Shown here piece by piece: positions 1 through 64,000 of a stretch of DNA of 64,000 bases; the stretch's first letter is position 1, and the number at the start of each line of letters is the position of its first letter. The stretch comes from Chitinophagaceae bacterium. GTDB lineage: Bacteria > Bacteroidota > Bacteroidia > Chitinophagales > Chitinophagaceae. A program made the position numbers and the translations under genes. The stretch is taken from contig JAHBTJ010000004.1 in the NCBI GenBank assembly GCA_019638595.1, positions 286,469-350,468 of the forward strand, in the 5' to 3' direction. The notes below the pieces were generated by a model that was not told the DNA's origin, made no database searches, and saw nothing but the letters and a program-made list of their open reading frames with translations.

Positions 1-1119
1 CACTGGAATGAAGTAGTGTATAAGGGAACTGATTTTGCAGAAAAGATGTTTGCAGAAAGAAAAGGAAATGTAGTGGTATTATCGGGAAACAACAGGCTTA
101 AAACAGATTATATCAGCCAGTCGGTTGCCGCCGGTCTGAATGTGCTGGCAGATAAGCCGATGGCGATTGATACTGCTAATTTTGCTAAGCTGGTAACTGC
201 TTTTGATGCTGCTGCTGCAAAAAAGGTACTGCTGTATGATATAATGACTGAACGCTCGGAAATTACAAATATGCTTCAAAAAGAATTAATGCATATGCCG
301 GAATTGTTTGGAGACCAGCAAAAAGGAACAGAAAAAGATCCGGCAGTAATGATAGAAAGCATTCACTATTTTTCAAAAAGCGTTTCGGGCAGGCAACTCA
401 TTCGTCCCGACTGGTTTTTTGATCCCCGCCAGCAGGGCGATGCTATTGCTGATGTGGGCACTCACCTTGTGGACATAGTGCAATGGCAATGCTTCCCGGA
501 GGAAGTGCTGGACTATGCAAAAGACATACGGATCAACCGTTCAAGAATATGGCCTACACCGCTTACATTATCGCAGTTTTCCAGTGTAACGGGCAAAATG
601 TCCTACCCCGATTTTTTAAAGCCTTATATCGTTAAGGATTCTATTTTAAACACGCATGCCAATGGCGAAATGAACTATACCCTCCGGGATATACATGTAA
701 AAATAATTGCACGCTGGGACTATAAAGCAGCAGAAGGCGGAGATTCACACTACGCCGTGGTAAAGGGCTCAAAAGCCATACTTGAGATCAGGCAGACAAA
801 AGCGGAAAACTTTAAGCCGGTTTTATACATTAAACCTGCCGGTTCAACCCCGCGGGCAGATTTTGAAGCTTCTGTTCAGCAGGCTATAGTTCAAATAAAT
901 AAAACATACCCGGGTGTTTCTGTTGAAAAAAATAACAACGAGTGGAAAGTGATCGTGCCAGCCCGGTATGATGTAGGGCACGAAGCTCATTTTGGACAGG
1001 TAATGGAACGCTACCTGGATTATTTAAAGCAGGGGAAACTCCCGGCATGGGAGGTACCAGGCATGATAGCGAAGTATTATACAACAACTCAATCCCTGGC
1101 AAAAGCAATAAAGGAATAA
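1..1119 (+). CDS. Gfo/Idh/MocA-type oxidoreductase, 5' end outside window
   Basis: The reading frame is open from base 1, so the gene begins before the window and the GTG at 16 is probably internal. The visible part starts late in the Rossmann fold. A DKPM motif (the family's usual E/DKP catalytic lysine region) is followed by a long C-terminal half with DVGTHLVDIVQW, where the histidine sits in the usual substrate position. The extended C-terminal part matches what I know as the putative-oxidoreductase C-terminal domain common in Bacteroidota. Members use NAD(P) to oxidise sugars or sugar derivatives. The next genes (an SDR and mannonate dehydratase) suggest a role in uronate or related sugar-acid catabolism; that role is inference. 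The substrate cannot be told from sequence. Confidence 0.8.
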   Translation, partial: HWNEVVYKGTDFAEKMFAERKGNVVVLSGNNRLKTDYISQSVAAGLNVLADKPMAIDTANFAKLVTAFDAAAAKKVLLYDIMTERSEITNMLQKELMHMPELFGDQQKGTEKDPAVMIESIHYFSKSVSGRQLIRPDWFFDPRQQGDAIADVGTHLVDIVQWQCFPEEVLDYAKDIRINRSRIWPTPLTLSQFSSVTGKMSYPDFLKPYIVKDSILNTHANGEMNYTLRDIHVKIIARWDYKAAEGGDSHYAVVKGSKAILEIRQTKAENFKPVLYIKPAGSTPRADFEASVQQAIVQINKTYPGVSVEKNNNEWKVIVPARYDVGHEAHFGQVMERYLDYLKQGKLPAWEVPGMIAKYYTTTQSLAKAIKE

Positions 1120-1261
1120 TTCATAACCGGGAGCATGGCATAGTTCCTGGAGCAGCAGGAATGATAAGTCAGGCAATGAGCGGATCCGCAAAAAGCATGC
1201 TGGATAACATGACATTGTTATGCCTGAACAAGATCAATCAACAGCAATATTTTAAACATAT

Positions 1262-2026
1262 ATGGCGTCAGGAAAACATTTTGATTTATCGGGGAAAAGA
1301 GCCGTTGTAACCGGCGGCAGCAAAGGATTAGGACGGGCAATAACAGCAGGCTTCATTGAATATGGAGCCGAAGTGATCATTACCGGGAGAAACCAGGAAG
1401 ACATCAGCAATACATGTAAAGAGCTGGGCAGCCAGTGCAAAGGCGTTGTTTTTGATTTAAAGAACATTGATGGCATCCCCGCATTTGTAGATCAAACGGA
1501 AGCAGCTTATGGAAAGGTAGATATTCTTGTAAACAATGCCGGGATCCATTTAAAGAAAAATGCTGTGGATGTAAGCGATGAAGAATACAACGAAGTGATA
1601 CTGGTTAACCAGCGGGCTGTGTTTTCGCTCAGTCGGGAGTGGGCAAAAAAAATGCTTGCCAGGAAAGCCGGCAGCATTCTCATGATCAGTTCAATGGCAT
1701 CTCAGTACGGTATTCCGAAAGTAATTGCTTATACGGCCGCCAAGTCGGCGATAGAAGGTATGACACGCGCTTTGGCTGTTGAGCTTTCTCCCTATGGCAT
1801 AAGGGTAAATTGTATAGCTCCCGGCTTTATAGAAACGGAAATGTCATCCAAAGCGCTCAATGGCGATCCTGAAAGAAAACAGAAAATACTATCCAGAACC
1901 CCTATGCAAAAACTGGGAGCTCCGGCTGATGTAGCAATGGCTGCATTGTACCTGTGTTCGCCTGCCGCGGCGTATGTAACAGGCATTGTGCTGCCGGTAG
2001 ACGGCGGAAATTCAATAGGCTTTTAA
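1262..2026 (+). CDS. SDR oxidoreductase, KduD/gluconate dehydrogenase-like
   Basis: A 254-aa classical short-chain dehydrogenase. It has the cofactor motif TGGSKGLG near residue 18, NNAG near residue 90, the catalytic serine in ISSMAS, the YxxxK pair in YTAAK, and a C-terminal PVDGG. The length is standard. It resembles 2-deoxy-D-gluconate 3-dehydrogenase / 2-dehydro-3-deoxy-gluconate dehydrogenase types. Next to uxuA it could serve as the mannonate (fructuronate) oxidoreductase step or another sugar-acid oxidation; this is inferred from context. It lies 142 bp after the oxidoreductase, and a strong terminator-like hairpin follows before uxuA. No Shine-Dalgarno is visible, as is usual in this phylum. 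Confidence 0.85.
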   Translation: MASGKHFDLSGKRAVVTGGSKGLGRAITAGFIEYGAEVIITGRNQEDISNTCKELGSQCKGVVFDLKNIDGIPAFVDQTEAAYGKVDILVNNAGIHLKKNAVDVSDEEYNEVILVNQRAVFSLSREWAKKMLARKAGSILMISSMASQYGIPKVIAYTAAKSAIEGMTRALAVELSPYGIRVNCIAPGFIETEMSSKALNGDPERKQKILSRTPMQKLGAPADVAMAALYLCSPAAAYVTGIVLPVDGGNSIGF

Positions 2027-2182
2027 ACAATAAGAATAGAAGGCGCTTAGCAATTACGTCCTTCGCAGCGTTTCTACCCCAGGCCAAACGCGTTGGCAGA
2101 ACGCTGCGGCAGGTGGAGAAACAAGGAAATCCATTGGTATGGTGCTGCCAATACCCGCCAGGATGGATCATCTTCCGGCGAC

Positions 2183-2223
2183 AAGCCCAAAGTAAAATAT
2201 TGGATTTTGCTTTGGGCTTTTTT
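2183..2223 (+). terminator. Rho-independent terminator between SDR and uxuA
   Basis: Arms AAGCCCAAAG (2183-2192) and CTTTGGGCTT (2210-2219) are extended inward by AAAAT/ATTTT and followed by six T. The 156 bases before it (2027-2182) hold no convincing gene. The hairpin ends only 35 bp before the uxuA start codon, so it separates the SDR from uxuA or acts as an attenuator. A weak -7-like TATACTTG at 2226-2233 directly follows. Confidence 0.75.
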
Positions 2224-2257
2224 AGTATACTTGCAACTTAACTTTTACGCATCAACT

Positions 2258-3439
2258 ATGTATATTAAACAATTACAGCAAACATGGCGGTGGTTTGGCC
2301 CCAATGACCCGGTTAGTTTGCAGGACGTACAGCAGGCCGGCGCACAGGGAATAGTTACAGCATTGCACCATATTCCTCACGGGGAAGTATGGACGAAAGA
2401 AGAGATTGATAAAAGAGTACAGGAACTGAAAGCAGGAGGCTTTGAATGGAGCGTGGTAGAAAGCCTGACTGTTCATGAAGACATAAAAACACGCAGTGGC
2501 AACTACAAGGGATATATTGAAAAATACAGGGAGTCGCTTAAAAACCTGGCTTCTTTCGGCATAAGGGTGGTTACCTACAATTTTATGCCGGTAAACGACT
2601 GGACCCGCACAGATATTAACTATACCGTGAGGGATGGATCGAAAGCCCTGTATTTTAACTGGACGGATATGGCGGTGTTTGATATTCATATCCTGGAAAG
2701 ACAGCATGCCGAAAAGGATTATACCGGGGCTGTGATCGAAAGGGCCAAAGCAAAATTTATACAGATGTCGGACAGGCAGAAGCAGGAACTGGTAGATACA
2801 GTGTTGTTCGGCATACCGGGTGAGGAAAGGCGCACTACCGAAGGCATGCGGAAAGAGCTGGAAAAATATAAAGACATTGACCGGGCGGCTTTGAAATCGA
2901 ACCTCGCCTACTTTCTGCAGGAAGTTACTCCTGTAGCGAGCGAATATGGCATACGCATGGCCATTCACCCCGATGATCCTCCTTTTGATATACTGGGGCT
3001 GCCGAGGATCGTGTGCAACCGCCAGGATCTTCTTGATATTATTTCCTGTTCAAACGAAACATCAAACGGGCTTTGCTTTTGTACCGGTTCGCTGGGCGCT
3101 AATCCCGCCAACAACCTTCCCGAGATGATTGACGAAGTAAATACCAGGATACATTTTGCTCATTTGCGCAATACGGTAAGGGATGCGGAAGGGAATTTTT
3201 ACGAGGGCGATCACCTGGAAGGCAATGTAGACATGTATAAAGTGATGACATCTTTGCTGAATGTGCAGCAGCTTGTAACGCACGAAATTCCTTTCCGGCC
3301 GGACCATGGTCACCAGATGCTGGACGACCTGAATAAAACAACCAATCCCGGGTATTCCGCCATCGGGCGTTTAAGAGGACTGGCTGAGTTACGGGGATTA
3401 GAGCTGGGAATTGTACGCGGAATGCAGGAAAATAAGTGA
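2258..3439 (+). CDS. uxuA: Mannonate dehydratase UxuA
   Basis: D-mannonate dehydratase converts D-mannonate to 2-keto-3-deoxy-D-gluconate in hexuronate catabolism. The start at 2258 is chosen because the protein then begins with the family-typical TWRWFGPNDPVSL and ALHHIPHGEVW; the longer in-frame extension from 2093 runs through the upstream terminator and is not protein-like. With this start it is 393 aa, normal for UxuA. Recognisable motifs include HPDDPP, CTGSLGANPANNLPEMI and HFAHLRN, containing the metal-binding His/Cys residues of the TIM-barrel family. The two preceding genes probably belong to the same catabolic route. A strong hairpin follows at 3637. Confidence 0.95.
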   Translation: MYIKQLQQTWRWFGPNDPVSLQDVQQAGAQGIVTALHHIPHGEVWTKEEIDKRVQELKAGGFEWSVVESLTVHEDIKTRSGNYKGYIEKYRESLKNLASFGIRVVTYNFMPVNDWTRTDINYTVRDGSKALYFNWTDMAVFDIHILERQHAEKDYTGAVIERAKAKFIQMSDRQKQELVDTVLFGIPGEERRTTEGMRKELEKYKDIDRAALKSNLAYFLQEVTPVASEYGIRMAIHPDDPPFDILGLPRIVCNRQDLLDIISCSNETSNGLCFCTGSLGANPANNLPEMIDEVNTRIHFAHLRNTVRDAEGNFYEGDHLEGNVDMYKVMTSLLNVQQLVTHEIPFRPDHGHQMLDDLNKTTNPGYSAIGRLRGLAELRGLELGIVRGMQENK

Positions 3440-3636
3440 TAACCCCTATAAATTGTTCACCACCAGGCAGTTTAACTGGAAAAATACCCGGTTTCGGGTA
3501 TTGACATTCATCAATGCTTTTATTAAATTTAAACAATTAAAATCAGCGCATTTACAGCGCGTTTTTACATGTTTAGCCCATTACTCACACCTGAAGAAAA
3601 TAGTAAGGTTATGGGTTAGTGTCAATCAACTTCAAG

Positions 3637-3675
3637 CACAACCTTCCATTAAAACCGGAAGGTTGTGACTTTTTA
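3637..3675 (+). terminator. Terminator after uxuA; rest of the 3440-3788 gap empty
   Basis: An 11-bp perfect stem (CACAACCTTCC at 3637-3647, GGAAGGTTGTG at 3657-3667) with a 9-base loop is followed by ACTTTTT. It lies about 200 bp after the uxuA stop. The remainder of the 349-bp gap up to bshC is AT-rich at its 3' end and shows no convincing reading frame. Confidence 0.75.
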
Positions 3676-3788
3676 AGCCCCGCCCGCTGCATTGTTGCTG
3701 CAGCCATTTTTAGCTTCTTAATGAAAATGTAAAATAGCAACGCTATAAAATGAAATGCCTAATTTGCTGCATATTTTGATGAAATGAT

Positions 3789-5384
3789 ATGAACTATACT
3801 GCTCAGTGGATCACATACGAAAGTACCGGCGCTTTTTCACAACTGGCCATAGATTACGTTCAGAAAAATTCCTCATTAAAGTCTTTTTACGCGTATACGC
3901 CTGATATAAAAGGAATAGAAGCGGCTTTGCACAACCGTCAGTCATTCACAACCAACCGTGCGCTGCTTACCGCTACGCTGCAAAAACAGTACGAAGGATT
4001 GCAACTACCGGAAGCCGTTAACAATAATATACTAAAGCTGGCTTCAGAAAATACTTTTACGGTTTGCACCGCGCATCAACCCAATATTTTTACGGGCTAT
4101 TTATACTTTGCCTATAAGATACTGCACACCATAAAGCTGGCCGGGGCGTTAAAGCAATCTTTTCCCGGGTATGATTTTGTTCCTGTATATTATATGGGTA
4201 GCGAAGACAATGACCTCGAAGAGCTGAACCATGTTTACCTTGACGGTGATACACTGGTGTGGCAAACCGCCCAAACCGGTGCGGTGGGCAGAATGAAGCC
4301 GGATGGCATAATGCCGCTCATAGAAAGGATCGGCGGGCAACTGGGCGTTTTTGAATTTGGAGCTGAGCTTACAGCTATGCTTAAAGCCTGCTATGGTAAA
4401 AGCGCTACCATACAGGAAGCTACTTTAAAGTTTGTGCATGAGTTGTTTGGCCAATATGGGCTGCTGGTATTAATACCGGATAGCACGGATCTGAAACGGG
4501 AGATGATCCGTGTTTTTGAAGATGATATGTTCAATCATACCGCTTCAGCCATTGTTACACAAACCGCCGCCACCCTGGCAGAGAAGCATCATGTACAGGT
4601 CAATCCGCGCGAGATCAACCTATTTTATATGAAAGACGGGATCAGGGAAAGGATTATAAAAGAAGCCGACACCTTCATTATTAACAATACCGGTATCACA
4701 TTTTCAGCGGATGCTATAAAGAAAGAGTTGTACGAACATCCTGAAAGGTTCAGTCCGAATGTTGTATTGCGCGGTCTGTACCAGGAAACCCTGCTGCCCA
4801 ACCTTGCCTTTATTGGCGGAGGCTCGGAGATAGCCTACTGGCTGGAACTGAAAAAAATGTTTGAGCATTACGGTGTTCCTTACCCTGTTTTGCTGTTACG
4901 CAACTCCTTTTTAATGATAGATGAAAAAACGGCACAACTCCGGGATAAGCTGGAAATTTCTGCAGAAGGTCTTTTTAAAGATGAGTCGGCAATATTGAAT
5001 GAGATCGTTAAAACAAAAAGCAGGCACCAGCTTTCCCTTTCGGGTGAAATAACAAAGATGGACAATCTTTACGCCCAAATAAAATCAGTTGCAGGCGCTG
5101 TGGATGTAACACTGGAAAACCATGTAAAAGCATTGCAGGCAAGAGCTTCCGGGGCAATTGCCAAACTGGAGAAGAAAATAATAAAGGCTGAAAAAAAGAA
5201 GTTTGAAATACAGAAAAATCAGCTCCACAAATTGAAAGCTTCGCTTTTTCCCAAAGGCAGCTTGCAGGAAAGAATAGAAAATATACTCCCCTATTACGCC
5301 AGGTATGGGAAAGACTTTATTAAAATGTTGCATGACCATTCACCTGCCCTGGGAGGGGACTTCGGGGTATTTACAGAAAAATAG
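3789..5384 (+). CDS. bshC: Bacillithiol biosynthesis cysteine-adding enzyme BshC
   Basis: A 531-aa protein of normal BshC length. It has the family's N-terminal nucleotide-binding-like motif AHQPNIFTGYLYFAYK near residue 97, GSEDNDLEELNHVYLDG near residue 137, and FIGGGSEIAYWLELK near residue 345. A charged coiled-coil stretch follows (roughly residues 440-490, rich in K and E), also typical of the family. BshC adds cysteine to glucosaminyl-malate in the last step of bacillithiol synthesis in the cytoplasm. It stands alone; bshA and bshB are not in the window. The following 277 bp (5385-5661) contain no gene, only a small palindrome GTAGCC-TGT-GGCTAC at 5485-5499. Confidence 0.95.
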   Translation: MNYTAQWITYESTGAFSQLAIDYVQKNSSLKSFYAYTPDIKGIEAALHNRQSFTTNRALLTATLQKQYEGLQLPEAVNNNILKLASENTFTVCTAHQPNIFTGYLYFAYKILHTIKLAGALKQSFPGYDFVPVYYMGSEDNDLEELNHVYLDGDTLVWQTAQTGAVGRMKPDGIMPLIERIGGQLGVFEFGAELTAMLKACYGKSATIQEATLKFVHELFGQYGLLVLIPDSTDLKREMIRVFEDDMFNHTASAIVTQTAATLAEKHHVQVNPREINLFYMKDGIRERIIKEADTFIINNTGITFSADAIKKELYEHPERFSPNVVLRGLYQETLLPNLAFIGGGSEIAYWLELKKMFEHYGVPYPVLLLRNSFLMIDEKTAQLRDKLEISAEGLFKDESAILNEIVKTKSRHQLSLSGEITKMDNLYAQIKSVAGAVDVTLENHVKALQARASGAIAKLEKKIIKAEKKKFEIQKNQLHKLKASLFPKGSLQERIENILPYYARYGKDFIKMLHDHSPALGGDFGVFTEK

Positions 5385-5661
5385 AACACTTACCTTGTAG
5401 TTATTATTGCATCCGCCGCACCACTCCGGCTGGGGCTGACCAAATCCCGCTGTGTAAAGGGTCTTGGCTTCACACGTAAACAATGTAGCCTGTGGCTACG
5501 GCAGTAATCGCCGGAGGTGATAGTACAGTAATGTGAACCGAAAACGCTTCGCAAAGCAAAAGCTGCCGAATTACTTAATAAAAAGAACAGGAACAATTAA
5601 TTCCAACTATTTGTTTGATTTTAATACTGCTGTTACATGTAAATTGCAGTAAACAACAGTA

Positions 5662-6408
5662 ATGAATAAGCCCTGGAATGAACAAACAGGTATTGTTACC
5701 GGAGCCGCATCGGGCATAGGACAAAGAATAGCTGAACAGCTTGCTCAACGGGGCGTTCACCTCGCCTTGTTCGACAGGAATTATGAGCAGCTCCTGTCCG
5801 TAGCCGGACAACTGCCTGGTAAGCATGAACTTTTCGCAATAGATATCTGCAATGAAGAAAAAGTATCAGAAGCTGTTATACAGGCCGCAAAGCGTAATGG
5901 TTGCATTGATATACTGGTGAACTGCGCCGGCATAACGGGTAAAACCAGTATAAAGAGTCACGAAACAGATACTACCGATGTAAAGGCCGTTTTTGATATT
6001 AATTTCATGGGCAGTTATTTTACTTCCAAGCATGTGCTGCCGTGGATGATAAAAAATAATTACGGCCGTATACTTCATATTGCTTCCATTGCGGGTAAGG
6101 AAGGCAATGCAGGCATGCTGGCTTATTCCGCATCCAAGGCAGCGGTTATAGGGATGACCAAAGTGCAGGGAAAAGAATATGGAGGCTACAATATTACCGT
6201 GAATGCGCTTGCACCGGCAGTGATACGTACCGCGATGGTGGATGCCATGCCCGATGCACAGGTAAAATACATGACCGATAAAATACCGATGCAACGTTGT
6301 GGCACACTGCAGGAAGCGGCGGACATGGCTTGTTTTATTATTTCGCCCGAAAACAGCTTCAGTACCGGGTTTACTTTTGATTTGTCGGGAGGGAGAGCAA
6401 CCTACTGA
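5662..6408 (+). CDS. SDR oxidoreductase, FabG-like
   Basis: A 248-aa classical short-chain dehydrogenase: VTGAASGIGQRIAEQL at the N-terminus, NCAG near residue 90, the catalytic serine in IASIAG, YSASK for the Tyr-Lys pair, and DLSGGRATY at the end. It is the first gene of a three-gene operon, 35 bp before a 3-hydroxyacyl-CoA-dehydrogenase-like gene that is itself 6 bp before a dipeptidase gene. The substrate is unknown. FabG-like 3-oxoacyl reductase, sugar dehydrogenase or other alcohol dehydrogenase activities are all possible. Confidence 0.85.
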   Translation: MNKPWNEQTGIVTGAASGIGQRIAEQLAQRGVHLALFDRNYEQLLSVAGQLPGKHELFAIDICNEEKVSEAVIQAAKRNGCIDILVNCAGITGKTSIKSHETDTTDVKAVFDINFMGSYFTSKHVLPWMIKNNYGRILHIASIAGKEGNAGMLAYSASKAAVIGMTKVQGKEYGGYNITVNALAPAVIRTAMVDAMPDAQVKYMTDKIPMQRCGTLQEAADMACFIISPENSFSTGFTFDLSGGRATY

Positions 6409-6443
6409 ATATACCCTGTTCAGCATATGTCAAATAAACTATC

Positions 6444-7439
6444 ATGAATAAAAAAATAAAAACTTCAGAAATTAAAACAGGGGTTGTAGGGCTCGGGCTG
6501 ATGGGTTGCAGCATAACTACCTGCTTCCTGATGGCAGGGCACCCGGTTATAGCGGTGGCTGGCATTCCGGCCGATATGCTGCTCGCTAAAAAGCGTATAA
6601 CGGCACACCTTAAACGATCTCAGAAAGAAAAGCTCATTCAACACCCTCCGTCTCACTATCTCCGCAACCTTACCCTTACGGAAGATTACGCTGAGCTAAA
6701 AGGCTGCAGGCTGGTGGTGGAATGTACGCTTGAGAACATAGAGATAAAAAAACAGGTATACCATAAAATTGAATCGGTGATAGACAGGAAAGCGCTGATG
6801 ACAAGCAATACTTCGGCTATACCCATCAGCCTTTTGCAGGAGCACGTGCTTTATCCAGAACGTTTTTTAGGATTGCACTGGGCGGAGCCGTCGCACACCA
6901 CCCGTTTCCTTGAGATCATTTGCGGAAAAAAAACAAATATTAAAAACGGGGAGTTTTTATACGATCTGTCGCACCACTGGGGTAAGGAACCTACCCTTGT
7001 GCGCAAGGACATCAGGGGCTTTATTACCAACCGCCTGATGTATGCCATGTACCGGGAGGCGATATACCTTGTAGAGAACGGGTATGCTACGGTGGAGGAT
7101 GTAGACAGGGCCTGCCGTAATAATGCCGGTTACTGGATGACCCTGGTAGGGGTTTTTCGCTGGATGGATCTTACCGGAGTGCCTGCATATCACACGGTAA
7201 TGAAAGATCTTTTTCCCACTTTGAACAACAGTACCGCTGTTCCGCAGTTGATTGATGATATTGTAAAAAAAGGAGGCAGAGGTGTAGCCAATGCGCATGG
7301 ATTTCATTCCTATACGCCAGAAGAAGCCAGGCTATGGGAAGAAACCTTTACGGCTTTCAGTTATGAAATAAGGAAGCTGGCGTTGAAATACCCCGAAGAC
7401 GTGGTAAAAAGAAAATTAAAAGTGAAACGCAAAAAATAA
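6444..7439 (+). CDS. 3-hydroxyacyl-CoA dehydrogenase family protein
   Basis: A 331-aa protein with an N-terminal Rossmann fold (GVVGLGLMGCSITTCFL, the GxGxxG dinucleotide motif). It has MTSNTSAIPI and GLHWAEPSHTTRFLEII, the latter corresponding to the HFFNP-type catalytic histidine loop of 3-hydroxyacyl-CoA dehydrogenases. A C-terminal helical domain contains FITNRLMYAMYREAIYLVENG. Members oxidise L-3-hydroxyacyl-CoA, or carnitine or other 3-hydroxy acids in single-function variants. The usual HxxNP is changed to HWAEP here, so a non-CoA substrate is plausible. It is translated with the flanking SDR and dipeptidase. Confidence 0.85.
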   Translation: MNKKIKTSEIKTGVVGLGLMGCSITTCFLMAGHPVIAVAGIPADMLLAKKRITAHLKRSQKEKLIQHPPSHYLRNLTLTEDYAELKGCRLVVECTLENIEIKKQVYHKIESVIDRKALMTSNTSAIPISLLQEHVLYPERFLGLHWAEPSHTTRFLEIICGKKTNIKNGEFLYDLSHHWGKEPTLVRKDIRGFITNRLMYAMYREAIYLVENGYATVEDVDRACRNNAGYWMTLVGVFRWMDLTGVPAYHTVMKDLFPTLNNSTAVPQLIDDIVKKGGRGVANAHGFHSYTPEEARLWEETFTAFSYEIRKLALKYPEDVVKRKLKVKRKK

Positions 7440-7445
7440 AAAGCT

Positions 7446-8522
7446 ATGCTGATCATAGATGCGCACCTGGATTTAAGCATGAACGCGCTGGAATGGAACC
7501 GGGATTTGAGACTACCTGTAAAGGATATACGAAAACGTGAAGAGGGACTAACGGATAAGCCTGACCGGGCAAAGGGAACGGTATCGCTTCCTGAGCTTCG
7601 GAAAGGAAAGATCGGGCTGGTGGTAGCTACCATGATAGCGCGGTATGTAGCTCCCGACAGCACGCTTCCGGGCTGGCATTCGCCGCACCAGGCCTGGGCT
7701 CAAACACAAGGACAACGTTCGTGGTATGAGGCTATGGAAGATGTAGGTGAAATGATACAGATCACCAACAGGCAACAGCTCCGGGATCATGTACAACTAT
7801 GGAATAATGAAAGTATCCCTGATGCAAAGAAACCTGTAGGCTATATCCTGAGTCTGGAAGGGGCAGATTCCCTGGTTAATTTAACGTACCTCGAAAAATC
7901 TTATCGCTATGGCCTGCGTGCGCTGGGGCCCGCTCATTACGGCCCGGGCAGGTACGCACCGGGAACAGGGATGGAAGGCCCGTTAACCGCCCCGGGCATA
8001 GAGCTAATTAAAGCCATGGATGAACTGAATATGATACTGGATGTAACACACTTAACCGACGAAGGCTTCAGGCAGGCAACAGATATGTATAAAGGTCCTG
8101 TATGGGCCAGTCATCACAATTGCCGGGCGCTGGTGGATTACCAACGGCAGTTGACAGATGAGCAGATCAAAATATTAATTGAACGGGGAGCCGTAATAGG
8201 CGGCGTGCTGGATGCCTGGATGCTGAAGCCGGGCTGGATACGGGGAAAGAACGATCCGGTAAAAGACAATATAACGCTTGAGCTGCTGATAGACCATTAC
8301 GATCATATTTGCCAGATTGCCGGTAACTCCAGCCACATCGCTATCGGCAGCGATCTCGACGGGATGTTTGGCAAGGAACAATCACCGTTCGATGTAGAAA
8401 CGATCGCCGATCTGCAAAAGCTGAAGGAGCTACTGGCAAAACGGGGATACAGTGAAGACGATACCCGGAAAATATTCCACGGCAACTGGCTGGCGTTCCT
8501 CGAAAAAGCATGGAGCATGTAA
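7446..8522 (+). CDS. Membrane dipeptidase family M19 (renal dipeptidase-like)
   Basis: A 358-aa TIM-barrel metallopeptidase of family M19. The first zinc-ligand pair is in IDAHLD at residues 4-9, the bridging glutamate is in LSLEGAD, and later metal histidines are in DVTHLT and WASHHN. GSDLDGMF near the C-terminus carries the family's conserved aspartate. No signal peptide is visible, so it is predicted to be cytoplasmic. It starts 6 bp after the dehydrogenase, so it is clearly co-transcribed. M19 enzymes hydrolyse dipeptides, including some with D-residues. The link to two dehydrogenases suggests processing of an amino-acid-derived compound, but this is inference. Confidence 0.9.
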   Translation: MLIIDAHLDLSMNALEWNRDLRLPVKDIRKREEGLTDKPDRAKGTVSLPELRKGKIGLVVATMIARYVAPDSTLPGWHSPHQAWAQTQGQRSWYEAMEDVGEMIQITNRQQLRDHVQLWNNESIPDAKKPVGYILSLEGADSLVNLTYLEKSYRYGLRALGPAHYGPGRYAPGTGMEGPLTAPGIELIKAMDELNMILDVTHLTDEGFRQATDMYKGPVWASHHNCRALVDYQRQLTDEQIKILIERGAVIGGVLDAWMLKPGWIRGKNDPVKDNITLELLIDHYDHICQIAGNSSHIAIGSDLDGMFGKEQSPFDVETIADLQKLKELLAKRGYSEDDTRKIFHGNWLAFLEKAWSM

Positions 8523-8574
8523 TACGATCAGGACTTATCATGCCTGTAAAAAAAGAGTAACCTTGAGGATACGC

Positions 8575-8599
8575 ACTTTTGTTCAGCCGGAACAAAAGT
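8575..8599 (+). terminator. Inverted repeat after dipeptidase gene
   Basis: Ten-base arms ACTTTTGTTC (8575-8584) and GAACAAAAGT (8590-8599) lie 53 bp after the dipeptidase stop with a five-base loop. There is no T-run on the plus side, so termination is only likely, not certain. The symmetric repeat could equally serve as an operator. Confidence 0.4.
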
Positions 8600-8673
8600 C
8601 AATTAGCAATACTGTTGATGTTTTATTCTTCAGCCGGCATAGCAGAAAACCAGCGTTTGGCTGTAGTTCCGGC

Positions 8674-9069
8674 TTAATCTTTATTTTTATTTGAGGCAAA
8701 AATATAACCCAGTATAGCAGTCAATACCGGAAGTAAAAGGTTTAATAATATCATTTGAGAGATTTGAATCGTAAAATCCCGATAATTCTTTTTTTCCTCT
8801 TGAATTATCCTGACAAGCTCAATTTTTTTAGTATAAGTGCTATCAGAAATATTAGTATCAGTTGGGATTTGTATGATACTTGTTGCATCAAATTGTTTTA
8901 TGAATAGGAAAACTACAAGTAGAATTATAAAACCTGAAATTATAAAAAGAACAAATTTTGATAAATGGAAACCAATCATCGGAAGGGAGGGTTCTTTTAC
9001 ATCAGGGCTTTCAGGAACTTCGACAACAACTGCCGGAAGACTTTGCGGATTGCTTATAGGATTGCTCAT
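8674..9069 (-). CDS. Small hypothetical membrane protein (131 aa)
   Basis: Not recognised. The protein has a proline-rich N-terminus of about 35 residues, a first hydrophobic segment (VLFIISGFIILLVVFLFI, about residues 39-56), a central 45-residue hydrophilic section rich in K, E and T, and a second hydrophobic segment near the C-terminus (MILLNLLLPVLTAILGYIF). Two transmembrane helices with an intervening loop are predicted. It precedes the glycogen genes and follows a small ribbon-helix-helix-like gene on the same strand, with an apparent terminator between them. It is likely real because the hydropathy pattern is coherent, but no function can be given. Confidence 0.55.
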   Translation of the reverse strand: MSNPISNPQSLPAVVVEVPESPDVKEPSLPMIGFHLSKFVLFIISGFIILLVVFLFIKQFDATSIIQIPTDTNISDSTYTKKIELVRIIQEEKKNYRDFTIQISQMILLNLLLPVLTAILGYIFASNKNKD

Positions 9070-9109
9070 TGCATGACTTATGTTTGGTGAATTAATTTCT
9101 ATTTGAATT

Positions 9110-9157
9110 AAAAAATCCGCAGAATTTACAGCAACATAACTCTGTTCATTCTGCGGA
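9110..9157 (-). terminator. Terminator on minus strand
   Basis: Arms TCCGCAGAAT (9116-9125) and ATTCTGCGGA (9148-9157) have a 22-base loop. On the minus strand the stem is followed by a run of T (AAAAA on plus at 9111-9115). It suits transcription ending after the 74-aa gene at 9206-9430. Confidence 0.6.
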
Positions 9158-9205
9158 CTCGTAATTTTAGATATGTATTAATTTAATTCCAGGTTAGACC
9201 AACTT

Positions 9206-9430
9206 TTATCCTTGCGATTTAGCCATTTCTAAAGTTGGCATTACAATTTTTTTTGCATCTTCACCTTTCTCGTCAGTCGAAATAAGAACGCGTCCCTTTT
9301 TCACTTCGCCTACAGCCCACTTTAATAAAGTAAGTGCATCACTTGTTAACTGCGATGCTTTGTCTATTCCTGTGTCTTTTTTTAAACCTTCAATGAATTT
9401 TTCATCAACGGTAAGTCTGATTTCTGCCAT
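9206..9430 (-). CDS. Small ribbon-helix-helix-like protein (74 aa)
   Basis: A 74-aa acidic/basic protein starting MAEIRLTVDEKFIEGLKKD. The in-frame extension upstream to 9493 reads as hydrophobic noise, so the start at 9430 is preferred. The beginning has the beta-strand-then-helix pattern (IRLTVDEKFIEGLKK) of ribbon-helix-helix DNA-binding or antitoxin-like proteins, followed by a helical middle and a charged tail. No partner toxin is recognisable next to it. The two-helix membrane protein downstream is a possible partner but is separated by a terminator. Function not assigned. Confidence 0.5.
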   Translation of the reverse strand: MAEIRLTVDEKFIEGLKKDTGIDKASQLTSDALTLLKWAVGEVKKGRVLISTDEKGEDAKKIVMPTLEMAKSQG

Positions 9431-9576
9431 AATTTTAAATTTGCAAATGCAATATAGGATAAAAAATGGATAATTCATCCAAAAAATATCCAATTTTTTT
9501 CCACTTTTGAAGATGACTGTTTGTCAAAGAGTTATAGCCAATAATTGGCTTAACCTGTAGTGAATACTAAAATCGG

Positions 9577-10851
9577 TCATATTACAAAGCCATCGGGCAA
9601 TATAGCTCCCTTCTTCACTACCACAATGCCATCTTTGATCGTATACAGGGGATGATCGGAATCCGCCAGGTGGCTTCCTCCGTTGATACGTACATCATTA
9701 CCTATACGGCAGTTTTTGTCTATAATGGCGTTCCGTATATAACAGCGCTCACCAATGCCTATTTTGGGTAGGCCACGTTGCGAGGCATTGTTCATATCTT
9801 CCAGCGTTTCATAAAAATCGCAGCCCATTATATAGGTGCTTACAACGGTTGATCCATAGCCTATGCGGGTACGGATGCCCGTTACACTTTTTTCAATACG
9901 CGATGCGTTGATAATACAACCTTCGGCAATGATCGTTCTTTCAAGCGTGGTACCGCTTATTTTAGCGGGAGGCAGCATGCGCGCCCTGGTATAAATGGTT
10001 TGCGAACTGTCGAAAAGATTGAACGGCGGAATGTCATCTGTTAAAGCAAGGTTGGCTTCAAAAAATGAGTATATATTCCCGATATCGGTCCAGTAACCAT
10101 CGTATTGATAGCTCACCACTTTGTGCTTGCTGATAGATCCCGGGATAATTTCCTTTCCAAAATCAGTGGCATCCTTATTAACGTCCAGCAGCATATCAAA
10201 CAAAAGCTTCCTGTTGAATATGTAAATACCCATTGATGCCAGGTATATTCTGCCGGCATTGCGCATTTCATCGCCTGTGTCGCTGGTCCAATCGGGTAAC
10301 AGCTCTTTTTTAGGCTTTTCTATAAAAGAGGTGATATACTGTTCCTCATCCGCTTTAAGAATGCCAAATTCCGGGGCTTCTCTCGATGCAACCGGTATGG
10401 TGGCTATGGATATATCGGCTTCTTTATTGATATGATTGTCCAGCATTTTGCTGAAATCCATCTGGTACAACTGGTCGCCGGAAAGGATCAGCACATAATC
10501 AAACTCCTGTTGCTGCAAGTGCCTGAGCGATTGCCTTACGGCATCGGCCGTGCCCTGGAACCAGCCCTGGTTATCGGGAGTTTGTTCAGCCGCAATAATA
10601 TCTACAAAAGCTTTGCTGAACGTGCTGAAGTGATAGGTGTTTTTTATGTGTTTGTTGAGCGATGCGGAGTTGAACTGGGTGAGCACATACATGCGCCCGA
10701 TATCTGAATTCAAACAATTGGAAATAGGAATATCAACCAGCCTGTATTTACCGGCAATTGGCACAGCAGGCTTACTACGGGTAGCAGTTAGTGGTGAAAG
10801 ACGCGTTCCGGCGCCACCCCCTAATATAACAGCAATCACACTTTTTTTCAT
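9577..10851 (-). CDS. glgC: Glucose-1-phosphate adenylyltransferase GlgC
   Basis: Makes ADP-glucose from glucose-1-phosphate and ATP, the first committed step of glycogen synthesis, in the cytoplasm. The 424-aa protein starts with the nucleotidyltransferase motif VILGGGAGTRLSPLT followed by RSKPAVPIAGKYRLVDIPIS. It has GTADAVRQ, the substrate motif FIEKPK and YWTDIG, and ends in a left-handed beta-helix region with hexapeptide-like repeats (about residues 295-424). All the expected active-site motifs are present. It lies 37 bp downstream of glgA, so the two form an operon. Confidence 0.95.
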   Translation of the reverse strand: MKKSVIAVILGGGAGTRLSPLTATRSKPAVPIAGKYRLVDIPISNCLNSDIGRMYVLTQFNSASLNKHIKNTYHFSTFSKAFVDIIAAEQTPDNQGWFQGTADAVRQSLRHLQQQEFDYVLILSGDQLYQMDFSKMLDNHINKEADISIATIPVASREAPEFGILKADEEQYITSFIEKPKKELLPDWTSDTGDEMRNAGRIYLASMGIYIFNRKLLFDMLLDVNKDATDFGKEIIPGSISKHKVVSYQYDGYWTDIGNIYSFFEANLALTDDIPPFNLFDSSQTIYTRARMLPPAKISGTTLERTIIAEGCIINASRIEKSVTGIRTRIGYGSTVVSTYIMGCDFYETLEDMNNASQRGLPKIGIGERCYIRNAIIDKNCRIGNDVRINGGSHLADSDHPLYTIKDGIVVVKKGAILPDGFVI

Positions 10852-10888
10852 TGCAAACTTGTTTGGTGAATTAATATTGGGTTTTTGA

Positions 10889-12337
10889 TTATTCCGGTAA
10901 TGATTCCGTAACCGGTTCCTTATGTCGCATTTCTTCGTATAAGCTGATGTACTGCAGCACGCTGCTTTGCCAGCTAAAGTCGAGCAGCATCATTCTTTCA
11001 CGGATCTCAGCCATTCTTTCGCTGTCGTTGTATAAATCCACCGCTCTCCATATACCCTGCGTTATATCTCCCACCGCGGCCCAGTTATATACAATACCAT
11101 ATCCGTTCTTTTCTCCATAATCTATAACGGTGTCTCTCAACCCTCCGGTTCGCCTTACCATCGGCACCGTGCCATAACGCATAGCATACATCTGGTTCAA
11201 TCCGCAAGGCTCTACCCTGCTGGGCATCAGTAAAAAATCAGCGCCCGCGTACATCAGGTGGCTCAGTGCTTCATTGTAGCCAATGTATACACTATAGTCT
11301 TTTTGCGCCAGTCTTTGTAAGGAGTTTAACTGGGCTTCTACTTCGGGGAAACCACTTCCCAGTATAAGAAAGTTCATCTTCCTTCCTATATAATAAAAGC
11401 TGTCGCTGATGGCAGCGGGTAATATGTCTGCCCCCTTCTCTCCCACCAGTCGCCCTATAAAAACGATCAACGGTTTGTTTACATCCAGGTCAAAAGTATC
11501 GCACAGCTTTTTTTTGCTTTTTGCTTTGCCTTCGGCTGCCGTTTTAACCGTAAAATGATCTTCAAAATAGCTGTCTGTTGCCGGATCCCATACATCCACG
11601 TCAATGCCGTTCAATATGCCGCTGCATTTGCCACGCTCATATTCTAACAGGTCTTCCAGCCCGTTCGACGACTGTCTCATTTCTTCCAGGTAACTCTTGC
11701 TTACAGTAGTAACTTTCCAGGCGCACTTTATGCCAGATGCCAGCGGATTAATGGCTCCCTTCCAGTCCAGCAGCCCCCACTTCCAGCTATCCCAGGGTGG
11801 CAGCAGGTAACTTTTATCCCAGCCCATTGTGCCCTGGTATTGCGCGTTGTGAATGGTAAGTACCGTTGGTATGCTATGCAGGTGCTGGTATTTGTAACAA
11901 TGTTTGATGATGAAGGGGATCAGACCGGTATGATGATCGTGCACATGTATCACATCGGGCTTGTGCACCCATACCGATATCCAGTCTACCACACTTACCT
12001 GGAAGGCTGTGAACCTTTCGGTATCGTCATCATATCCATACACTTTTTCGCGGTCCAGCAGTCCGTTTATATCTACCAGGTATAAGTCAAAGCCCAGCTT
12101 ATTGGTTTGTTCTTTAATGATGGTATAGTCGAACCAGTAATCGCCTATATTGGTTCTGCCTTTGTGCACCACATCCCATGCGTTGTTCATGAGAAATTTG
12201 GTTTTGTACATAGGCATTACCACTTTTGCAATATGGCCGAGCTCGTTTTGGTATTTAGGTAAAGCGCCAACCACATCGCCCAGGCCGCCGGCTTTGGCTA
12301 CCGGGTAACATTCGGCACTTACGTGAATAATCTCCAT
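10889..12337 (-). CDS. glgA: Glycogen synthase GlgA (GT5)
   Basis: ADP-glucose:alpha-1,4-glucan glucosyltransferase, elongating glycogen. The 482-aa protein begins MEIIHVSAECYPVAKAGGLGDV; this is the family start with the ADP-glucose-binding K-x-G-G-L-G-D-V motif. It contains HVHDHHTGLIP and, in the C-terminal GT-B domain, FIGRLVGEKGADIL and MPSRVEPCGLNQMYAMRYG, then the catalytic-loop RRTGGLRDTV. It is the first gene of the glgA-glgC pair; branching enzyme and phosphorylase are not in the window. The 157 bp between it and the transporter gene upstream (12338-12494) hold nothing obvious. Confidence 0.95.
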   Translation of the reverse strand: MEIIHVSAECYPVAKAGGLGDVVGALPKYQNELGHIAKVVMPMYKTKFLMNNAWDVVHKGRTNIGDYWFDYTIIKEQTNKLGFDLYLVDINGLLDREKVYGYDDDTERFTAFQVSVVDWISVWVHKPDVIHVHDHHTGLIPFIIKHCYKYQHLHSIPTVLTIHNAQYQGTMGWDKSYLLPPWDSWKWGLLDWKGAINPLASGIKCAWKVTTVSKSYLEEMRQSSNGLEDLLEYERGKCSGILNGIDVDVWDPATDSYFEDHFTVKTAAEGKAKSKKKLCDTFDLDVNKPLIVFIGRLVGEKGADILPAAISDSFYYIGRKMNFLILGSGFPEVEAQLNSLQRLAQKDYSVYIGYNEALSHLMYAGADFLLMPSRVEPCGLNQMYAMRYGTVPMVRRTGGLRDTVIDYGEKNGYGIVYNWAAVGDITQGIWRAVDLYNDSERMAEIRERMMLLDFSWQSSVLQYISLYEEMRHKEPVTESLPE

Positions 12338-12494
12338 TCGTTTTTAATTGAGTGAGCAGTTCGTTGCTTGAATATAGGAAGGTTTTTGATTTATACAATC
12401 AGAATAAAAAAATATATTACAACCAATAAAAAGATCAGTATAAAAACAGACTCATTACTGACCTTCAAAAATTTTACTTTCCCGGTAAGTGTTG

Positions 12495-13835
12495 CTATGC
12501 ATATTTGCCAACTTTAAATCCTTTTATTCCAAAGTACAGTATATACAGGTATCCCGGTATCATGATCCAGTAAGAATGTTGAGCTGCAGAGGCGCGGGCT
12601 GTTACTTCAGACACGCCTTGCGCTACCGCTGCATGTGTAGAGCTATCAACCATTGAACCGTAAATTAAGGGCAATATAGCGCCGCCAACAAAAGCCATCA
12701 CCATAATGCCGGATCCGAGCTTGGTATATTTGCCCAGCCCATGAATAGCCAGCGGAAACAACGCGGGAAATAACAGGGAGTTTGCCAATCCCAGCAGGGC
12801 TATGAACAATACTGATGTAAATCCGCTTGTAAGCAATGCCATCGAAGTAAAAACAACTCCCATAACAGAGAATATCTTTAAGCTCATTTCCTGCGATATG
12901 AGCTTTGGTATGGCGAATATGCCTATGATATAACCTGCCAGCATACATACCAGTGTTGCAGAAGTAAAGAACTTGGCTTTGGTCATTTCAATACCCAAAG
13001 CATGCCCGTAGCTGATAATAGTATCGCCCGACATTACCTCAACTCCTACGTACAAAAACATAGCCAGCGCGCCCAGGAACAAATGAGGGTATTTGAATAT
13101 GCTATCGCCTGCTTTGCCATCTTCAGCTTTACCGGAATCATCTTTAATATCGGGCAGGGAAGAAAAATATACAGCCACAGCCAGTATTACCAGCACAATT
13201 GTAATAATAATATAGGGGTTGATGACCCTGGCAGCCAGTTGATCAAGCTCTACGGCCTTAGCGGCATCATCCAGCGTTTTTAATTTCGCTGTAAACGCGT
13301 CTGCATCCTTGAGCGCTATAAAGCCAAATACAACGCTTGCTATAATACCCGCCAGCTTATTGCAGATGCCCATAATGCTGATCCGGGATGCCGCGCTTTC
13401 AATGGGGCCAATAATAGATATGTATGGATTAGAAGCGGTTTGAAGAATAGCCAATCCTGTACCTATAATAAAGAGCCCGAATAAAAACAAGTTGTAGTTA
13501 CGGGTTTGGGCGGCAGGAATAAAGATGAGTGCCCCTATTGCCATAATGAGCAATCCTAATGACATTCCCTTTTTATAACCGGTTTTCTTTAAAACGAACG
13601 AAGAAGGTATGGACATTATGAAATAAGCTATGAAAAATGCGGTAGCTACCAAAAACGATTGCGTATCTGATTTCAGCTCGCAGGCTATTTTCAGGTAAGG
13701 GATCAAAATGCCATTGATCCAGGTTACAAAACCAAAAATAAAAAACAGGGCTCCGATAATAATGATAGAAGAGAGATAGCTCTTTTGTTGCTGTTGTTTT
13801 GGTTCGAGTTGCGTAAGGAGATCAGAATTAGACAT
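12495..13835 (-). CDS. Sugar MFS transporter, FucP/GluP-like
   Basis: A 446-aa integral membrane protein with about 12 hydrophobic segments, of the fucose/glucose/galactose permease (FucP) branch of the major facilitator superfamily. Family-type motifs include FFIFGFVTWINGILIPYLK in the first helix, QTASNPYISIIGP in helix 5, and a C-terminal half with FLYVGVEVMSGDTI. The start at 13835 (MSNSDLL) is preferred over the longer in-frame ATG at 13868, because homologues begin with a short hydrophilic tail. Substrate is probably a hexose taken up with protons. It is transcribed divergently from a second FucP-type transporter; the 139-bp spacer between the two starts probably holds both promoters. 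Confidence 0.9.
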   Translation of the reverse strand: MSNSDLLTQLEPKQQQQKSYLSSIIIIGALFFIFGFVTWINGILIPYLKIACELKSDTQSFLVATAFFIAYFIMSIPSSFVLKKTGYKKGMSLGLLIMAIGALIFIPAAQTRNYNLFLFGLFIIGTGLAILQTASNPYISIIGPIESAASRISIMGICNKLAGIIASVVFGFIALKDADAFTAKLKTLDDAAKAVELDQLAARVINPYIIITIVLVILAVAVYFSSLPDIKDDSGKAEDGKAGDSIFKYPHLFLGALAMFLYVGVEVMSGDTIISYGHALGIEMTKAKFFTSATLVCMLAGYIIGIFAIPKLISQEMSLKIFSVMGVVFTSMALLTSGFTSVLFIALLGLANSLLFPALFPLAIHGLGKYTKLGSGIMVMAFVGGAILPLIYGSMVDSSTHAAVAQGVSEVTARASAAQHSYWIMIPGYLYILYFGIKGFKVGKYA

Positions 13836-13974
13836 ACTGGTATAAAATTTCCCGAACTTAATAAACAATTCTGGTAATACCGGTTTGTTTTTTATTTTTT
13901 TTGCTGCAAACGATTGTTATGCTTTAATTTCACCGGCACTTTATATTTTTACAATTCACCTAACTAAACTAACG

Positions 13975-15630
13975 ATGTCGCAAACCAAGAAGCCTACTAA
14001 TACGGGTGCTTTAGGTACCCTGGTAATTGTGTTTTTCTTTTGGGGATTTATTGCTGCAGGTAACGGGATATTCATTCCTTTTTGCAAGCACTACTTTCAG
14101 TTAGACCAGTTTCAGAGCCAGTTGATTGACTTTGCTTTTTACGGGGCATATTATGTGGGCGCACTGGGCTTGTTTGTGGCTTCTGCCGTAAAAAACAAAG
14201 ATATCATGAACCACTGGGGCATGAAAACAGGGATCATATACGGCTTGCTTACCAGCGCGGTTGGTGCGGCACTGATGCTCGTATCTTTTAATTTCAGCGG
14301 GTTTGCCGGTATACTGGTTTCCCTGTTCATAATAGGTCTTGGGTTTTCGCTGCAGCAAACTTCCGCCAACCCTTTTGCTATTGCGCTGGGCGATCCTTCA
14401 ACGGGTTCTCACAGGTTAAACCTTACAGGAGGCGTTAATTCCTTTGGCACAATGATAGGTCCTATCATCGTAGCTATTATTCTTTTTGGACATGCCGCTA
14501 AAAGCGATGCGGATATTGCCAACGCCAGTATAACTTCTATGAACTCCCTGTATATTGGCGTGGGCGCATTATTTATTCTTTCGGCGCTTTTATTCAGGGT
14601 AAGTAAAAAATTACCGAACGTAAAAGAAGAGGATAGCTTTGAGCCGGCGCCTAAAGCCATGTGGCTGCTGATTTTTATCAGCATTGTAATGGCAGTTGTA
14701 TTCGGGATCATTTTTGCAAGCTACCGTGGGTTGCAGGTTAACGAAAAGCTGTCGCCCGAAGTAAGCTTAAGGAACATGTGGCTGCTGGTGGCGGGGCTGG
14801 TAATTATGATCGCAAGTTTTTTTGGAGCCAACGCCAGCGCTCAAAAAAATGCGGCCGGCTGGGGCGCCATGAAATATCCCCAACTGGTATTAGGCATGCT
14901 TGCCATATTCATGTATGTAGGTGTGGAAGTAACGATACAAAGCAACCTGGGGGAACTTTTAAAAACAGAAGCTTTCGGGGGATACAGCGAAAACGACCTG
15001 GCTCCTTTTATATCGCTTTACTGGGGAAGCCTGATGATTGGCCGCTGGACGGGCGCCATTACGGTGTTTAACCCTACAAAGTCAATGCGTACCATTTTAT
15101 GGATACTGGTTCCTTATATAGCTTTTGGGATCACCATAGCGGTGAACCTTATTGCAGGCAATGATTTTACTCCGTTATACGGATACGCGGCTGTAATTGT
15201 ATTTCAAATAGCCGGTTTTTTCCTGGGTAAGGAAAAACCCACGGAAACGTTAATGATATTTGGAGGATTGGGTATTGCGGCGATGCTGATAGGATTGTTT
15301 GCAACGGGTAAGATAGCTACCTACGCTTTTTTGAGCGGCGGGTTGTTTTGTTCCATTATGTGGCCAAGCATTTTCAGTCTTGCCATTGCAGGCTTAGGAA
15401 AGTATACGGCCCAGGGATCCGCCTTCCTGGTTATGATGATATTAGGCGGAGCGATCATCCCCCCTTTACAGGGTAAGCTCGCGGATATACCCGCTATAGG
15501 AATTCATCATTCTTATTGGATCCCGGTATTATGTTTTGCTTATCTTGCGTTTTATGCCATCAGGGTAAAATCTGTCCTGAAATCGCAGGGCATTGATTTT
15601 AACGCGCTGGAAGGCGGTGGCGGACATTGA
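13975..15630 (+). CDS. Sugar MFS transporter, FucP family, longer type
   Basis: A 551-aa membrane transporter. The start at 13975 ([14 protein letters not shown]) gives the usual short cytoplasmic head; the longer frame from 13885 adds a non-conserved hydrophobic stretch. The motifs [34 protein letters not shown] and [18 protein letters not shown] are typical of the FucP/sugar permease branch, but the protein is about 100 residues longer than the divergent neighbour, with extra hydrophobic segments in the centre. It is followed after 43 bp by a ROK kinase gene. Transporter plus kinase suggest uptake and phosphorylation of one hexose or N-acetylhexosamine; nagB 5 kb away fits the latter, but that is inference. 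Confidence 0.88.
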
Positions 15631-15673
15631 TTGATTCAGGCTCTAAAAAACAAATAAAAGCAACATACAGTAT

Positions 15674-16639
15674 ATGAAACAGGAATATGCAGTAGGTATA
15701 GATATTGGCGGTACAAATACGGTTTTTGGGATTGTAGACCACCGGGGAGACACTTTGTACAGGGGCGCTATTTCGAGCAGGAAACATAAAAAAATCGAAG
15801 ATTATATTGAGGAGCTACACCAGGCGCTGCAGCCTGCAATAGACCAGGTAGGCGGAATAGAAAGCATTAAAGGGATTGGTATTGGCGCACCTAATGGGAA
15901 CTATTACAGCGGTACTATTGAATATGCGCCTAACCTCATTTGGAAGGGTATCATTCCGCTGGCGGAAATGGTGACCCAAAAATTTGGTATACCTGCCGCT
16001 TTGACCAATGATGCCAATGCCGCCGCTGTAGGCGAAATGATGTATGGAGCAGCCAAGGGCATGAAAGATTTTATTATGATAACCCTGGGCACCGGTGTGG
16101 GCAGCGGTATTGTGGCAAATGGCCATTTAATATACGGGCATGATGGCTTTGCCGGCGAGCTGGGGCACGTTACTATTATTCCAAATGGCAGGCTGCACCC
16201 CGGAACCAATATGCACGGATCGCTGGAAAGCTATGCATCCGCTACCGGTGTAGCCAATACGGCCAGGGAGTTCCTGGAGCAACGCCCGGATAATAACAGC
16301 CTGCTTAGAAATTATCCGCTCGACGAAATTGATTCGAGGATCGTGTATGATTGCGCTATGCAGGGCGACGCTATAGCGAAAGAAGTATATGAATTTACAG
16401 GAATGGTATTGGGGCTGGCGCTTGCTAATTTCGTTATGTTCTCTTCGCCGGAAGCCATTATATTGTTCGGCGGCATGACAAAAGCCGGCGACCTGATCCT
16501 GAAGCCTACAAAGGAGCATATGGAGAAAAACCTGTTGCCCATCTTTCAAAACAAAGTAAAGCTTATTTTCAGCGAGCTTAAAGAGGCAGACGCAGCTATA
16601 CTCGGCGCCAGCGCGCTGGTATGGGAACTGAAGCCATAA
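15674..16639 (+). CDS. ROK family sugar kinase
   Basis: A 321-aa protein with the N-terminal ATP-binding motif DIGGTNTVFGIVD, IGIGAPNGNYYSGTIEYAPN, the catalytic LTNDANAAAVGE (Asp in TND) and TLGTGVGSGI, then GELGHV and LFGGMTKAGD. These place it in the ROK family (glucokinase, fructokinase, N-acetylglucosamine or N-acetylmannosamine kinase). There is no N-terminal helix-turn-helix, so it is an enzyme rather than a NagC-type repressor. The zinc-binding CxCGxxGCxE motif of most ROK proteins is absent; the same place reads LHPGTNMHGSLESYASATG. It is co-transcribed with the preceding transporter and converges with the M56 gene. Confidence 0.88.
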   Translation: MKQEYAVGIDIGGTNTVFGIVDHRGDTLYRGAISSRKHKKIEDYIEELHQALQPAIDQVGGIESIKGIGIGAPNGNYYSGTIEYAPNLIWKGIIPLAEMVTQKFGIPAALTNDANAAAVGEMMYGAAKGMKDFIMITLGTGVGSGIVANGHLIYGHDGFAGELGHVTIIPNGRLHPGTNMHGSLESYASATGVANTAREFLEQRPDNNSLLRNYPLDEIDSRIVYDCAMQGDAIAKEVYEFTGMVLGLALANFVMFSSPEAIILFGGMTKAGDLILKPTKEHMEKNLLPIFQNKVKLIFSELKEADAAILGASALVWELKP

Positions 16640-16697
16640 CCCATAGCCGGTATGGTAACGAAAAGCATGCAGTTCCGTATCCTCAGCTTTCCAATCA

Positions 16698-19229
16698 CTA
16701 TTGCCAGGTAGAAACAGTAAAGCTTACCGGTTGAGAGTGGTATGCTTTTACTACTTTGCCATTTTGTACCGCAGGGTTCCATTTAGGTCCGTTTTCAACT
16801 GCTGCAACAGCCGATTTTGCCAACTGGGTTTCTTTCATTGTTAATGCCTCAACATCCGACACTGTTCCATCGGTATTTACAACAAATCGCACTATGCACG
16901 TTCCCTGCTTATTGTCTTCTATTAATTTCAGCATGTCTTTGTTAATTATCCTTGATATATGCTTCGCCCATGCAAGATCGCCGCCGGGAAAGGTCGGTGC
17001 CTGTTCCGCCTTAGCAAATATCTTTTTGCCATAAGCAACTACCGATACCTCTGGTAAAAATTTACCTTCTAAATTTTTTGTTCGAATGTCAACAGCTCCA
17101 TTCCCCGCCTTTAAACCGTATTTTTCAATAGCGTTCAGGCCTTTCCATACACTCATTTCCTCAATGTCGTTTGGATTCAATTGATCCACCTCTGCTTTGG
17201 TGGCTTCTTTGCCATCTATAAAATAAATGGGCTCATTCCACTGAGATATACCTCGTAAACGCACACCTGAAGTTATGGGAGGGGATGGTTCGTCATTCAG
17301 CAGCTTTCTTTTAACAGCCTCCTGCCTGCTGATCTTTTCTGCCTTATCATTTTCATAAATAATAATCACATGGTCGTCGCCCGTTATATCTACCGATTTT
17401 ATTTTGGGAGAAACGCTGTCTGTTATTGGAGGGATGGTATCGCTTTTTTCTTTTGCTTCAATTATCAAAGCCCCGCCCCTGGCGGCTTCGCCATACTTTG
17501 TCAACGCTGTTGCATTGTTCTCAGGATAAATGGTTCCTTTGAATGTGGCTTTGGGCGAGCTTGCCAGCTGCATACCATCCTGTGGAAGCTGCTTTGTTTC
17601 TTTACCATTTACTATCAGTAACGGCGTTTTACCGGTTGACTGATTTTTAATAAAGCTGGAAATATCAATGCCCGGCGCTTCAATCTCCATAACGCGTTCC
17701 TGTTGCTCAACAAAAGAACCGGCGTTTTCCTCAACGGCCTTCGCGTATCTTTCAATTGCATTCAAAATATCACCGGCTACCTTTTCCTGGTTTTTCTCAT
17801 CCAGCAGGAAGCCCAGGTCTTTACTATCCGTAATATACCCGCATTCTATCAGCAAAGCGGGGTAGTTGATCTGGTCGGCATCCAGCACCCATACTCCCTG
17901 TGGTACCCGCTGTTTGATAGTAGGTGCGATGGTATATGTCTTTGCAATTTCTTCGGTTATGATACTTGCCAGCAGGCGTGCCTTCTGTGCCTGCAGGGAA
18001 ACACTGTCCATTTTCCCCGACAGGTAAATTTCAAAGCCCTTCCCGGTATCGGATGCGTGTGGCGCGGCCGCAATATGAATGGAAATAAAAGCGTCGGCTT
18101 TTTGCTTTACCGAGAATGCTACTTTTTCTTTAAGCGGTTGAAGAATATCTTCCGACCGGGTAAGAATAATGTTAACGCGGTTGTTGTTGTTAAGCGCCTG
18201 TATTTTTTTTGCAAGCGAAAGCGTAAGATCCTTTTCCGAAATTCCGTTCGCGTTTTTAACGCCGGCATCTGTTCCGCCATGGCCGGCGTCAATTACAATA
18301 TTGACCTTCTTCTCCAGCGTAATCAAAGGAATTTCCGCGGCGGCCAATTGTTTGGTGCGTATGGTAAATGCCACAAATACAATGGCGAACAGGGGTAAAA
18401 CGAGCACCCTGCTGATGTAGCTTGTACGGGGTGTTTGCATTTTTGTCAACATAAGTAACCGTCTTTTAACAGATGAAGAGAAAAAATTGCTGGTGAGGCC
18501 AAAGCTGCGTTGCGGGTAAGCTACCTGCAGGATCATGGCTGCAAATTCGGCGGTATCGTGGTTGTCAACGGCTTCGCTATCGGCAATAAATTCATGGATC
18601 ATGTTCATTTCGCGCCTTATAAGCCAGAAAAAAGGATTGCTCCAGAAAAATACCAGCACGATGTTCATGAATAACCTGTCGGCGCTGTGTTTTTCCTTTA
18701 CATGCGCTAATTCATGCAAAAACACTTTACGCCCCGTAGACGAGTCAATATCAATATTCCTGTTCCAGAAAATGTACCGGAAGAACGAAAAGGGCGTTCC
18801 CCTGGCATCGGTATCTACAAAATAAATGTCCTCAATTTTCCGGGCGTGATGGCGTTTCACAATATTCCTGAGCCTGATAAGCGTTTGAAGCAACAGCAAA
18901 AGGAAAACCAGCGATACTAACATGTAAACGAAAGAGGCTATTTCTTCGCCAGACAACATGAAGGTGCCATGGTCGTCTGCTTCGTGCACAAATGCTTCGC
19001 CGGATGTAACCACGTTCAGTAACCGTATTACCTGCCCGTCGTCTTCTGCCGGGGTATGGAATATGCTGATCGTGATTAATGGAAACCCAATACTCATAAT
19101 AACGGCTCCCAGCAGGTAAAACCTGTTCCACCGGTGAAATATTTTGTTATGCAACGCCAGGCGATAGTAGCCATACAGTATACCTGAGCAGATAATTACT
19201 TTCAATAAATAATATGCAACCGGAAGCAT
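16698..19229 (-). CDS. BlaR1-like M56 protease fused to amidase and TonB-type domains
   Basis: An 843-aa multi-domain protein. Residues 1-290 form a BlaR1/MecR1-type M56 domain with several membrane helices and the zinc motif HELAHVKEKH at about residue 168. Residues about 308-500 are an N-acetylmuramoyl-L-alanine amidase (Amidase_3): DAGHGGTDAG, the glutamate in ISEKDL, SIHIAAAPH and LIECGYITD supply the expected zinc ligands and catalytic Glu. Residues about 650-715 resemble a TonB-receptor plug repeat (YFIDGKEATKAEVDQLNP). The last 110 residues are a TonB C-terminal domain (PTFPGGDLAW, IVRFVVNTDGTVSDV). M56-TonB fusions are common in Bacteroidota regulatory pairs with BlaI; the intact amidase inserted between is not something I recognise as standard. 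The blaI-like gene lies 110 bp upstream on the same strand. Confidence 0.85.
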   Translation of the reverse strand: MLPVAYYLLKVIICSGILYGYYRLALHNKIFHRWNRFYLLGAVIMSIGFPLITISIFHTPAEDDGQVIRLLNVVTSGEAFVHEADDHGTFMLSGEEIASFVYMLVSLVFLLLLLQTLIRLRNIVKRHHARKIEDIYFVDTDARGTPFSFFRYIFWNRNIDIDSSTGRKVFLHELAHVKEKHSADRLFMNIVLVFFWSNPFFWLIRREMNMIHEFIADSEAVDNHDTAEFAAMILQVAYPQRSFGLTSNFFSSSVKRRLLMLTKMQTPRTSYISRVLVLPLFAIVFVAFTIRTKQLAAAEIPLITLEKKVNIVIDAGHGGTDAGVKNANGISEKDLTLSLAKKIQALNNNNRVNIILTRSEDILQPLKEKVAFSVKQKADAFISIHIAAAPHASDTGKGFEIYLSGKMDSVSLQAQKARLLASIITEEIAKTYTIAPTIKQRVPQGVWVLDADQINYPALLIECGYITDSKDLGFLLDEKNQEKVAGDILNAIERYAKAVEENAGSFVEQQERVMEIEAPGIDISSFIKNQSTGKTPLLIVNGKETKQLPQDGMQLASSPKATFKGTIYPENNATALTKYGEAARGGALIIEAKEKSDTIPPITDSVSPKIKSVDITGDDHVIIIYENDKAEKISRQEAVKRKLLNDEPSPPITSGVRLRGISQWNEPIYFIDGKEATKAEVDQLNPNDIEEMSVWKGLNAIEKYGLKAGNGAVDIRTKNLEGKFLPEVSVVAYGKKIFAKAEQAPTFPGGDLAWAKHISRIINKDMLKLIEDNKQGTCIVRFVVNTDGTVSDVEALTMKETQLAKSAVAAVENGPKWNPAVQNGKVVKAYHSQPVSFTVSTWQ

Positions 19230-19339
19230 GTAAAATAGTTTGTACGTGAATGATAAAGGGTAAAGTGTAGGGTATAAGCTATGAGCTATCGGCTGTCAGG
19301 ACACCTGTAATTGGCTCAATGTACCTAACCCCCAGCCGT

Positions 19340-19711
19340 TCACCTGCCTTGTTTTTTTAATTCCTTCAGTAAAAGCTCCAGGTCTTCAACGCTCAGGTTA
19401 TTTTCCTTAACCATAAAAGAAACCGCGTTGCTGAAGGAGCCTTCAAAATAACTCTTTACAATGTTTTTTATGGTTGATTTTGAATATGCTTCTTTACTGA
19501 TCAGCGGATAGTACCGGTGCATTCTGCCAAATACTTCTATCCCCACAAACTCTTTTTCAACCAGTATCTTTAAAATGGTAGCTACCGTATTCTGGTGCGG
19601 CCTGGGGGCGGGTAAAGCCTCCACCAACTCACGTAAAAAGGCCTTTTCCAGCTTCCATAAGGCCTGCATAATCTGCTCTTCCGCCCTGGTAAGATTTCTT
19701 CCTGAACTCAT
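19340..19711 (-). CDS. BlaI/MecI-family transcriptional repressor
   Basis: A 123-aa winged-helix repressor: LTRAEEQIMQALWKLEKAFL at the start, RPHQNTVATILKILVEKEFV for the recognition helix and wing, and a C-terminal dimerisation helix (VEDLELLLKELKKQ). Length and organisation are normal for the BlaI family. These repressors are released when a partner M56 protease senses cell-wall stress. The partner is the gene downstream (16698-19229). Two inverted repeats upstream of its start are likely autoregulatory operators. Confidence 0.9.
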   Translation of the reverse strand: MSSGRNLTRAEEQIMQALWKLEKAFLRELVEALPAPRPHQNTVATILKILVEKEFVGIEVFGRMHRYYPLISKEAYSKSTIKNIVKSYFEGSFSNAVSFMVKENNLSVEDLELLLKELKKQGR

Positions 19712-19738
19712 ATGAATCGTATTTATTCAACAAATATA

Positions 19739-19784
19739 AACTAATTATTTAGTTATTCAACTATTTTGTTAGGTCTAACAAAAT
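19739..19784. promoter_or_regulatory. Two inverted repeats between blaI and ftsE, probable BlaI operators
   Basis: The first dyad is AACTAA (19739-19744), TTAT, TTAGTT (19749-19754). The second is a perfect 10-bp inverted repeat, ATTTTGTTAG at 19763-19772 and CTAACAAAAT at 19775-19784, separated by GT. They lie 28-73 bp upstream of the blaI start and 90-135 bp upstream of ftsE. The position fits operators bound by the BlaI dimer; the assignment is inference from the dyad symmetry and the neighbouring gene. Confidence 0.55.
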
Positions 19785-19820
19785 TTCCTTTTGCCCAATA
19801 CTAAACTAAACAATGCGTTA

Positions 19821-19847
19821 TTTGAACGGATGTAAACCTTACCTTTG
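19821..19847 (+). promoter_or_regulatory. Putative ftsE promoter (Bacteroidota type)
   Basis: TACCTTTG at 19840-19847 matches the TAnnTTTG -7 consensus exactly. A TTTG lies at 19821-19824, with a 15-nt gap, somewhat short for the -33 element. The expected start would give a leader of about 20 nt before the ftsE ATG at 19874. Confidence 0.45.
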
Positions 19848-19873
19848 AATATTTGAATCATTAGTGTACACCA

Positions 19874-20560
19874 ATGGCTGAAGTTATTCTTGAATTAGAG
19901 CACGCTAATATATACCAGGGCAATTCGCTGATACTGGAAGACGTGAATATTAAGGTAGACAGGGGTGAGTTTGTTTACCTGGTAGGTAAAACTGGCACCG
20001 GCAAATCGAGCCTGTTAAAAACATTGTACGGTGAGCTGAAGTTAAAGGAAGGTGAAGGAACGGTAGTTGGTTACAAGCTCAGGGATATGGACTGGAAAAA
20101 AATCCCTTTTTTAAGACGTAACCTGGGCATTGTGTTCCAGGATTTTCAACTGCTTACCGACAGGAACGTACACGATAATTTAAAGTTTGTTTTACGCGCT
20201 ACGGGCTGGAAGGATGAAAAGCTGATCGAAGATAAAATATCTGACGTGCTGGAAAAAGTGGGCTTAAAAACAAAAGGCTTCAAATTTCCTTTTGAACTAT
20301 CGGGAGGAGAACAGCAACGTGTGGATGTAGCCAGGGCTTTATTGAATTCTCCCAAGCTTATTCTGGCAGACGAGCCTACCGGCAACCTTGATCCTGAAAC
20401 TTCGGATGAGATTATGCAGTTGCTCTTTCATATATGCAAAAATTTCGGCACCACTATAGTTATGGCTACGCACGATTACCGCGTTATCAGTAAATTTCCT
20501 GCCCGAACCATCCGTACAGAACGCGGACAGGTAATTGACAACGCGGCCATCAGCTTATAA
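19874..20560 (+). CDS. ftsE: Cell-division ABC ATPase FtsE
   Basis: A 228-aa ABC ATPase with Walker [18 protein letters not shown]-loop near [16 protein letters not shown], signature [16 protein letters not shown], Walker [14 protein letters not shown] and the H-loop in MATHDYRV. The VFQDFQLL and RNVHDN words are typical of FtsE in Bacteroidota. FtsE pairs with the membrane protein FtsX at the division site and controls peptidoglycan hydrolases. ftsX is not adjacent here, which is usual for this phylum. LolD-like exporters are the alternative, less likely from motif details. Confidence 0.85.
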
Positions 20561-20691
20561 TACCGGTTAAGTTTTCCGTTAACACTGCTTTCAGCTAACG
20601 CAATCCCCCTGTTTGGGAACTTCCTGTATTACTGCAATCGTTTGCTTTACAAAACCACTGAAAAAAGAAGCGTTTACAGGCGTTTGGCTTC

Positions 20692-20720
20692 TTGTTTAAT
20701 GAAAAATAAAATTACCTTAG
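20692..20720 (+). promoter_or_regulatory. Putative nagB promoter
   Basis: TTG at 20692-20694 and TACCTTAG at 20713-20720 have an 18-nt gap. The -7-like element matches TAnnTTTG at all but one fixed position, and the ATG follows at 20759. Confidence 0.35.
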
Positions 20721-20758
20721 CGTGCACTATAACTAAACTAACTTCAAACAATTACCAA

Positions 20759-22666
20759 ATGAGTATGGTTGATTCTTTTGAAAAAATTACCTGCAATATT
20801 TTTCCTGATTTTAAGGAAGGTTCAAAATTCGCAGCGCTTCAAATAGCTAAACTTATCAAACAAAAACAAGCTGCCGGGCAACCTTGTGTGCTGGGACTTG
20901 CTACCGGTTCCACTCCTAAAACATTGTATGCCGAGCTGATAAGAATGCATAAAGAAGAAGGATTAAGCTTTAAAAACGTAATTGCTTTTAACCTGGATGA
21001 ATATTACCCTATAGATAAAAACGCTTTGCAAAGCTACCACCGCTTTATGCGCGTAAACTTATTCGACAAAATTGATATAGATCCTCAAAATTGCCATATA
21101 CCCAGCGGCGAATGGCCTAAAGACGATGTAAAGCAGCATTGCGCGCAATACGAACAATTGATAGAGGAAGCGGGAGGAATTGACCTGCAGGTATTGGGCA
21201 TAGGTATAAACGGGCATATAGGCTTTAACGAGCCCGGCTCAAGCGTATATTCAAAAACCAGGCTGGTTACTTTAGAAAATTCAACCCGCCTTGCAAATTC
21301 TTACGAGTTCGTAAATATATCGCAGGTGCCGCGCCTTGCCATTACTGCCGGTATCAGCACTATTATGAAGGCGAAGAAAATTATCCTGCTTGCCTGGGGG
21401 CAGGCCAAGGCACCGATAGTAAAAGCCTCGGTGGAAGATAATGTTACGGAATCTGTTCCTGCTTCGCTGCTCCAGAATCACGACAACTGCATATTTGTGC
21501 TGGACGAGCTTGCTTCGTCTGAGCTTACCCGTAACAAATCGCCCTGGCTTACAGGAGATTGCGAGTGGACACCTAAAATCATCCGTCGCGCCGTGATCAA
21601 TACGGCATTAAAGTTGAACAAGCCGGTATTAAGCTTAACCAATACCGATTATACCGATAACGGATTGGGAGATCTTCTGGTGGAAAAAGGAGACGCATAC
21701 GAAATCAACCTGCAGGTATATTATATGCTGCGCGACAGCATTACCGGCTGGCCGGGCGGGAAACCTAATTCCGATCTGCCAACACATCCTGAGCGCTCTA
21801 CCCCGTTCCCTAAAAAAGTAATTATATTTTCGCCCCACCCTGATGATGATATTATATCAATGGGCGGAACTTTTCAACGCCTGGTTGACCAGGGGCACGA
21901 AGTGCATGTTGCCTACCAAACCTCGGGCAATATTGCCGTTACAGACGAATTTGTAACCCGCTTCCTGGACTTTGCCGTAGGGTTTGAAGATATGTTTGGC
22001 GTAGATGATTCCATCTCGAAAAAAATATCCAAAGAGGCGCGTGAATACTTTGCTCAGAAAAAATCGCGGCAATCGGATACTGCCGAAATAAGGAGCATTA
22101 AAGGTTTGATACGGAGATGTGAAGCGAAAGCCACCTGCCGGTATGTAGGCTTAACCGATGACAGGGCGCATTTCCAGAACCTTCCCTTTTATGAAACCGG
22201 TACTATTGAAAAAAAGCCGATGGGAGAAGAAGATGTGCAACTGACCATGAAACTGCTGAGGGAAATAAAGCCCCAGCAGGTATACTGCGCGGGAGACCTT
22301 GCGGATCCGCACGGAACCCATAAGGTTTGTCTTGAAATTGTTTTTGAATCATTAAAACGCATAAAAGCCGAAGGCGATGAGTGGGTAAAAGACTGCTGGG
22401 TATGGTTATATAAAGGCGCCTGGCAGGAATGGGATATTACGGAAATTGAAATGGCGATACCCATGAGTCCGGAGCAGATGTTGAAAAAACGTTTTGGCAT
22501 ATTTATTCACCAGTCGCAAAAAGATTCCGTTCCTTTCCAGGGTACCGATTCGCGTGAGTTCTGGCAGCGCGCCGAAGAAAGAAATGCCAATACTGCCGAT
22601 TTGTACGCAAAGCTGGGCTTAACAAAATATGCCGCTATGGAAGCTTTTGTAAGGTGGCACTACTAA
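20759..22666 (+). CDS. nagB: Glucosamine-6-phosphate deaminase NagB with C-terminal PIG-L deacetylase domain
   Basis: A 635-aa two-domain enzyme. Start chosen at 20759 (MSMVDSFEKI), since the frame upstream is not protein-like. The N-terminal half is NagB: GLATGSTPKTLYAEL, NLDEYYPI with the catalytic aspartate, and GIGINGHIGFNEPGSS; it converts glucosamine-6-phosphate to fructose-6-phosphate and ammonia. The C-terminal part, from about residue 355, is a PIG-L/LmbE-type deacetylase: IIFSPHPDDDIISMGG with the metal-binding His-Pro-Asp-Asp, and DPHGTHKVC. This fusion is well known in Bacteroidota NagB proteins; the second domain may deacetylate N-acetylhexosamine compounds. The gene is monocistronic as far as visible and is followed by tRNA-Arg. 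Confidence 0.93.
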   Translation: MSMVDSFEKITCNIFPDFKEGSKFAALQIAKLIKQKQAAGQPCVLGLATGSTPKTLYAELIRMHKEEGLSFKNVIAFNLDEYYPIDKNALQSYHRFMRVNLFDKIDIDPQNCHIPSGEWPKDDVKQHCAQYEQLIEEAGGIDLQVLGIGINGHIGFNEPGSSVYSKTRLVTLENSTRLANSYEFVNISQVPRLAITAGISTIMKAKKIILLAWGQAKAPIVKASVEDNVTESVPASLLQNHDNCIFVLDELASSELTRNKSPWLTGDCEWTPKIIRRAVINTALKLNKPVLSLTNTDYTDNGLGDLLVEKGDAYEINLQVYYMLRDSITGWPGGKPNSDLPTHPERSTPFPKKVIIFSPHPDDDIISMGGTFQRLVDQGHEVHVAYQTSGNIAVTDEFVTRFLDFAVGFEDMFGVDDSISKKISKEAREYFAQKKSRQSDTAEIRSIKGLIRRCEAKATCRYVGLTDDRAHFQNLPFYETGTIEKKPMGEEDVQLTMKLLREIKPQQVYCAGDLADPHGTHKVCLEIVFESLKRIKAEGDEWVKDCWVWLYKGAWQEWDITEIEMAIPMSPEQMLKKRFGIFIHQSQKDSVPFQGTDSREFWQRAEERNANTADLYAKLGLTKYAAMEAFVRWHY

Positions 22667-22725
22667 GGAGAGAGGAAATTTAAAAATGTGGGAATCCGTT
22701 AACCGGTGTGAGCATGAGATATTCT

Positions 22726-22757
22726 TTTGGCATTTTTAGGTTGCCACCTTATCTTTG
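22726..22757 (+). promoter_or_regulatory. Promoter of tRNA-Arg
   Basis: TTTG at 22726-22729 and TATCTTTG at 22750-22757, with a 20-nt gap, are a perfect match to the Bacteroidota -33/-7 consensus. The tRNA begins 23 nt after the -7 element. Confidence 0.75.
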
Positions 22758-22780
22758 CCGCCCTAACTAAATAAGTTTGC

Positions 22781-22854
22781 GGCCCCGTAGCTCAATTGAA
22801 TAGAGCATCTGACTACGGATCAGAAGGTTTCAGGTTTGAATCCTGACGGGGTCA
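22781..22854 (+). tRNA. tRNA-Arg (anticodon ACG)
   Basis: A 74-nt cloverleaf. The acceptor stem GGCCCCG pairs with CGGGGTC with one G-T wobble and the discriminator base is A. The D-arm has GCTC/GAGC. The anticodon stem TCTGA/TCAGA encloses loop CTACGGA with anticodon ACG at 22815-22817. A five-base variable region and the T-arm TCAGG/CCTGA with loop TTTGAAT complete it. CCA is not encoded. Its 3' two-fifths is duplicated at 25112, marking an integration site. Confidence 0.95.
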
Positions 22855-22857
22855 CAG
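22813..22857 (+). repeat. Left copy of 45-bp direct repeat (tRNA 3' end, att-like)
   Basis: Covers the tRNA from the anticodon loop to the discriminator base plus three bases. It is matched by 25112-25156 with a single mismatch (G at 22850, A at 25149). Copies are 2299 bp apart. Duplication of a tRNA 3' end flanking foreign-looking genes is the standard trace of tyrosine-integrase insertion. Confidence 0.85.
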
Positions 22858-22860
22858 GAA

Positions 22861-22893
22861 AAAGGTCTTTCATCTGAAAGACCTTTACTTTTT
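22861..22893 (+). terminator. Terminator after tRNA-Arg
   Basis: Arms AAAGGTCTTTC (22861-22871) and GAAAGACCTTT (22876-22886) form a perfect 11-bp stem with a four-base loop, followed by ACTTTTT. It begins six bases after the tRNA end, inside the island. Confidence 0.8.
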
Positions 22894-23391
<498 letters not shown>

Positions 23392-24897
23392 CTACCTGAG
23401 GATATCTAACTCATAAACGATTCTATAGGCTTGCTGCATCCGCTGAATTTCTTCGTCAGTGAGCTTAGCAAACTGTTCTCTTCTTCTTTTGGGAAATATT
23501 CCGTTGTTCTGATGCAGGAAAATGAGCATTAAATTGATGTCTTTGTCGGGCATATCTACAATCCGTTGCAATTCTTTTTTTGCTTCGTCATATCGCTGGA
23601 GAAAGACCAATTCATCAGGCATGTCTTCTTCGAGTGTGGCATAAATGGTCTGGATCAGGTAAATACAATGTTCCGTGAGATCGGGATACCTGAAATATCC
23701 TTCCACTTCTTCTTCGTTGATAATTGTGACTTCACCATTATCTTTTTTATCATACCTGATTCTCTGCATCAGTGGCTTTGAATATTTTTCAAGTATGTCA
23801 TTATAGTCCCTGATATTATTGAGCATGTGAGCAGAAACCGGTATGATCAGTCCGGGAGGAACAATGTCGTCATGTACCAAAATATCATGAATCAGGAAGC
23901 GGTGTAATCTTCCGTTACCATCTTCAAAAGGATGTATGAAAGCAAAGCCAAAAGCGATCAGCGCCGCTCTTACCTGGGGATATATTCCATTCGTCTTACC
24001 GGCAGTTGCTTTTAATCCATTCATTAATGATAATAGTATTGCCGGCGGCGGGCAGATGTAATGAATAAGCTCCTGATAATTGGGGAGGGATTCACCTACA
24101 AAATTTTGAAAATCCCTGAAATCGGCAGCCGCAAACCGGGGATCAACGATTGCATTCTGCAATTGTATGAGCCGTTGCTTTTCCAGCATTTTTTCCGTTG
24201 CTTCCGATCCGGCTCTTACAAGTAAGGCTATAAATTTTTCCATCCGGTCAGGTGATGGTTTTTCCTTTTCTATTTCATAGGAAGAACGTGTTTCTTTGTT
24301 GTAGAGGTAATTGATGGCTCTGTTAAAAATATCTTTTGGATAGCTTTCTTTTAATTGTTCTATTTTCTGATGAATGTCTGTTTCCAGCAATGAAGCAAGC
24401 ACCTTTGTTTTTCTTACGACAGGGCAAAATTCCTCATTGCCCAACAGGTTGTTATTGATTTTCCATTTTGTATTCTTAACCACAATCCCTGTTATATACT
24501 CGTCTTCTTCAAGCAGGTTGAAATAATTAGCTGCTATTGGCCGGGCCAGTTCTATTTTTTTTTTAGTCAGAAACTCATAGAAAAACCCTATTCTTCTCGC
24601 ATACTTTGAAAAAGGCGTTGCCTGGATAAACTCCTGTATTTCTTCTGCCGGTATTTTCTCAAATACTGCTTTCAGGAAATCAAGGTTTATATCATCATAC
24701 TTAAAAGCAAACTCCAGGTGCGATAAAGGGGTTTCCCTGGAAGGAGCATACTTTGGCCCATAAACCTGTTCTACATTTCCTTTTGACGTTAGCTCTATGG
24801 ACTCATTATTTCCTATGTAGGAGTTGTGGGTCAGAGAATGTCCTGATAACTTATAATGATCTTTGAGCCATTGAAAACCAGCTGCTCTTATCGCCAT
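23392..24897 (-). CDS. Fic family protein (501 aa), probable AMP-transferase
   Basis: The Fic domain holds HPFEDGNGRLHR at about residues 320-331, matching HPFx(D/E)GNGRxxR with catalytic histidine and ATP-binding loop intact. Fic enzymes usually transfer AMP to Ser, Thr or Tyr of target proteins. Around residue 203 TRSSYEIE fits the (S/T)xxxE-type autoinhibitory helix placed before the Fic core, so the enzyme is probably self-inhibited. The N-terminal 180 residues are not recognised; the C-terminus (LTDEEIQRMQQAYRIV) looks like a helical DNA-binding-type tail. No separate antitoxin gene overlaps it. Five direct repeats lie directly upstream of the start. It is the only intact gene of the tRNA island. 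Confidence 0.88.
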   Translation of the reverse strand: MAIRAAGFQWLKDHYKLSGHSLTHNSYIGNNESIELTSKGNVEQVYGPKYAPSRETPLSHLEFAFKYDDINLDFLKAVFEKIPAEEIQEFIQATPFSKYARRIGFFYEFLTKKKIELARPIAANYFNLLEEDEYITGIVVKNTKWKINNNLLGNEEFCPVVRKTKVLASLLETDIHQKIEQLKESYPKDIFNRAINYLYNKETRSSYEIEKEKPSPDRMEKFIALLVRAGSEATEKMLEKQRLIQLQNAIVDPRFAAADFRDFQNFVGESLPNYQELIHYICPPPAILLSLMNGLKATAGKTNGIYPQVRAALIAFGFAFIHPFEDGNGRLHRFLIHDILVHDDIVPPGLIIPVSAHMLNNIRDYNDILEKYSKPLMQRIRYDKKDNGEVTIINEEEVEGYFRYPDLTEHCIYLIQTIYATLEEDMPDELVFLQRYDEAKKELQRIVDMPDKDINLMLIFLHQNNGIFPKRRREQFAKLTDEEIQRMQQAYRIVYELDILR

Positions 24898-24908
24898 ATC
24901 TTCTGTTT

Positions 24909-25015
24909 TACTGTAAAATAGTTATTTTATACTGTAAAATATATAATTTCATTCATTTTTACTGTAAAATGCATATTTTGATAATACTGTAAAACATATT
25001 TGAGCTACTGTAAAA
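24909..25015. repeat. Five direct repeats of TACTGTAAAA upstream of fic
   Basis: Exact copies start at 24909, 24930, 24960, 24984 and 25006 (spacings 21, 30, 24, 22 bp); three are followed by T and two by C. On the coding strand of fic the unit reads TTTTACAGTA and lies 12 to 118 bp before the start codon, covering the whole promoter region. Regularly spaced direct repeats close to two helical turns apart look like a binding array for a regulator on one DNA face, possibly the Fic protein itself. An iteron role is less likely in a chromosome. Confidence 0.75.
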
Positions 25016-25111
25016 CAGATTAATTGGCCCAATATTTTGGTAAAAGGATTTCAAAGAATTAATCAATCAAATTGATTAAGATAGATTCAGCTAAATTAAG
25101 ATTTTGAAGCC

Positions 25112-25156
25112 CTACGGATCAGAAGGTTTCAGGTTTGAATCCTGACGGAGTCACAG
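25112..25156 (+). repeat. Right copy of the 45-bp tRNA-Arg repeat (att-like)
   Basis: Identical to 22813-22857 except at 25149. The 5' part of the tRNA is absent, so this copy cannot give a tRNA. Confidence 0.85.
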
Positions 25157-25161
25157 AAAAA

Positions 25162-25190
25162 GTCTCAACATAAGTTGAGGCTTTTTTCTT
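25162..25190 (+). terminator. Terminator after the right repeat
   Basis: Stem GTCTCAAC (25162-25169) with GTTGAGGC (25174-25181), loop ATAA, followed by six T. It sits at the same distance from the repeat as the other hairpin from the tRNA, so it is probably the original terminator of tRNA-Arg before insertion. Confidence 0.7.
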
Positions 25191-25345
25191 GCAAATCATT
25201 GAAGTGTAATGTGAATTGGGTGTTTTACCTATTCATTATCAATGATTTAAAGGCCTTTAATTTAAGAATGTTATCAATCCTTTATTTTGAACCTTTGTTT
25301 ATCTGCTATCCTAATAAACATAGTTGTTGATGAAAACGGTCGGTA

Positions 25346-26974
25346 TTATTCACGTAACAATTGCATTGTATATGCCCTGCCATTAATAACAGCCTGCAGG
25401 ATATATACACCCGCTGCAAATGGCGGAATATCATCCAGCAGGATCGTTGCATTTCCGGAATGCTGAAGCTTACGATGATAAACAAGCCTGCCATCCCGTG
25501 TATATAAAGAAACGCTTTCGGCTTTGTCTGACCTGCTTACATGCTGTATGGTCAATGAAAGCCGGTACCGGAACGGATTAGGGAATGCTTTTATTACAGG
25601 AGCTTTTGACCGGATATTGATTTTCTCAACGTTAGAATAGCTGTAGTTTCCGTCGGCATCTATCTGCCTTAAACGATAATAAAGCACGGGAGATTGCAAT
25701 TGCGTTGCATTCCTGTCTGTGAATGTATAATTCTGCGTTTGAACACTGTTGCCGGCAGCCACTACCGTTCCTGCATCTACAAAGTTGACGCCGTCTGTTG
25801 AACGTTCAATTACAAAATATTTTGTATTCTCTTCCGCCACAGTTCCCCATTGCAGCAATACATCTTCACCGGATTGTTTGGCATCGATATATAACCAGGT
25901 CAAAGGCAATGCCGTTCCATCGAGGTTCAGTGTTACGGCAAACTCACAGCCATTGATTTTTTCCGGTTCAGTGTTTCCCGTATGATCGGTTGCCAATGTA
26001 TAAAAGCAATAGGAGTTGCCGGGGATGCCGGGGTATACAATGGAATGATCCGCAATCTTATCCTGGAACAATTCATAGGGCTGATTGTTTTCTGATACAT
26101 ACAGCGCGTATTCTTTTACGCCGCTGCCGCCTGCATCGTCTATACCCGACCAGTTAAGCGTAATGTCCCCGTTTTTGGCTGAAGCGGATTCTATGTTGCT
26201 AACCGGCGCCACCGCGTCAATCGTATTTTGCCAGGTATTGGTTTCAATGGGTTCGTTGATATCGAAAACGATACTGGCTTTCGCCGAAACCGTATCGCCT
26301 GTTTTGGCTATCGTGCTGTCCGGTACTACATAGAAGCTTACAAACCCCTCACCTGCGCCATAGGCGGCGCTGTCCGCTTTGGCAGTCGTATCATTGATCG
26401 CCAGGAAGCCTTTCATGGCTTCTGCCGGGGCAAGTCCTGTTGCGGGATCAATGGAACGGAATATCCAGAATATTTCATTGTTTATAATGTCAATACCCGA
26501 TGTAAGGTCAACAAATAAACCCAATGAATCCCGCAGATCAAGCCGCCCGGTATAATAAGTGCTATTCTCCGGCACATCAAACCGGTAAGTACCGAAACCA
26601 AAATTGCTAAGACGGAGTGAATTGATATTGATCTTGGGATCAACGGGTAAATGCACCGTTACATTTTGTGCAGGAGCTGTCGCAAAGTTGGCGCTGTTCT
26701 CAAAACGTACCGTAAACCCCATCTTGTTTTTAACGGATACAAATTGTTTGTCGGCGTAGCCTTTTGGACCCACAATATCATTGGGGTCTATGGAGCGTAC
26801 GACACGGATGAGTATATCAATATAATTAGCAACTTTTTTTGCAAGGCTGTCTAGACCACCTGAACCGAATAAGCCATCCTGACTCCCACCTTCAGGGCAG
26901 TTAGAAGAGTTTTGTGCCATGGTTGAATTCATAACAAAAGAAAGAAGTAATATTTTAATCAGTCTCAATTGCAT
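25346..26974 (-). CDS. Secreted T9SS-sorted surface protein (542 aa)
   Basis: Signal peptide at residues 1-20 (KILLLSFVMNSTMAQ). Then a module beginning SIDPNDIVGPKGYADKQF and ending VFDINEPIETNTW (about residues 60-250) that I know from the C-terminal part of very large Bacteroidota surface proteins. A fibronectin-III-like repeat (VSNIESASAKNGDITLNW), a second beta-sandwich, and the type A T9SS sorting domain at the end (FPNPFRYRLSLTI, YILQAVINGRAYTMQLLRE) follow. It is exported and either anchored to the surface or released. It is last in the minus-strand toxin locus, 121 bp after the probable immunity gene. A short start plus a usually C-terminal module suggest it was once the end of a longer protein. 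Confidence 0.8.
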   Translation of the reverse strand: MQLRLIKILLLSFVMNSTMAQNSSNCPEGGSQDGLFGSGGLDSLAKKVANYIDILIRVVRSIDPNDIVGPKGYADKQFVSVKNKMGFTVRFENSANFATAPAQNVTVHLPVDPKININSLRLSNFGFGTYRFDVPENSTYYTGRLDLRDSLGLFVDLTSGIDIINNEIFWIFRSIDPATGLAPAEAMKGFLAINDTTAKADSAAYGAGEGFVSFYVVPDSTIAKTGDTVSAKASIVFDINEPIETNTWQNTIDAVAPVSNIESASAKNGDITLNWSGIDDAGGSGVKEYALYVSENNQPYELFQDKIADHSIVYPGIPGNSYCFYTLATDHTGNTEPEKINGCEFAVTLNLDGTALPLTWLYIDAKQSGEDVLLQWGTVAEENTKYFVIERSTDGVNFVDAGTVVAAGNSVQTQNYTFTDRNATQLQSPVLYYRLRQIDADGNYSYSNVEKINIRSKAPVIKAFPNPFRYRLSLTIQHVSRSDKAESVSLYTRDGRLVYHRKLQHSGNATILLDDIPPFAAGVYILQAVINGRAYTMQLLRE

Positions 26975-27095
26975 GATTTATGATTTTGATTTTGGAATCA
27001 AAATGTTTATTATTTTTTTTATTTGGTAACATATGTAGGTTTTGCAAGAATTGGCTCAATTCCATCCGATTTGAATATTTTTTTTAATTGATTAA

Positions 27096-27551
27096 TTATA
27101 CCCAATTTTCTAAGCTCCAATCATTAATTAAACTTTCAATTAGCTGAGTATCATTCCAAATTCCCCACGGAGACAGCTTCTTTTGCTCTGGCGTCAATGT
27201 TTTAACTAATTGCCTTTGCCAAGTTTCGGTGTCTACCAAATGCCATCCTAGAAACTTTCCACCAACATTATATTCCGTCCTCATTAACTTAGGCTTATTA
27301 AATTTTGAAATAGGAAAATAACTTACATGCTCAACAAGCTTTTTTTTGTCGGCTGCTGAAAGCGGAAATGAAATGATATACCTTTCTTCTAAAGTAACCA
27401 ACTTGTCAAAATTGTCCGGCCTTTTAACATACAATCCCTGTAAAACTCTTATTAATTCTCCCGTCTCACTACTTTTATGAATGAAGTGTAAATAGGCGTT
27501 TCCTTTGGGAGTGATAATCTCAAATATGTCCCCGAGTTTAATTTTTGACAT
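27096..27551 (-). CDS. Probable immunity protein for the RHS-GIY-YIG toxin (151 aa)
   Basis: A 151-aa cytoplasmic protein without signal peptide or membrane segment. Its ATG directly abuts the stop codon of the RHS gene (TAA followed at once by ATG), the organisation of toxin and cognate immunity in polymorphic toxin loci. The sequence begins with a small beta-barrel-like part (KLGDIFEIITPKGNAYLHFI) similar in style to barrel-type immunity proteins, and has a tryptophan-rich C-terminus. I do not recognise the exact family. The base composition is as AT-rich as the toxin tip. Function is inferred from position. Confidence 0.65.
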   Translation of the reverse strand: MSKIKLGDIFEIITPKGNAYLHFIHKSSETGELIRVLQGLYVKRPDNFDKLVTLEERYIISFPLSAADKKKLVEHVSYFPISKFNKPKLMRTEYNVGGKFLGWHLVDTETWQRQLVKTLTPEQKKLSPWGIWNDTQLIESLINDWSLENWV

Positions 27552-30500
27552 TTAGTTATATCCTATTGATTTTAATAATTCGTATCCTTTTTGCAATTGA
27601 GCATCATACGCTGGATTTTTAGGCGAAATGCTATTAATCATATTGCGTAATGAACCACCATTTTTTCCTAAACCGTGAATATCTATCAAGGCTTGTTCAA
27701 CGGCTTTGGCATCGGCTCTCGAAAGTCCTTTCATGAGAGGCTCAATAGTTATGCCTTTACCAGTTAAGTGTTCTCCGGCTCTACGGGCAAGATTATTTGT
27801 AATACCAACATATCTTGTGACTCCCGCTTCTACCGAATGATAAACTACTATGCCTCCAGCTTTAGTAGCCTCCTTGCTTCTTATTGCATTTTCAACTAAG
27901 CGAGTCGCATCCCTTCTTAAATAACCTATGCCATTTACTAGTCCCCTTTTCGAAATTTTGGACGCAGTCCCAATTCCTTGTATCGAGCCTATAATCTCTC
28001 CAACCGTATAATAGCCAGAGCATTTATTTACTGTACTATTAGTTCCTATCCATTCTCTTACTTTATTAGTTAGCCCAAATGTTAGCGCATCACTATAGCC
28101 AGCTAGAGTATTATTTATTTCTCTTAACCAAGATAAATCAGCATCACCATAAGCTCTCAATAACGGATTGTCAACATTGGCTTCCAAAAAGTCATCAATC
28201 CAGCTTAATCCGAAGGGATCAATTCTTTTAATTGGATTATTTTCCACGTATCCGTACCACCCCAGCCCATCCACATAGCCGAGCGGATCGCGTTGCATAA
28301 ACCGCCCGTGTTCGGGGTCATAGGTTCTTGCCCGGTAAAAATAGAAACCGGTTTCCCATTCATATTGCCTGCCAGTATAAGTATAATTGTTGCCAATAGC
28401 AGAACGCGACAACAGGTTGTAATCTGCATCGTATACTTTTATTTTTCCGTATACGTCATACTCATAACGTTCCGAAACCGTTCCGTTCTGGTTGGTAATA
28501 GCCGCAATAGAACCAAGGTGGTTAGCGTGATAAAAATAATCCTCTCCACTTCGCTGCATATTAACGGCGTCATCTATCCAACTGCCCCAAACATAGGTGG
28601 CATTCACGGCATCCGCGCTGTTGCGTTCTTCTATTACCTGTTGCCCGTCGTAATAATAAAAAACAGTGTCCGTTGCGGTTCTTCGCTGTATCCGCCTGCC
28701 TAATGCATCATACAGATTTGCCAGTATCGAGCCATTATTGACTGCTGTCATCCGGTTTTCGAGGTCGTAGCCATAGGTAAATCGTCCGTCATTGGTTGTA
28801 TTGCCATTCGCGTCATAGACCGGCTCAACGGAATTAGTGCCGGTAATGCTGCTATAGGCATTCATAGCATTTACCTGATAGCCGTAAGAAGCAGCATTTA
28901 TTTGCGCAGCACTGCGATTGCCTACAGCGTCGTAAGTATAGCTGCTGTTGTTAGCGCCCTGCTGGTAACCCGTTACCTGGTGCAAAGCATCATACGTATA
29001 TTGTTCCGTGGAGGAGCGGTGGGCAAATTGTACCTGTAATGGATTGCCTGCTTTATCGTAGCTGTAAGCCAGGTTTACAAAAGCTCCGGGCTGATGTGTT
29101 ACAGTTGCCAGTGTGCCTGTGCTGTTGTACGTATAACCGGATGAGGTATTATTCGCGTATCGTCTGTTGGTCAGTTTTCCGCCATTGTCGTAGCTGAATT
29201 CCGCCAGGAGTTTTTGAGCATCTCTTATATTGCGGATGCGGTTGCGGCCATCCAGCTCTCTTTTAATAACGCGCCCGCCGGGATATACAATGGTTTTGGT
29301 ATTCTGTTGAATGCTGTATTGATATGCCGTAACCTTCCCGTTCAGCGTTTCGGAAATAATGCGTCCCACTTTATCATACCTGAATGTGACCTCGGCATTG
29401 GGGTTTCTTGCAAGGATTATCCTGTCTGCATCATCATAATCGAAATTTTCGGTACTACCGGGATAGCGCCTTGTATTCAGCCGATCCAGCTCATCGTAGA
29501 TATACTCCGTCGCCTGCCCTTTGGCATCTGTACGCTTAACAAGATTGCTGTTCTTATCATATTCATAACTGCGGGTGCTGTTATCAGCAAAGCGTTCTGC
29601 AGTTTTCCGGTTTACCGCATCATAGGTATACTGTGTCGTATTTCCATTGGCATCTTTAACGGATTCAAGATTGCCCGCCCGGTCGTAAGCTGAGTGGGAT
29701 ATATGATTGAGCGCGTCTTTTACCTGGATTTGCCGGTCATCTTCATCGTATATATATTGGGTAACGCGGTTATTGCGGTCGGTTTCCGTGAGCAGGTTAT
29801 TGTTGGCATCGTATGCATAAAATACCGCGTTGCCGGCGGGGTCGGTAACAGAGAGCAACCTGTTGAGCGCGTCATAGCGATAGGTAATGATATGCCCGTT
29901 CCCGTTCCGTTCCGATTTCTTATTGCCGCTGGCATCGTATTCATAAGCGGCTATCAAACCGTACTGATCACTCGTCTGTACAACCCGGTTCAGTACATCG
30001 TATTGAATGTTGACCGTATTGCCGTTGGGATAGTTGACCGCGATCCTGTTGCCATTGGCGTCATAGGCATATTGCGTACGTTCTCCCTCCGGGTTCACCT
30101 TTGTAATAAGGCGGTTCAGGTTGTCGTAGGTGTACTTTGTTTCAGCGCTGGAGGCATCAATGCTGGAAACAAGGTTGCCAAAGGGATCGTATTGATTAAT
30201 GGTGCTTTTGCCGAGAGCGTCTCTTACAATAACCGGGTTATCGTTCTCATCGTATACGTATTGTGTAGCATTGCCTTTTGCATCCCGCTCCAGCTTCACA
30301 TTGCCGTTGCCATCATACTCCAGGCTTGTTTTTGCACCTGTGGCGTCTGTCTCATCTTTCAGCTGGTTCAGCTTTGTGTAGGTATAAGCAGTTTTATTAT
30401 TCCTGGCATCGGTTTGCTCGCGCAGGTTGCCCCACGCATCATACAGATAGCTGTCGGAAAAGCCCAGGGCATTCGTTATTTTCTGCAGATATCCGTAACT

Positions 30501-31826
30501 GTCATATCCATAGGTTGTGATGAAGCCGCGCCCGTTTTTTGCTTTTATTTTATTGCCGTACTGATCGTATTCAAAAGTTTCGACGATATTCAACGGATGT
30601 GTGATCTTAACCAGGTTACCCCTTTCATCGTACTCATAGGAGGTTCTGTTCCCGGCTTTGTCAATATATTCGGTTACCTGGTTAAAAACAGGCTCATACT
30701 GGTATACTGCCGTTTGGTTGAGTGCATTCGTTTCCGAAACGAGATTGCCTGTTTTATCGTAGGTGTATTTCGTTTGTCTTCCGTTGGCATCGGTGATCGA
30801 AGCAATATTGTTGTACTCATCATACGTGTAGGCGTTTTTAAAACCGCAACAATTGCCTGCCCGCTGGATCAGCCTGCCCTTCTCATCAAATGAATAGGTA
30901 GTGGTTGTATTCTTGCTTTCCCCGCGCTCAATAAGGTATGTCTTCAGGTTGGACCCTTCATACATGATCCTTTGCTCTTTCCGGCACGACACCAGCTTTT
31001 CTACCGCTGTGTTTTTGTCATAGGTAATATTGATCAGGAACCTGTTAGGCGTCATCAGGCTCTGCATCATCCGGTTCGCATTGTAAGTATAATTGATCAG
31101 CCCATTTTCGGGATCGCGGACGCTTGCCAGGCACCCGTTTGAAGTATAAGTATATTTGACGCTCCTGGTCTCGGCACCCAATGTCGCTTTAAGTTCCTGC
31201 AACCTGTTACCATTCCACACCAGTTCAACCGTGCGGCCGGATGCATCGCTTATCGAGCCAAGCGCATTACCATTATAGGATAGTATGATCTCATTACCAT
31301 TACGGTCGCGGATGCGGGTGAGCTTTTGGTGTGACGGGTTTTCAAAAAAATATTGTGTTCCGCTTTTTGTACGGTAACGGTACTTCCCGGTTTCATATTC
31401 CACCAGTTGATCAAATATTCCGACCGGCGGCGTAAATACGGCTCCTTTTTTCTCATACAGGTCTTTTCGTCCGTCTTCCCTGTATAAGCGTATGCTGCCG
31501 GTAGCGCTGTCTTTGATATAAAACTGATGATAAGAACATGTCCATCCATAACCAAAACCGGGATCGAAGGCACGATCAGCGCTGTTATAGGAAAAGGAAA
31601 GATCAATGGATAATCCCCTTCCGGGTATAAACATATCCGTACGCTGATAAAAAAGACTGCCGGTAAATGTATTGACTTGCAAGCCTGCCGGACCTTCAAT
31701 ATTTGGACGAACAATATTCTGTCCATTTAAAATGGAAGAAGAAAACAAGAAACAAATAACCAACACATACAGCCTTAACATTGTGTTGTTACTTAACTTG
31801 CTTTTTATTTGTTTAGTCCATTGCAT
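27552..31826 (-). CDS. RHS-repeat polymorphic toxin with C-terminal GIY-YIG nuclease
   Basis: A 1424-aa secreted protein. It has a signal peptide (residues 16-36), an N-terminal DUF6531-like part (VNTFTGSLFYQRTDMFIPG), then a long shell of YD repeats (TKYTYDKTGNLVSE type, about residues 220-1100). The RHS core ends with FYFYRARTYDPEHGRFMQRD, NPIKRIDPFGL at residue 1207. The last 217 residues are the variable tip; about residues 1326-1380 are a GIY-YIG nuclease domain (VVYHSVEAGVTRYVGITNN, with R and H of the catalytic set in LARRAGEHL). DNA for the tip is visibly AT-richer than the repeats, as expected for a swapped toxin. No T9SS sorting domain of its own. The immunity gene follows immediately. 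A longer start was kept; an internal ATG at 31781 would give a more usual signal peptide. Confidence 0.9.
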   Translation of the reverse strand: MQWTKQIKSKLSNNTMLRLYVLVICFLFSSSILNGQNIVRPNIEGPAGLQVNTFTGSLFYQRTDMFIPGRGLSIDLSFSYNSADRAFDPGFGYGWTCSYHQFYIKDSATGSIRLYREDGRKDLYEKKGAVFTPPVGIFDQLVEYETGKYRYRTKSGTQYFFENPSHQKLTRIRDRNGNEIILSYNGNALGSISDASGRTVELVWNGNRLQELKATLGAETRSVKYTYTSNGCLASVRDPENGLINYTYNANRMMQSLMTPNRFLINITYDKNTAVEKLVSCRKEQRIMYEGSNLKTYLIERGESKNTTTTYSFDEKGRLIQRAGNCCGFKNAYTYDEYNNIASITDANGRQTKYTYDKTGNLVSETNALNQTAVYQYEPVFNQVTEYIDKAGNRTSYEYDERGNLVKITHPLNIVETFEYDQYGNKIKAKNGRGFITTYGYDSYGYLQKITNALGFSDSYLYDAWGNLREQTDARNNKTAYTYTKLNQLKDETDATGAKTSLEYDGNGNVKLERDAKGNATQYVYDENDNPVIVRDALGKSTINQYDPFGNLVSSIDASSAETKYTYDNLNRLITKVNPEGERTQYAYDANGNRIAVNYPNGNTVNIQYDVLNRVVQTSDQYGLIAAYEYDASGNKKSERNGNGHIITYRYDALNRLLSVTDPAGNAVFYAYDANNNLLTETDRNNRVTQYIYDEDDRQIQVKDALNHISHSAYDRAGNLESVKDANGNTTQYTYDAVNRKTAERFADNSTRSYEYDKNSNLVKRTDAKGQATEYIYDELDRLNTRRYPGSTENFDYDDADRIILARNPNAEVTFRYDKVGRIISETLNGKVTAYQYSIQQNTKTIVYPGGRVIKRELDGRNRIRNIRDAQKLLAEFSYDNGGKLTNRRYANNTSSGYTYNSTGTLATVTHQPGAFVNLAYSYDKAGNPLQVQFAHRSSTEQYTYDALHQVTGYQQGANNSSYTYDAVGNRSAAQINAASYGYQVNAMNAYSSITGTNSVEPVYDANGNTTNDGRFTYGYDLENRMTAVNNGSILANLYDALGRRIQRRTATDTVFYYYDGQQVIEERNSADAVNATYVWGSWIDDAVNMQRSGEDYFYHANHLGSIAAITNQNGTVSERYEYDVYGKIKVYDADYNLLSRSAIGNNYTYTGRQYEWETGFYFYRARTYDPEHGRFMQRDPLGYVDGLGWYGYVENNPIKRIDPFGLSWIDDFLEANVDNPLLRAYGDADLSWLREINNTLAGYSDALTFGLTNKVREWIGTNSTVNKCSGYYTVGEIIGSIQGIGTASKISKRGLVNGIGYLRRDATRLVENAIRSKEATKAGGIVVYHSVEAGVTRYVGITNNLARRAGEHLTGKGITIEPLMKGLSRADAKAVEQALIDIHGLGKNGGSLRNMINSISPKNPAYDAQLQKGYELLKSIGYN

Positions 31827-31855
31827 ACTTCCATTTTAAAATTTTCGCAAATCGC

Positions 31856-34800
31856 TTATTCCAATAATCTGAATCGTAGCAGCTCACCTACATTAAATGC
31901 TGCCGAATGAATAATTATCGTTCCCGCAGCGCCGGGACGCAGGATTCCGCCTATGCCATCCGGGTCCTGGAATTCCAGCGACAATTCTGTTAATGCCTGT
32001 TCCAGTAATAAGTCACGAATGATTTTCACAATGTCATTAAAGGAGAAGGACACGGGGGATCCTGTCATACTGATCAAGCGTCTTGTCGGAATGGGAATAT
32101 CGACATTGCCGGAATTGCCATACTTTATCACAATCGGGAAAACACGATTTACTCTTACAGCCGGTGGATAGTCAGGTGTAATTTCCAAACCGCCATCGGC
32201 ATCGAGGTTCTGGATGGTGCAGTAAAATCCTTCAGGAGCACTATTACTACCTGTTGAGCGACCACCTGATCCTGATACAACTGAAAAACTTCGGTTAAGC
32301 GTTGCCGTTTCACTATTTTGTTTCACTATCCTAATGTCATATGTGCCAGTATCTGCACCGCTAAGATTAAAAGTTGCAAAAAGCTCCAGGCTGTTTTTTA
32401 CAGTTACAGCATGTGCAGTAATTGTTCCCATTATGGCATCTGTAATAGACACCTGCATGTTATTCTCGAATTTTGCACCTGTTATTTTAACGGTTACAGA
32501 ACCTGTGTTGCCACCTTTATTGCTTGTAACGGTGTGAACCTCAAAATTGATAATCTTAGCCAGCAGGTTTGCAGGTTTTTGCGGCTGGAAAGAGCTGCCT
32601 TTTATGAGTACATAATAAGTTCCGGCTTGTAATGATGGAATGACGATATCCTGATTTGCCTTGAATGGGTTGCGGAATACAAAATCCGCATCTGATGCTG
32701 AAGGCAATGATCCGTATTTAACAAAAAGCTCATTGCTGTTTTTGTGAGTGCTGTCGGCTGTAAGCAAAACCTGTAATGTTTCAGCAGCCAGACTATCCGG
32801 CACCACAATCTTGTAGTAATACTCCTCATCCCGTACAAGCGTTGCATTTACCAACGTGCCAATAGGCAGTTGTGGTATATTCACGCGAATGCTATCCGAA
32901 CTACTTACATTGTTGGATTCGTCACTTTCCAATATATTATTACTTCCATCAGTACGTACTAAAATATGGTTCCCGCCATCCTGAGGCGCTTTCAGCGTAA
33001 CATTGGTACTGATTTGCATTTCGTTAAAAGGTGCAAGATTGATACTATTTGAAACCGTTGATAATACAATATCTTTTTCATCCAACACTGTATCGGTGGA
33101 TGCATAGATGATATGAGTGACATGACCAATAGCGGGATTTTCTCCATTATTTCTTGTTGTCCATTTAACGTTGATGGTAGCTTTGATATCAGCCTCAGCT
33201 ACCGTCTCTATAGAAGATACTACTAAATCTGCAGGCAGTTGCGGTTGAACAAATAATAAAGAAGTCGCCACATTATTATCTTCACCATTATGCTCATATA
33301 CGATATTGTTATCATCGGTTTTAATCAGCAGATAATAATTTCCTTCGGCTGATAATGGGATATTTACAACGATGCTGTCTTCGTAAAATTCGCCTGGTTC
33401 AAGTTTTCCTTTAAAAACATTTTCGCCGACAATGATATCTCCATAATCAGCCGAGCCATCGAGAGAAATGCGAACACGATCTGTCCAGCCACTTCCGGTT
33501 GTTACTGCAACGCCGCTATTAACAACTTTATATCGGATCACAAAAGGCTGTCCGGCATATACGATTGAGGGCGCATTAAATGAAACTGTGAGGTCTGAAG
33601 ATGGGGGCAATGTTACTTGTATCGGCTTTTTAATTTCCACAGTATCTCCATGATCGTCGGTAACACGCAATGACAAAACCTTATGATTATCCGAAGGATC
33701 AATATCATCGTTGCGGTTGTAATAATCTGCTACCATCAACACATAAAACTCACCCTGAATGCCATTGGGAATGGTAACTATTACTTTTTTAGTATAGCTA
33801 CTATCTGTTTGGAGCGGTCCGTATACAATTGTTCCCGTTAAGGTGCGGTCATTGTTATCGGGTATACTGTCGGAAGACAGGAGTGGCATGTCTTCCCAAT
33901 ACTTTGAATAATAGCCCGTCCTTCCGCCTTTGTTTATAACTGTCCATTCTAATGTGATCTGCTCCCCTGCTTTCACCGAATCTACCGTACCCGAAACGGA
34001 CTGCATGACCAGGTCAGCTCTTTGGGGACGGGAGACAAAAAATGGCGGCGTTACCGCTGTATTATTATCTTCTTTCCGGTATTCAAAAATATCGCCTCTC
34101 GAATCCGATACGATGAACAAGTAGCAGTCAGTGCTGTCAATATTTAACTGGCGCAACAGCAACGAACTTATTTCAACGGAGTCCTGTACATCGTAATAAT
34201 CATTACGCAGCAGTGTACGGTTTTGCTCAATCGATTTTAGCCTATAGGCATCCCCTGCAGGCCATGTACTGCTTTTAGAGATGTAAATATTATCAATCCA
34301 GGATTTTGCTACTATATCCGTGTCTCCTGCATTCTGAACGCGGTAAGAGAAACCCAGCTTGTTGTCTGCTACGAAATTCCCTGCCGCTGCATGAATGCTG
34401 ATCGCCTTCAGGTCGGGGAAAGAAGACAAAATAATTTGTACGGGAATGGCAGCACTTTTGTTGTTGGCTTCATCTTCCTCATACTGGGCGCGGTTATAAT
34501 CGGTTTCTACCATCAAATAATGCAATCCGGAAAGTGTATCGGGTATCCTGACAGTTATTTCCTTATTAAGCACACTTCCGGTATCCATCGCTCCGCTAAA
34601 GCTCAGGCTCCCTAACTGCACAGCATTATGGTCGAAAGAAGGCGTCGTTGATATCCTGATAACATCCAGCTGATGCCTGTCGAGGCTTTTGCCCGCACCC
34701 TTATTTTTTATGCTGTACTCAATATTTACCTGGCTACCGGAATACACTGTTCCAGGCGCTTTTACCCCGGTGATTATAAAATCAGGATTAACGAGGGTGA

Positions 34801-37800
34801 TCTTCCGGCTCATCACGTTGTTGTCTTCCTTATTAAACTCAAACACATTATCCTGGTAATCTGTATAAGCATGCAGATACCAATCGCCGCTTGTTGCTGC
34901 CGGAAGTGTGATATCAATTGAATTCGTGTAAGACTGCCCGGTCGTTATCAATGAATTATCCTTAATGAGCGCCTCGGGCTGTATGCTGCTACCTATTAAT
35001 ATAGCTTCTTCACGTTTAAAAACAGCGTTTCTTGATGCATACACCGCATCGTACCAATATTTCTCTGAACGATGGGGCGCCGACGCACCTTCGTTCTTAA
35101 CCACTATGTCAACTTTCATTCCTGAACCGCTGGTAGCCCTGGCAGGAGCAATAAGATCATTTACAGTAAAATCAGGTGGCGGGGTAAGATATATTGCTAT
35201 CGCTTCACTCGCGAGAGTGTTGTTCGTCTCAAATGAAAACTCCAACACCTCATTCTTTGCGTCGGTTACTATATGTATGTAGTGCCGGCCAAATATTTTT
35301 CTCGGTAAAGTCACGTTACACTGAACATCATAGCTGTCGTCTTTTTGAAGATACCCTTTATGCATCACTTCCCCGAGAAGAATGGCTGCATTAATATCCA
35401 ACACTTCCTCTGTGCTCAGGTAAATCCTATCCATCCAACTATTAACACGGGTATCTCCGGTCCCTTTGTTAGCAACAGTATAATTCAACTCAATGGTATC
35501 TCCCGAAAATGCCTCTTGCTTTGCTACCACCTGTAAGACTTTAAGATCCGGGGGTGGCGTAAGATTGATATTGATCGCTTTCACAAAAACATTATCCGAA
35601 AAATCCGCCTCGGGCAGAGACCTGTATTTATTGGTCTCGGCAATCAGATAGTAAGTGTCGCTTACATTTTCGGGAATCGTAATGGGAATCGTAGTTGAGT
35701 AGCTTTCACCGGGTTGCAAAGCAGAAACACGCATCTTATCGCCCAGGAATTTATCGTCTATCCTGTCTGTAGTATCGTCGGTTGAAAACCAGACTGTTTC
35801 CCGCCAGTCCTTTTCACGGGTAGCCGCCTTCCCGATATTTTTAACAACTACCCCAATTTCGGTAGACTGCCCTGAGAACAAATCGTCCCGCACGGTTACG
35901 GATTCGATCACAAGATTAGGCAGGTCGGGCACCCTGAATGTTGAAATACTGCTCTGAACACTTTCACAGGCATTTTTTGCATGTACCTGCCAGTTGTATT
36001 TCCTTCCTGCCACAAATCCGGGAATCTGATAGGAATACAGCGCAACTCCTATCCGCTCAAGATTGCTGATCGCTGCTGCAGCCGGTTTAGCTGTTCCATC
36101 TTCCCATATGTATACATCATACTGTTGCGCGTTGGCAGAAGGCTGCCACGAGAGCAGGAAAGGAAAGTCCTGTATTAAAGTATCGTTCACAGGGTAGAGT
36201 CCTGAAATCTGCCCGGGCACAATGGCGCTGGATACCGCTATTGTAAACGATCTTGAAATTTCAGATCCGGGAGCACATTGAGCACTCGCAGTAACCGTTA
36301 GATCAAATGTTCCATACTCCGTCCAGTTTACAGTTATATTATTACCTGATGTATTAGAAACTGTCCCGCCTCCTGATAAAGTCCACTTAAATGTAGCACC
36401 GGGAATATCACTTACTGAATAGCGCTGACTTCCCTTACAAACATTTCTCATCCCGTTCAGGTCGCCAGGCATTCCCGGTACAACACAAAATACTTTTTCA
36501 TCAAAAACCGGCAGGTAGTTGCTATTGCCATTTTGAACCGCCCGTACCTTTACCTCTCCTGCACCAATGAACAAGAGCAGGTTCCCCTCTACTTTAGCAG
36601 ACCCGCTGACAACATAAAAAGATACCGGCAAGCCACTGCTGGCGCCGGCAGCCAAAGTATAAACAGAGCGTCCGTCAACACTGTCGGGCTGAGCCGTAAA
36701 ATTGATAACCTGAGAAGCCTTGCTTACATTCAACGTCAGTCTTTCAACAGCCGGGCTGTATGATTCATTGCCGGGCTGTGAAGCTTCTATTGTAATGCTG
36801 CCTGCTCCCATAATTGTTACAGTATCGGTTGAAATAGTGGCCGAACCACTGATTATTGTAAACGTAACAGGCAAACCCGAAGAAGCAGCGGCGGACAATC
36901 TGAAAGCTGCATCGCCAAATGTTTTGTCAGGCACAGGAGTAAAAGAAATTGTTTGTGGCAATCCCGTACTTCCTCCCACAATAATACTTTCGGAAAAACT
37001 TCCTGTTCCACATGGATTGACATACCTTACGGTATAAGCTCCTTCCGTTCCTCCTGTTGCATAGGTACTGCCCGTTGCGTTCGCGATCAGTCCACCATCC
37101 CTGAACCATTGATAGTCCGTAACGCCTTGTTCTTTTGAAGCCTGCGTAGCTGACAATAACCCGTTATTGTTGGTTAATGACGGAATAATAGCAGGTGGCG
37201 TGTTAAATACAGCTACCTCTATGGAAGCCTGTGAGCCGTTGCCACAATAATTGCCTGACTGCACAGACAGCGTATAGATACCGGCATTTACCCACTGAAC
37301 AGCGGAACCTGGACCGCTGGTGTCATAATCATTAACTCCCTGCACATACCACCTGTAATCTACACCCGGAGCTGAAGCAACCGAGTACGTTTCCGTTCTG
37401 GCGCAGAGTTCTCTCTCTCCTCCTATTGTAAGTACCTGATCGGGAATCCTGTTTATAAGTAAAACATTGCTAATGCTGCTTGTATCGGCCACGTTGGTAG
37501 ACACAATCCGTATGCGATAGCCGGTGCCGTATGCAGCCGAGGAGGGTATATTAGCTTTAATGGTTCCGGAAGTATCGGATGTTAATGTTCCTATTTCGAC
37601 AGGAGCACTGAATTGGCCAGTAGATGAAGATAGCTGTGCCTTAAAAATATTCCCGGCACTAAACTTATTAGACACTTTGAAAGGAATATCTACTGAACTA
37701 CCTGCACAAATCCGAGAAGCAACTGAGTCAATCGAGATTTTTCTCGGTATTGCGCTTTGTACTGTAATTGTATCTACATTAGTAAGACTCCATACATTCT

Positions 37801-38779
37801 TTTCATCTTTGGCTCTTACATATAATAGATGATTGCCCGCTGGCACACCATCAAGATCAACCTGAAAGATAATATCGCCGGGATTTGCAGCAGGCTGAGA
37901 TATTTGAACAGGAATGCCATTTCCGAAACCCGGATCGCTATCAATGAAATATTCCAGTGCCGTAAGTTTCGCTGAGTCTTTTGTAGAAAAATTATTTTTA
38001 AAGAACGTTTTTACGGCAGTGTGTCCCCAATGGCCATCGGCATTTAAGAAACGCGTATACAGAAGATGAAACCCATCTGACAATGCTGCTATATCAACAG
38101 AAAAAAATAAGTCCTGGTTAGTCGAAATGCTGGTGCCAGGTATTGTGGTAGCGGCACCAAAGCCCGGATCTGTATCAAAAAAATATTCTCCCCGAATGAT
38201 AGAAGACGGAGTGCCGGTGTTTGTAGTCAGCTTATCCTTATAAAATGATTTTACGCCGGTCAGTCCCCACCTGCCATATTCGTCTTGAAAGCGCATATAA
38301 AGACTGTGAAAGCCGTTATCCAGGGATTGTATACTCAAAGGGACATGCAAGCTATCCCTAGAACGCGGAGACAATAACACACGCGTCCCTTTTCCAAAGC
38401 CCGGATCGGTATCGAAGAAATATTCATAGGCATACAACATTGAGATGGCTGAAACCGGAATTGTTTCCTTGTAAAAACTTTTTGAAGCGGTGAGAGACCA
38501 TCCTCCTTTAGCATCTATATCACCTAATGGTGAGTTTTCCTGTGTTTGAAAAGTTCTGACATAAAGTTGATGCATACCTGGTGTAAGGCTGCTTATATCT
38601 AAAGAAAATGATTGTGTGTTATTCAGAAAACCAGGAGGCAACGGTATGGCATTTCCAAATCCGGGGTCATTGTCAACAAAATACTCTGCCTTAGTAATGG
38701 ATTGGCCAAAACCAGCGACGGAAATAAAGCAGACTATTACCGACAGAATGAGGTTGTATGTTAATTTAGATGGAAGCAA
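31856..38779 (-). CDS. Giant secreted CARDB-repeat protein (2307 aa)
   Basis: Signal peptide at the start (LTYNLILSVIVCFISVAG). Four copies of a 75-residue repeat follow (YFxDxDPGFGxG..., residues about 30-345), then an Ig/PKD-like part and two MBG-like modules (TFGDAAFRLSAAASSGLPVT; about 610-760). A PKD-like and a fibronectin-like domain (about 760-945), eight CARDB domains in tandem (about 950-1970), a PPC-like domain (about 1975-2085) and an IPT/TIG-like part complete it. CARDB domains are cell-adhesion-type beta-sandwiches. The protein ends without a T9SS sorting domain. It starts 78 bp after the beta-helix gene and ends 29 bp before the RHS toxin gene, so it is co-transcribed. It might be a surface scaffold or delivery partner for the toxin; this is inference. 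Confidence 0.8.
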   Translation of the reverse strand: MLPSKLTYNLILSVIVCFISVAGFGQSITKAEYFVDNDPGFGNAIPLPPGFLNNTQSFSLDISSLTPGMHQLYVRTFQTQENSPLGDIDAKGGWSLTASKSFYKETIPVSAISMLYAYEYFFDTDPGFGKGTRVLLSPRSRDSLHVPLSIQSLDNGFHSLYMRFQDEYGRWGLTGVKSFYKDKLTTNTGTPSSIIRGEYFFDTDPGFGAATTIPGTSISTNQDLFFSVDIAALSDGFHLLYTRFLNADGHWGHTAVKTFFKNNFSTKDSAKLTALEYFIDSDPGFGNGIPVQISQPAANPGDIIFQVDLDGVPAGNHLLYVRAKDEKNVWSLTNVDTITVQSAIPRKISIDSVASRICAGSSVDIPFKVSNKFSAGNIFKAQLSSSTGQFSAPVEIGTLTSDTSGTIKANIPSSAAYGTGYRIRIVSTNVADTSSISNVLLINRIPDQVLTIGGERELCARTETYSVASAPGVDYRWYVQGVNDYDTSGPGSAVQWVNAGIYTLSVQSGNYCGNGSQASIEVAVFNTPPAIIPSLTNNNGLLSATQASKEQGVTDYQWFRDGGLIANATGSTYATGGTEGAYTVRYVNPCGTGSFSESIIVGGSTGLPQTISFTPVPDKTFGDAAFRLSAAASSGLPVTFTIISGSATISTDTVTIMGAGSITIEASQPGNESYSPAVERLTLNVSKASQVINFTAQPDSVDGRSVYTLAAGASSGLPVSFYVVSGSAKVEGNLLLFIGAGEVKVRAVQNGNSNYLPVFDEKVFCVVPGMPGDLNGMRNVCKGSQRYSVSDIPGATFKWTLSGGGTVSNTSGNNITVNWTEYGTFDLTVTASAQCAPGSEISRSFTIAVSSAIVPGQISGLYPVNDTLIQDFPFLLSWQPSANAQQYDVYIWEDGTAKPAAAAISNLERIGVALYSYQIPGFVAGRKYNWQVHAKNACESVQSSISTFRVPDLPNLVIESVTVRDDLFSGQSTEIGVVVKNIGKAATREKDWRETVWFSTDDTTDRIDDKFLGDKMRVSALQPGESYSTTIPITIPENVSDTYYLIAETNKYRSLPEADFSDNVFVKAININLTPPPDLKVLQVVAKQEAFSGDTIELNYTVANKGTGDTRVNSWMDRIYLSTEEVLDINAAILLGEVMHKGYLQKDDSYDVQCNVTLPRKIFGRHYIHIVTDAKNEVLEFSFETNNTLASEAIAIYLTPPPDFTVNDLIAPARATSGSGMKVDIVVKNEGASAPHRSEKYWYDAVYASRNAVFKREEAILIGSSIQPEALIKDNSLITTGQSYTNSIDITLPAATSGDWYLHAYTDYQDNVFEFNKEDNNVMSRKITLVNPDFIITGVKAPGTVYSGSQVNIEYSIKNKGAGKSLDRHQLDVIRISTTPSFDHNAVQLGSLSFSGAMDTGSVLNKEITVRIPDTLSGLHYLMVETDYNRAQYEEDEANNKSAAIPVQIILSSFPDLKAISIHAAAGNFVADNKLGFSYRVQNAGDTDIVAKSWIDNIYISKSSTWPAGDAYRLKSIEQNRTLLRNDYYDVQDSVEISSLLLRQLNIDSTDCYLFIVSDSRGDIFEYRKEDNNTAVTPPFFVSRPQRADLVMQSVSGTVDSVKAGEQITLEWTVINKGGRTGYYSKYWEDMPLLSSDSIPDNNDRTLTGTIVYGPLQTDSSYTKKVIVTIPNGIQGEFYVLMVADYYNRNDDIDPSDNHKVLSLRVTDDHGDTVEIKKPIQVTLPPSSDLTVSFNAPSIVYAGQPFVIRYKVVNSGVAVTTGSGWTDRVRISLDGSADYGDIIVGENVFKGKLEPGEFYEDSIVVNIPLSAEGNYYLLIKTDDNNIVYEHNGEDNNVATSLLFVQPQLPADLVVSSIETVAEADIKATINVKWTTRNNGENPAIGHVTHIIYASTDTVLDEKDIVLSTVSNSINLAPFNEMQISTNVTLKAPQDGGNHILVRTDGSNNILESDESNNVSSSDSIRVNIPQLPIGTLVNATLVRDEEYYYKIVVPDSLAAETLQVLLTADSTHKNSNELFVKYGSLPSASDADFVFRNPFKANQDIVIPSLQAGTYYVLIKGSSFQPQKPANLLAKIINFEVHTVTSNKGGNTGSVTVKITGAKFENNMQVSITDAIMGTITAHAVTVKNSLELFATFNLSGADTGTYDIRIVKQNSETATLNRSFSVVSGSGGRSTGSNSAPEGFYCTIQNLDADGGLEITPDYPPAVRVNRVFPIVIKYGNSGNVDIPIPTRRLISMTGSPVSFSFNDIVKIIRDLLLEQALTELSLEFQDPDGIGGILRPGAAGTIIIHSAAFNVGELLRFRLLE

Positions 38780-38857
38780 TTGAGCTGATTATAGTTGAGT
38801 ATTATGCATGGTATTCCCTTATGAACTGATGTTTTATTTAGTTGAGTTTTAGGTGGC

Positions 38858-39910
38858 TTAATTAACAGATTTTGCTTTGATCGTAACATTGATAGGCTCT
38901 GTATTACTTCCGATAGGCGTTGCGTCAAAATAATAGATTGCCGGAACAGAGGGAAGCCCCGCAAGAACATAAGGAAGTTGTCCTCCAAAAATACCCGCAT
39001 CAATAGGATTTTGAGCTGTACTTCCATAGGCAGCTCCTTTTGCGGGAGAATCTTCTTTTAAAACCCATTGGCGATCTGAATAAGGTGAGGTTCCAAGACC
39101 GACAAAGACAGAGGTCATGGTAATGTTGGATTTATTTCCATTCTCCGTTCCGAATTGGGTGCTGTTGCCAATATTATTAGTGAAGATGGTTGGAGAGGCG
39201 TTAAAGTTTCCACTCAGCATGATATTATTTTGAAAAGTGGAACCATTGCTTACAGAAACGGAGTTCCTGAATATATTATTCCTGATAATGGCATCGGAAT
39301 TTGCATTCATTTCCAGGCTAGTCCCTCCGGAAATTATATAGTTGTTCGAAATGAGTATTCCTGAACAAGCATACTGAACGTCAATTCTGACGCCGTAATT
39401 TTGCAGGATTAAAATATTATTGACCGGTATATCTGCGCTTACAGTTCTCGGATAAATATAGGCAACAAGGATTATTCCTATATTATATTCTGGATTACCA
39501 CTATAAACTTCATTAAACCGGTTGCGTTTGACGATTATTCCATCTGAATAAATTTCTAATCCGGATCCGTTAAAGTCTAAACCCATTAATACCGAACCTT
39601 TCGATCCTGCGTACATCTTAATAGCACCAACTTTTGAACTTTGAGGTAAATATTGAGAATTGGGATTCTCTGCCAGATAATAACCGGCACCTATGATAAC
39701 AAGTTTTTTTTGAATGGTGGCAGTTCCGTAACTGGTTGGCGATCCTTCCAGGTGAAGCGTGTCTCCGTCTGCTGCCCCGGCGTGAGCCGCCGCGAGTGTA
39801 GTATATTGCGTGGCGATTCCCGGGTTGTTATTTACCCTGATAATCCGGGCAAAACTATTTTCTGCGCGGCACAGCATTGCCAGTAGAAATATGAACGTAC
39901 ATTTCTTCAT
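38858..39910 (-). CDS. Secreted parallel beta-helix protein (350 aa)
   Basis: Signal peptide (CTFIFLLAMLCRAENSFA), then a pectate-lyase-like right-handed beta-helix: repeated short strands with Asn ladders (GILISNNYIISGGTSLEMN, AIIRNNIFRNSVSVS). The family includes many polysaccharide-binding or -cleaving proteins, but no catalytic residues could be identified. It is the first gene of the minus-strand locus up to the 542-aa protein. The last ~40 residues resemble a beta-sandwich end rather than a sorting domain. Confidence 0.65.
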   Translation of the reverse strand: MKKCTFIFLLAMLCRAENSFARIIRVNNNPGIATQYTTLAAAHAGAADGDTLHLEGSPTSYGTATIQKKLVIIGAGYYLAENPNSQYLPQSSKVGAIKMYAGSKGSVLMGLDFNGSGLEIYSDGIIVKRNRFNEVYSGNPEYNIGIILVAYIYPRTVSADIPVNNILILQNYGVRIDVQYACSGILISNNYIISGGTSLEMNANSDAIIRNNIFRNSVSVSNGSTFQNNIMLSGNFNASPTIFTNNIGNSTQFGTENGNKSNITMTSVFVGLGTSPYSDRQWVLKEDSPAKGAAYGSTAQNPIDAGIFGGQLPYVLAGLPSVPAIYYFDATPIGSNTEPINVTIKAKSVN

Positions 39911-40214
39911 AATGAATATATTTAATTCAGTGATGCCGCCAGGAATTTGGCCAAGCCTGTTAAAAAAGCTTCAAAAGGTACTATTGACTATAAAAGAAAC
40001 TGTGGAAAATTGGATTGAAAACTGAATGCAGATGAGACCGTTAATTTTAATCCGATACATAAATATCTTACATTGAAAGTAACGAATCAGCTACATCATA
40101 CAAATTTTATATTCAGTTTTTATTTAAAAAATAATTCTTGCTATCATTGTCTTTTCATCCTAAGCCATGCCTTCATTTGTCTTCACCCGTTTCCTGTTCT
40201 TCCTATTTATACTT
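39911..40214. other. 304-bp gap upstream of the toxin locus
   Basis: No gene. It must hold the promoter of the beta-helix gene on the minus strand, but I found no element matching the TAnnTTTG consensus. No terminator hairpin is evident for the VirD4-like gene that ends at 40215, so read-through into the toxin locus is possible. Confidence 0.4.
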
Positions 40215-41519
40215 TCAGCCTGTCAGGCAATTGTCTTTTTCAATAATTGCCGGTTCATTGGATGACGCGTAGATTTTATTCTGCCTGAACGGGTATTGCT
40301 TAAACAGCCTGTCGGACAGATAATCCAAACGCTTAACTTTTGTAGCCCCCTTTCCAGGTCTGCACATAACAGCGCAGTCTTCCGGAAGATGAAGCAGCTC
40401 TTTTGCCGGAATCTCTCCTATAATTTCGGCAAGTTCTTTTGCCATCAGGTGTGTACGGATACCATACGCCTGCAATACATCGCAGTTGTTGATCATTGTC
40501 GTCCACTCCTTTTCATATAAGAGCTTAAGCTGACCGATATCCTGAAAAATAGTCCATATCCTCAACCCGTAGCCGCGCATCAGGGTAATGGCCGAAATCA
40601 ACGGGTCAATGCGCCCGAGATTCGCCGCCTCGTCAAGTATCATTAATGTCGGTACCCTGGGCCTCGTTTCTCTTTCTGTAAGTATCGAAAGCAGGCACAT
40701 GATCCATAAACGCAGAAGCATGGCAAACGACCGAAGCTTATTGGGCGGAATAACAAGATAGATAGTAACAGGATCGCCCCTTATTAATGAATGGATATCA
40801 AAGGAAGAAGGCCCCGAAAGGCTTTTCATTACACATGGCTCTCCCAGAACAGAAAAGTACTGTTGAACCGTTGATAGCACGCTTGGCCTTGTTTTCTCAC
40901 TGGGCATTTGCAGGTAAGCTGCAATCAGTTCATAAGCGTAGCTGCTTTTTATAACTTTGCTGTCCAGTAGCAGTGCAATGTTATAATCTGTATCATTATT
41001 AAAAAGCCTCTTTCGCACATTATTCAATTCGCGTTCCGTTTCCAGCTCGTGAATGATCAATCCTGCTATCAGCTCCAGGCTCTTGTGATCCCAAAACGGA
41101 TCAGATGCAAAGGTGGGCTGTTCACCCATAATTGCATTTGCAAGCATTACCCCTTGCTGCTCCAAAGGATAGCCGGGGAGCGCCATATCCATTGGATTGA
41201 ACCGGTCCGGCTCTTTTGTTACTACTTTAAACGGGTCAATGATCACTACATTTCCGTAGCGTTTTCTCACCTCAGCAGTAACATTTGCCGCCTCACCTTT
41301 CGTATCAATTACAATGAGGCTTCCGGGATAGGTTAGGCAGGTGGGTATGACGTTGCTCCTTCCCTTACCTGACCCTGTTGGGGCGATCGTCATAAGGTGA
41401 GCGTCTCCGTCATCCGTGATCAACTGATGGTCGGAAAACAACGCCGTCTCGTTTTGAACGAATCCGATCGCCGAGGTTTTCTTACGATCCGCCACCGTAT
41501 AACCTAATAATATTGACAT
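40215..41519 (-). CDS. VirD4/TraG-like ATPase without membrane domain
   Basis: A 434-aa P-loop ATPase of the type IV coupling-protein superfamily. It has Walker A APTGSGKGRSNVIPT at about residue 46, IVIDTKGEAANVTAEVRKRY, Walker B PTLMILDEAANLG at about residue 295, and the sensor-like WTIFQDIGQLKLLY; C-terminal CRPGKGATKVKRLDYL. Normal VirD4/TraG proteins are 550-700 aa with two N-terminal membrane helices; here the protein starts only 45 residues before Walker A and has no membrane segment. No relaxase, VirB4 or other transfer gene is nearby. It is the third gene of an apparent operon with the 425-aa and 663-aa genes. Its job could be DNA or protein translocation, or a defence-like or regulatory ATPase; not known. 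Confidence 0.85.
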   Translation of the reverse strand: MSILLGYTVADRKKTSAIGFVQNETALFSDHQLITDDGDAHLMTIAPTGSGKGRSNVIPTCLTYPGSLIVIDTKGEAANVTAEVRKRYGNVVIIDPFKVVTKEPDRFNPMDMALPGYPLEQQGVMLANAIMGEQPTFASDPFWDHKSLELIAGLIIHELETERELNNVRKRLFNNDTDYNIALLLDSKVIKSSYAYELIAAYLQMPSEKTRPSVLSTVQQYFSVLGEPCVMKSLSGPSSFDIHSLIRGDPVTIYLVIPPNKLRSFAMLLRLWIMCLLSILTERETRPRVPTLMILDEAANLGRIDPLISAITLMRGYGLRIWTIFQDIGQLKLLYEKEWTTMINNCDVLQAYGIRTHLMAKELAEIIGEIPAKELLHLPEDCAVMCRPGKGATKVKRLDYLSDRLFKQYPFRQNKIYASSNEPAIIEKDNCLTG

Positions 41520-41570
41520 AAAAACTGTTTTATATCAGCAATCCCATTCTATACCTTCGATTTCCAGGAA

Positions 41571-42848
41571 TCAATATTGATAGCTGAAATGGCTTCCAAA
41601 ACGGATGGAAAGCCCGAACTGGAACATGAAAAAGTTAGGTAAGTCGTTCGCAGCTTTCCTGCCGGAATGAAATATGGTTGACGTCCATGATCCGAACAGG
41701 TCAACCGGCCCGGCAATTCTATACCTGTAGCCTGCATTTACATACAAAGCCATATCCTTAATATTTCCAACGCTCGTACGTTCAACGATCTTTCCCTTTG
41801 TAACCCCATGCTTTGACATAATTCCTGTTATTATTCCCGCATCAAAAAAAAGAGCGTTTGTAGGGAAATTTCCGCCTCTTTTATACTCTTCAAAAGACCA
41901 GCCAAGGCCTGCGCTCATCAATTGCCAGGAGTAGGCCTGCGACATACCGCTGAATATGGGATCTTCTGCTGATTTAAACACAGCGCTGCTTTGAATAAAA
42001 GACAGTGGTATATAATTCCTGATTCCTGCCTTTCTGTAACCGGAGCGATTGTATGAGTTAAACACATAACTGATTGAAGCTCCATAAGAGGGCTGTGAAA
42101 AAAAATCAAGCCGCTGAATTGTTTTCTGATCACCAACGCCCTTAAACATGCGAACCCGGGTACCTGTACATGCGAACCCGGAAACCTGGAAAAAGCTTTT
42201 TAACTGGGGTTTTATATAATCGCTCATGTTTATGGACGTAGGTCTTATTCTACCTAATTGCTCCTGCGTTCTTTCTATGCATATATCCATAGCTACTGAA
42301 ATTTCATTACTACGATCAAAATAAGACTTGATAAGCCCCTTCATCCTAACGAGCTTTATGTCTTGGGTCAGGTCTTTTTTCCAAATCTCAATCATACCAT
42401 TAATAAAACTGTCAAGGTTCGCTGTTGGCAGACCAAACGCGCCTGCCACAATCCTTAACGATATAATGAAAAGTTCAAATCTCATTCTCTCTGCAAATAG
42501 GGCTTCCGCAAGACCAATGAGAACATGTACCCGTTCCATAAGAAACTTTTCCCTTACCGCGTCGTTTACACACAACACACTGTCAAAAGATTGGGCCGCT
42601 ATATCATATATTGCGGAGACTGTTGTATTTTTAACATTGGAGCGCGATAGAGTAAAATCAACCTGCCTTGATGAATGCGGCCCTAAAATAAAAGGAGCCC
42701 TTTTGCCTACAAAAATATCTTTACTTGCGTCAGACAGGTTGGACACAATGATCTTGTCCCTTCCGGATCTTGATACCTGGATTTGAGAATAGGCAAAGGG
42801 AAAAGACATCATAAATAACAGGGTTGCAAAAAAGAGTTTCATATACAT
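41571..42848 (-). CDS. Secreted protein with barrel-like C-terminus (425 aa), unknown
   Basis: Not recognised as a family. A signal peptide at residues 1-21 (MYMKLFFATLLFMMSFPFAYS) is followed by a small beta domain (about 22-75). A helical central section (about 80-220) and a C-terminal part of about 190 residues come next, with alternating hydrophobic/aromatic strands that ends in FGLSIRFGSHFSYQY. This looks like an outer-membrane beta-barrel with aromatic termination. It lies 51 bp before the VirD4-like gene and 101 bp after the 663-aa gene. Confidence 0.65.
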   Translation of the reverse strand: MYMKLFFATLLFMMSFPFAYSQIQVSRSGRDKIIVSNLSDASKDIFVGKRAPFILGPHSSRQVDFTLSRSNVKNTTVSAIYDIAAQSFDSVLCVNDAVREKFLMERVHVLIGLAEALFAERMRFELFIISLRIVAGAFGLPTANLDSFINGMIEIWKKDLTQDIKLVRMKGLIKSYFDRSNEISVAMDICIERTQEQLGRIRPTSINMSDYIKPQLKSFFQVSGFACTGTRVRMFKGVGDQKTIQRLDFFSQPSYGASISYVFNSYNRSGYRKAGIRNYIPLSFIQSSAVFKSAEDPIFSGMSQAYSWQLMSAGLGWSFEEYKRGGNFPTNALFFDAGIITGIMSKHGVTKGKIVERTSVGNIKDMALYVNAGYRYRIAGPVDLFGSWTSTIFHSGRKAANDLPNFFMFQFGLSIRFGSHFSYQY

Positions 42849-42949
42849 AAGTTTAGAAGTATTAGAGATCGGCTTTCTATACTTATTATGACAAATTCTT
42901 TTTTCTGCTATAGAAATATTAAACCTACTCTTCTGTAGTATTGAAAATA

Positions 42950-44941
42950 TCAGGAAGCTGCTGTTACAGGATTATCATAGTCCCACGGAATATTGTATTC
43001 ATAAGTAGATTGGTTATAAAAATAGCTGGTTTGATGAAGTACCTCCGCCGAATTAGGCTTTTTTAATCCGGATATTTCAAGATTATGGATCAGAAGGGAT
43101 AGCTTCTCTCTTTTAGACGAACCTTCTTCATGCATATCTCTTGAAGTTATAAGCTTCTTGAATAAAGCTTTAAATCTGTATTTTACAAAATCTCTTTCCC
43201 TGCTTATCGACTCGTTCATCCTGGCAGATTGCTTTTCGCCCAATATTTCCCGAACCACCTCCGATTCTTTTGCATTGTTGAATTTTTCATGAAACCCGGT
43301 ATCCTGCGCTTCATAAATTTTTAAAAGGCGGATAATTTGTGAAATGGCGGTCCGGCCGTTCTCTATTTTTTTCTTTGCCGCCGAGTGTGTAAGGCAAACA
43401 GCCAGGTAGAACATCGGATACAGTCCTTCGTTAAAGGACTTTGTATGATTTGGCACCCCTTCTTCAACTGCATTATCTATATATGGTCTGTTTGATCTAT
43501 AAAAACTCACAAGACATGCCACCAGTTCGGCATCCTCCTGAAAAGACTGCTCTTTTTTCAATTCAGTCATAACATGGCTGTTTTTTTCTTCCCTGTCCGT
43601 CAATTTAACCAGCTCGTGAGCATGAACGGTGAACCTGTATCGCGATTTAGCTGAACCTTTAAGGATATATTCGAGATATAGCAGACCCTGAACTATTGGA
43701 GAATTGGGATTATAAGGCACCTCGAAAACAGCTTCTCCATCCAGGATAATGCTAACCTTCGCTGTACCGAAAACAATTGTATTGGTTGCCCCTTTATTGA
43801 GCTTCTGCAAAACCTGGCGATTATCCCGTATCTTATTCTGAAGCTTCTGCATATTTTCTACCAGGTTGTCAACAAATACAGGGTCAACAGATTTGAGTAT
43901 CCTTTCGTAGGCATTTTTTTCAGCGCTCACCTGTAGGCTCCAGCCAAAATATATCAGGTCAAACAGCTTGCAAATTAAAGCCGACGACTGCTCAACAGTA
44001 GCTCCAAACAGCCCCGACTCATGGAACATCGGACAACTGTCTGTTTCGCTGTGAACAAAATCAGCGAACCGGAACGAAGTAAGCCTGAATTCTATAAGGT
44101 ATTTTCCATCCAACAGCTTTAAAGTATACACCGGTATATTATCATTATGAGGCCATTGGGGAAAATAACAAACTTCCTGTCCTTTATTAACATTGTATGA
44201 AACAGGCAGAAACACACTGCATAATACTTTTACAAATTTCATGACAAGTTCCTCCTCACTTGCCGATGCCGCCTTCCTGTCAACAAAAAGGGTCATTTCC
44301 TTTAATATTTTTGTATACAGGTATTTTGATACAATATCACGCGTCCTGAAATATATGGATATCAGCAGGGGATCCCTTTCCGTCTTCAGGATTTCACTGT
44401 TAAGCACCACAATTACAAACGGTGTGCTTAACACGGGCAGTGGAATATAAGAGACTTCTGCACAGTTTGACCTGAACATTAATTGATCAAAAGTATTTCT
44501 GTTAACTTCTCCCCTATGCAGTGACTGGTAAAAGTCCTGCCAAGTTTTCTTTTCATTGCCATCATACATGATTCCGGCACCATCGTACTGAATAACATTT
44601 TCAGATGGTACCCTGGTGAACAAGTGATCAATTTTTTCGTGATCCGCAACAAAACATGAGCTATGCCAGAGTTCTGAATAATACCGCGTATCGCAAAGCT
44701 TATTAAAAATATAGTCTTTTTGTTCCCGGGTAAGATCGCTTTCCTCAATGCTCCGGTTTCTGTACAGGGGTACCATCTTTATGCTCATCTCTCCATCTTT
44801 TTCATCAGTGCCGGTCAAAAAGATCAAAGCCCCCTGCTCCGCCTTCCTGACTTTAGGAATACTATCTAATATTTGCTTTAGCGTATTAATTACATTGGAG
44901 TACATCTGCTGTTCTCCATCCGTTACTTTACCATTGTTCAT
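42950..44941 (-). CDS. Unrecognised 663-aa protein, possible sensor
   Basis: No family recognised. The protein is soluble, without signal peptide or membrane segment. Residues about 15-230 have the rhythm of a GAF-like sensory domain (helix, ALIFLTGTDEKDGEMSIKMV, a strand pair VSYIPLPVLSTPFVIVVLN). The centre carries a second alpha/beta part and then a long helix (NMQKLQNKIRDNRQVLQKL). A short beta-rich section follows (GTAKVSIILDGEAVFEVPYN) that could be a winged-helix wing, and the C-terminal 250 residues are helical and charged. The gene starts the three-gene cluster with the barrel-like protein and VirD4-like ATPase. It may be the cytoplasmic regulator or substrate adaptor of that set; this is inference from order only. 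Confidence 0.6.
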   Translation of the reverse strand: MNNGKVTDGEQQMYSNVINTLKQILDSIPKVRKAEQGALIFLTGTDEKDGEMSIKMVPLYRNRSIEESDLTREQKDYIFNKLCDTRYYSELWHSSCFVADHEKIDHLFTRVPSENVIQYDGAGIMYDGNEKKTWQDFYQSLHRGEVNRNTFDQLMFRSNCAEVSYIPLPVLSTPFVIVVLNSEILKTERDPLLISIYFRTRDIVSKYLYTKILKEMTLFVDRKAASASEEELVMKFVKVLCSVFLPVSYNVNKGQEVCYFPQWPHNDNIPVYTLKLLDGKYLIEFRLTSFRFADFVHSETDSCPMFHESGLFGATVEQSSALICKLFDLIYFGWSLQVSAEKNAYERILKSVDPVFVDNLVENMQKLQNKIRDNRQVLQKLNKGATNTIVFGTAKVSIILDGEAVFEVPYNPNSPIVQGLLYLEYILKGSAKSRYRFTVHAHELVKLTDREEKNSHVMTELKKEQSFQEDAELVACLVSFYRSNRPYIDNAVEEGVPNHTKSFNEGLYPMFYLAVCLTHSAAKKKIENGRTAISQIIRLLKIYEAQDTGFHEKFNNAKESEVVREILGEKQSARMNESISRERDFVKYRFKALFKKLITSRDMHEEGSSKREKLSLLIHNLEISGLKKPNSAEVLHQTSYFYNQSTYEYNIPWDYDNPVTAAS

Positions 44942-45767
44942 GACCTAAAGAATTTGGGTTGTTATATACTTATTCAATATACTAAGCTGACCTCCATGAT
45001 GCAGGAGAATATCTGCAGGCAAAACAGCGCATAGAATATTTTTTTCTGTAACAGGAATTTTCATCCCTGCTCTTACAAAATTTCTATCGCATTACTTCTA
45101 TAGTGAAAATGCTTTTTATGTTGATCCTCTGATCACTAAGCTGGTGGCTGTAAACATACAGGAATGATAAAAAAACGACATCGCAGGTTGTGATTTCATA
45201 ATGCAAGATTTACGAGAAAAGAATTACCGGCCTATTTGTAAGCCTGTAGGAATGGAAGAAAATGAGTACCGGACTAACTTGTGATCATGTGCACCTGATC
45301 AGCATGGAAGGAAACGCGACTTCAATTATTACTCTTCACAATAAACTGTGAACAGACAAAATTGAATCTTGAATAAATGTACAATAAAGCTGGTTACAAA
45401 TCAAAGATTTTAGAAAAAAATATAAAAAATTAATGAAAATATATTTAATACCCTATGATATGATAATCAATACTTTTCAAAAAATTAAACACAGTATTTT
45501 TACTAAAAAAATCGAGTATAAATGCTTTTTCGTTTCAGAAGATTGCCCCCTTATTTTTGATATAGATTTATCGCTTTGGATACACGTTTTTTTACTTAAA
45601 CATATGCTGTATAGCCGTACTATTATTTGGTTACTGACTTTTCACCCCGATTGATGGGTAGTACTGCAGCAATACGATACAGCTTTGCCACGGTTCATCC
45701 GGGCACGGGTTGGTGTGCCGCCTAACATCCTACATTCACACAGCGATGAAAGAACAGCCACAGGCTT
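44942..45767. other. 826-bp AT-rich gap
   Basis: No convincing gene. A 73-aa plus-strand frame (45433-45654) is almost all hydrophobic and AT-driven and is not accepted. The part near 45660-45750 has higher GC and could be a remnant, but nothing recognisable reads through it. It must hold the promoter of the 663-aa gene. Confidence 0.4.
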
Positions 45768-46538
45768 CTATAAATTTGTATCCACGTAATAGTCCATCGC
45801 CGCTTTCATAAAAACAGCAAAATCAGGATTTGCCACACCATTAACGGTGGTATACAGAGGCTCATCAACATACAATTGCCCCAGTCCTTTATAGGCTTCA
45901 CCTATATTTTCCGGGCGTCCCCAAAACTGCTGAATGTATTGGTAGTGTACAGCAATTTCATTTTGTACTTCAGGGCTTTCCGGCGCATAATGCAGCAATG
46001 TGGCCAACGCTACAATATTGGCTTTAAAACCTTCCTGCAATTTGCTGAACTGCTCTTTGCTCATTTTCAAAAGTGTTTGCTCACTATGTTTCATCTGAAG
46101 GGGCCATTTTTCCCGCGCAAATTTTTGCCAGGCAGTTGCTTTTTCTTTCGGCAAACCGGCATATAGTTCTTCATGTGTCATGTTCATTTTACCTTTTAGA
46201 TTAAGAATTGTTTTGTCAATGGTTGCCAGCATTTCGGTAATCCTTTCTTTCCTGGATTCAAGCGCTTTTCTATGACCTTCCAATGCTTTCACCAGGTCAA
46301 AATCCGGATCTTCCAGTATATCAGTAATTTCAGCAAGGGGTAAACCAAGCTCTTTATAAAAAAGAATTTGTTGCAACCGGAGTAATTCTTTTTCACCATA
46401 CAAACGATATCTTTTTTCCGTGCGGTACGATGGCTTTAACAGCCCGATCCTGTCGTACAGGTGCAATGTGCGCACTGTTACACCTGCAAGCGCCGAGATC
46501 TCTTTTACTGTGTATTTCCTGCTCTGCTTAACATCCAT
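45768..46538 (-). CDS. MerR-family regulator with TipAS domain
   Basis: A 256-aa protein. The N-terminal MerR helix-turn-helix reads YTVKEISALAGVTVRTLHLY, the second wing LKPSYRTEKRYRLYGEKEL, followed by the dimerisation helix (to about residue 115). A TipAS-like helical effector domain follows (AKANIVALATLLHYAP, VHYQYIQQFWG, to the end). TipA-type regulators bind drug-like ligands and turn on promoters with an over-long spacer. The probable operator lies just upstream of the start. Confidence 0.9.
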   Translation of the reverse strand: MDVKQSRKYTVKEISALAGVTVRTLHLYDRIGLLKPSYRTEKRYRLYGEKELLRLQQILFYKELGLPLAEITDILEDPDFDLVKALEGHRKALESRKERITEMLATIDKTILNLKGKMNMTHEELYAGLPKEKATAWQKFAREKWPLQMKHSEQTLLKMSKEQFSKLQEGFKANIVALATLLHYAPESPEVQNEIAVHYQYIQQFWGRPENIGEAYKGLGQLYVDEPLYTTVNGVANPDFAVFMKAAMDYYVDTNL

Positions 46539-46555
46539 AGGTCAAAACTATGCTA

Positions 46556-46574
46556 TGACCTAAGGTAAGAGTCA
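46556..46574. promoter_or_regulatory. MerR-type operator upstream of the TipAS regulator
   Basis: TGACCTAAGGTAAGAGTCA at 46556-46574 has the TGAC...GTCA symmetry and AGGTAAG centre typical of MerR operators placed between -35 and -10. It lies 17 bp upstream of the regulator's ATG (46538, minus strand), so autoregulation is likely. Confidence 0.55.
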
Positions 46575-46593
46575 AATTTTAAGTACAGTTTTT

Positions 46594-46770
46594 TTGAAAA
46601 ATTTTGAGATTGAGTTGAAGAAACCTGCTTCTGCAAATCATCTTGCTGTGTATTTACTATACTTATTGGGGCTGAGTAACCGCTATACGCGGTTTGAGGC
46701 CGATACAGGAATGATGCCGGATGAAAGGAAAAACGCCTTCATGTTTTTGGGGATGTTAATGCCTGGATAA
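46594..46770 (+). other. Possible short gene remnant upstream of AraC gene
   Basis: A frame of about 58 codons from a TTG at 46594 to TAA at 46770 reads with natural composition (PASANHLAVYLLYLLGLSNR ending FLGMLMPG). No family was recognised. It may be the leftover of an older gene. The rest of the 46575-46853 gap shows nothing else. Confidence 0.2.
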
Positions 46771-46853
46771 AGTCTATCCTGCTGATAAATAATAATTTAT
46801 GATCCTAAAGAGCTAATGTACCTGTTTGAGGAGCGGTAACTGGCATATTATAA

Positions 46854-47756
46854 ATGATATTATTTTTGCTTCCGCAATTTCTATTGGTGTTCAACTTTTA
46901 CGAATATATTGCAGATACTCCCGGCAGTTGCCACAGGCTCAGTTGTGGCGACTCTCTTTTTACCGTATACAGTTGCCCTATCAGGGACAGGTTTTCCGAT
47001 CTCTGGAGTCACAATAATTATATTGTTTATGTAGCGGAAGGAAGAAAAATATGGCATACTTCGCAGGGCACTTATGATTTGCAGCCTGGCAGTTGTGTCT
47101 TTGTCCGGCGTGGCGCTGCTATTATTGAACAATTTACAGAAACTGATTTTTGCTTTTATCTTTTTTTTGTTTCTGATGAATTTATATGTGAAGTATTGAA
47201 AACAAAATCAACGGCGCTTCCGGCATCAGGAAAAAAATATCATCCTGTAATTACCATTGAAAGCAGTGAGGCGGTGCATTCATTTTTTAAATCTATGCTG
47301 CCGTATTTCAATGCCCGCCACATACCAGATCAATCGCTGTTACAGTTGAAGTTCAAAGAGCTGATCCTTATACTTGCCGACAATAAAGACAATAAAGAAT
47401 TGCTGTCTTATTTCTGCGCTTTGTTGTGTACTCCGCAATGTGTTTCGTTGCAAACAGTAATGGAAGATAATTTTTGCTTTAATTTAAAGCTGGAAGATTT
47501 TGCCAGGTTAAGCTATCGCAGCTTATCCGCTTTTAAGAGAGACTTTATGCAGGTGTATAACACCCCACCCGGCAAGTGGCTGATGAAAAAAAGATTATAC
47601 CATGCCCGCAACCTGCTCACGATAGCTGGTAAATCAGTGAGCGATGCTGCCTTTGAAAGCGGCTTTGAAAGCAGTGCACATTTTAGCAGGGCCTTTAGTA
47701 AACAGTTTGGTATAGCTCCGTCTTCCCTGAAAAAACAAACTCCTGCTTTGAGCTGA
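46854..47756 (+). CDS. AraC-family transcriptional regulator
   Basis: A 300-aa protein. An N-terminal cupin-like sensor (IVYVAEGRKIWHTSQGTYDL, QPGSCVFVRRGA; about residues 30-130) is followed by a C-terminal double helix-turn-helix with the AraC signature (LEDFARLSYRSLSAFKRDF, then VSDAAFESGFESSAHFSRAF, FGIAPSSL). The first ten hydrophobic residues may not be part of the protein; a later start would suit the family better. It probably controls the methyltransferase gene 88 bp downstream. Confidence 0.85.
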   Translation: MILFLLPQFLLVFNFYEYIADTPGSCHRLSCGDSLFTVYSCPIRDRFSDLWSHNNYIVYVAEGRKIWHTSQGTYDLQPGSCVFVRRGAAIIEQFTETDFCFYLFFVSDEFICEVLKTKSTALPASGKKYHPVITIESSEAVHSFFKSMLPYFNARHIPDQSLLQLKFKELILILADNKDNKELLSYFCALLCTPQCVSLQTVMEDNFCFNLKLEDFARLSYRSLSAFKRDFMQVYNTPPGKWLMKKRLYHARNLLTIAGKSVSDAAFESGFESSAHFSRAFSKQFGIAPSSLKKQTPALS

Positions 47757-47844
47757 TCAGTCAAATTGTTGGGCTTTACAGTAACAACTCCCTGTAATAC
47801 GGATATTAGTTTTGCATCATTACTAATCAAAATAAAAAACAGAT

Positions 47845-48660
47845 ATGAATGCAAACAAAATGCTCTGGGAGAAAGGGGACTTTACCCAACTTGCTAAAAC
47901 CATGCGAAAAAGCGGAGAAGCGTTGGTAGCCACATTAGGTATCACTAAAAACCTTTCTGTTCTTGACTTAGGTTGTGGTGACGGTACTACCGCAATACCT
48001 GAAGCGAGATCAGGCGCCAGGGTGTTAGGTGTTGATATTGCCCGCAACCTTGTTGCGGCAGGTAACAAACGCGTACAAGAGGAAGGACTAAGCAACATTA
48101 CGTTCCGCGAGGGCGACGCGATAGCGCTTGTTGACCTGGAAGACAATAGTTTTGATCTGGTAGTTTCCATCTTCGGCGCTATGTTTGCACCCAAACCGTT
48201 TGATGTAGCGAAAGAAATGGTACGTGTGGCAAAGCCCGGAGGAAGAATAGTAATGGGTAACTGGATCCCCGGCGATCCTACATTAGTGGCACAAATATTA
48301 AAGATCTGTTCTTCCTATACTCCCCCACCACCTGAAGGTTTTGTAAGCCCGATGTTATGGGGTAAAGTAGAAGAAGTTACAGAGCGGTTTACGCAGGCGG
48401 GTATAGCAACGGAAAATATATCCTGCGTGAAAGACAGCTTTACGTTTATCGCGCCTTACCCACCATCCGGGTTTGTAACAGTATTCAGAAAATACTACGG
48501 CCCAACTATGAATGCATTTGAAGCTGCAGAAAAAAACGGGAAGGCCCAACAGCTTCAGGATGAACTGGAGGTATTATTCAACAGCCAGAATATAAGTGGC
48601 GATAATACTACCTCTATTACTGCAACCTTTTTGAAGGTAACGGTAAATGTGGAGAAGTAG
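47845..48660 (+). CDS. Class I SAM-dependent methyltransferase
   Basis: A 271-aa protein with motif I VLDLGCGDGTTAIPEA at about residue 38, the SAM-acidic residue in VLGVDIARN, FREGDAIALVD, and FDLVVSIFGAMFAPKP for the post-motif region (UbiE/Coq5-like fold). No signal peptide or extra domain. The substrate is unknown. Preceded by the AraC regulator on the same strand. The 152 bp after it up to the convergent MATE gene hold no gene. Confidence 0.85.
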   Translation: MNANKMLWEKGDFTQLAKTMRKSGEALVATLGITKNLSVLDLGCGDGTTAIPEARSGARVLGVDIARNLVAAGNKRVQEEGLSNITFREGDAIALVDLEDNSFDLVVSIFGAMFAPKPFDVAKEMVRVAKPGGRIVMGNWIPGDPTLVAQILKICSSYTPPPPEGFVSPMLWGKVEEVTERFTQAGIATENISCVKDSFTFIAPYPPSGFVTVFRKYYGPTMNAFEAAEKNGKAQQLQDELEVLFNSQNISGDNTTSITATFLKVTVNVEK

Positions 48661-48812
48661 CGTGCTTTTCACAAGCATACTGATAGTTCATGAAATGATG
48701 TGAAAGAATTTCAAAATAATCGGCAGGCGGCGGCTGGCGGGTGTTTGATTTGAGATTCGATCAGCCTGTAACCTGCTATGGTTTCAACAGGTATTTTGAT
48801 TCTTGTATCATA

Positions 48813-50147
48813 CTATATTTTTCGCACCATTCTAAAAAAGCGAAGACATAAAAAAATGCTGGAACAGGTAAGCCCTATGATAAGTCCGATCCAGATACCC
48901 GCTGGGCCCAGCTTTGCATGAAAGGTGAGCAGGTAACCTACAGGTATGCCTACTACCCAGTAAGCAACAGCAACTAAAACAGTAGGAACATTCACATCCT
49001 TGATCCCCCGCATCAGCCCTGCGCCTATTACCTGTGTAGCGTCAGATATCTGAAAGACAGCGGCAAGCACCAGCAACAAAGATGCGGTTTGGATCACTGT
49101 AGCATTGCTGTTGAATGCCTGGGGCAATATATTCCTGAAGGCAATAAAAAATACAGCGCAGCATACTCCGTAGATCAATCCCGTAATAAGGGTGCTTTTA
49201 CCTATGCTGATAATCTTTAGCCTGTTGAGGGTTCCATACGCGTTACTCACCCGTATGGAGCTTCCCTGCGATAATCCTAATGAAACCATAAACGTAAAAG
49301 ATGCACAGCTTAGCGCAATCTGATGTGCCGCCTGTTCTGTAGCGCCCAGTGTACCGATCATGATCCCTGAAAGAGCGAAGGCGCCTCCTTCCATCCCTAC
49401 CTGCAAGCCGCTGGGTATGCCAATGTACAGCAGCTCGCGGATGGTGCCTGGTTTTAATTTCCATTGGTTCCTGCGTACTATGATGTACCTGCGGAATAAA
49501 GGATGATATAAAATAACCCCGCCCAGTGTGCAGAACATTAGGGAGCGTGTAATGAGTGTACCCCAGCCGGCGCCAGCTAATTCAAGCCGGGGAAAACCGA
49601 GGTTCCCGAAAATCAGCAGCCAGTTGATAAAAATATTCACCGGTAATGCCGTTAAGGAAATTATCATGGCGGTCCTGGTTTTTTCAAGCCCGTCGGTAAA
49701 TTGCTTTAAAGCCATGAAAAGCAGCATAGGTATAATGCTCCAGCTCATTAATGTGAGAAAAGGTACAGCCAGTGTTGCTACTTCGGTATCCTGCCCAAGA
49801 TGAAAAAGTATATTCCTGCCGGCAACCAGCGCTAAGGCGATCAATACAGCGGTAAACGCACACAGCCAAAATCCGTTATAAAAAAAATGCGAAACCTTTT
49901 GACCATCTCTTCTGCCATGAGCCATTGATACCAATTGCGATACGGAAATGGTCATTCCTATGCCTATTACAAAGGGAATGTTCAATACAGAAAGCACCAG
50001 CGCGGCGGCTGCAAGCTGCTTGTAGCCCAACGCGCCTACCATGGCAGTGTCTATAAGGTGTAATGCCATTTGCGAAAGCTCACCTAAAATAATAGGCAGT
50101 GATAATGATAATGTACTTTTTGCTTCCGCAAACAATGATCGCGACAT
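48813..50147 (-). CDS. MATE-family multidrug efflux transporter
   Basis: A 444-aa membrane protein with about 12 hydrophobic segments. The start carries LSLPIILGELSQMALHLIDT and the MVGALGYKQLAAAAL motif of the MATE (NorM) family. The mid-part has FALSGIMIGTLGATEQAAHQ, and the symmetrical second half ends VGYLLTFHAKLGPAGIWIG. It exports cationic drugs against Na+ or H+. Monocistronic; the phosphatase gene follows 130 bp downstream on the other side of its start. Confidence 0.9.
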   Translation of the reverse strand: MSRSLFAEAKSTLSLSLPIILGELSQMALHLIDTAMVGALGYKQLAAAALVLSVLNIPFVIGIGMTISVSQLVSMAHGRRDGQKVSHFFYNGFWLCAFTAVLIALALVAGRNILFHLGQDTEVATLAVPFLTLMSWSIIPMLLFMALKQFTDGLEKTRTAMIISLTALPVNIFINWLLIFGNLGFPRLELAGAGWGTLITRSLMFCTLGGVILYHPLFRRYIIVRRNQWKLKPGTIRELLYIGIPSGLQVGMEGGAFALSGIMIGTLGATEQAAHQIALSCASFTFMVSLGLSQGSSIRVSNAYGTLNRLKIISIGKSTLITGLIYGVCCAVFFIAFRNILPQAFNSNATVIQTASLLLVLAAVFQISDATQVIGAGLMRGIKDVNVPTVLVAVAYWVVGIPVGYLLTFHAKLGPAGIWIGLIIGLTCSSIFLCLRFFRMVRKI

Positions 50148-50277
50148 AAAAAACCAACCACAGCTTTAAAAAATATAAAACGAGCGCAAAGATCACGTAT
50201 TTTTTGAAATACAGGCAGCCGTACGATAATTGGCGGTGTTTTGAATTTTCGCATAGCTGTATATGCCAATCGGAGCC

Positions 50278-52368
50278 CTATTGTATTACAATTTGCCTGC
50301 TGGTAATATAGCCGGGCGCAATAACTGAAAGATAATATACGCCCGCGCTTACCATCGGCATAAACGATCTGAGCTTACTATCCAGTTGAAAAGCGGTTTT
50401 GCTGACTGTTTTTCCTTTGCTGTCCGTTAGTAGTAGCGTCACTAACCGGGGAGCGCCGGCAGATAAGCGGATCCGTATTTCGTTTGCCGATGCGGGATTG
50501 GGAATGATCTGCACTTCAAAATCGCGTGAAGCGGGGTGGTCGGGAATAATTACGGGCGAATAGCTGAACCTGCCATCGGCATCGGTTTGTTTAATGCGGT
50601 AATAGTATTTTTTCCCGGCCTCAATTTTTTTATCGGTATAGCTATATGTTTGCGCTCCTGCAGGATGATCATCAGGCAGGTCTATCCTGCCAATTACATC
50701 AAACCGGGCAGCGTTCAAAGAACGTTCAATAGTAAACTGCCTGTTGTTTTGTTGCGCTAAAACCTCCCACTGTAGCAGGTTTGCGTCCAGGCTCCTGTCG
50801 TACCTGCACTTAATATTCCCCCAGGTAACCGGTAACACGGCCGATGCAACAACGCTAAAGGTATCGGTAATGCATTCCTGGTTATCCTTAACTGTATATT
50901 GCATACTGCCCGGAACCAGTGGAGTTACAGTAATGGACCGGGTTGTGGCGCCGGTAGACCAGTTATAGGTTCCGGGATAGGAAGCGGTGAGCTCCACATT
51001 TTGCCCTACTTCAATATTGTGGGTAGCATTGTTTCCCGTTTCTTTCAGCATTGTAAAACGGTCGCGTATCACGCCGTCGGAGCAAATCCATTTTACATCC
51101 ATCCGGTTTCCCTGTACTTCCAGCATAAGCGACCCTCCTACATCTTTATTGGAATAGAACATGGCTTCGTGCGGAAATCCTCCTACACTTCCCCCCAACT
51201 GTCCGGCCGAGCCTGCCACAACGTATATGGTACCTTCATTCCCGGTGGCTGTTTTCTTTATATAAGGACATGAGCTTTCTGTTCCATTATACATGCCGTT
51301 CGACTGGCTGATATTATGTTCCGAGGGATTAAAGCTGGCTTCCAGCTCATAATGTCCTTTCATTAAACGGGAACGTTCGTATACATGACTATGCCCGCAT
51401 ATAATCAAATCAACGCCATAGCGTTCAAGTATGCGGATAAAATTGCTCCGGATATTTACCAATTCCGTTTCTGAATCGGAATTGTGCGAACCCATTGTAT
51501 AAGGCGGATGATGAAAATACGCTACGATCCAGTCTTTGTTACTATTGTTTTCGAGATCCTGCTTAATCCATGTTACCTGGGGCCCCAAAGTATCAGACAG
51601 CCGTGTAAGCCCGATTTCCCGCCCGTACGAGTCAAGCGATAAAAAATGGACATTGCCTATATCGAAAGAATAAAAAGCTTTGTTGCCTGAAGGGGTGCCT
51701 CCCGCCTCTCCGTTAATTGGTACACTGAATATTTTATGGTAAGGTACATTTGGCCTGTTTTCAACGCGGGCGGCGGTGCTTGAACTATAATCGTGGTTGC
51801 CGGGAGTTGGGAACAATGGATTTTGCTTCAGGAACCTGTCTTTATACATATTAAAGAAGCCGGTGCTGTACTGCCCGTCCGTACCATTTGGATAAGCGTT
51901 ATCGCCGAGTAATATCCAGGCTGTCATATAATCGCTCCCCAGGTAATTCAATAATGCATCCCTTACATTTACCTGGTTAGGAGAAGCATTGCCACAATCG
52001 CCGATAGCAGCTATGCGATACAGACTTTTCGATCCCGGAACAGGAAGAGTATAGAAAAAATTGTCGCCATTTCCCTGCAAAACAGCGCTGCCGGTTTCAA
52101 CGCTGTACCAGTATTTTGTAGCAGGTGTTAGCCCGATAATTTTTATTTCATGCTCTGTAGTATCAGAAGCCAGATCTTCTGCTGTCATGTTAAGATTGCC
52201 CTGCGATAATCCATATCGCACCCTGCTCCCTGTTTTTATATCCGTTCGCCATTTTACATTCATACTGGTGCTGGTTGCCACCTGCAGGTAAGGACCGCGG
52301 ATAAGCGTTTGTGCTTGTATATAATCTGCACCTAAAAAAAGAAGCAAACAAAGCAGGAACGTTTTCAT
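50278..52368 (-). CDS. Secreted purple-acid-phosphatase-like metallophosphoesterase with T9SS domain
   Basis: A 696-aa exported enzyme. Signal peptide (MKTFLLCLLLFLGADYIQA), an N-terminal fibronectin-like purple-acid-phosphatase domain (GPYLQVATSTSMNVKWRTD), and a calcineurin-like core follow. The core has the metal motifs IGDCGN, LGDNAYPNG, GNHDYSS, YFHHPPY and CGHSHVYER, all intact. A beta-sandwich linker and the type A T9SS domain end it (IIPNPASANEIRIRLSAG, YLSVIAPGYITSRQIVIQ). Likely dephosphorylates external phosphomonoesters or related substrates. The cytochrome c peroxidase gene lies 110 bp upstream on the same strand; the two may be co-transcribed. Confidence 0.92.
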   Translation of the reverse strand: MKTFLLCLLLFLGADYIQAQTLIRGPYLQVATSTSMNVKWRTDIKTGSRVRYGLSQGNLNMTAEDLASDTTEHEIKIIGLTPATKYWYSVETGSAVLQGNGDNFFYTLPVPGSKSLYRIAAIGDCGNASPNQVNVRDALLNYLGSDYMTAWILLGDNAYPNGTDGQYSTGFFNMYKDRFLKQNPLFPTPGNHDYSSSTAARVENRPNVPYHKIFSVPINGEAGGTPSGNKAFYSFDIGNVHFLSLDSYGREIGLTRLSDTLGPQVTWIKQDLENNSNKDWIVAYFHHPPYTMGSHNSDSETELVNIRSNFIRILERYGVDLIICGHSHVYERSRLMKGHYELEASFNPSEHNISQSNGMYNGTESSCPYIKKTATGNEGTIYVVAGSAGQLGGSVGGFPHEAMFYSNKDVGGSLMLEVQGNRMDVKWICSDGVIRDRFTMLKETGNNATHNIEVGQNVELTASYPGTYNWSTGATTRSITVTPLVPGSMQYTVKDNQECITDTFSVVASAVLPVTWGNIKCRYDRSLDANLLQWEVLAQQNNRQFTIERSLNAARFDVIGRIDLPDDHPAGAQTYSYTDKKIEAGKKYYYRIKQTDADGRFSYSPVIIPDHPASRDFEVQIIPNPASANEIRIRLSAGAPRLVTLLLTDSKGKTVSKTAFQLDSKLRSFMPMVSAGVYYLSVIAPGYITSRQIVIQ

Positions 52369-52478
52369 ACAAAAAGTTTATGGAGGATAGCGGAAACGAT
52401 TCATGCACAGGAATGGAAACCAACACTTGTAAGCGGGGCTTTAACAGGAAGGATGGAGGAATGAACAAATATAAATAA

Positions 52479-54308
52479 TTATTGGCCATAATAGCTATCT
52501 GTAAGCGATTCCATGAAACTAACTATGTCGTTTATCTCTGTTTCGGAAAGCTGAAGGGGAATTTCAGAAAGCGTTTGATACGGCATATCCAATCCCAATC
52601 CCTTACCACCGCCTTTATTATAAAATTGTAAAACATCCTGTAAAGAGGGGAATCCTCCATTATGCATATAAGGAGCTGTTTTTGCTGCATTTCTTACAGT
52701 GGGCGTTTTAAATACGCCCGTGTAAAATTCTATGGGAAAAAAATGAAAGCGGCCACTATCCCGGTCGGGCGCCGGGGCATCAAAATTGCTGTTTTCGGTC
52801 AGGCCAAGCGATTCAAGCTCCATAATATTGTACAAAGGAGGTAGCAGCCCGTTGAATAAAGGCAGGAAGTGACAGGTGCCGCAAAGCGCTTTGCCCATAA
52901 ATAAATTAAATCCTTTTATTTGTTGAGCAGTCAGCGCGGCGCTGTCTCCGGCTATATACCTGTCAAACGCGGAATTCATAACCGGCAGTGATACTTCATA
53001 AGCCGCAATGGCTCTTGCAATGTTTTGAGGGGTAAAAAGTGAATCTGCAGGCATGCCTGGAAATGCTCTTTTAAAAAGCCTCCGGTATAATTTTTTCTTT
53101 TTTAGTAATTCAGTGCTTCGCGAAAAATCGGCATTCATTTCAGATGGATTGCCAAGCACCATCAATACCTGCTCTTCCAGCGATGGTGCGCGGCCATCTA
53201 AAAAAAAGCCATGCTGGTAAGCCGCATATAATATGGATGGGGCATTTCTTTTAACGGTATTATGCCCGTCGAAGGCGATACTTTTTTGTAATTCGTCAGT
53301 AAAATATTTGGCGGGCTCATGGCAACTTATACAGCTCCTGGAATTATCGCCTGAAAGTATGGTTTCCGAAAAAAGCTTTTTTCCCAGCACTGCCATTGCT
53401 TTCGTGTAGCCGTAGCTGTTTGCATGAAAGCCGGCAACCGAAACAGCATTGCGGCTTAAAATATGCGGAGCATTGTAATCCAGTACCGTTGTTGTATTTA
53501 CAACAAGATTTAGCTGTTTTATCAACGTGCCCAGCCAGCTTTGTAAAGGAAGCATTCCTTTTACAAGAAAATGTAAACGGTCAAAGCTGTCGAAATGCGT
53601 GTTACTGTCAAGCAGGCTGATACATTGCTGCAGGTAGAAAGATACACTGTCGGCGGTATTATCCTTTTTTAACTGCAACCAGGGCTGGATATTATATTGA
53701 ACAGATTCCAGTGAAGCCAGGGCTTCCTTCACTCCCGTTTTTAGCTGTGGGGCATCAAACCCGCTGATGCCCAGCGTTGTGATCCTTATCAGCTCCAGTC
53801 GTATGCTTTCCAGTATTTGAGGCCCGGTTATGGTTTTGCCATATAAATAATGAGGCAGGCCTTCGGCGGTTGTTATTATTATTTCAAGATTAGTGAGGAT
53901 TTCTTTTTTTGCGGAAACAGGATCATCGTACAATAAAGCTTCCACTTCCTGTAAACCTACCGGCCACTGGTATTCCATAAATGGTTCTTCCACTTCAAAA
54001 ACGGGAGGCAGGTTAAAGATGTTCATTCTTTGCTCTAAGAAATATTCAGCAAAAAATTCAATGGATTTGTATGCGCTTCGGCAATCGGCCAGCTTTTGCC
54101 TGGCTATGGTAATAGTGCTGCTGTCATTGGCATTGATCGCTATAACATGCGTCCTCAGTTCTTTGGCGATATTTGCAAAAACGAGCGAACGGTCTTTAAA
54201 GTAGCGGATGGTATGCTCAACAGGGTCATTTTGTTCATCGTTGCGCGCAAAGGTAAAGCCGGCAGCAATAAATGCCAGGATACATATGCCGCAAACCAGC
54301 TTTTGCAT
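52479..54308 (-). CDS. Di-haem cytochrome c peroxidase with imelysin-like N-terminal domain
   Basis: A 609-aa periplasmic protein. After the signal peptide (residues 1-21) a 270-residue helical part resembles imelysin-type domains (RSAYKSIEFFAEYF, YQWPVGLQEVEALLYDD). The C-terminal half is a CcpA/MauG-type peroxidase. The first haem site is CISCH, with KYFTDELQKS following, and the second is CGTCH in KALCGTCHFLPLFNG. The conserved tail TPTVRNAAKTAPYMHNGGF carries the methionine ligand. It reduces peroxide using electrons from small cytochromes. The imelysin-like front is seen in some Bacteroidota relatives and may give metal or haem uptake-linked targeting. Confidence 0.88.
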   Translation of the reverse strand: MQKLVCGICILAFIAAGFTFARNDEQNDPVEHTIRYFKDRSLVFANIAKELRTHVIAINANDSSTITIARQKLADCRSAYKSIEFFAEYFLEQRMNIFNLPPVFEVEEPFMEYQWPVGLQEVEALLYDDPVSAKKEILTNLEIIITTAEGLPHYLYGKTITGPQILESIRLELIRITTLGISGFDAPQLKTGVKEALASLESVQYNIQPWLQLKKDNTADSVSFYLQQCISLLDSNTHFDSFDRLHFLVKGMLPLQSWLGTLIKQLNLVVNTTTVLDYNAPHILSRNAVSVAGFHANSYGYTKAMAVLGKKLFSETILSGDNSRSCISCHEPAKYFTDELQKSIAFDGHNTVKRNAPSILYAAYQHGFFLDGRAPSLEEQVLMVLGNPSEMNADFSRSTELLKKKKLYRRLFKRAFPGMPADSLFTPQNIARAIAAYEVSLPVMNSAFDRYIAGDSAALTAQQIKGFNLFMGKALCGTCHFLPLFNGLLPPLYNIMELESLGLTENSNFDAPAPDRDSGRFHFFPIEFYTGVFKTPTVRNAAKTAPYMHNGGFPSLQDVLQFYNKGGGKGLGLDMPYQTLSEIPLQLSETEINDIVSFMESLTDSYYGQ

Positions 54309-54429
54309 AATACGCTTATATAGCTTTAAACAATGTCAAATATAAACTTCCATTCCATACCCGCTGCTTAAAATTAAAGAATAATAAAAGGCGGCAAAAA
54401 ATAAACGGGTTATGCAGGCAGGAAGGACT

Positions 54430-54472
54430 AAAAATGAAAATCCACCGTGGCAACAATTTGGCCACAGTGGAT
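54430..54472 (-). terminator. Terminator of the EF-G-like gene
   Basis: Arms ATCCACCGTGGC (54440-54451) and GCCACAGTGGAT (54461-54472) pair with a single G-T wobble. On the minus strand the stem is followed by a T-rich stretch. It lies 41 bp after the gene's stop. Confidence 0.75.
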
Positions 54473-54513
54473 CCATGTTATGAGGTTGTATGGTTGATGT
54501 TTATTTTGATACG

Positions 54514-56655
54514 CTAACTCACCAGCTCTTCTTTTCCTGTTTTGCTGTAAGCATCAGTAAGCGTACGTTGCAGCTCAAACGGTACCACCGCGTATTCCCG
54601 GAAATGCGTTTTAAATTTTGCCCGGCCCTGTGTAAGCGAACGAAGCGTGGATGAATAATCATTCATTTCTGCCAGCGGTACCCTGGCAATTATTTTTGTA
54701 AAGTTTCCTTCCGTATCAATTCCTTCTACCAGGGCACGCCGTGCCTGCAGGTCGCCCATTACAGAACCGGTAATATCATCGGGGCACAAAACTTCCACAT
54801 GCTGAATAGGTTCGAGTAACTGCGGAGCCGCCAGTTGAAAGGCGTTTTTAAATGCCATTAAACCGGCTATTTTAAAAGAAATATCATTGCTGTCCACCGG
54901 ATGCATGCGCCCGTCGAATACGCATACCCTTATATCCCTTACATACGAACCGGTTAAAGGTCCATTCTGCATTTTTTCCATCACTCCCTTAAGAATAGAG
55001 GGTAAAAACCGGAGATCTATAGCGCCGCCTACAATACAATTATAAAATACAAGCTTACCACCCCATGGCAGATCATGCATATCCCTGTTACGTACCGTTA
55101 ATCCGGCAGGATCGGGCATGTTCTCATACCAGGGTTCAATGCGCATATGCACTTCTCCAAACTGCCCTGCCCCACCCGATTGTTTTTTATGCCGGTATAC
55201 AGCTTCTGCGGCCGACCTGATGGTTTCGCGATAGGGAATTTTAGGCGATGAAAAAGTTATATCTACCTTGTATTGATGCAGCAGCTTCCATTTTATTACA
55301 GCCAAATGCATATCGCCCTGGCAATGCAGCAGGGTTTGCTTCAGTTCCTGCGATACCTCCACAACAATGGTCGGATCTTCTTCGCGCAACTGATGCAGGG
55401 CCGCTGCCAGCTTCTCTTCCTCCCCCTTTTTTTGGGTTGCAATGGCAACGCTCATATTAGGTGCGGGAAAAACAACCGGCTTTAACTCATACTCAGCGCT
55501 TCTTTCGTGCAAGGTATTATTAACATGCGTGTTTTTTAATTTTAATGTTGCCCCAATATCGCCGGCTGAAAGCTCATTTACGCTGATGCGCTTATTACCT
55601 TCCATAACAAATAACTGGTTAATACGTTCCGATATGCCGGTGTTTTCATTTACCAGTTCCATTCCCGTTTTAAGCGACCCTGAAAAAATTTTCATAAAAG
55701 AAAGCTCTCCAACATGTGGCTCAGAAACAGCTTTGTATATAAAAGCGCATACAGGCGCTTGGGCATCGCAGGGAAGCTTTTGTCCTTTTACCGATTCCTG
55801 CGGTGGCATTTCATTAGCGCTGGGACAAACATTATCAATAAACCCCATCAGCCGCCCTGCTCCCATATTACGTTCGGCAGACAGGCAGAAAAGGGGGAAA
55901 AGGTCATGATTGATCATCGCCTTTTTCATGCCTGTTTTTATTTCGTCTTCATCCAGCTCCCCCTTATCAAAATATTTTTCCATTAAAGTTTCATCGTTGC
56001 CGGCAACCGCTTCAATCAGCTCCTTGTGCAGCAAATTGGCTTTTTCTTTTTCCGGTTCGGGTATATCCAGCTTTTCAGGCTTTCCGCCGGCATCCTTAAA
56101 TTTATACATCGTCATGCGAAGCACATCAACAATGCAATGAAATCCTTCACCCTGCTGTAAAGGATACTGCACAACAGTCAGCTTACTTCCAAAATGTTCT
56201 TTGGCCTGCTGCACGGTATGATCAAAATCCGATTTTTCATTGTCGAGATGATTTACAACAAATATCATGGGAGTTTTAAACTGTTCCGTATACTGCCATA
56301 TAATATCCGTACCTACTTCAACACCCATGGCCGCGTTCAGCAGCATAATACCGGTATCGGCTACCCGCAATGCCGATAAAACTTCTCCTACAAAATCATC
56401 ATAGCCGGGAGTATCAATAATGTTGATCTTATATCCCCGCCATTTGGTATGCATTAAGGTAGAAAAGATGGAGTTACCGCGCTCCTGTTCCAGTTCGTGG
56501 TAATCGCTTGTTGTATTTTTTTCCGTAACGGTTCCGCGTCTTGAAATTAATCCTGCTTCGTAAAGCAGGCATTCGGCAAGCGCCGTTTTACCGGAGCCAG
56601 CGTGCCCCAGAAGAACAATGTTCTTCACATGGGAAGTATCAAATTCGGCAGCCAT
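54514..56655 (-). CDS. Elongation factor G paralogue (divergent EF-G)
   Basis: A 713-aa translational GTPase with all five EF-G domains. Start at 56655 (MAAEFDTSHVKN) is preferred; the longer frame from 56712 adds a non-conserved head. P-loop GHAGSGKTAL, the switch I region ERGNSIFSTLMHTKW (canonical RGITI replaced), G3 DTPGYDDF instead of DTPGHVDF, G4 NHLD instead of NKMD. Domain IV has YRHKKQSGGAGQFGEVHMR, and the C-terminus SLTQGRAKFKTHFREYAVVP. The changes mark it as the second EF-G type found in many Bacteroidota, of which a Bacteroides member (EF-G2) is reported to work with little GTP hydrolysis under starvation. The housekeeping EF-G must be elsewhere. Confidence 0.85.
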   Translation of the reverse strand: MAAEFDTSHVKNIVLLGHAGSGKTALAECLLYEAGLISRRGTVTEKNTTSDYHELEQERGNSIFSTLMHTKWRGYKINIIDTPGYDDFVGEVLSALRVADTGIMLLNAAMGVEVGTDIIWQYTEQFKTPMIFVVNHLDNEKSDFDHTVQQAKEHFGSKLTVVQYPLQQGEGFHCIVDVLRMTMYKFKDAGGKPEKLDIPEPEKEKANLLHKELIEAVAGNDETLMEKYFDKGELDEDEIKTGMKKAMINHDLFPLFCLSAERNMGAGRLMGFIDNVCPSANEMPPQESVKGQKLPCDAQAPVCAFIYKAVSEPHVGELSFMKIFSGSLKTGMELVNENTGISERINQLFVMEGNKRISVNELSAGDIGATLKLKNTHVNNTLHERSAEYELKPVVFPAPNMSVAIATQKKGEEEKLAAALHQLREEDPTIVVEVSQELKQTLLHCQGDMHLAVIKWKLLHQYKVDITFSSPKIPYRETIRSAAEAVYRHKKQSGGAGQFGEVHMRIEPWYENMPDPAGLTVRNRDMHDLPWGGKLVFYNCIVGGAIDLRFLPSILKGVMEKMQNGPLTGSYVRDIRVCVFDGRMHPVDSNDISFKIAGLMAFKNAFQLAAPQLLEPIQHVEVLCPDDITGSVMGDLQARRALVEGIDTEGNFTKIIARVPLAEMNDYSSTLRSLTQGRAKFKTHFREYAVVPFELQRTLTDAYSKTGKEELVS

Positions 56656-56764
56656 GGCAAGAATTTTTAAAGATGAATAAAAGTAGCGTATCGGCAAACA
56701 ATCAACCCTCACCTGCGAAATTGAACACAGGTGCTGTTGTCAGCTATTATTAATATTCAGAAAA

Positions 56765-57151
56765 TCAGGCGTAACTGGTAAGGAACTGCTGAAAGTCCCG
56801 TTTTAACTCGCTCAACCTGCCCCGCAGTTGCCTGTATGCTTCGGCAAGTTTTTCATGGTCTTCTGCTACGTCGGGAGATGGAGGACCATCGGAAGAAAGC
56901 ATTTGGTAAGCCGTTGTGTTACTGTGCGCCTTGATGTTTTTTTTCAGGTCGTGAATATTCGTTAACTGGATATCGAACTGGTTTTCGTAATGCTCAACAT
57001 CCATTAACGCGTCTTTACCGGTAATATGAGCCGCAATTTGCTGCAACTCTTTTTTCATACGGGTGAATTCTTCCCGTTGAGAACGTAATGCCTCCCTCCA
57101 GGTATTACATTCTTTTGAAAAGTGCGAGATCTCTGTAGTAACCATGGGCAT
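56765..57151 (-). CDS. Small coiled-coil protein (128 aa), unknown
   Basis: A 128-aa soluble protein, mostly helical. The first 45 residues (EEFTRMKKELQQIAAHITG) and the last 45 (AEDHEKLAEAYRQLRGRLSE) have heptad-like spacing of Leu, Ile and charged residues. A proline-rich break in the middle (SSDGPPSPDVAED) suggests a hairpin of two coiled coils. It lies 110 bp upstream of the EF-G paralogue on the same strand and may be co-transcribed. No family recognised. Confidence 0.55.
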   Translation of the reverse strand: MPMVTTEISHFSKECNTWREALRSQREEFTRMKKELQQIAAHITGKDALMDVEHYENQFDIQLTNIHDLKKNIKAHSNTTAYQMLSSDGPPSPDVAEDHEKLAEAYRQLRGRLSELKRDFQQFLTSYA

Positions 57152-57300
57152 ACAATTTAAAGTGAAGAAATATTAGAAATTGTCACAAAGCCATGGGGGC
57201 GGACGCTGCATAATTAACAGCTTACTAAAAGTAATAAAAAATATGAAAAAATGAACGAATGTGTATAAAAACCAAAAGTATACAGGTTTCTCTTTATTAT

Positions 57301-57341
57301 AAAAAAATAACCCATCGCATGGCTGAGCCAATGGATGGGTT
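57301..57341 (-). terminator. Terminator of the repeat-adhesin gene
   Basis: Arms AACCCATC (57309-57316) and GATGGGTT (57334-57341), with an inner TGGCT/AGCCA stem. On the minus strand it is followed by seven T. It starts 25 bp after the stop of the adhesin gene. Confidence 0.8.
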
Positions 57342-57365
57342 AATGTCTATCAACGTTCGAAAAAC

Positions 57366-60300
57366 TTACTGTGTAATAACGGGAATAATCACCCGCTTAT
57401 CGTCTGCTACCAGCTCTACAAAATATTCTCCTTTGGCGAACGGCATCAGGTTCAGATCATTTACGGTGTTTACAATGGTATTAACCAGCACTCTTCTTCC
57501 TATCCTGTCGTATACCGTTACCTTAATTGGTTTTGAAGGCAGTTTGGACAGGATGAGCTTAGCCAGCCCATTGCCGGGGTTAGGCGTTACTTTTACCCTG
57601 ATATCACCGATATAAATATCGCCTGCCGGAACAAAGAAGTAGGAAGCTTCGCCTATACATCCTGAGCTTCCGATAGTTACTCTTACAGTATAGGTGCCAT
57701 ACCCGCGCGGTTTGTATTTTTTATCGGTAGCGCCGGGTATCAGCACTCCTCCTTTATACCATTGGTAAGTATCAGCATTGGTAGATATCAGCTCATTGCC
57801 CTGCTGGGTGATGGACGGTGCAGGAGCGGAACCCATTGTTACCACAATTTCATCGTATATATCCACGCCGCAACCGCTTACGGTTACAAAGTAAGTACCG
57901 GAAGCAGATGCAGTAATGGTTTGTGTGGTTTCGCCCGTGCTCCATGCATAGCTGGCGCCGGCGTTTCCTGCATCCAGCACTAATGCTGAAGAAAAGCAAA
58001 CAGTAGTATCGTTGCCCAGGTTTACACTGGTAGGCATATCCATTACCGCTAATTCTATTTCGTCGCTGCCTGTACAACCATTATGATTAACAGTTACGCC
58101 GTAAGTGCCTGCAGCCGCCGCATTGATAGTTTGGGAAGCTGCCCCGGTAGTCCAGGTATATGTTGCGCCCGGATAGCCGGCATCAAGCGTCAGGCTGCTG
58201 CCTGAGCAAATGGTAGTATCATTACCCAGCGAAACAGGAATAGTTGAAATAACATCTACGTCAATTTCGCCATTACCGCTACAGCTACCCTGGGTTACAG
58301 CTACCGTATAAGTTGTTTGACCTTCGGATAAATTGGGCTGTATCGTTTGTGAAGTTTCACCGGTGCTCCACAGGTAGGTAGCTCCCGGATGCCCGGCGTC
58401 CAGTACCAAAGTACTACCTGTACATATGGTGGTATCGTTACCCAGGTTAACGGTAAGATCGGGTGAAACCGTTACTACGATATTATCAACAGCGTTACAA
58501 ATACCGTTAGAAACAGTAACGCTGTAAGTACCCGATGTAGTTACATCTATGGTTTGGAAACTCTCGCCGGTACTCCACGCATAGGTAGCGCCCGGGTGAT
58601 TGCCGGCATCCAGCGTAAGGGTTGTGCCGGTACAAATAGTAGTATCATTGCCCAGGTTTATGTCAATGCCCGATCCTGTTACAGTTACCGGTATTGTTAC
58701 GGTATCAGCTTTATTATTGCTGTTGGTAACTATTAATGTAACATTATAGGTACCTGCAGCAGCATAATCGTGTACAGGATTTCTTTGCAGCGCCCCTGCC
58801 GCAGGAGGGGATGCGTAGGTAACTACAGTGCCATCGCCAAAATCCCAGGTAAAGTTTCTCCGTGTGCCACAAGCAAAAGTCGTATACCCGTCGGAAGTGA
58901 ATTTAACCGAATAGGGGGGACAATTAACTGTTTGGGAGTATATAAAATTCGCATCTACCTGCTTTTTAGCAGTAATTACAATAGTATCGCGTGCCGTACA
59001 ACCGTCTTTTACCACTGTTACCCAATAAGTAGCGGGATCTAATATTGAAATAGAAGATCTGGGAGGGAACGCTGTGTTATAGCCTTCCAGTTCCGGAATA
59101 ACAGGGTTACTTCCCCATATAATACTGCTGGCTCCCGATACACCTGAATTTATTGTATATACTCCGCAAGCCATCTCAGCGTCTGGTCCCAGGTTTACTA
59201 CAAGCGGGGTTGTATTAATAGTTACATTAATCGTATCTCTGTCGAAGCAACTACCATTGCTTACTTCTACCCAATAGCTGCCGGTTGAGGATGCAATAAT
59301 GGTTTGTGAAGTTTCACCGGTGCTCCACAAATAGGTTGCCCCGGCATTGCCCGCGTCCAGGGTAAGCGTTCCCCCCGAACATAAGGTTGTATCGTTACCA
59401 AGATTTACATTCAACGTGGATGTATTGACTGTTATATTGATATCATCATCAGCTGAACATGATCCATTGGATACCGTAACAGAATAGGTGCCTGTAGTGG
59501 TTACATTGATCGTTTGTGTGGTTTCCCCGGTGCTCCATAAATAACCGGATCCCGCGTTGCCGGCATCAAGTGTAATTGAACCGCCTGCACAAATATTTTG
59601 GTCGGCGCCCAGGTTTACTACCGGCGGCACCCCGCTTACTGTAATATTGATGTCATCTCCGCCTGTGCAGGAACCATCGCCTACTATTACAGAATAATTA
59701 CCCCCCGTATTCACTGAAATAGTCTGGGTAGTTTCCCCGGTGCTCCATAAAAAGGTGGAACCCGCATTGCCTGCATCCAATATAGTGCTGGTACCTGTAC
59801 AGATATTCCTGTCTGGCCCCAGGCTCACTACTGCCGGCGCCGAGCTAAAGCTTACTGTAATGGTATCCCTGTCGCTGCATGCGCCATTGGTTACCGTAAC
59901 ATAATAAGTATCCGATGTAGTTACATCAATGGTTTGCGTGGTTTCCCCGGTGCTCCACAAATAAGTAGCTCCTGCATTGCCTGCATCCAGGGTTGTGCTG
60001 CTTCCTGCACAGAGTGCTCTGTCGGGGCCCAGGTCAACTGATGGCCCGCTGCCTGTTACATTTATCACCACCGAAAAAGTATCTGATTTGCCGTTATTAT
60101 TCGCTACAATCAATGAAACAGCATAGCTGCCTGTTGCTGCATAATTATGCGTTGGATTTTTTTGAGCAGTGGTGGGCGGAGTGCGTGTTATAACCGTTCC
60201 ATCACCAAAGTCCCATATATATGTACTCAGGCTTCCGCAATTAATGGCAGACATATCGGTGAATTTTACCGAATAAGGAACGCAGAAGCTGGTTTGCGCA

Positions 60301-61637
60301 TAACTGAATTCAGCATGTACGGAAGGCTTGGAATGCACAACAATTGTATCCCTTGCCTCGCATCCGTCTTTCACTACCGATACCCAATAGGTGCCCGGCA
60401 GGTTCGTAGGCGCAGTTGGACTGTTAGTAAACCCATTGCCGAAGCCATCTACAGTGCCGCCCCATACAATGCTGGTAGCCCCGGTTATACCGGTATTAAA
60501 TGTTATTACACCGCCACAGGTTTCCTGGTCTGGCCCCAGGTTTACGGTGAAGGCAGGATTTACCGTAATATTTATACTTGCCACCTCGTCAACACCACAT
60601 TTTGATTTAGTAACGGTATAGGTAGTCGTTCCTGCAGGGGTAGCCACGGGGTTGTAAATATTGGGGTTGCTCAGTCCGGCTGCAGGCGACCAGCTATAAG
60701 TAACGCCTTCTTCATATCCCGCATCTAACTGAACACTGTTACCGGCGCAAATGGTCTTGTCACCTCCTAAATCAGGCGTAGCAGGCCCGGAAGAAAAGGC
60801 TACCGTAAAGGGTATTATAATCCCATCTCCATCCCCCGTATTCGGATCATATACGTTTAATTCAATTTCATAATCGCCTTCTTCCGTAAAAGTATGCACA
60901 GGGTTTTCATCCCCGTACCAATCGTAACTCCCCGATGGGCCGTATATACTCCAGGAGTACTCCAGATCATTTGCGCCACATTGTGTAGTCAGGTTATTAA
61001 ACTGTACCTGCATGCTGCCGCAATTGTCTAATACCGTATAATTAAAATTTGCCGCAAACGAAGCGGTTACCACTACATTTACCGTATCTCTTGCCGTACA
61101 GGTGCCATTGCCTACTTCCACCCAATAGGTACCGGTTGAGCTTACGTAGCGCGAAGGGTTTCCGTTACTGGAAGGATCATCCCAGGTATAAGTTAAACCA
61201 CCGGGAACATTGGTTTGCAGCAAATAACCTACCCCGATAGAGCCTGCGCAAAGCGTTGCATCCGGTCCTAAATTGGGAGTAAATTTTTCAAATGTTTGTA
61301 TATAACCTGCTTCTGCTTTTGTATTTGTAGAACCTGCCTCTGTATTAATAGTAAGTACCACTGTAAAAGTACCTTGCGAATTATAAGTATGCTGGGGATT
61401 GGGATCTGTATTGGTGATAATAGTTCCATCGCCAAAATTCCAGGTATAACTAATAATAGGATCTCCCACATCGCTGGTGGAAGTACTCGTAAACTGTACA
61501 GCTAAAGGAGCGCAGCCTGTAGTTACAGACGCGTTAAAGCCTGCTACCGCAGCAAGCGTATTTTTTTCCTTATCGCCCGCAAATGAATTGATAAATATCA
61601 ACAAACCCGTGGCCAAAAACAGTATAATTCTCTTCAT
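57366..61637 (-). CDS. Large secreted PKD/SprB-type repeat protein with T9SS domain (1423 aa)
   Basis: Signal peptide (IILFLATGLLIFINSFA), then about twelve repeats built on LGxDxxxCxGxxLxLDAGxxGxxYxWSTGETxQTI. Between them lie three recognisable PKD domains with the WNFGDGT / WDFGDGT motif (about residues 45-115, 465-540, and 915-990). A T9SS type A sorting domain ends the protein (VTPNPGNGLAKLILSK, YFVELVADDKRVIIPVITQ). The repeats resemble those of SprB-like gliding or attachment adhesins in Bacteroidota. Each module carries a conserved cysteine pair that probably forms a disulphide. Monocistronic with its own terminator; divergent from dnaG. Confidence 0.85.
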   Translation of the reverse strand: MKRIILFLATGLLIFINSFAGDKEKNTLAAVAGFNASVTTGCAPLAVQFTSTSTSDVGDPIISYTWNFGDGTIITNTDPNPQHTYNSQGTFTVVLTINTEAGSTNTKAEAGYIQTFEKFTPNLGPDATLCAGSIGVGYLLQTNVPGGLTYTWDDPSSNGNPSRYVSSTGTYWVEVGNGTCTARDTVNVVVTASFAANFNYTVLDNCGSMQVQFNNLTTQCGANDLEYSWSIYGPSGSYDWYGDENPVHTFTEEGDYEIELNVYDPNTGDGDGIIIPFTVAFSSGPATPDLGGDKTICAGNSVQLDAGYEEGVTYSWSPAAGLSNPNIYNPVATPAGTTTYTVTKSKCGVDEVASINITVNPAFTVNLGPDQETCGGVITFNTGITGATSIVWGGTVDGFGNGFTNSPTAPTNLPGTYWVSVVKDGCEARDTIVVHSKPSVHAEFSYAQTSFCVPYSVKFTDMSAINCGSLSTYIWDFGDGTVITRTPPTTAQKNPTHNYAATGSYAVSLIVANNNGKSDTFSVVINVTGSGPSVDLGPDRALCAGSSTTLDAGNAGATYLWSTGETTQTIDVTTSDTYYVTVTNGACSDRDTITVSFSSAPAVVSLGPDRNICTGTSTILDAGNAGSTFLWSTGETTQTISVNTGGNYSVIVGDGSCTGGDDINITVSGVPPVVNLGADQNICAGGSITLDAGNAGSGYLWSTGETTQTINVTTTGTYSVTVSNGSCSADDDINITVNTSTLNVNLGNDTTLCSGGTLTLDAGNAGATYLWSTGETSQTIIASSTGSYWVEVSNGSCFDRDTINVTINTTPLVVNLGPDAEMACGVYTINSGVSGASSIIWGSNPVIPELEGYNTAFPPRSSISILDPATYWVTVVKDGCTARDTIVITAKKQVDANFIYSQTVNCPPYSVKFTSDGYTTFACGTRRNFTWDFGDGTVVTYASPPAAGALQRNPVHDYAAAGTYNVTLIVTNSNNKADTVTIPVTVTGSGIDINLGNDTTICTGTTLTLDAGNHPGATYAWSTGESFQTIDVTTSGTYSVTVSNGICNAVDNIVVTVSPDLTVNLGNDTTICTGSTLVLDAGHPGATYLWSTGETSQTIQPNLSEGQTTYTVAVTQGSCSGNGEIDVDVISTIPVSLGNDTTICSGSSLTLDAGYPGATYTWTTGAASQTINAAAAGTYGVTVNHNGCTGSDEIELAVMDMPTSVNLGNDTTVCFSSALVLDAGNAGASYAWSTGETTQTITASASGTYFVTVSGCGVDIYDEIVVTMGSAPAPSITQQGNELISTNADTYQWYKGGVLIPGATDKKYKPRGYGTYTVRVTIGSSGCIGEASYFFVPAGDIYIGDIRVKVTPNPGNGLAKLILSKLPSKPIKVTVYDRIGRRVLVNTIVNTVNDLNLMPFAKGEYFVELVADDKRVIIPVITQ

Positions 61638-61788
61638 AGGAGTTATTATAGTTATTCGAGGATATAGACAACAGGGTGTATAACGTATAACAGATTTTTA
61701 AATTGTTGCAAACCATTCCATTAAAAAAAAATTCATGGATACTTTGATACATATTAACTTGTAGCGCCTAAATAAAACTGTTTCAGAT

Positions 61789-63735
61789 TTGATTTCGCAG
61801 CATACGATAGAGCAGATATTATCAAGGATAGATGTAATAGATATTGTTGGCAGCTTTGTAAAATTAAAGAAAAGAGGTACCAACTACCTGGGGCTCTGTC
61901 CCTTCCACAACGAAAAAACACCTTCCTTTACCGTTTCTCCCGCAAAAGAAATTTACAAGTGCTTTGGTTGCGGCAAGAGCGGTAACAGCATCAGCTTTTT
62001 GATGGAGCATGAAAAGTACAGCTATGTGGAAGCGCTCCGCTGGCTGGCCAACAGGTATAATGTAGAGATAGAAGAAACGGAAACAAGCCCTGCCTATAAA
62101 GAAGCACAGCAAAAAGCAGACAGCCTTTACATCATCAACAATTTCGCCCAAAAATTTTTCTCGGATATGCTTCTTAACACCGAGGAAGGGCAGGATATAG
62201 CGCTCAGTTACCTGAAAGAACGGGGCTTTAACGATGCTGTAATAGAAAAATTTCAACTGGGCTATTGCAGCCGGCAAAGAGACGCTTTTGCCAAAGCGGC
62301 TGCCGAAGCGCAATACAATCCTGAATTTTTATTAAAATCGGGGCTGGTAGTTACCCGCGATGAGCAACTGGTGGATAACTATCGTGACAGGATCATTTTC
62401 CCGGTACACAATCAAACCGGTAAAATAATCGGTTTCGGGGCCCGGATCATAGGTAAAAACGATCGTGCGCCTAAATACATCAATACGCCTGAGAACGAAA
62501 TTTACATTAAAAGCAAAATATTGTATGGCTCCTATTTTGCGCGGCAGGCCATAGACCGGGCGGATGAATGTCTTTTGGTAGAAGGCTATACAGATGTAAT
62601 ATCCCTTCACCAGGCGGGGATAGAAAACGTGGTTGCCAGCGGCGGCACTTCCTTGACTCCCGACCAGTTAAGGCTTGTAAAAAAATATACCAATAATCTT
62701 ACCATTATCTATGATGGCGATTCTGCCGGTATTAAAGCCGCCTTACGCGGATTGGACCTGGCTTTAGAAGAAGGCTTGAATGTGCAACTGGTATTGATAC
62801 CGGATAAAGAGGATCCTGACAGCTATGTAAAGAAAGTAGGCAATGAGGCTTTCAGAAATTTCATAGCGCAAAACAAAAAAGATGTTGTACTGTTTCAACT
62901 GGAAGTATCCCTGAAAGATGCCGGCAACGATTCAGTCAAAAAATCTGCCGTGGTAAATCGCATAGCAGAAACGATATCCCGGCTCAATAAAGCAGAAGAT
63001 TTTACCAAGCAACAGGATTATATACGGCAGTGTGCCGGGTTACTTCATATTGATGAAGCCGGTTTAAATGCCCTGGTCAATAAGTTTATACGCGATCGCG
63101 TTACAAAGCAGGAAAACAAAGCGCAGGCCGCAGAGTTAAATGCCCGGCCCGAAAACGCGGAGAGTACCCCCGGGATAACTGAGGATGAAACACTCAGCCT
63201 GTTGAATAAAGATGAGCTGGTTGAGCGGAATATTACCAGGGCCTTGCTTGAATTTGGTACTTACGACTGGGGTGAAGAACAAAAAGTATACGATTATATT
63301 CTTTCGGAGTTTGACAGCAACAGCCTGCATGAATTGTTTGATAACAAACAGATGTTACTGATCATTGAAACGTACAAAACCTGGGTGCAGAATGGAGTGG
63401 ACCCTTCGCCTAAAAGCTTTTTGTATCACGAAAATATAGAATTGAGCACACTGGTTGTAGGGTTGATGGATACCAGGTATGAGCTCAGCCATAACTGGAA
63501 AGAACATTATGACGGCCCGATGCCTACACGGGAAGAACTATACAGGGAAGAAGTTGCTTCCACCTTAAACTATCTCAAGCTCCGGAAAATAAAACGCCTT
63601 ATAGATGAAAACCAGCGCGACCTGGAAAAGCTGCACTCACCCGAGGAACAACTCACCTTGCTGCAAACACACCAGCATCTTAAGCAACTTGAAATAGAAC
63701 TTATCCGGAACCAGGGTGCGGTGATATTTAAGTAG
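61789..63735 (+). CDS. dnaG: DNA primase DnaG
   Basis: Makes RNA primers for DNA replication. The 648-aa protein has the N-terminal zinc ribbon (CPFHNEKTPSF and YKCFGCGKSG, residues about 38-62) and the catalytic Toprim core. That core includes RIIFPVHNQTGKIIGFGAR and LLVEGYTDVISLHQAG with the metal-binding Glu, and TIIYDGDSAGIKAA with the paired aspartates. A C-terminal helicase-binding domain follows. The start codon is TTG at 61789 (MISQHTIEQIL is the family start; no ATG is available in frame before the zinc ribbon). Confidence 0.95.
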   Translation: MISQHTIEQILSRIDVIDIVGSFVKLKKRGTNYLGLCPFHNEKTPSFTVSPAKEIYKCFGCGKSGNSISFLMEHEKYSYVEALRWLANRYNVEIEETETSPAYKEAQQKADSLYIINNFAQKFFSDMLLNTEEGQDIALSYLKERGFNDAVIEKFQLGYCSRQRDAFAKAAAEAQYNPEFLLKSGLVVTRDEQLVDNYRDRIIFPVHNQTGKIIGFGARIIGKNDRAPKYINTPENEIYIKSKILYGSYFARQAIDRADECLLVEGYTDVISLHQAGIENVVASGGTSLTPDQLRLVKKYTNNLTIIYDGDSAGIKAALRGLDLALEEGLNVQLVLIPDKEDPDSYVKKVGNEAFRNFIAQNKKDVVLFQLEVSLKDAGNDSVKKSAVVNRIAETISRLNKAEDFTKQQDYIRQCAGLLHIDEAGLNALVNKFIRDRVTKQENKAQAAELNARPENAESTPGITEDETLSLLNKDELVERNITRALLEFGTYDWGEEQKVYDYILSEFDSNSLHELFDNKQMLLIIETYKTWVQNGVDPSPKSFLYHENIELSTLVVGLMDTRYELSHNWKEHYDGPMPTREELYREEVASTLNYLKLRKIKRLIDENQRDLEKLHSPEEQLTLLQTHQHLKQLEIELIRNQGAVIFK

Positions 63736-63880
63736 TGCTGTGAGGTTGTCAGCCGTCAGTCTATATGAGCCAGCAGCATAGTGGTATAAGGTATAAGGTG
63801 TAGGGAAGATACACAACTTGTAACCTTTGCAACTGACGACGGTTGATGATGATTTTCTTTATCCCTTGTTTATTATCCAT

Positions 63881-63888
63881 TATATTTG
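63881..63888 (+). promoter_or_regulatory. -7 promoter element of the last gene
   Basis: TATATTTG matches the Bacteroidota TAnnTTTG consensus exactly and lies 37 nt before the ATG at 63926. No clear -33 TTTG is present at the usual gap. The preceding 140 bp after dnaG (63736-63880) hold no gene. Confidence 0.5.
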
Positions 63889-63925
63889 ATCTGTTACAAA
63901 TACGCCACGCTACAACAATGCTACT

Positions 63926-64000
63926 ATGAACAAAAAAACTATAGCTGGCCATGATAATACCCCGCCCCGCAAAAAAGACGATCCGCTTTTAAAAGCAGCT
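63926..64000 (+). CDS. Start of an unknown gene, cut by window end
   Basis: Twenty-five codons from ATG at 63926 to the window edge, open throughout. The start is polar and basic (MNKKTIAGHDNTPP then RKKDDPLLKAA). A good -7 element lies at 63881. Too short to name; the positively charged head could precede a PD-(D/E)XK-like or other soluble protein, but no claim is made. Confidence 0.5.
   Translation, partial: MNKKTIAGHDNTPPRKKDDPLLKAA

Follow-up and report, generated by a model that had tools for sequence, protein, structure and literature searches.

We found that P0001, a VirD4/TraG-type ATPase encoded in the genome (G000) of a Chitinophagaceae bacterium, belongs to a separate, strongly supported clade of membrane-free relatives of the type IV coupling proteins (T4CPs). 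The gene lies in the 64,000-nucleotide stretch of DNA analysed here (the window), with two others at short distance on the same strand:

40215..41519, minus strand: P0001, VirD4/TraG-family (PF02534) ATPase of 434 aa, with Walker A at residues 46-53 and Walker B at 293-297
41571..42848, minus strand: P0002, putative OmpA/Ail-like outer-membrane barrel protein of 425 aa (signal peptide by eye and AlphaFold model)
42950..44941, minus strand: P0003, protein of 663 aa, family undetected, with a single relative found, in congener G533

The first-pass annotation of this locus had described an orphan, membrane-free VirD4-type ATPase, which our analysis bears out, and had suggested that it works with the other two proteins as a functional unit, which is not supported. 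On balance we favour reading P0001 as an ATP-driven motor of the cytosol, derived from coupling proteins and put to a task other than transfer; as best we can read it, it is not a secretion device and not a recognised defence system. A role in a stress or conflict response is possible and conjectural.

The family assignment is firm. P0001 matches PF02534 with E 5.7e-55 (187.5 bits against a gathering cut-off of 20.1) and TraG-D_C with E 1.5e-19, above the curated cut-off, and both its Walker A (APTGSGKG) and its Walker B (MILDE, 293-297) are intact, as first reported. It shares the family match, the Walker motifs and the TraG-D_C region with the T4SS coupling proteins TrwB, TraG, VirD4 and Cag5; its sequence matches the solved Cag5 and, with a three-row profile, TrwB. 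Unlike those proteins, it lacks the N-terminal membrane domain and sits in a separate clade, and no relaxase-like ORF was found nearby. The reported absence of transmembrane helices was reproduced in a simple hydropathy scan, the method used for all helix counts given here: no helix is predicted ahead of Walker A, and the one hydrophobic segment, at residue 262, falls within the nucleotide-binding domain. Because the open frame, of 439 aa, reaches only about 5 codons further upstream than the start, an N-terminal membrane part cannot have been overlooked. P0001 passes the profile cut-off of PF02534 with intact Walker motifs; of the marks of a conjugative T4CP, it lacks the N-terminal transmembrane domain, and the searches given below found no relaxase or T4SS genes to go with it. 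No match to it was found in viral contigs.

The clade containing P0001 has UFBoot 100 and SH-aLRT 96 in a careful tree of 46 chosen rows and SH-aLRT 100 in a larger tree, where it takes 62 of the 95 rows; its members are spread over at least 8 phyla. The relatives of P0001 were the best 80 of 139, from a scan seeded on two motifs. One 77-row tree leaves out the ATPases of 11 clade loci and of L105, all of which are included in the 95-row tree, the helix count and the relaxase seed scan. No helix is predicted before Walker A in 61 of the 62 members, and H41, K52, D72, G75, E76, W143, D296, E297 and R315 are identical in all 62. We also considered whether P0001 is a truncated or decaying TraG; the residues conserved across the clade speak against it, including G6 near the N-terminus, kept in 60 of the 62.

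Transfer genes are rare around the clade. Seed profiles, of limited sensitivity, found no relaxase-, VirB10-, VirB11-, TrbB- or TrbE-like ORF in the window, and PF03432 (relaxase) has no match on its 350-kb contig (C34), in agreement with the first reading that the ATPase has no transfer partners; nor is there any sign on this contig of an ordinary conjugative element enclosing the locus. In the same seed scan relaxase-like ORFs accompany 1 of 61 clade loci and 8 of 21 non-clade coupling-protein loci (Fisher p 4.3e-5), both counts being lower bounds, as the scan missed a Pfam-detected relaxase beside L099. The single clade case is L094, a long-branch member with a TraA-like ORF alongside. Elsewhere in the clade, VirB11/TrbB-like ORFs lie about 8 kb off at L083 and L086, and the Sinorhizobium plasmid of L027 is typed as conjugative (MOBP, MPF_T), with no transfer genes annotated in the 21 kb shown.

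These counts bear on the alternative that P0001 is a coupling protein without TMD that still serves transfer, acting in trans with an element on another contig, C5, C18 or C23. Four PF03432 matches are indeed present in the genome, on these three contigs, and relaxase-like ORFs share the locus with TM-less coupling proteins outside the clade (L110, L114 and L118) as well as with L094. There is also a literature precedent: PMC7434980 names a subfamily of "T4CP lacking TMD", some members of which act with small membrane proteins, and TraJ/TraI of pIP501 are likewise VirD4-like ATPases without a membrane domain. That subfamily is described as coupling proteins serving conjugation, some with a small membrane partner, whereas P0001 has neither conjugation genes nor an evident small membrane partner beside it; this comparison is by description, the pIP501 proteins being absent from our tree. 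Against transfer in trans stand also the low frequency of relaxase-like ORFs in the clade, 1 of 61 as a lower bound, and the element on C23, which carries its own TraG-like protein about 2 kb from its relaxase. We regard this alternative as unlikely.

The two companions of the ATPase are rare. P0003, described at first as a protein of no recognisable family, kept that status: Pfam gave no match to the whole protein at E 1 or to either half at E 10 (most weak matches being discarded by the HMMER filters), PADLOC gave none, and the one NCBIfam match (E 0.12) is far below the cut-off. It has no signal peptide and a single segment, at residue 162, of borderline hydrophobicity; its AlphaFold model is uninformative (pLDDT 30), and no match was found in plasmids, phages, viral contigs or the PDB. 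The only relative found, in congener G533, is identical at 640 of 663 residues.

P0002 has a signal peptide (by eye), a beta N-terminal part, a helical middle and a C-terminal barrel, consistent with the secreted barrel-like protein first proposed. Its AlphaFold model, built from a two-row alignment, is of moderate confidence (mean pLDDT 59) with strands across residues 218-418, and Foldseek matched it to OmpA and Ail (best match at E 4.5e-7, with a TM-score of 0.53 normalised by target length), which with moderate confidence suggests an OmpA/Ail-like barrel. Small barrels of this type are anchors or adhesins, not export channels, and P0002, as an outer-membrane barrel protein, more likely just lies next to the ATPase than contributes to a channel. 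No match was found in plasmids, phages or PADLOC. A viral match (L121; 29% over about 106 residues) was short and weak and was judged due to chance; it sits within a 1539-aa frame adjoining phage-like genes. The top relative of P0002 (27%) is in genome G077, in a locus without VirD4 that encodes a kinase, a PP2C, FHA-like and DxSxS proteins (both by eye) and a Tubulin_2-like protein (26.9 bits, cut-off 27; E 3.5e-6). This locus resembles the FtsZ-like 1/VWA/kinase/OmpA operons described in PMC2875224, with which the window block has in common the OmpA-like barrel protein alone. FtsZl1, VWA or kinase genes were not recognised by Pfam among the scanned proteins of the block, and a PF13809 search of the window's genome found nothing, although the same search also missed the Tubulin_2-like protein of G077.

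All three genes are genuine ORFs with the ends first given to them, and the same-strand order and short spacing noted then are real: all are on the minus strand, with gaps of 51 nt (P0001/P0002) and 101 nt (P0002/P0003), neither with a terminator-like site on the coding strand. Within the barrel-ATPase gap lies a promoter-like match (9/12, at 41574-41546, coding strand), of a kind barely more frequent than chance (28 found, 19.5 expected); the full Bacteroidota-type promoter motif is found at 0 of 8 starts of the block genes. The trio was seen together only in the window's genome and in congener G533, in one collinear block:

25346..45620, no strand: 20-kb block collinear with congener G533, of mosaic identity
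40000..43750, no strand: tract near-identical between G000 and G533 (DNA comparison), covering the ATPase, the barrel gene and the 3' end of the gene for the 663-aa protein

Besides these three, the block in both genomes encodes proteins of 350 aa (signal peptide by eye), 2307 aa (CARDB) and 542 aa (possible sorting tail), and an RHS protein with a small downstream gene. The RHS C-terminus, which has a weak nuclease-type match, and the small gene have no DNA match between the two genomes (about 26988-28258). The near-identity of the tract is not evidence of function. Among 147 genomes of the family and 395 of the phylum, a search for P0003 hit a single genome each time, the window's own, and one for P0002 hit 2 of the 147 (the window's own and G077) and 2 of the 395, one a weak partial match. 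The other 10 of the 12 genus genomes lack a P0001 match; the P0002 and P0003 searches covered 2 of these 10. The closest relative of P0001, L073 (55%; among the best 80 of 139), has neither companion in its 18.6 kb. P0002 and P0003 are rare companions of P0001, and a conserved unit is not supported.

The idea of a reduced secretion or DNA-export machine built from the three proteins can draw on their same-strand order and close, terminator-free spacing, on the barrel-like P0002 and on the retention of all three in G533. However, the device is left unsupported because the families fail to co-occur outside that congener, an outcome that the first-pass annotation had itself named as refuting it; moreover the ATPase is soluble, no inner-membrane part is evident, the barrel resembles the small OmpA/Ail types, and the best relative of P0002 lives in another type of locus. 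We consider such a machine highly improbable.

In the sister branch, a domain without Pfam match adjoins the ATPase in 13 loci and is fused to its C-terminus in 4, which indicates that soluble partners exist there. In L027 and L062 the same domain forms the end of nSTAND1-ankyrin proteins encoded close to clade ATPases, a likeness to STAND (NLR-like) conflict proteins seen in the sister branch only: no match to the domain turned up in the window's genome, in G533 or in five other Bacteroidota genomes, nor within P0003 or P0002 (hmmsearch, hhalign). Among genomes mostly chosen for the ATPase, 18 of 25 matches to the domain lie by or in an ATPase, two of them pieces of one frame; this sample is preselected. 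In the class of G551 the domain occurs in 25 of 385 genomes (38 matches), and of 30 stretches read there the ATPase core was present solely in G551's own. We rejected the idea that the domain marks the ATPase exclusively, since in the 385-genome sample it mostly has no neighbouring ATPase; this leaves the fusions and the adjacency untouched.

In Runella (annotated) and in Dyadobacter and Flavivirga (by eye), the ATPase has caspase-like, TIR-like and TPR genes in its vicinity. Among 139 neighbours in P0001's branch the commonest families listed are GNAT (6), PTR2 (5) and TPR (5), with 3 caspase matches, and PADLOC matches around the clade mostly involve one member per model among the matches listed. 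These Pfam and PADLOC tallies, which carry no background control, draw on 25 plus 28 of 61 clade loci, taking proteins of 100-1300 aa within three genes on either side (one long protein (A3) and five (A4) left out for size), and the tally control covers 17 of 21 non-clade loci, with two long proteins left out. An enrichment in defence islands across the clade is not claimed: conflict genes are scattered, and ordinary families are equally or more frequent among the first 25 listed in each tally.

HerA-type ATPases act in defence systems, and P0001 and its clade might, in a comparable role, drive a conflict or anti-phage response. The caspase-, TIR- and TPR-type neighbours, the partner domain at the end of nSTAND1-ankyrin proteins and the nuclease-type match of the downstream RHS protein point in that direction, and PMC7159879 and PMC8195603 report FtsK-type ATPases in conflict systems. 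Yet the conflict genes are scattered, PADLOC models are mostly matched by single members among the matches listed, and none of the window's three proteins has a PADLOC match better than E 0.049, the value of the sole P0001 match (Cas3b). This possibility is a doubtful one, if less so than transfer in trans. More specifically, the clade could power undescribed intracellular surveillance systems, in which soluble VirD4-like hexamers derived from conjugation would act on invading DNA; one branch would share its adaptor domain with STAND-ankyrin sensors, and P0001 with P0003 would be the Bacteroidota version with another partner. We hold this to be about as unlikely as transfer in trans.

The motor recruited for a non-transfer task, the reading we favour, is supported by the clade support, the lack of predicted helices before Walker A in 61 of 62 members, the conserved residues, the few relaxase-like ORFs, the spread over at least 8 phyla and the soluble partners of the sister branch. 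P0001 would be a cytosolic, probably hexameric NTP-driven VirD4/TraG motor from a clade that lacks a membrane domain and would have departed from the conjugation machinery. It would most likely move along or remodel DNA or a DNA-protein complex in the cell, and lineage-specific soluble partners may load or control it; here P0003, the next-but-one gene, whose product has no signal peptide, would be the best local candidate. The transfer-type context of L094, L083, L086 and L027, and the ordinary families commonest among the neighbours, count against this motor, as do the negative searches for the partner domain in the window's genome, G533 and the five other Bacteroidota genomes and its mostly solitary occurrence in the wider sample.

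T4CPs have hitherto been known as a gate in the membrane that serves conjugation and type IV secretion. The existence of this clade implies that conjugation may not be what many genes annotated as "type IV secretory system conjugative DNA transfer family protein" indicate, and that the VirD4 motor was probably put to new use within the cell, as the HerA and FtsK motors have been. Some members have caspase-, TIR- and STAND-type neighbours, which offer a testable lead to the use the clade makes of it.

Three ORFs make up the locus, as the first-pass annotation had stated:

40215-41519, minus strand, VirD4/TraG-family ATPase (P0001, 434 aa)
41571-42848, minus strand, OmpA-like barrel protein (P0002, 425 aa)
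42950-44941, minus strand, 663-aa protein (P0003)

P0001 is indeed a VirD4-type ATPase (PF02534, E 5.7e-55). Both Walker motifs are intact, and no membrane helix is predicted ahead of Walker A. Since its reading frame extends only ~5 codons 5' of the start (open frame 439 aa), no membrane domain has been overlooked. P0002, described as a secreted, barrel-like protein, carries a signal peptide (by eye) and a barrel-like C-terminal part (strands 218-418) in an AlphaFold model made from an alignment of two rows, mean pLDDT 59; Foldseek matches this model to barrels of the OmpA/Ail type (best E 4.5e-7). P0003 was said to have no recognisable family, and we found none with Pfam or PADLOC, while the sole NCBIfam match was at E 0.12; no PDB chain, plasmid or phage record matched, and its AlphaFold model was uninformative (pLDDT 30).

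The proposal that the three genes form a conserved functional unit did not survive comparison. Across 147 genomes of the family and 395 of the phylum, the families fail to co-occur beyond the window's own genome (G000) and that of a congener (G533), where a single block, collinear with window positions 25346-45620, contains all three. Relatives of P0003 were restricted to its own genome in both sets; P0002 matched its own genome plus G077 in the family; in the phylum it matched its own genome and, weakly and partially, G328. Among 12 genomes of the genus, 8 of which lay outside the P0002 and P0003 searches, P0001 occurs only in G000 and G533. In the family it matches 12 other genomes, the top-scoring protein being 33% identical, and the six proteins examined further (L004-L009) carry membrane helices. 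Its closest relative (55%), among the best 80 of 139 gathered by scanning genome contigs with a three-row alignment, comes from a Chitinophagaceae MAG (L073), whose 18.6-kb locus holds no relative of P0002 or P0003. The P0002 relative in G077 is 27% identical and its locus lacks VirD4; P0001 has no match in that genome. Because P0003 was found only in its own genome and G533, the 18.6 kb of L073 lack both other genes and the G077 relative of P0002 stands without VirD4, the three-gene cluster is not a conserved device.

The G077 locus (L020/L021) encodes two FHA-like proteins and a DxSxS protein (by eye), a PP2C, a Ser/Thr kinase, an RDD protein and a Tubulin_2-like protein (E 3.5e-6, slightly below the cut-off). 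It resembles the FtsZ-like 1/VWA/kinase/OmpA operons described in PMC2875224, and is apparently a Bacteroidota version of that system. This large locus also contains an actin/Hsp70-like 1203-aa protein (by eye) and WG-repeat proteins.

The 20-kb block shared with G533 has a mosaic structure. Tracts that are identical or differ at few positions (25346-26250, 29250-31000, 34000-37000, 37750-38500 and 40000-43750) are separated by patches diverging roughly 5-20%, locally more, and ~26988-28258 has no DNA match to G533. Synonymous divergence between the two genomes was 0.014 for the ATPase, 0.011 for the barrel gene, 0.127 for P0003, 0.18 for a 350-aa gene, 0.28 for a CARDB gene and 0.38 for an RHS gene. 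The genes on the window's right flank, the only flank compared, lie on other G533 contigs at 78-80% identity, and the G533 block has neighbours other than those in the window; the block has thus undergone rearrangement with respect to its flanks. The tracts of near-identity suggest that the two species have exchanged DNA recently; the mosaic identity says nothing by itself on function. The RHS-repeat protein (27096-31826, minus strand, 1424 aa) has a weak C-terminal GIY-YIG match (E 0.0027), and its end and the small gene directly 3' of it have no DNA match in G533, a pattern known from polymorphic toxin-immunity loci. Just outside the block's edge lies a Fic/DOC-domain protein (23392-24897, minus strand, 501 aa, E 1.9e-11).

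Could the ATPase belong to an ordinary conjugative element? It had been reported to lack transfer partners, and this was borne out: PF03432 matched no relaxase on the window's contig (C34, 350,468 bases), and profiles seeded from relatives found no relaxase-, VirB10-, VirB11-, TrbB- or TrbE-like ORF in the window. The same profiles revealed no such ORF in the 40 kb that surround the block's copy in G533. The four PF03432 matches in G000 lie on contigs C5 (two), C18 and C23, the last ~2 kb from a second TraG-like protein. No sign of such an element was found around the locus, on a contig whose end coincides with the right edge of the window and with seed profiles that are less sensitive than Pfam and missed the relaxase of locus L099.

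A 95-row tree of the scan relatives, coupling proteins (T4CPs) from the same family as the window and six references from conjugative plasmids placed P0001 in a clade of 62 rows (SH-aLRT 100), recovered in a careful tree built from 46 selected rows (UFBoot 100/SH-aLRT 96). No helix is predicted before Walker A in 61 of the 62 members; the catalytic residues are identical in all 62, and a glycine of the N-terminal region is kept in 60. The 61 other loci, many from MAGs, span at least eight phyla.

Clade loci by phylum
Pseudomonadota, 34
Planctomycetota, 9
Bacteroidota, 5
Verrucomicrobiota, 3
Spirochaetota, 2
Actinomycetota, 2
Acidobacteriota, 1
Gemmatimonadota, 1
Without assignment, 4

Coupling proteins without transmembrane helices also occur outside the clade (L097, L100, L102, L110, L114, L116-L119 and L159, not L115), some with relaxase-like ORFs in their locus, so the clade is not marked just by having lost its membrane domain.

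The seed scan found relaxase-like ORFs at 1/61 clade loci (L094, a long branch) versus 8/21 non-clade loci (L103, L105, L106, L107, L110, L111, L114 and L118; Fisher p 4.3e-5, with loci not independent and both counts lower bounds). Pfam tallies agree on this scarcity: Relaxase (6) and MobA_MobL (5) appear among 90 control neighbours and are absent from the 25 families listed, each for 139 and 134 clade neighbours. VirB11/TrbB-like ORFs were present at two clade loci (L083 and L086, ~8 kb from the ATPase) and at 2/21 non-clade loci. The closest plasmid relatives of P0001 are a Runella protein and Sinorhizobium proteins. The Runella gene adjoins caspase-family and TPR genes, and its plasmid is typed non-mobilizable; the Sinorhizobium locus inspected has patatin, ankyrin and TPR genes nearby, and its plasmid is typed conjugative. 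Apart from the ATPase, the 20-21 kb around these two hold no annotated transfer genes. Conflict-type genes are scattered in clade loci (caspase, 3/139 neighbours), and PADLOC models, among those listed, mostly matched one neighbour each. Beside members of P0001's branch, the most frequent families are ordinary, such as GNAT (6), PTR2 transporters (5), TPR (5) and TldD (3 of 139).

Some individual loci are more elaborate. In Spirosoma sordidisoli (L054, 11206-14800) the ATPase is directly followed by a 234-aa protein whose glycine-rich end is Cas6-like; next come a gene resembling a reverse transcriptase and short direct repeats reminiscent of a CRISPR array (by eye throughout); PADLOC RT models matched one member of the neighbour set. 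TIR-like and caspase-like genes (by eye) surround the ATPase on the same strand in Flavivirga aquimarina (L067, 6700-14314). Dyadobacter (L070, 9387-11539) and Runella (L026, 6601-8891) have a small gene upstream of the ATPase, with a YbjN domain in Dyadobacter (E 2.8e-10) and no match in Runella, and share a 119-133-aa gene downstream, then TPR and caspase-like genes.

In a sister branch, the protein directly upstream of the ATPase (191-599 aa) carries a ~240-residue partner domain at 13 loci; two examples had no Pfam match. The domain is fused to the ATPase C-terminus in L072, L076, L082 and L087, and forms the end of large proteins in L027, L062, L074 and L084, two of which are nSTAND1-ankyrin proteins:

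L027, 2728-7695, nSTAND1-ankyrin protein (nSTAND1 E 8e-36) with terminal partner domain
L062, 11238-16853, nSTAND1-ankyrin protein (nSTAND1 E 1.7e-38) with terminal partner domain

As judged from sequence, the fusions argue for a physical partnership of domain and ATPase in this branch. The domain occurs in 16 of 33 chosen genomes, G000, G533 and five other Bacteroidota among them lacking it. It is present in 25 of the 385 genomes of G551's class, and only one of 30 domain stretches read, G551's own, had an ATPase core; being mostly without an adjoining ATPase there, the domain is wider than the pair.

A "T4CP lacking TMD" subfamily is on record (PMC7434980), and TrwB and MobB lose their function when the TMD is deleted (PMC7431656). 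FtsK-type ATPase domains are described in STAND and conflict systems (PMC7159879, PMC8195603), the searched text of which does not mention VirD4/TraG; "orphan" and "standalone" are absent from the available text of a T4SS nomenclature review (PMC12857230). Titles and abstracts of the open-licence literature on orphan or TM-less coupling proteins, and on VirD4 in the context of STAND, conflict or anti-phage systems, yielded no description of the clade, which may have been described elsewhere. P0002, as a predicted outer-membrane protein, could reach P0001 only through a linker across the envelope, and the locus shows no evident candidate for one. From these sequence-level observations we infer the substrate, oligomer and pathway of P0001: it would be a motor ATPase of the cytosol that was co-opted from coupling proteins, with P0003 the local candidate for a soluble partner, and may act on nucleic acid within the cell under the control of such partners.
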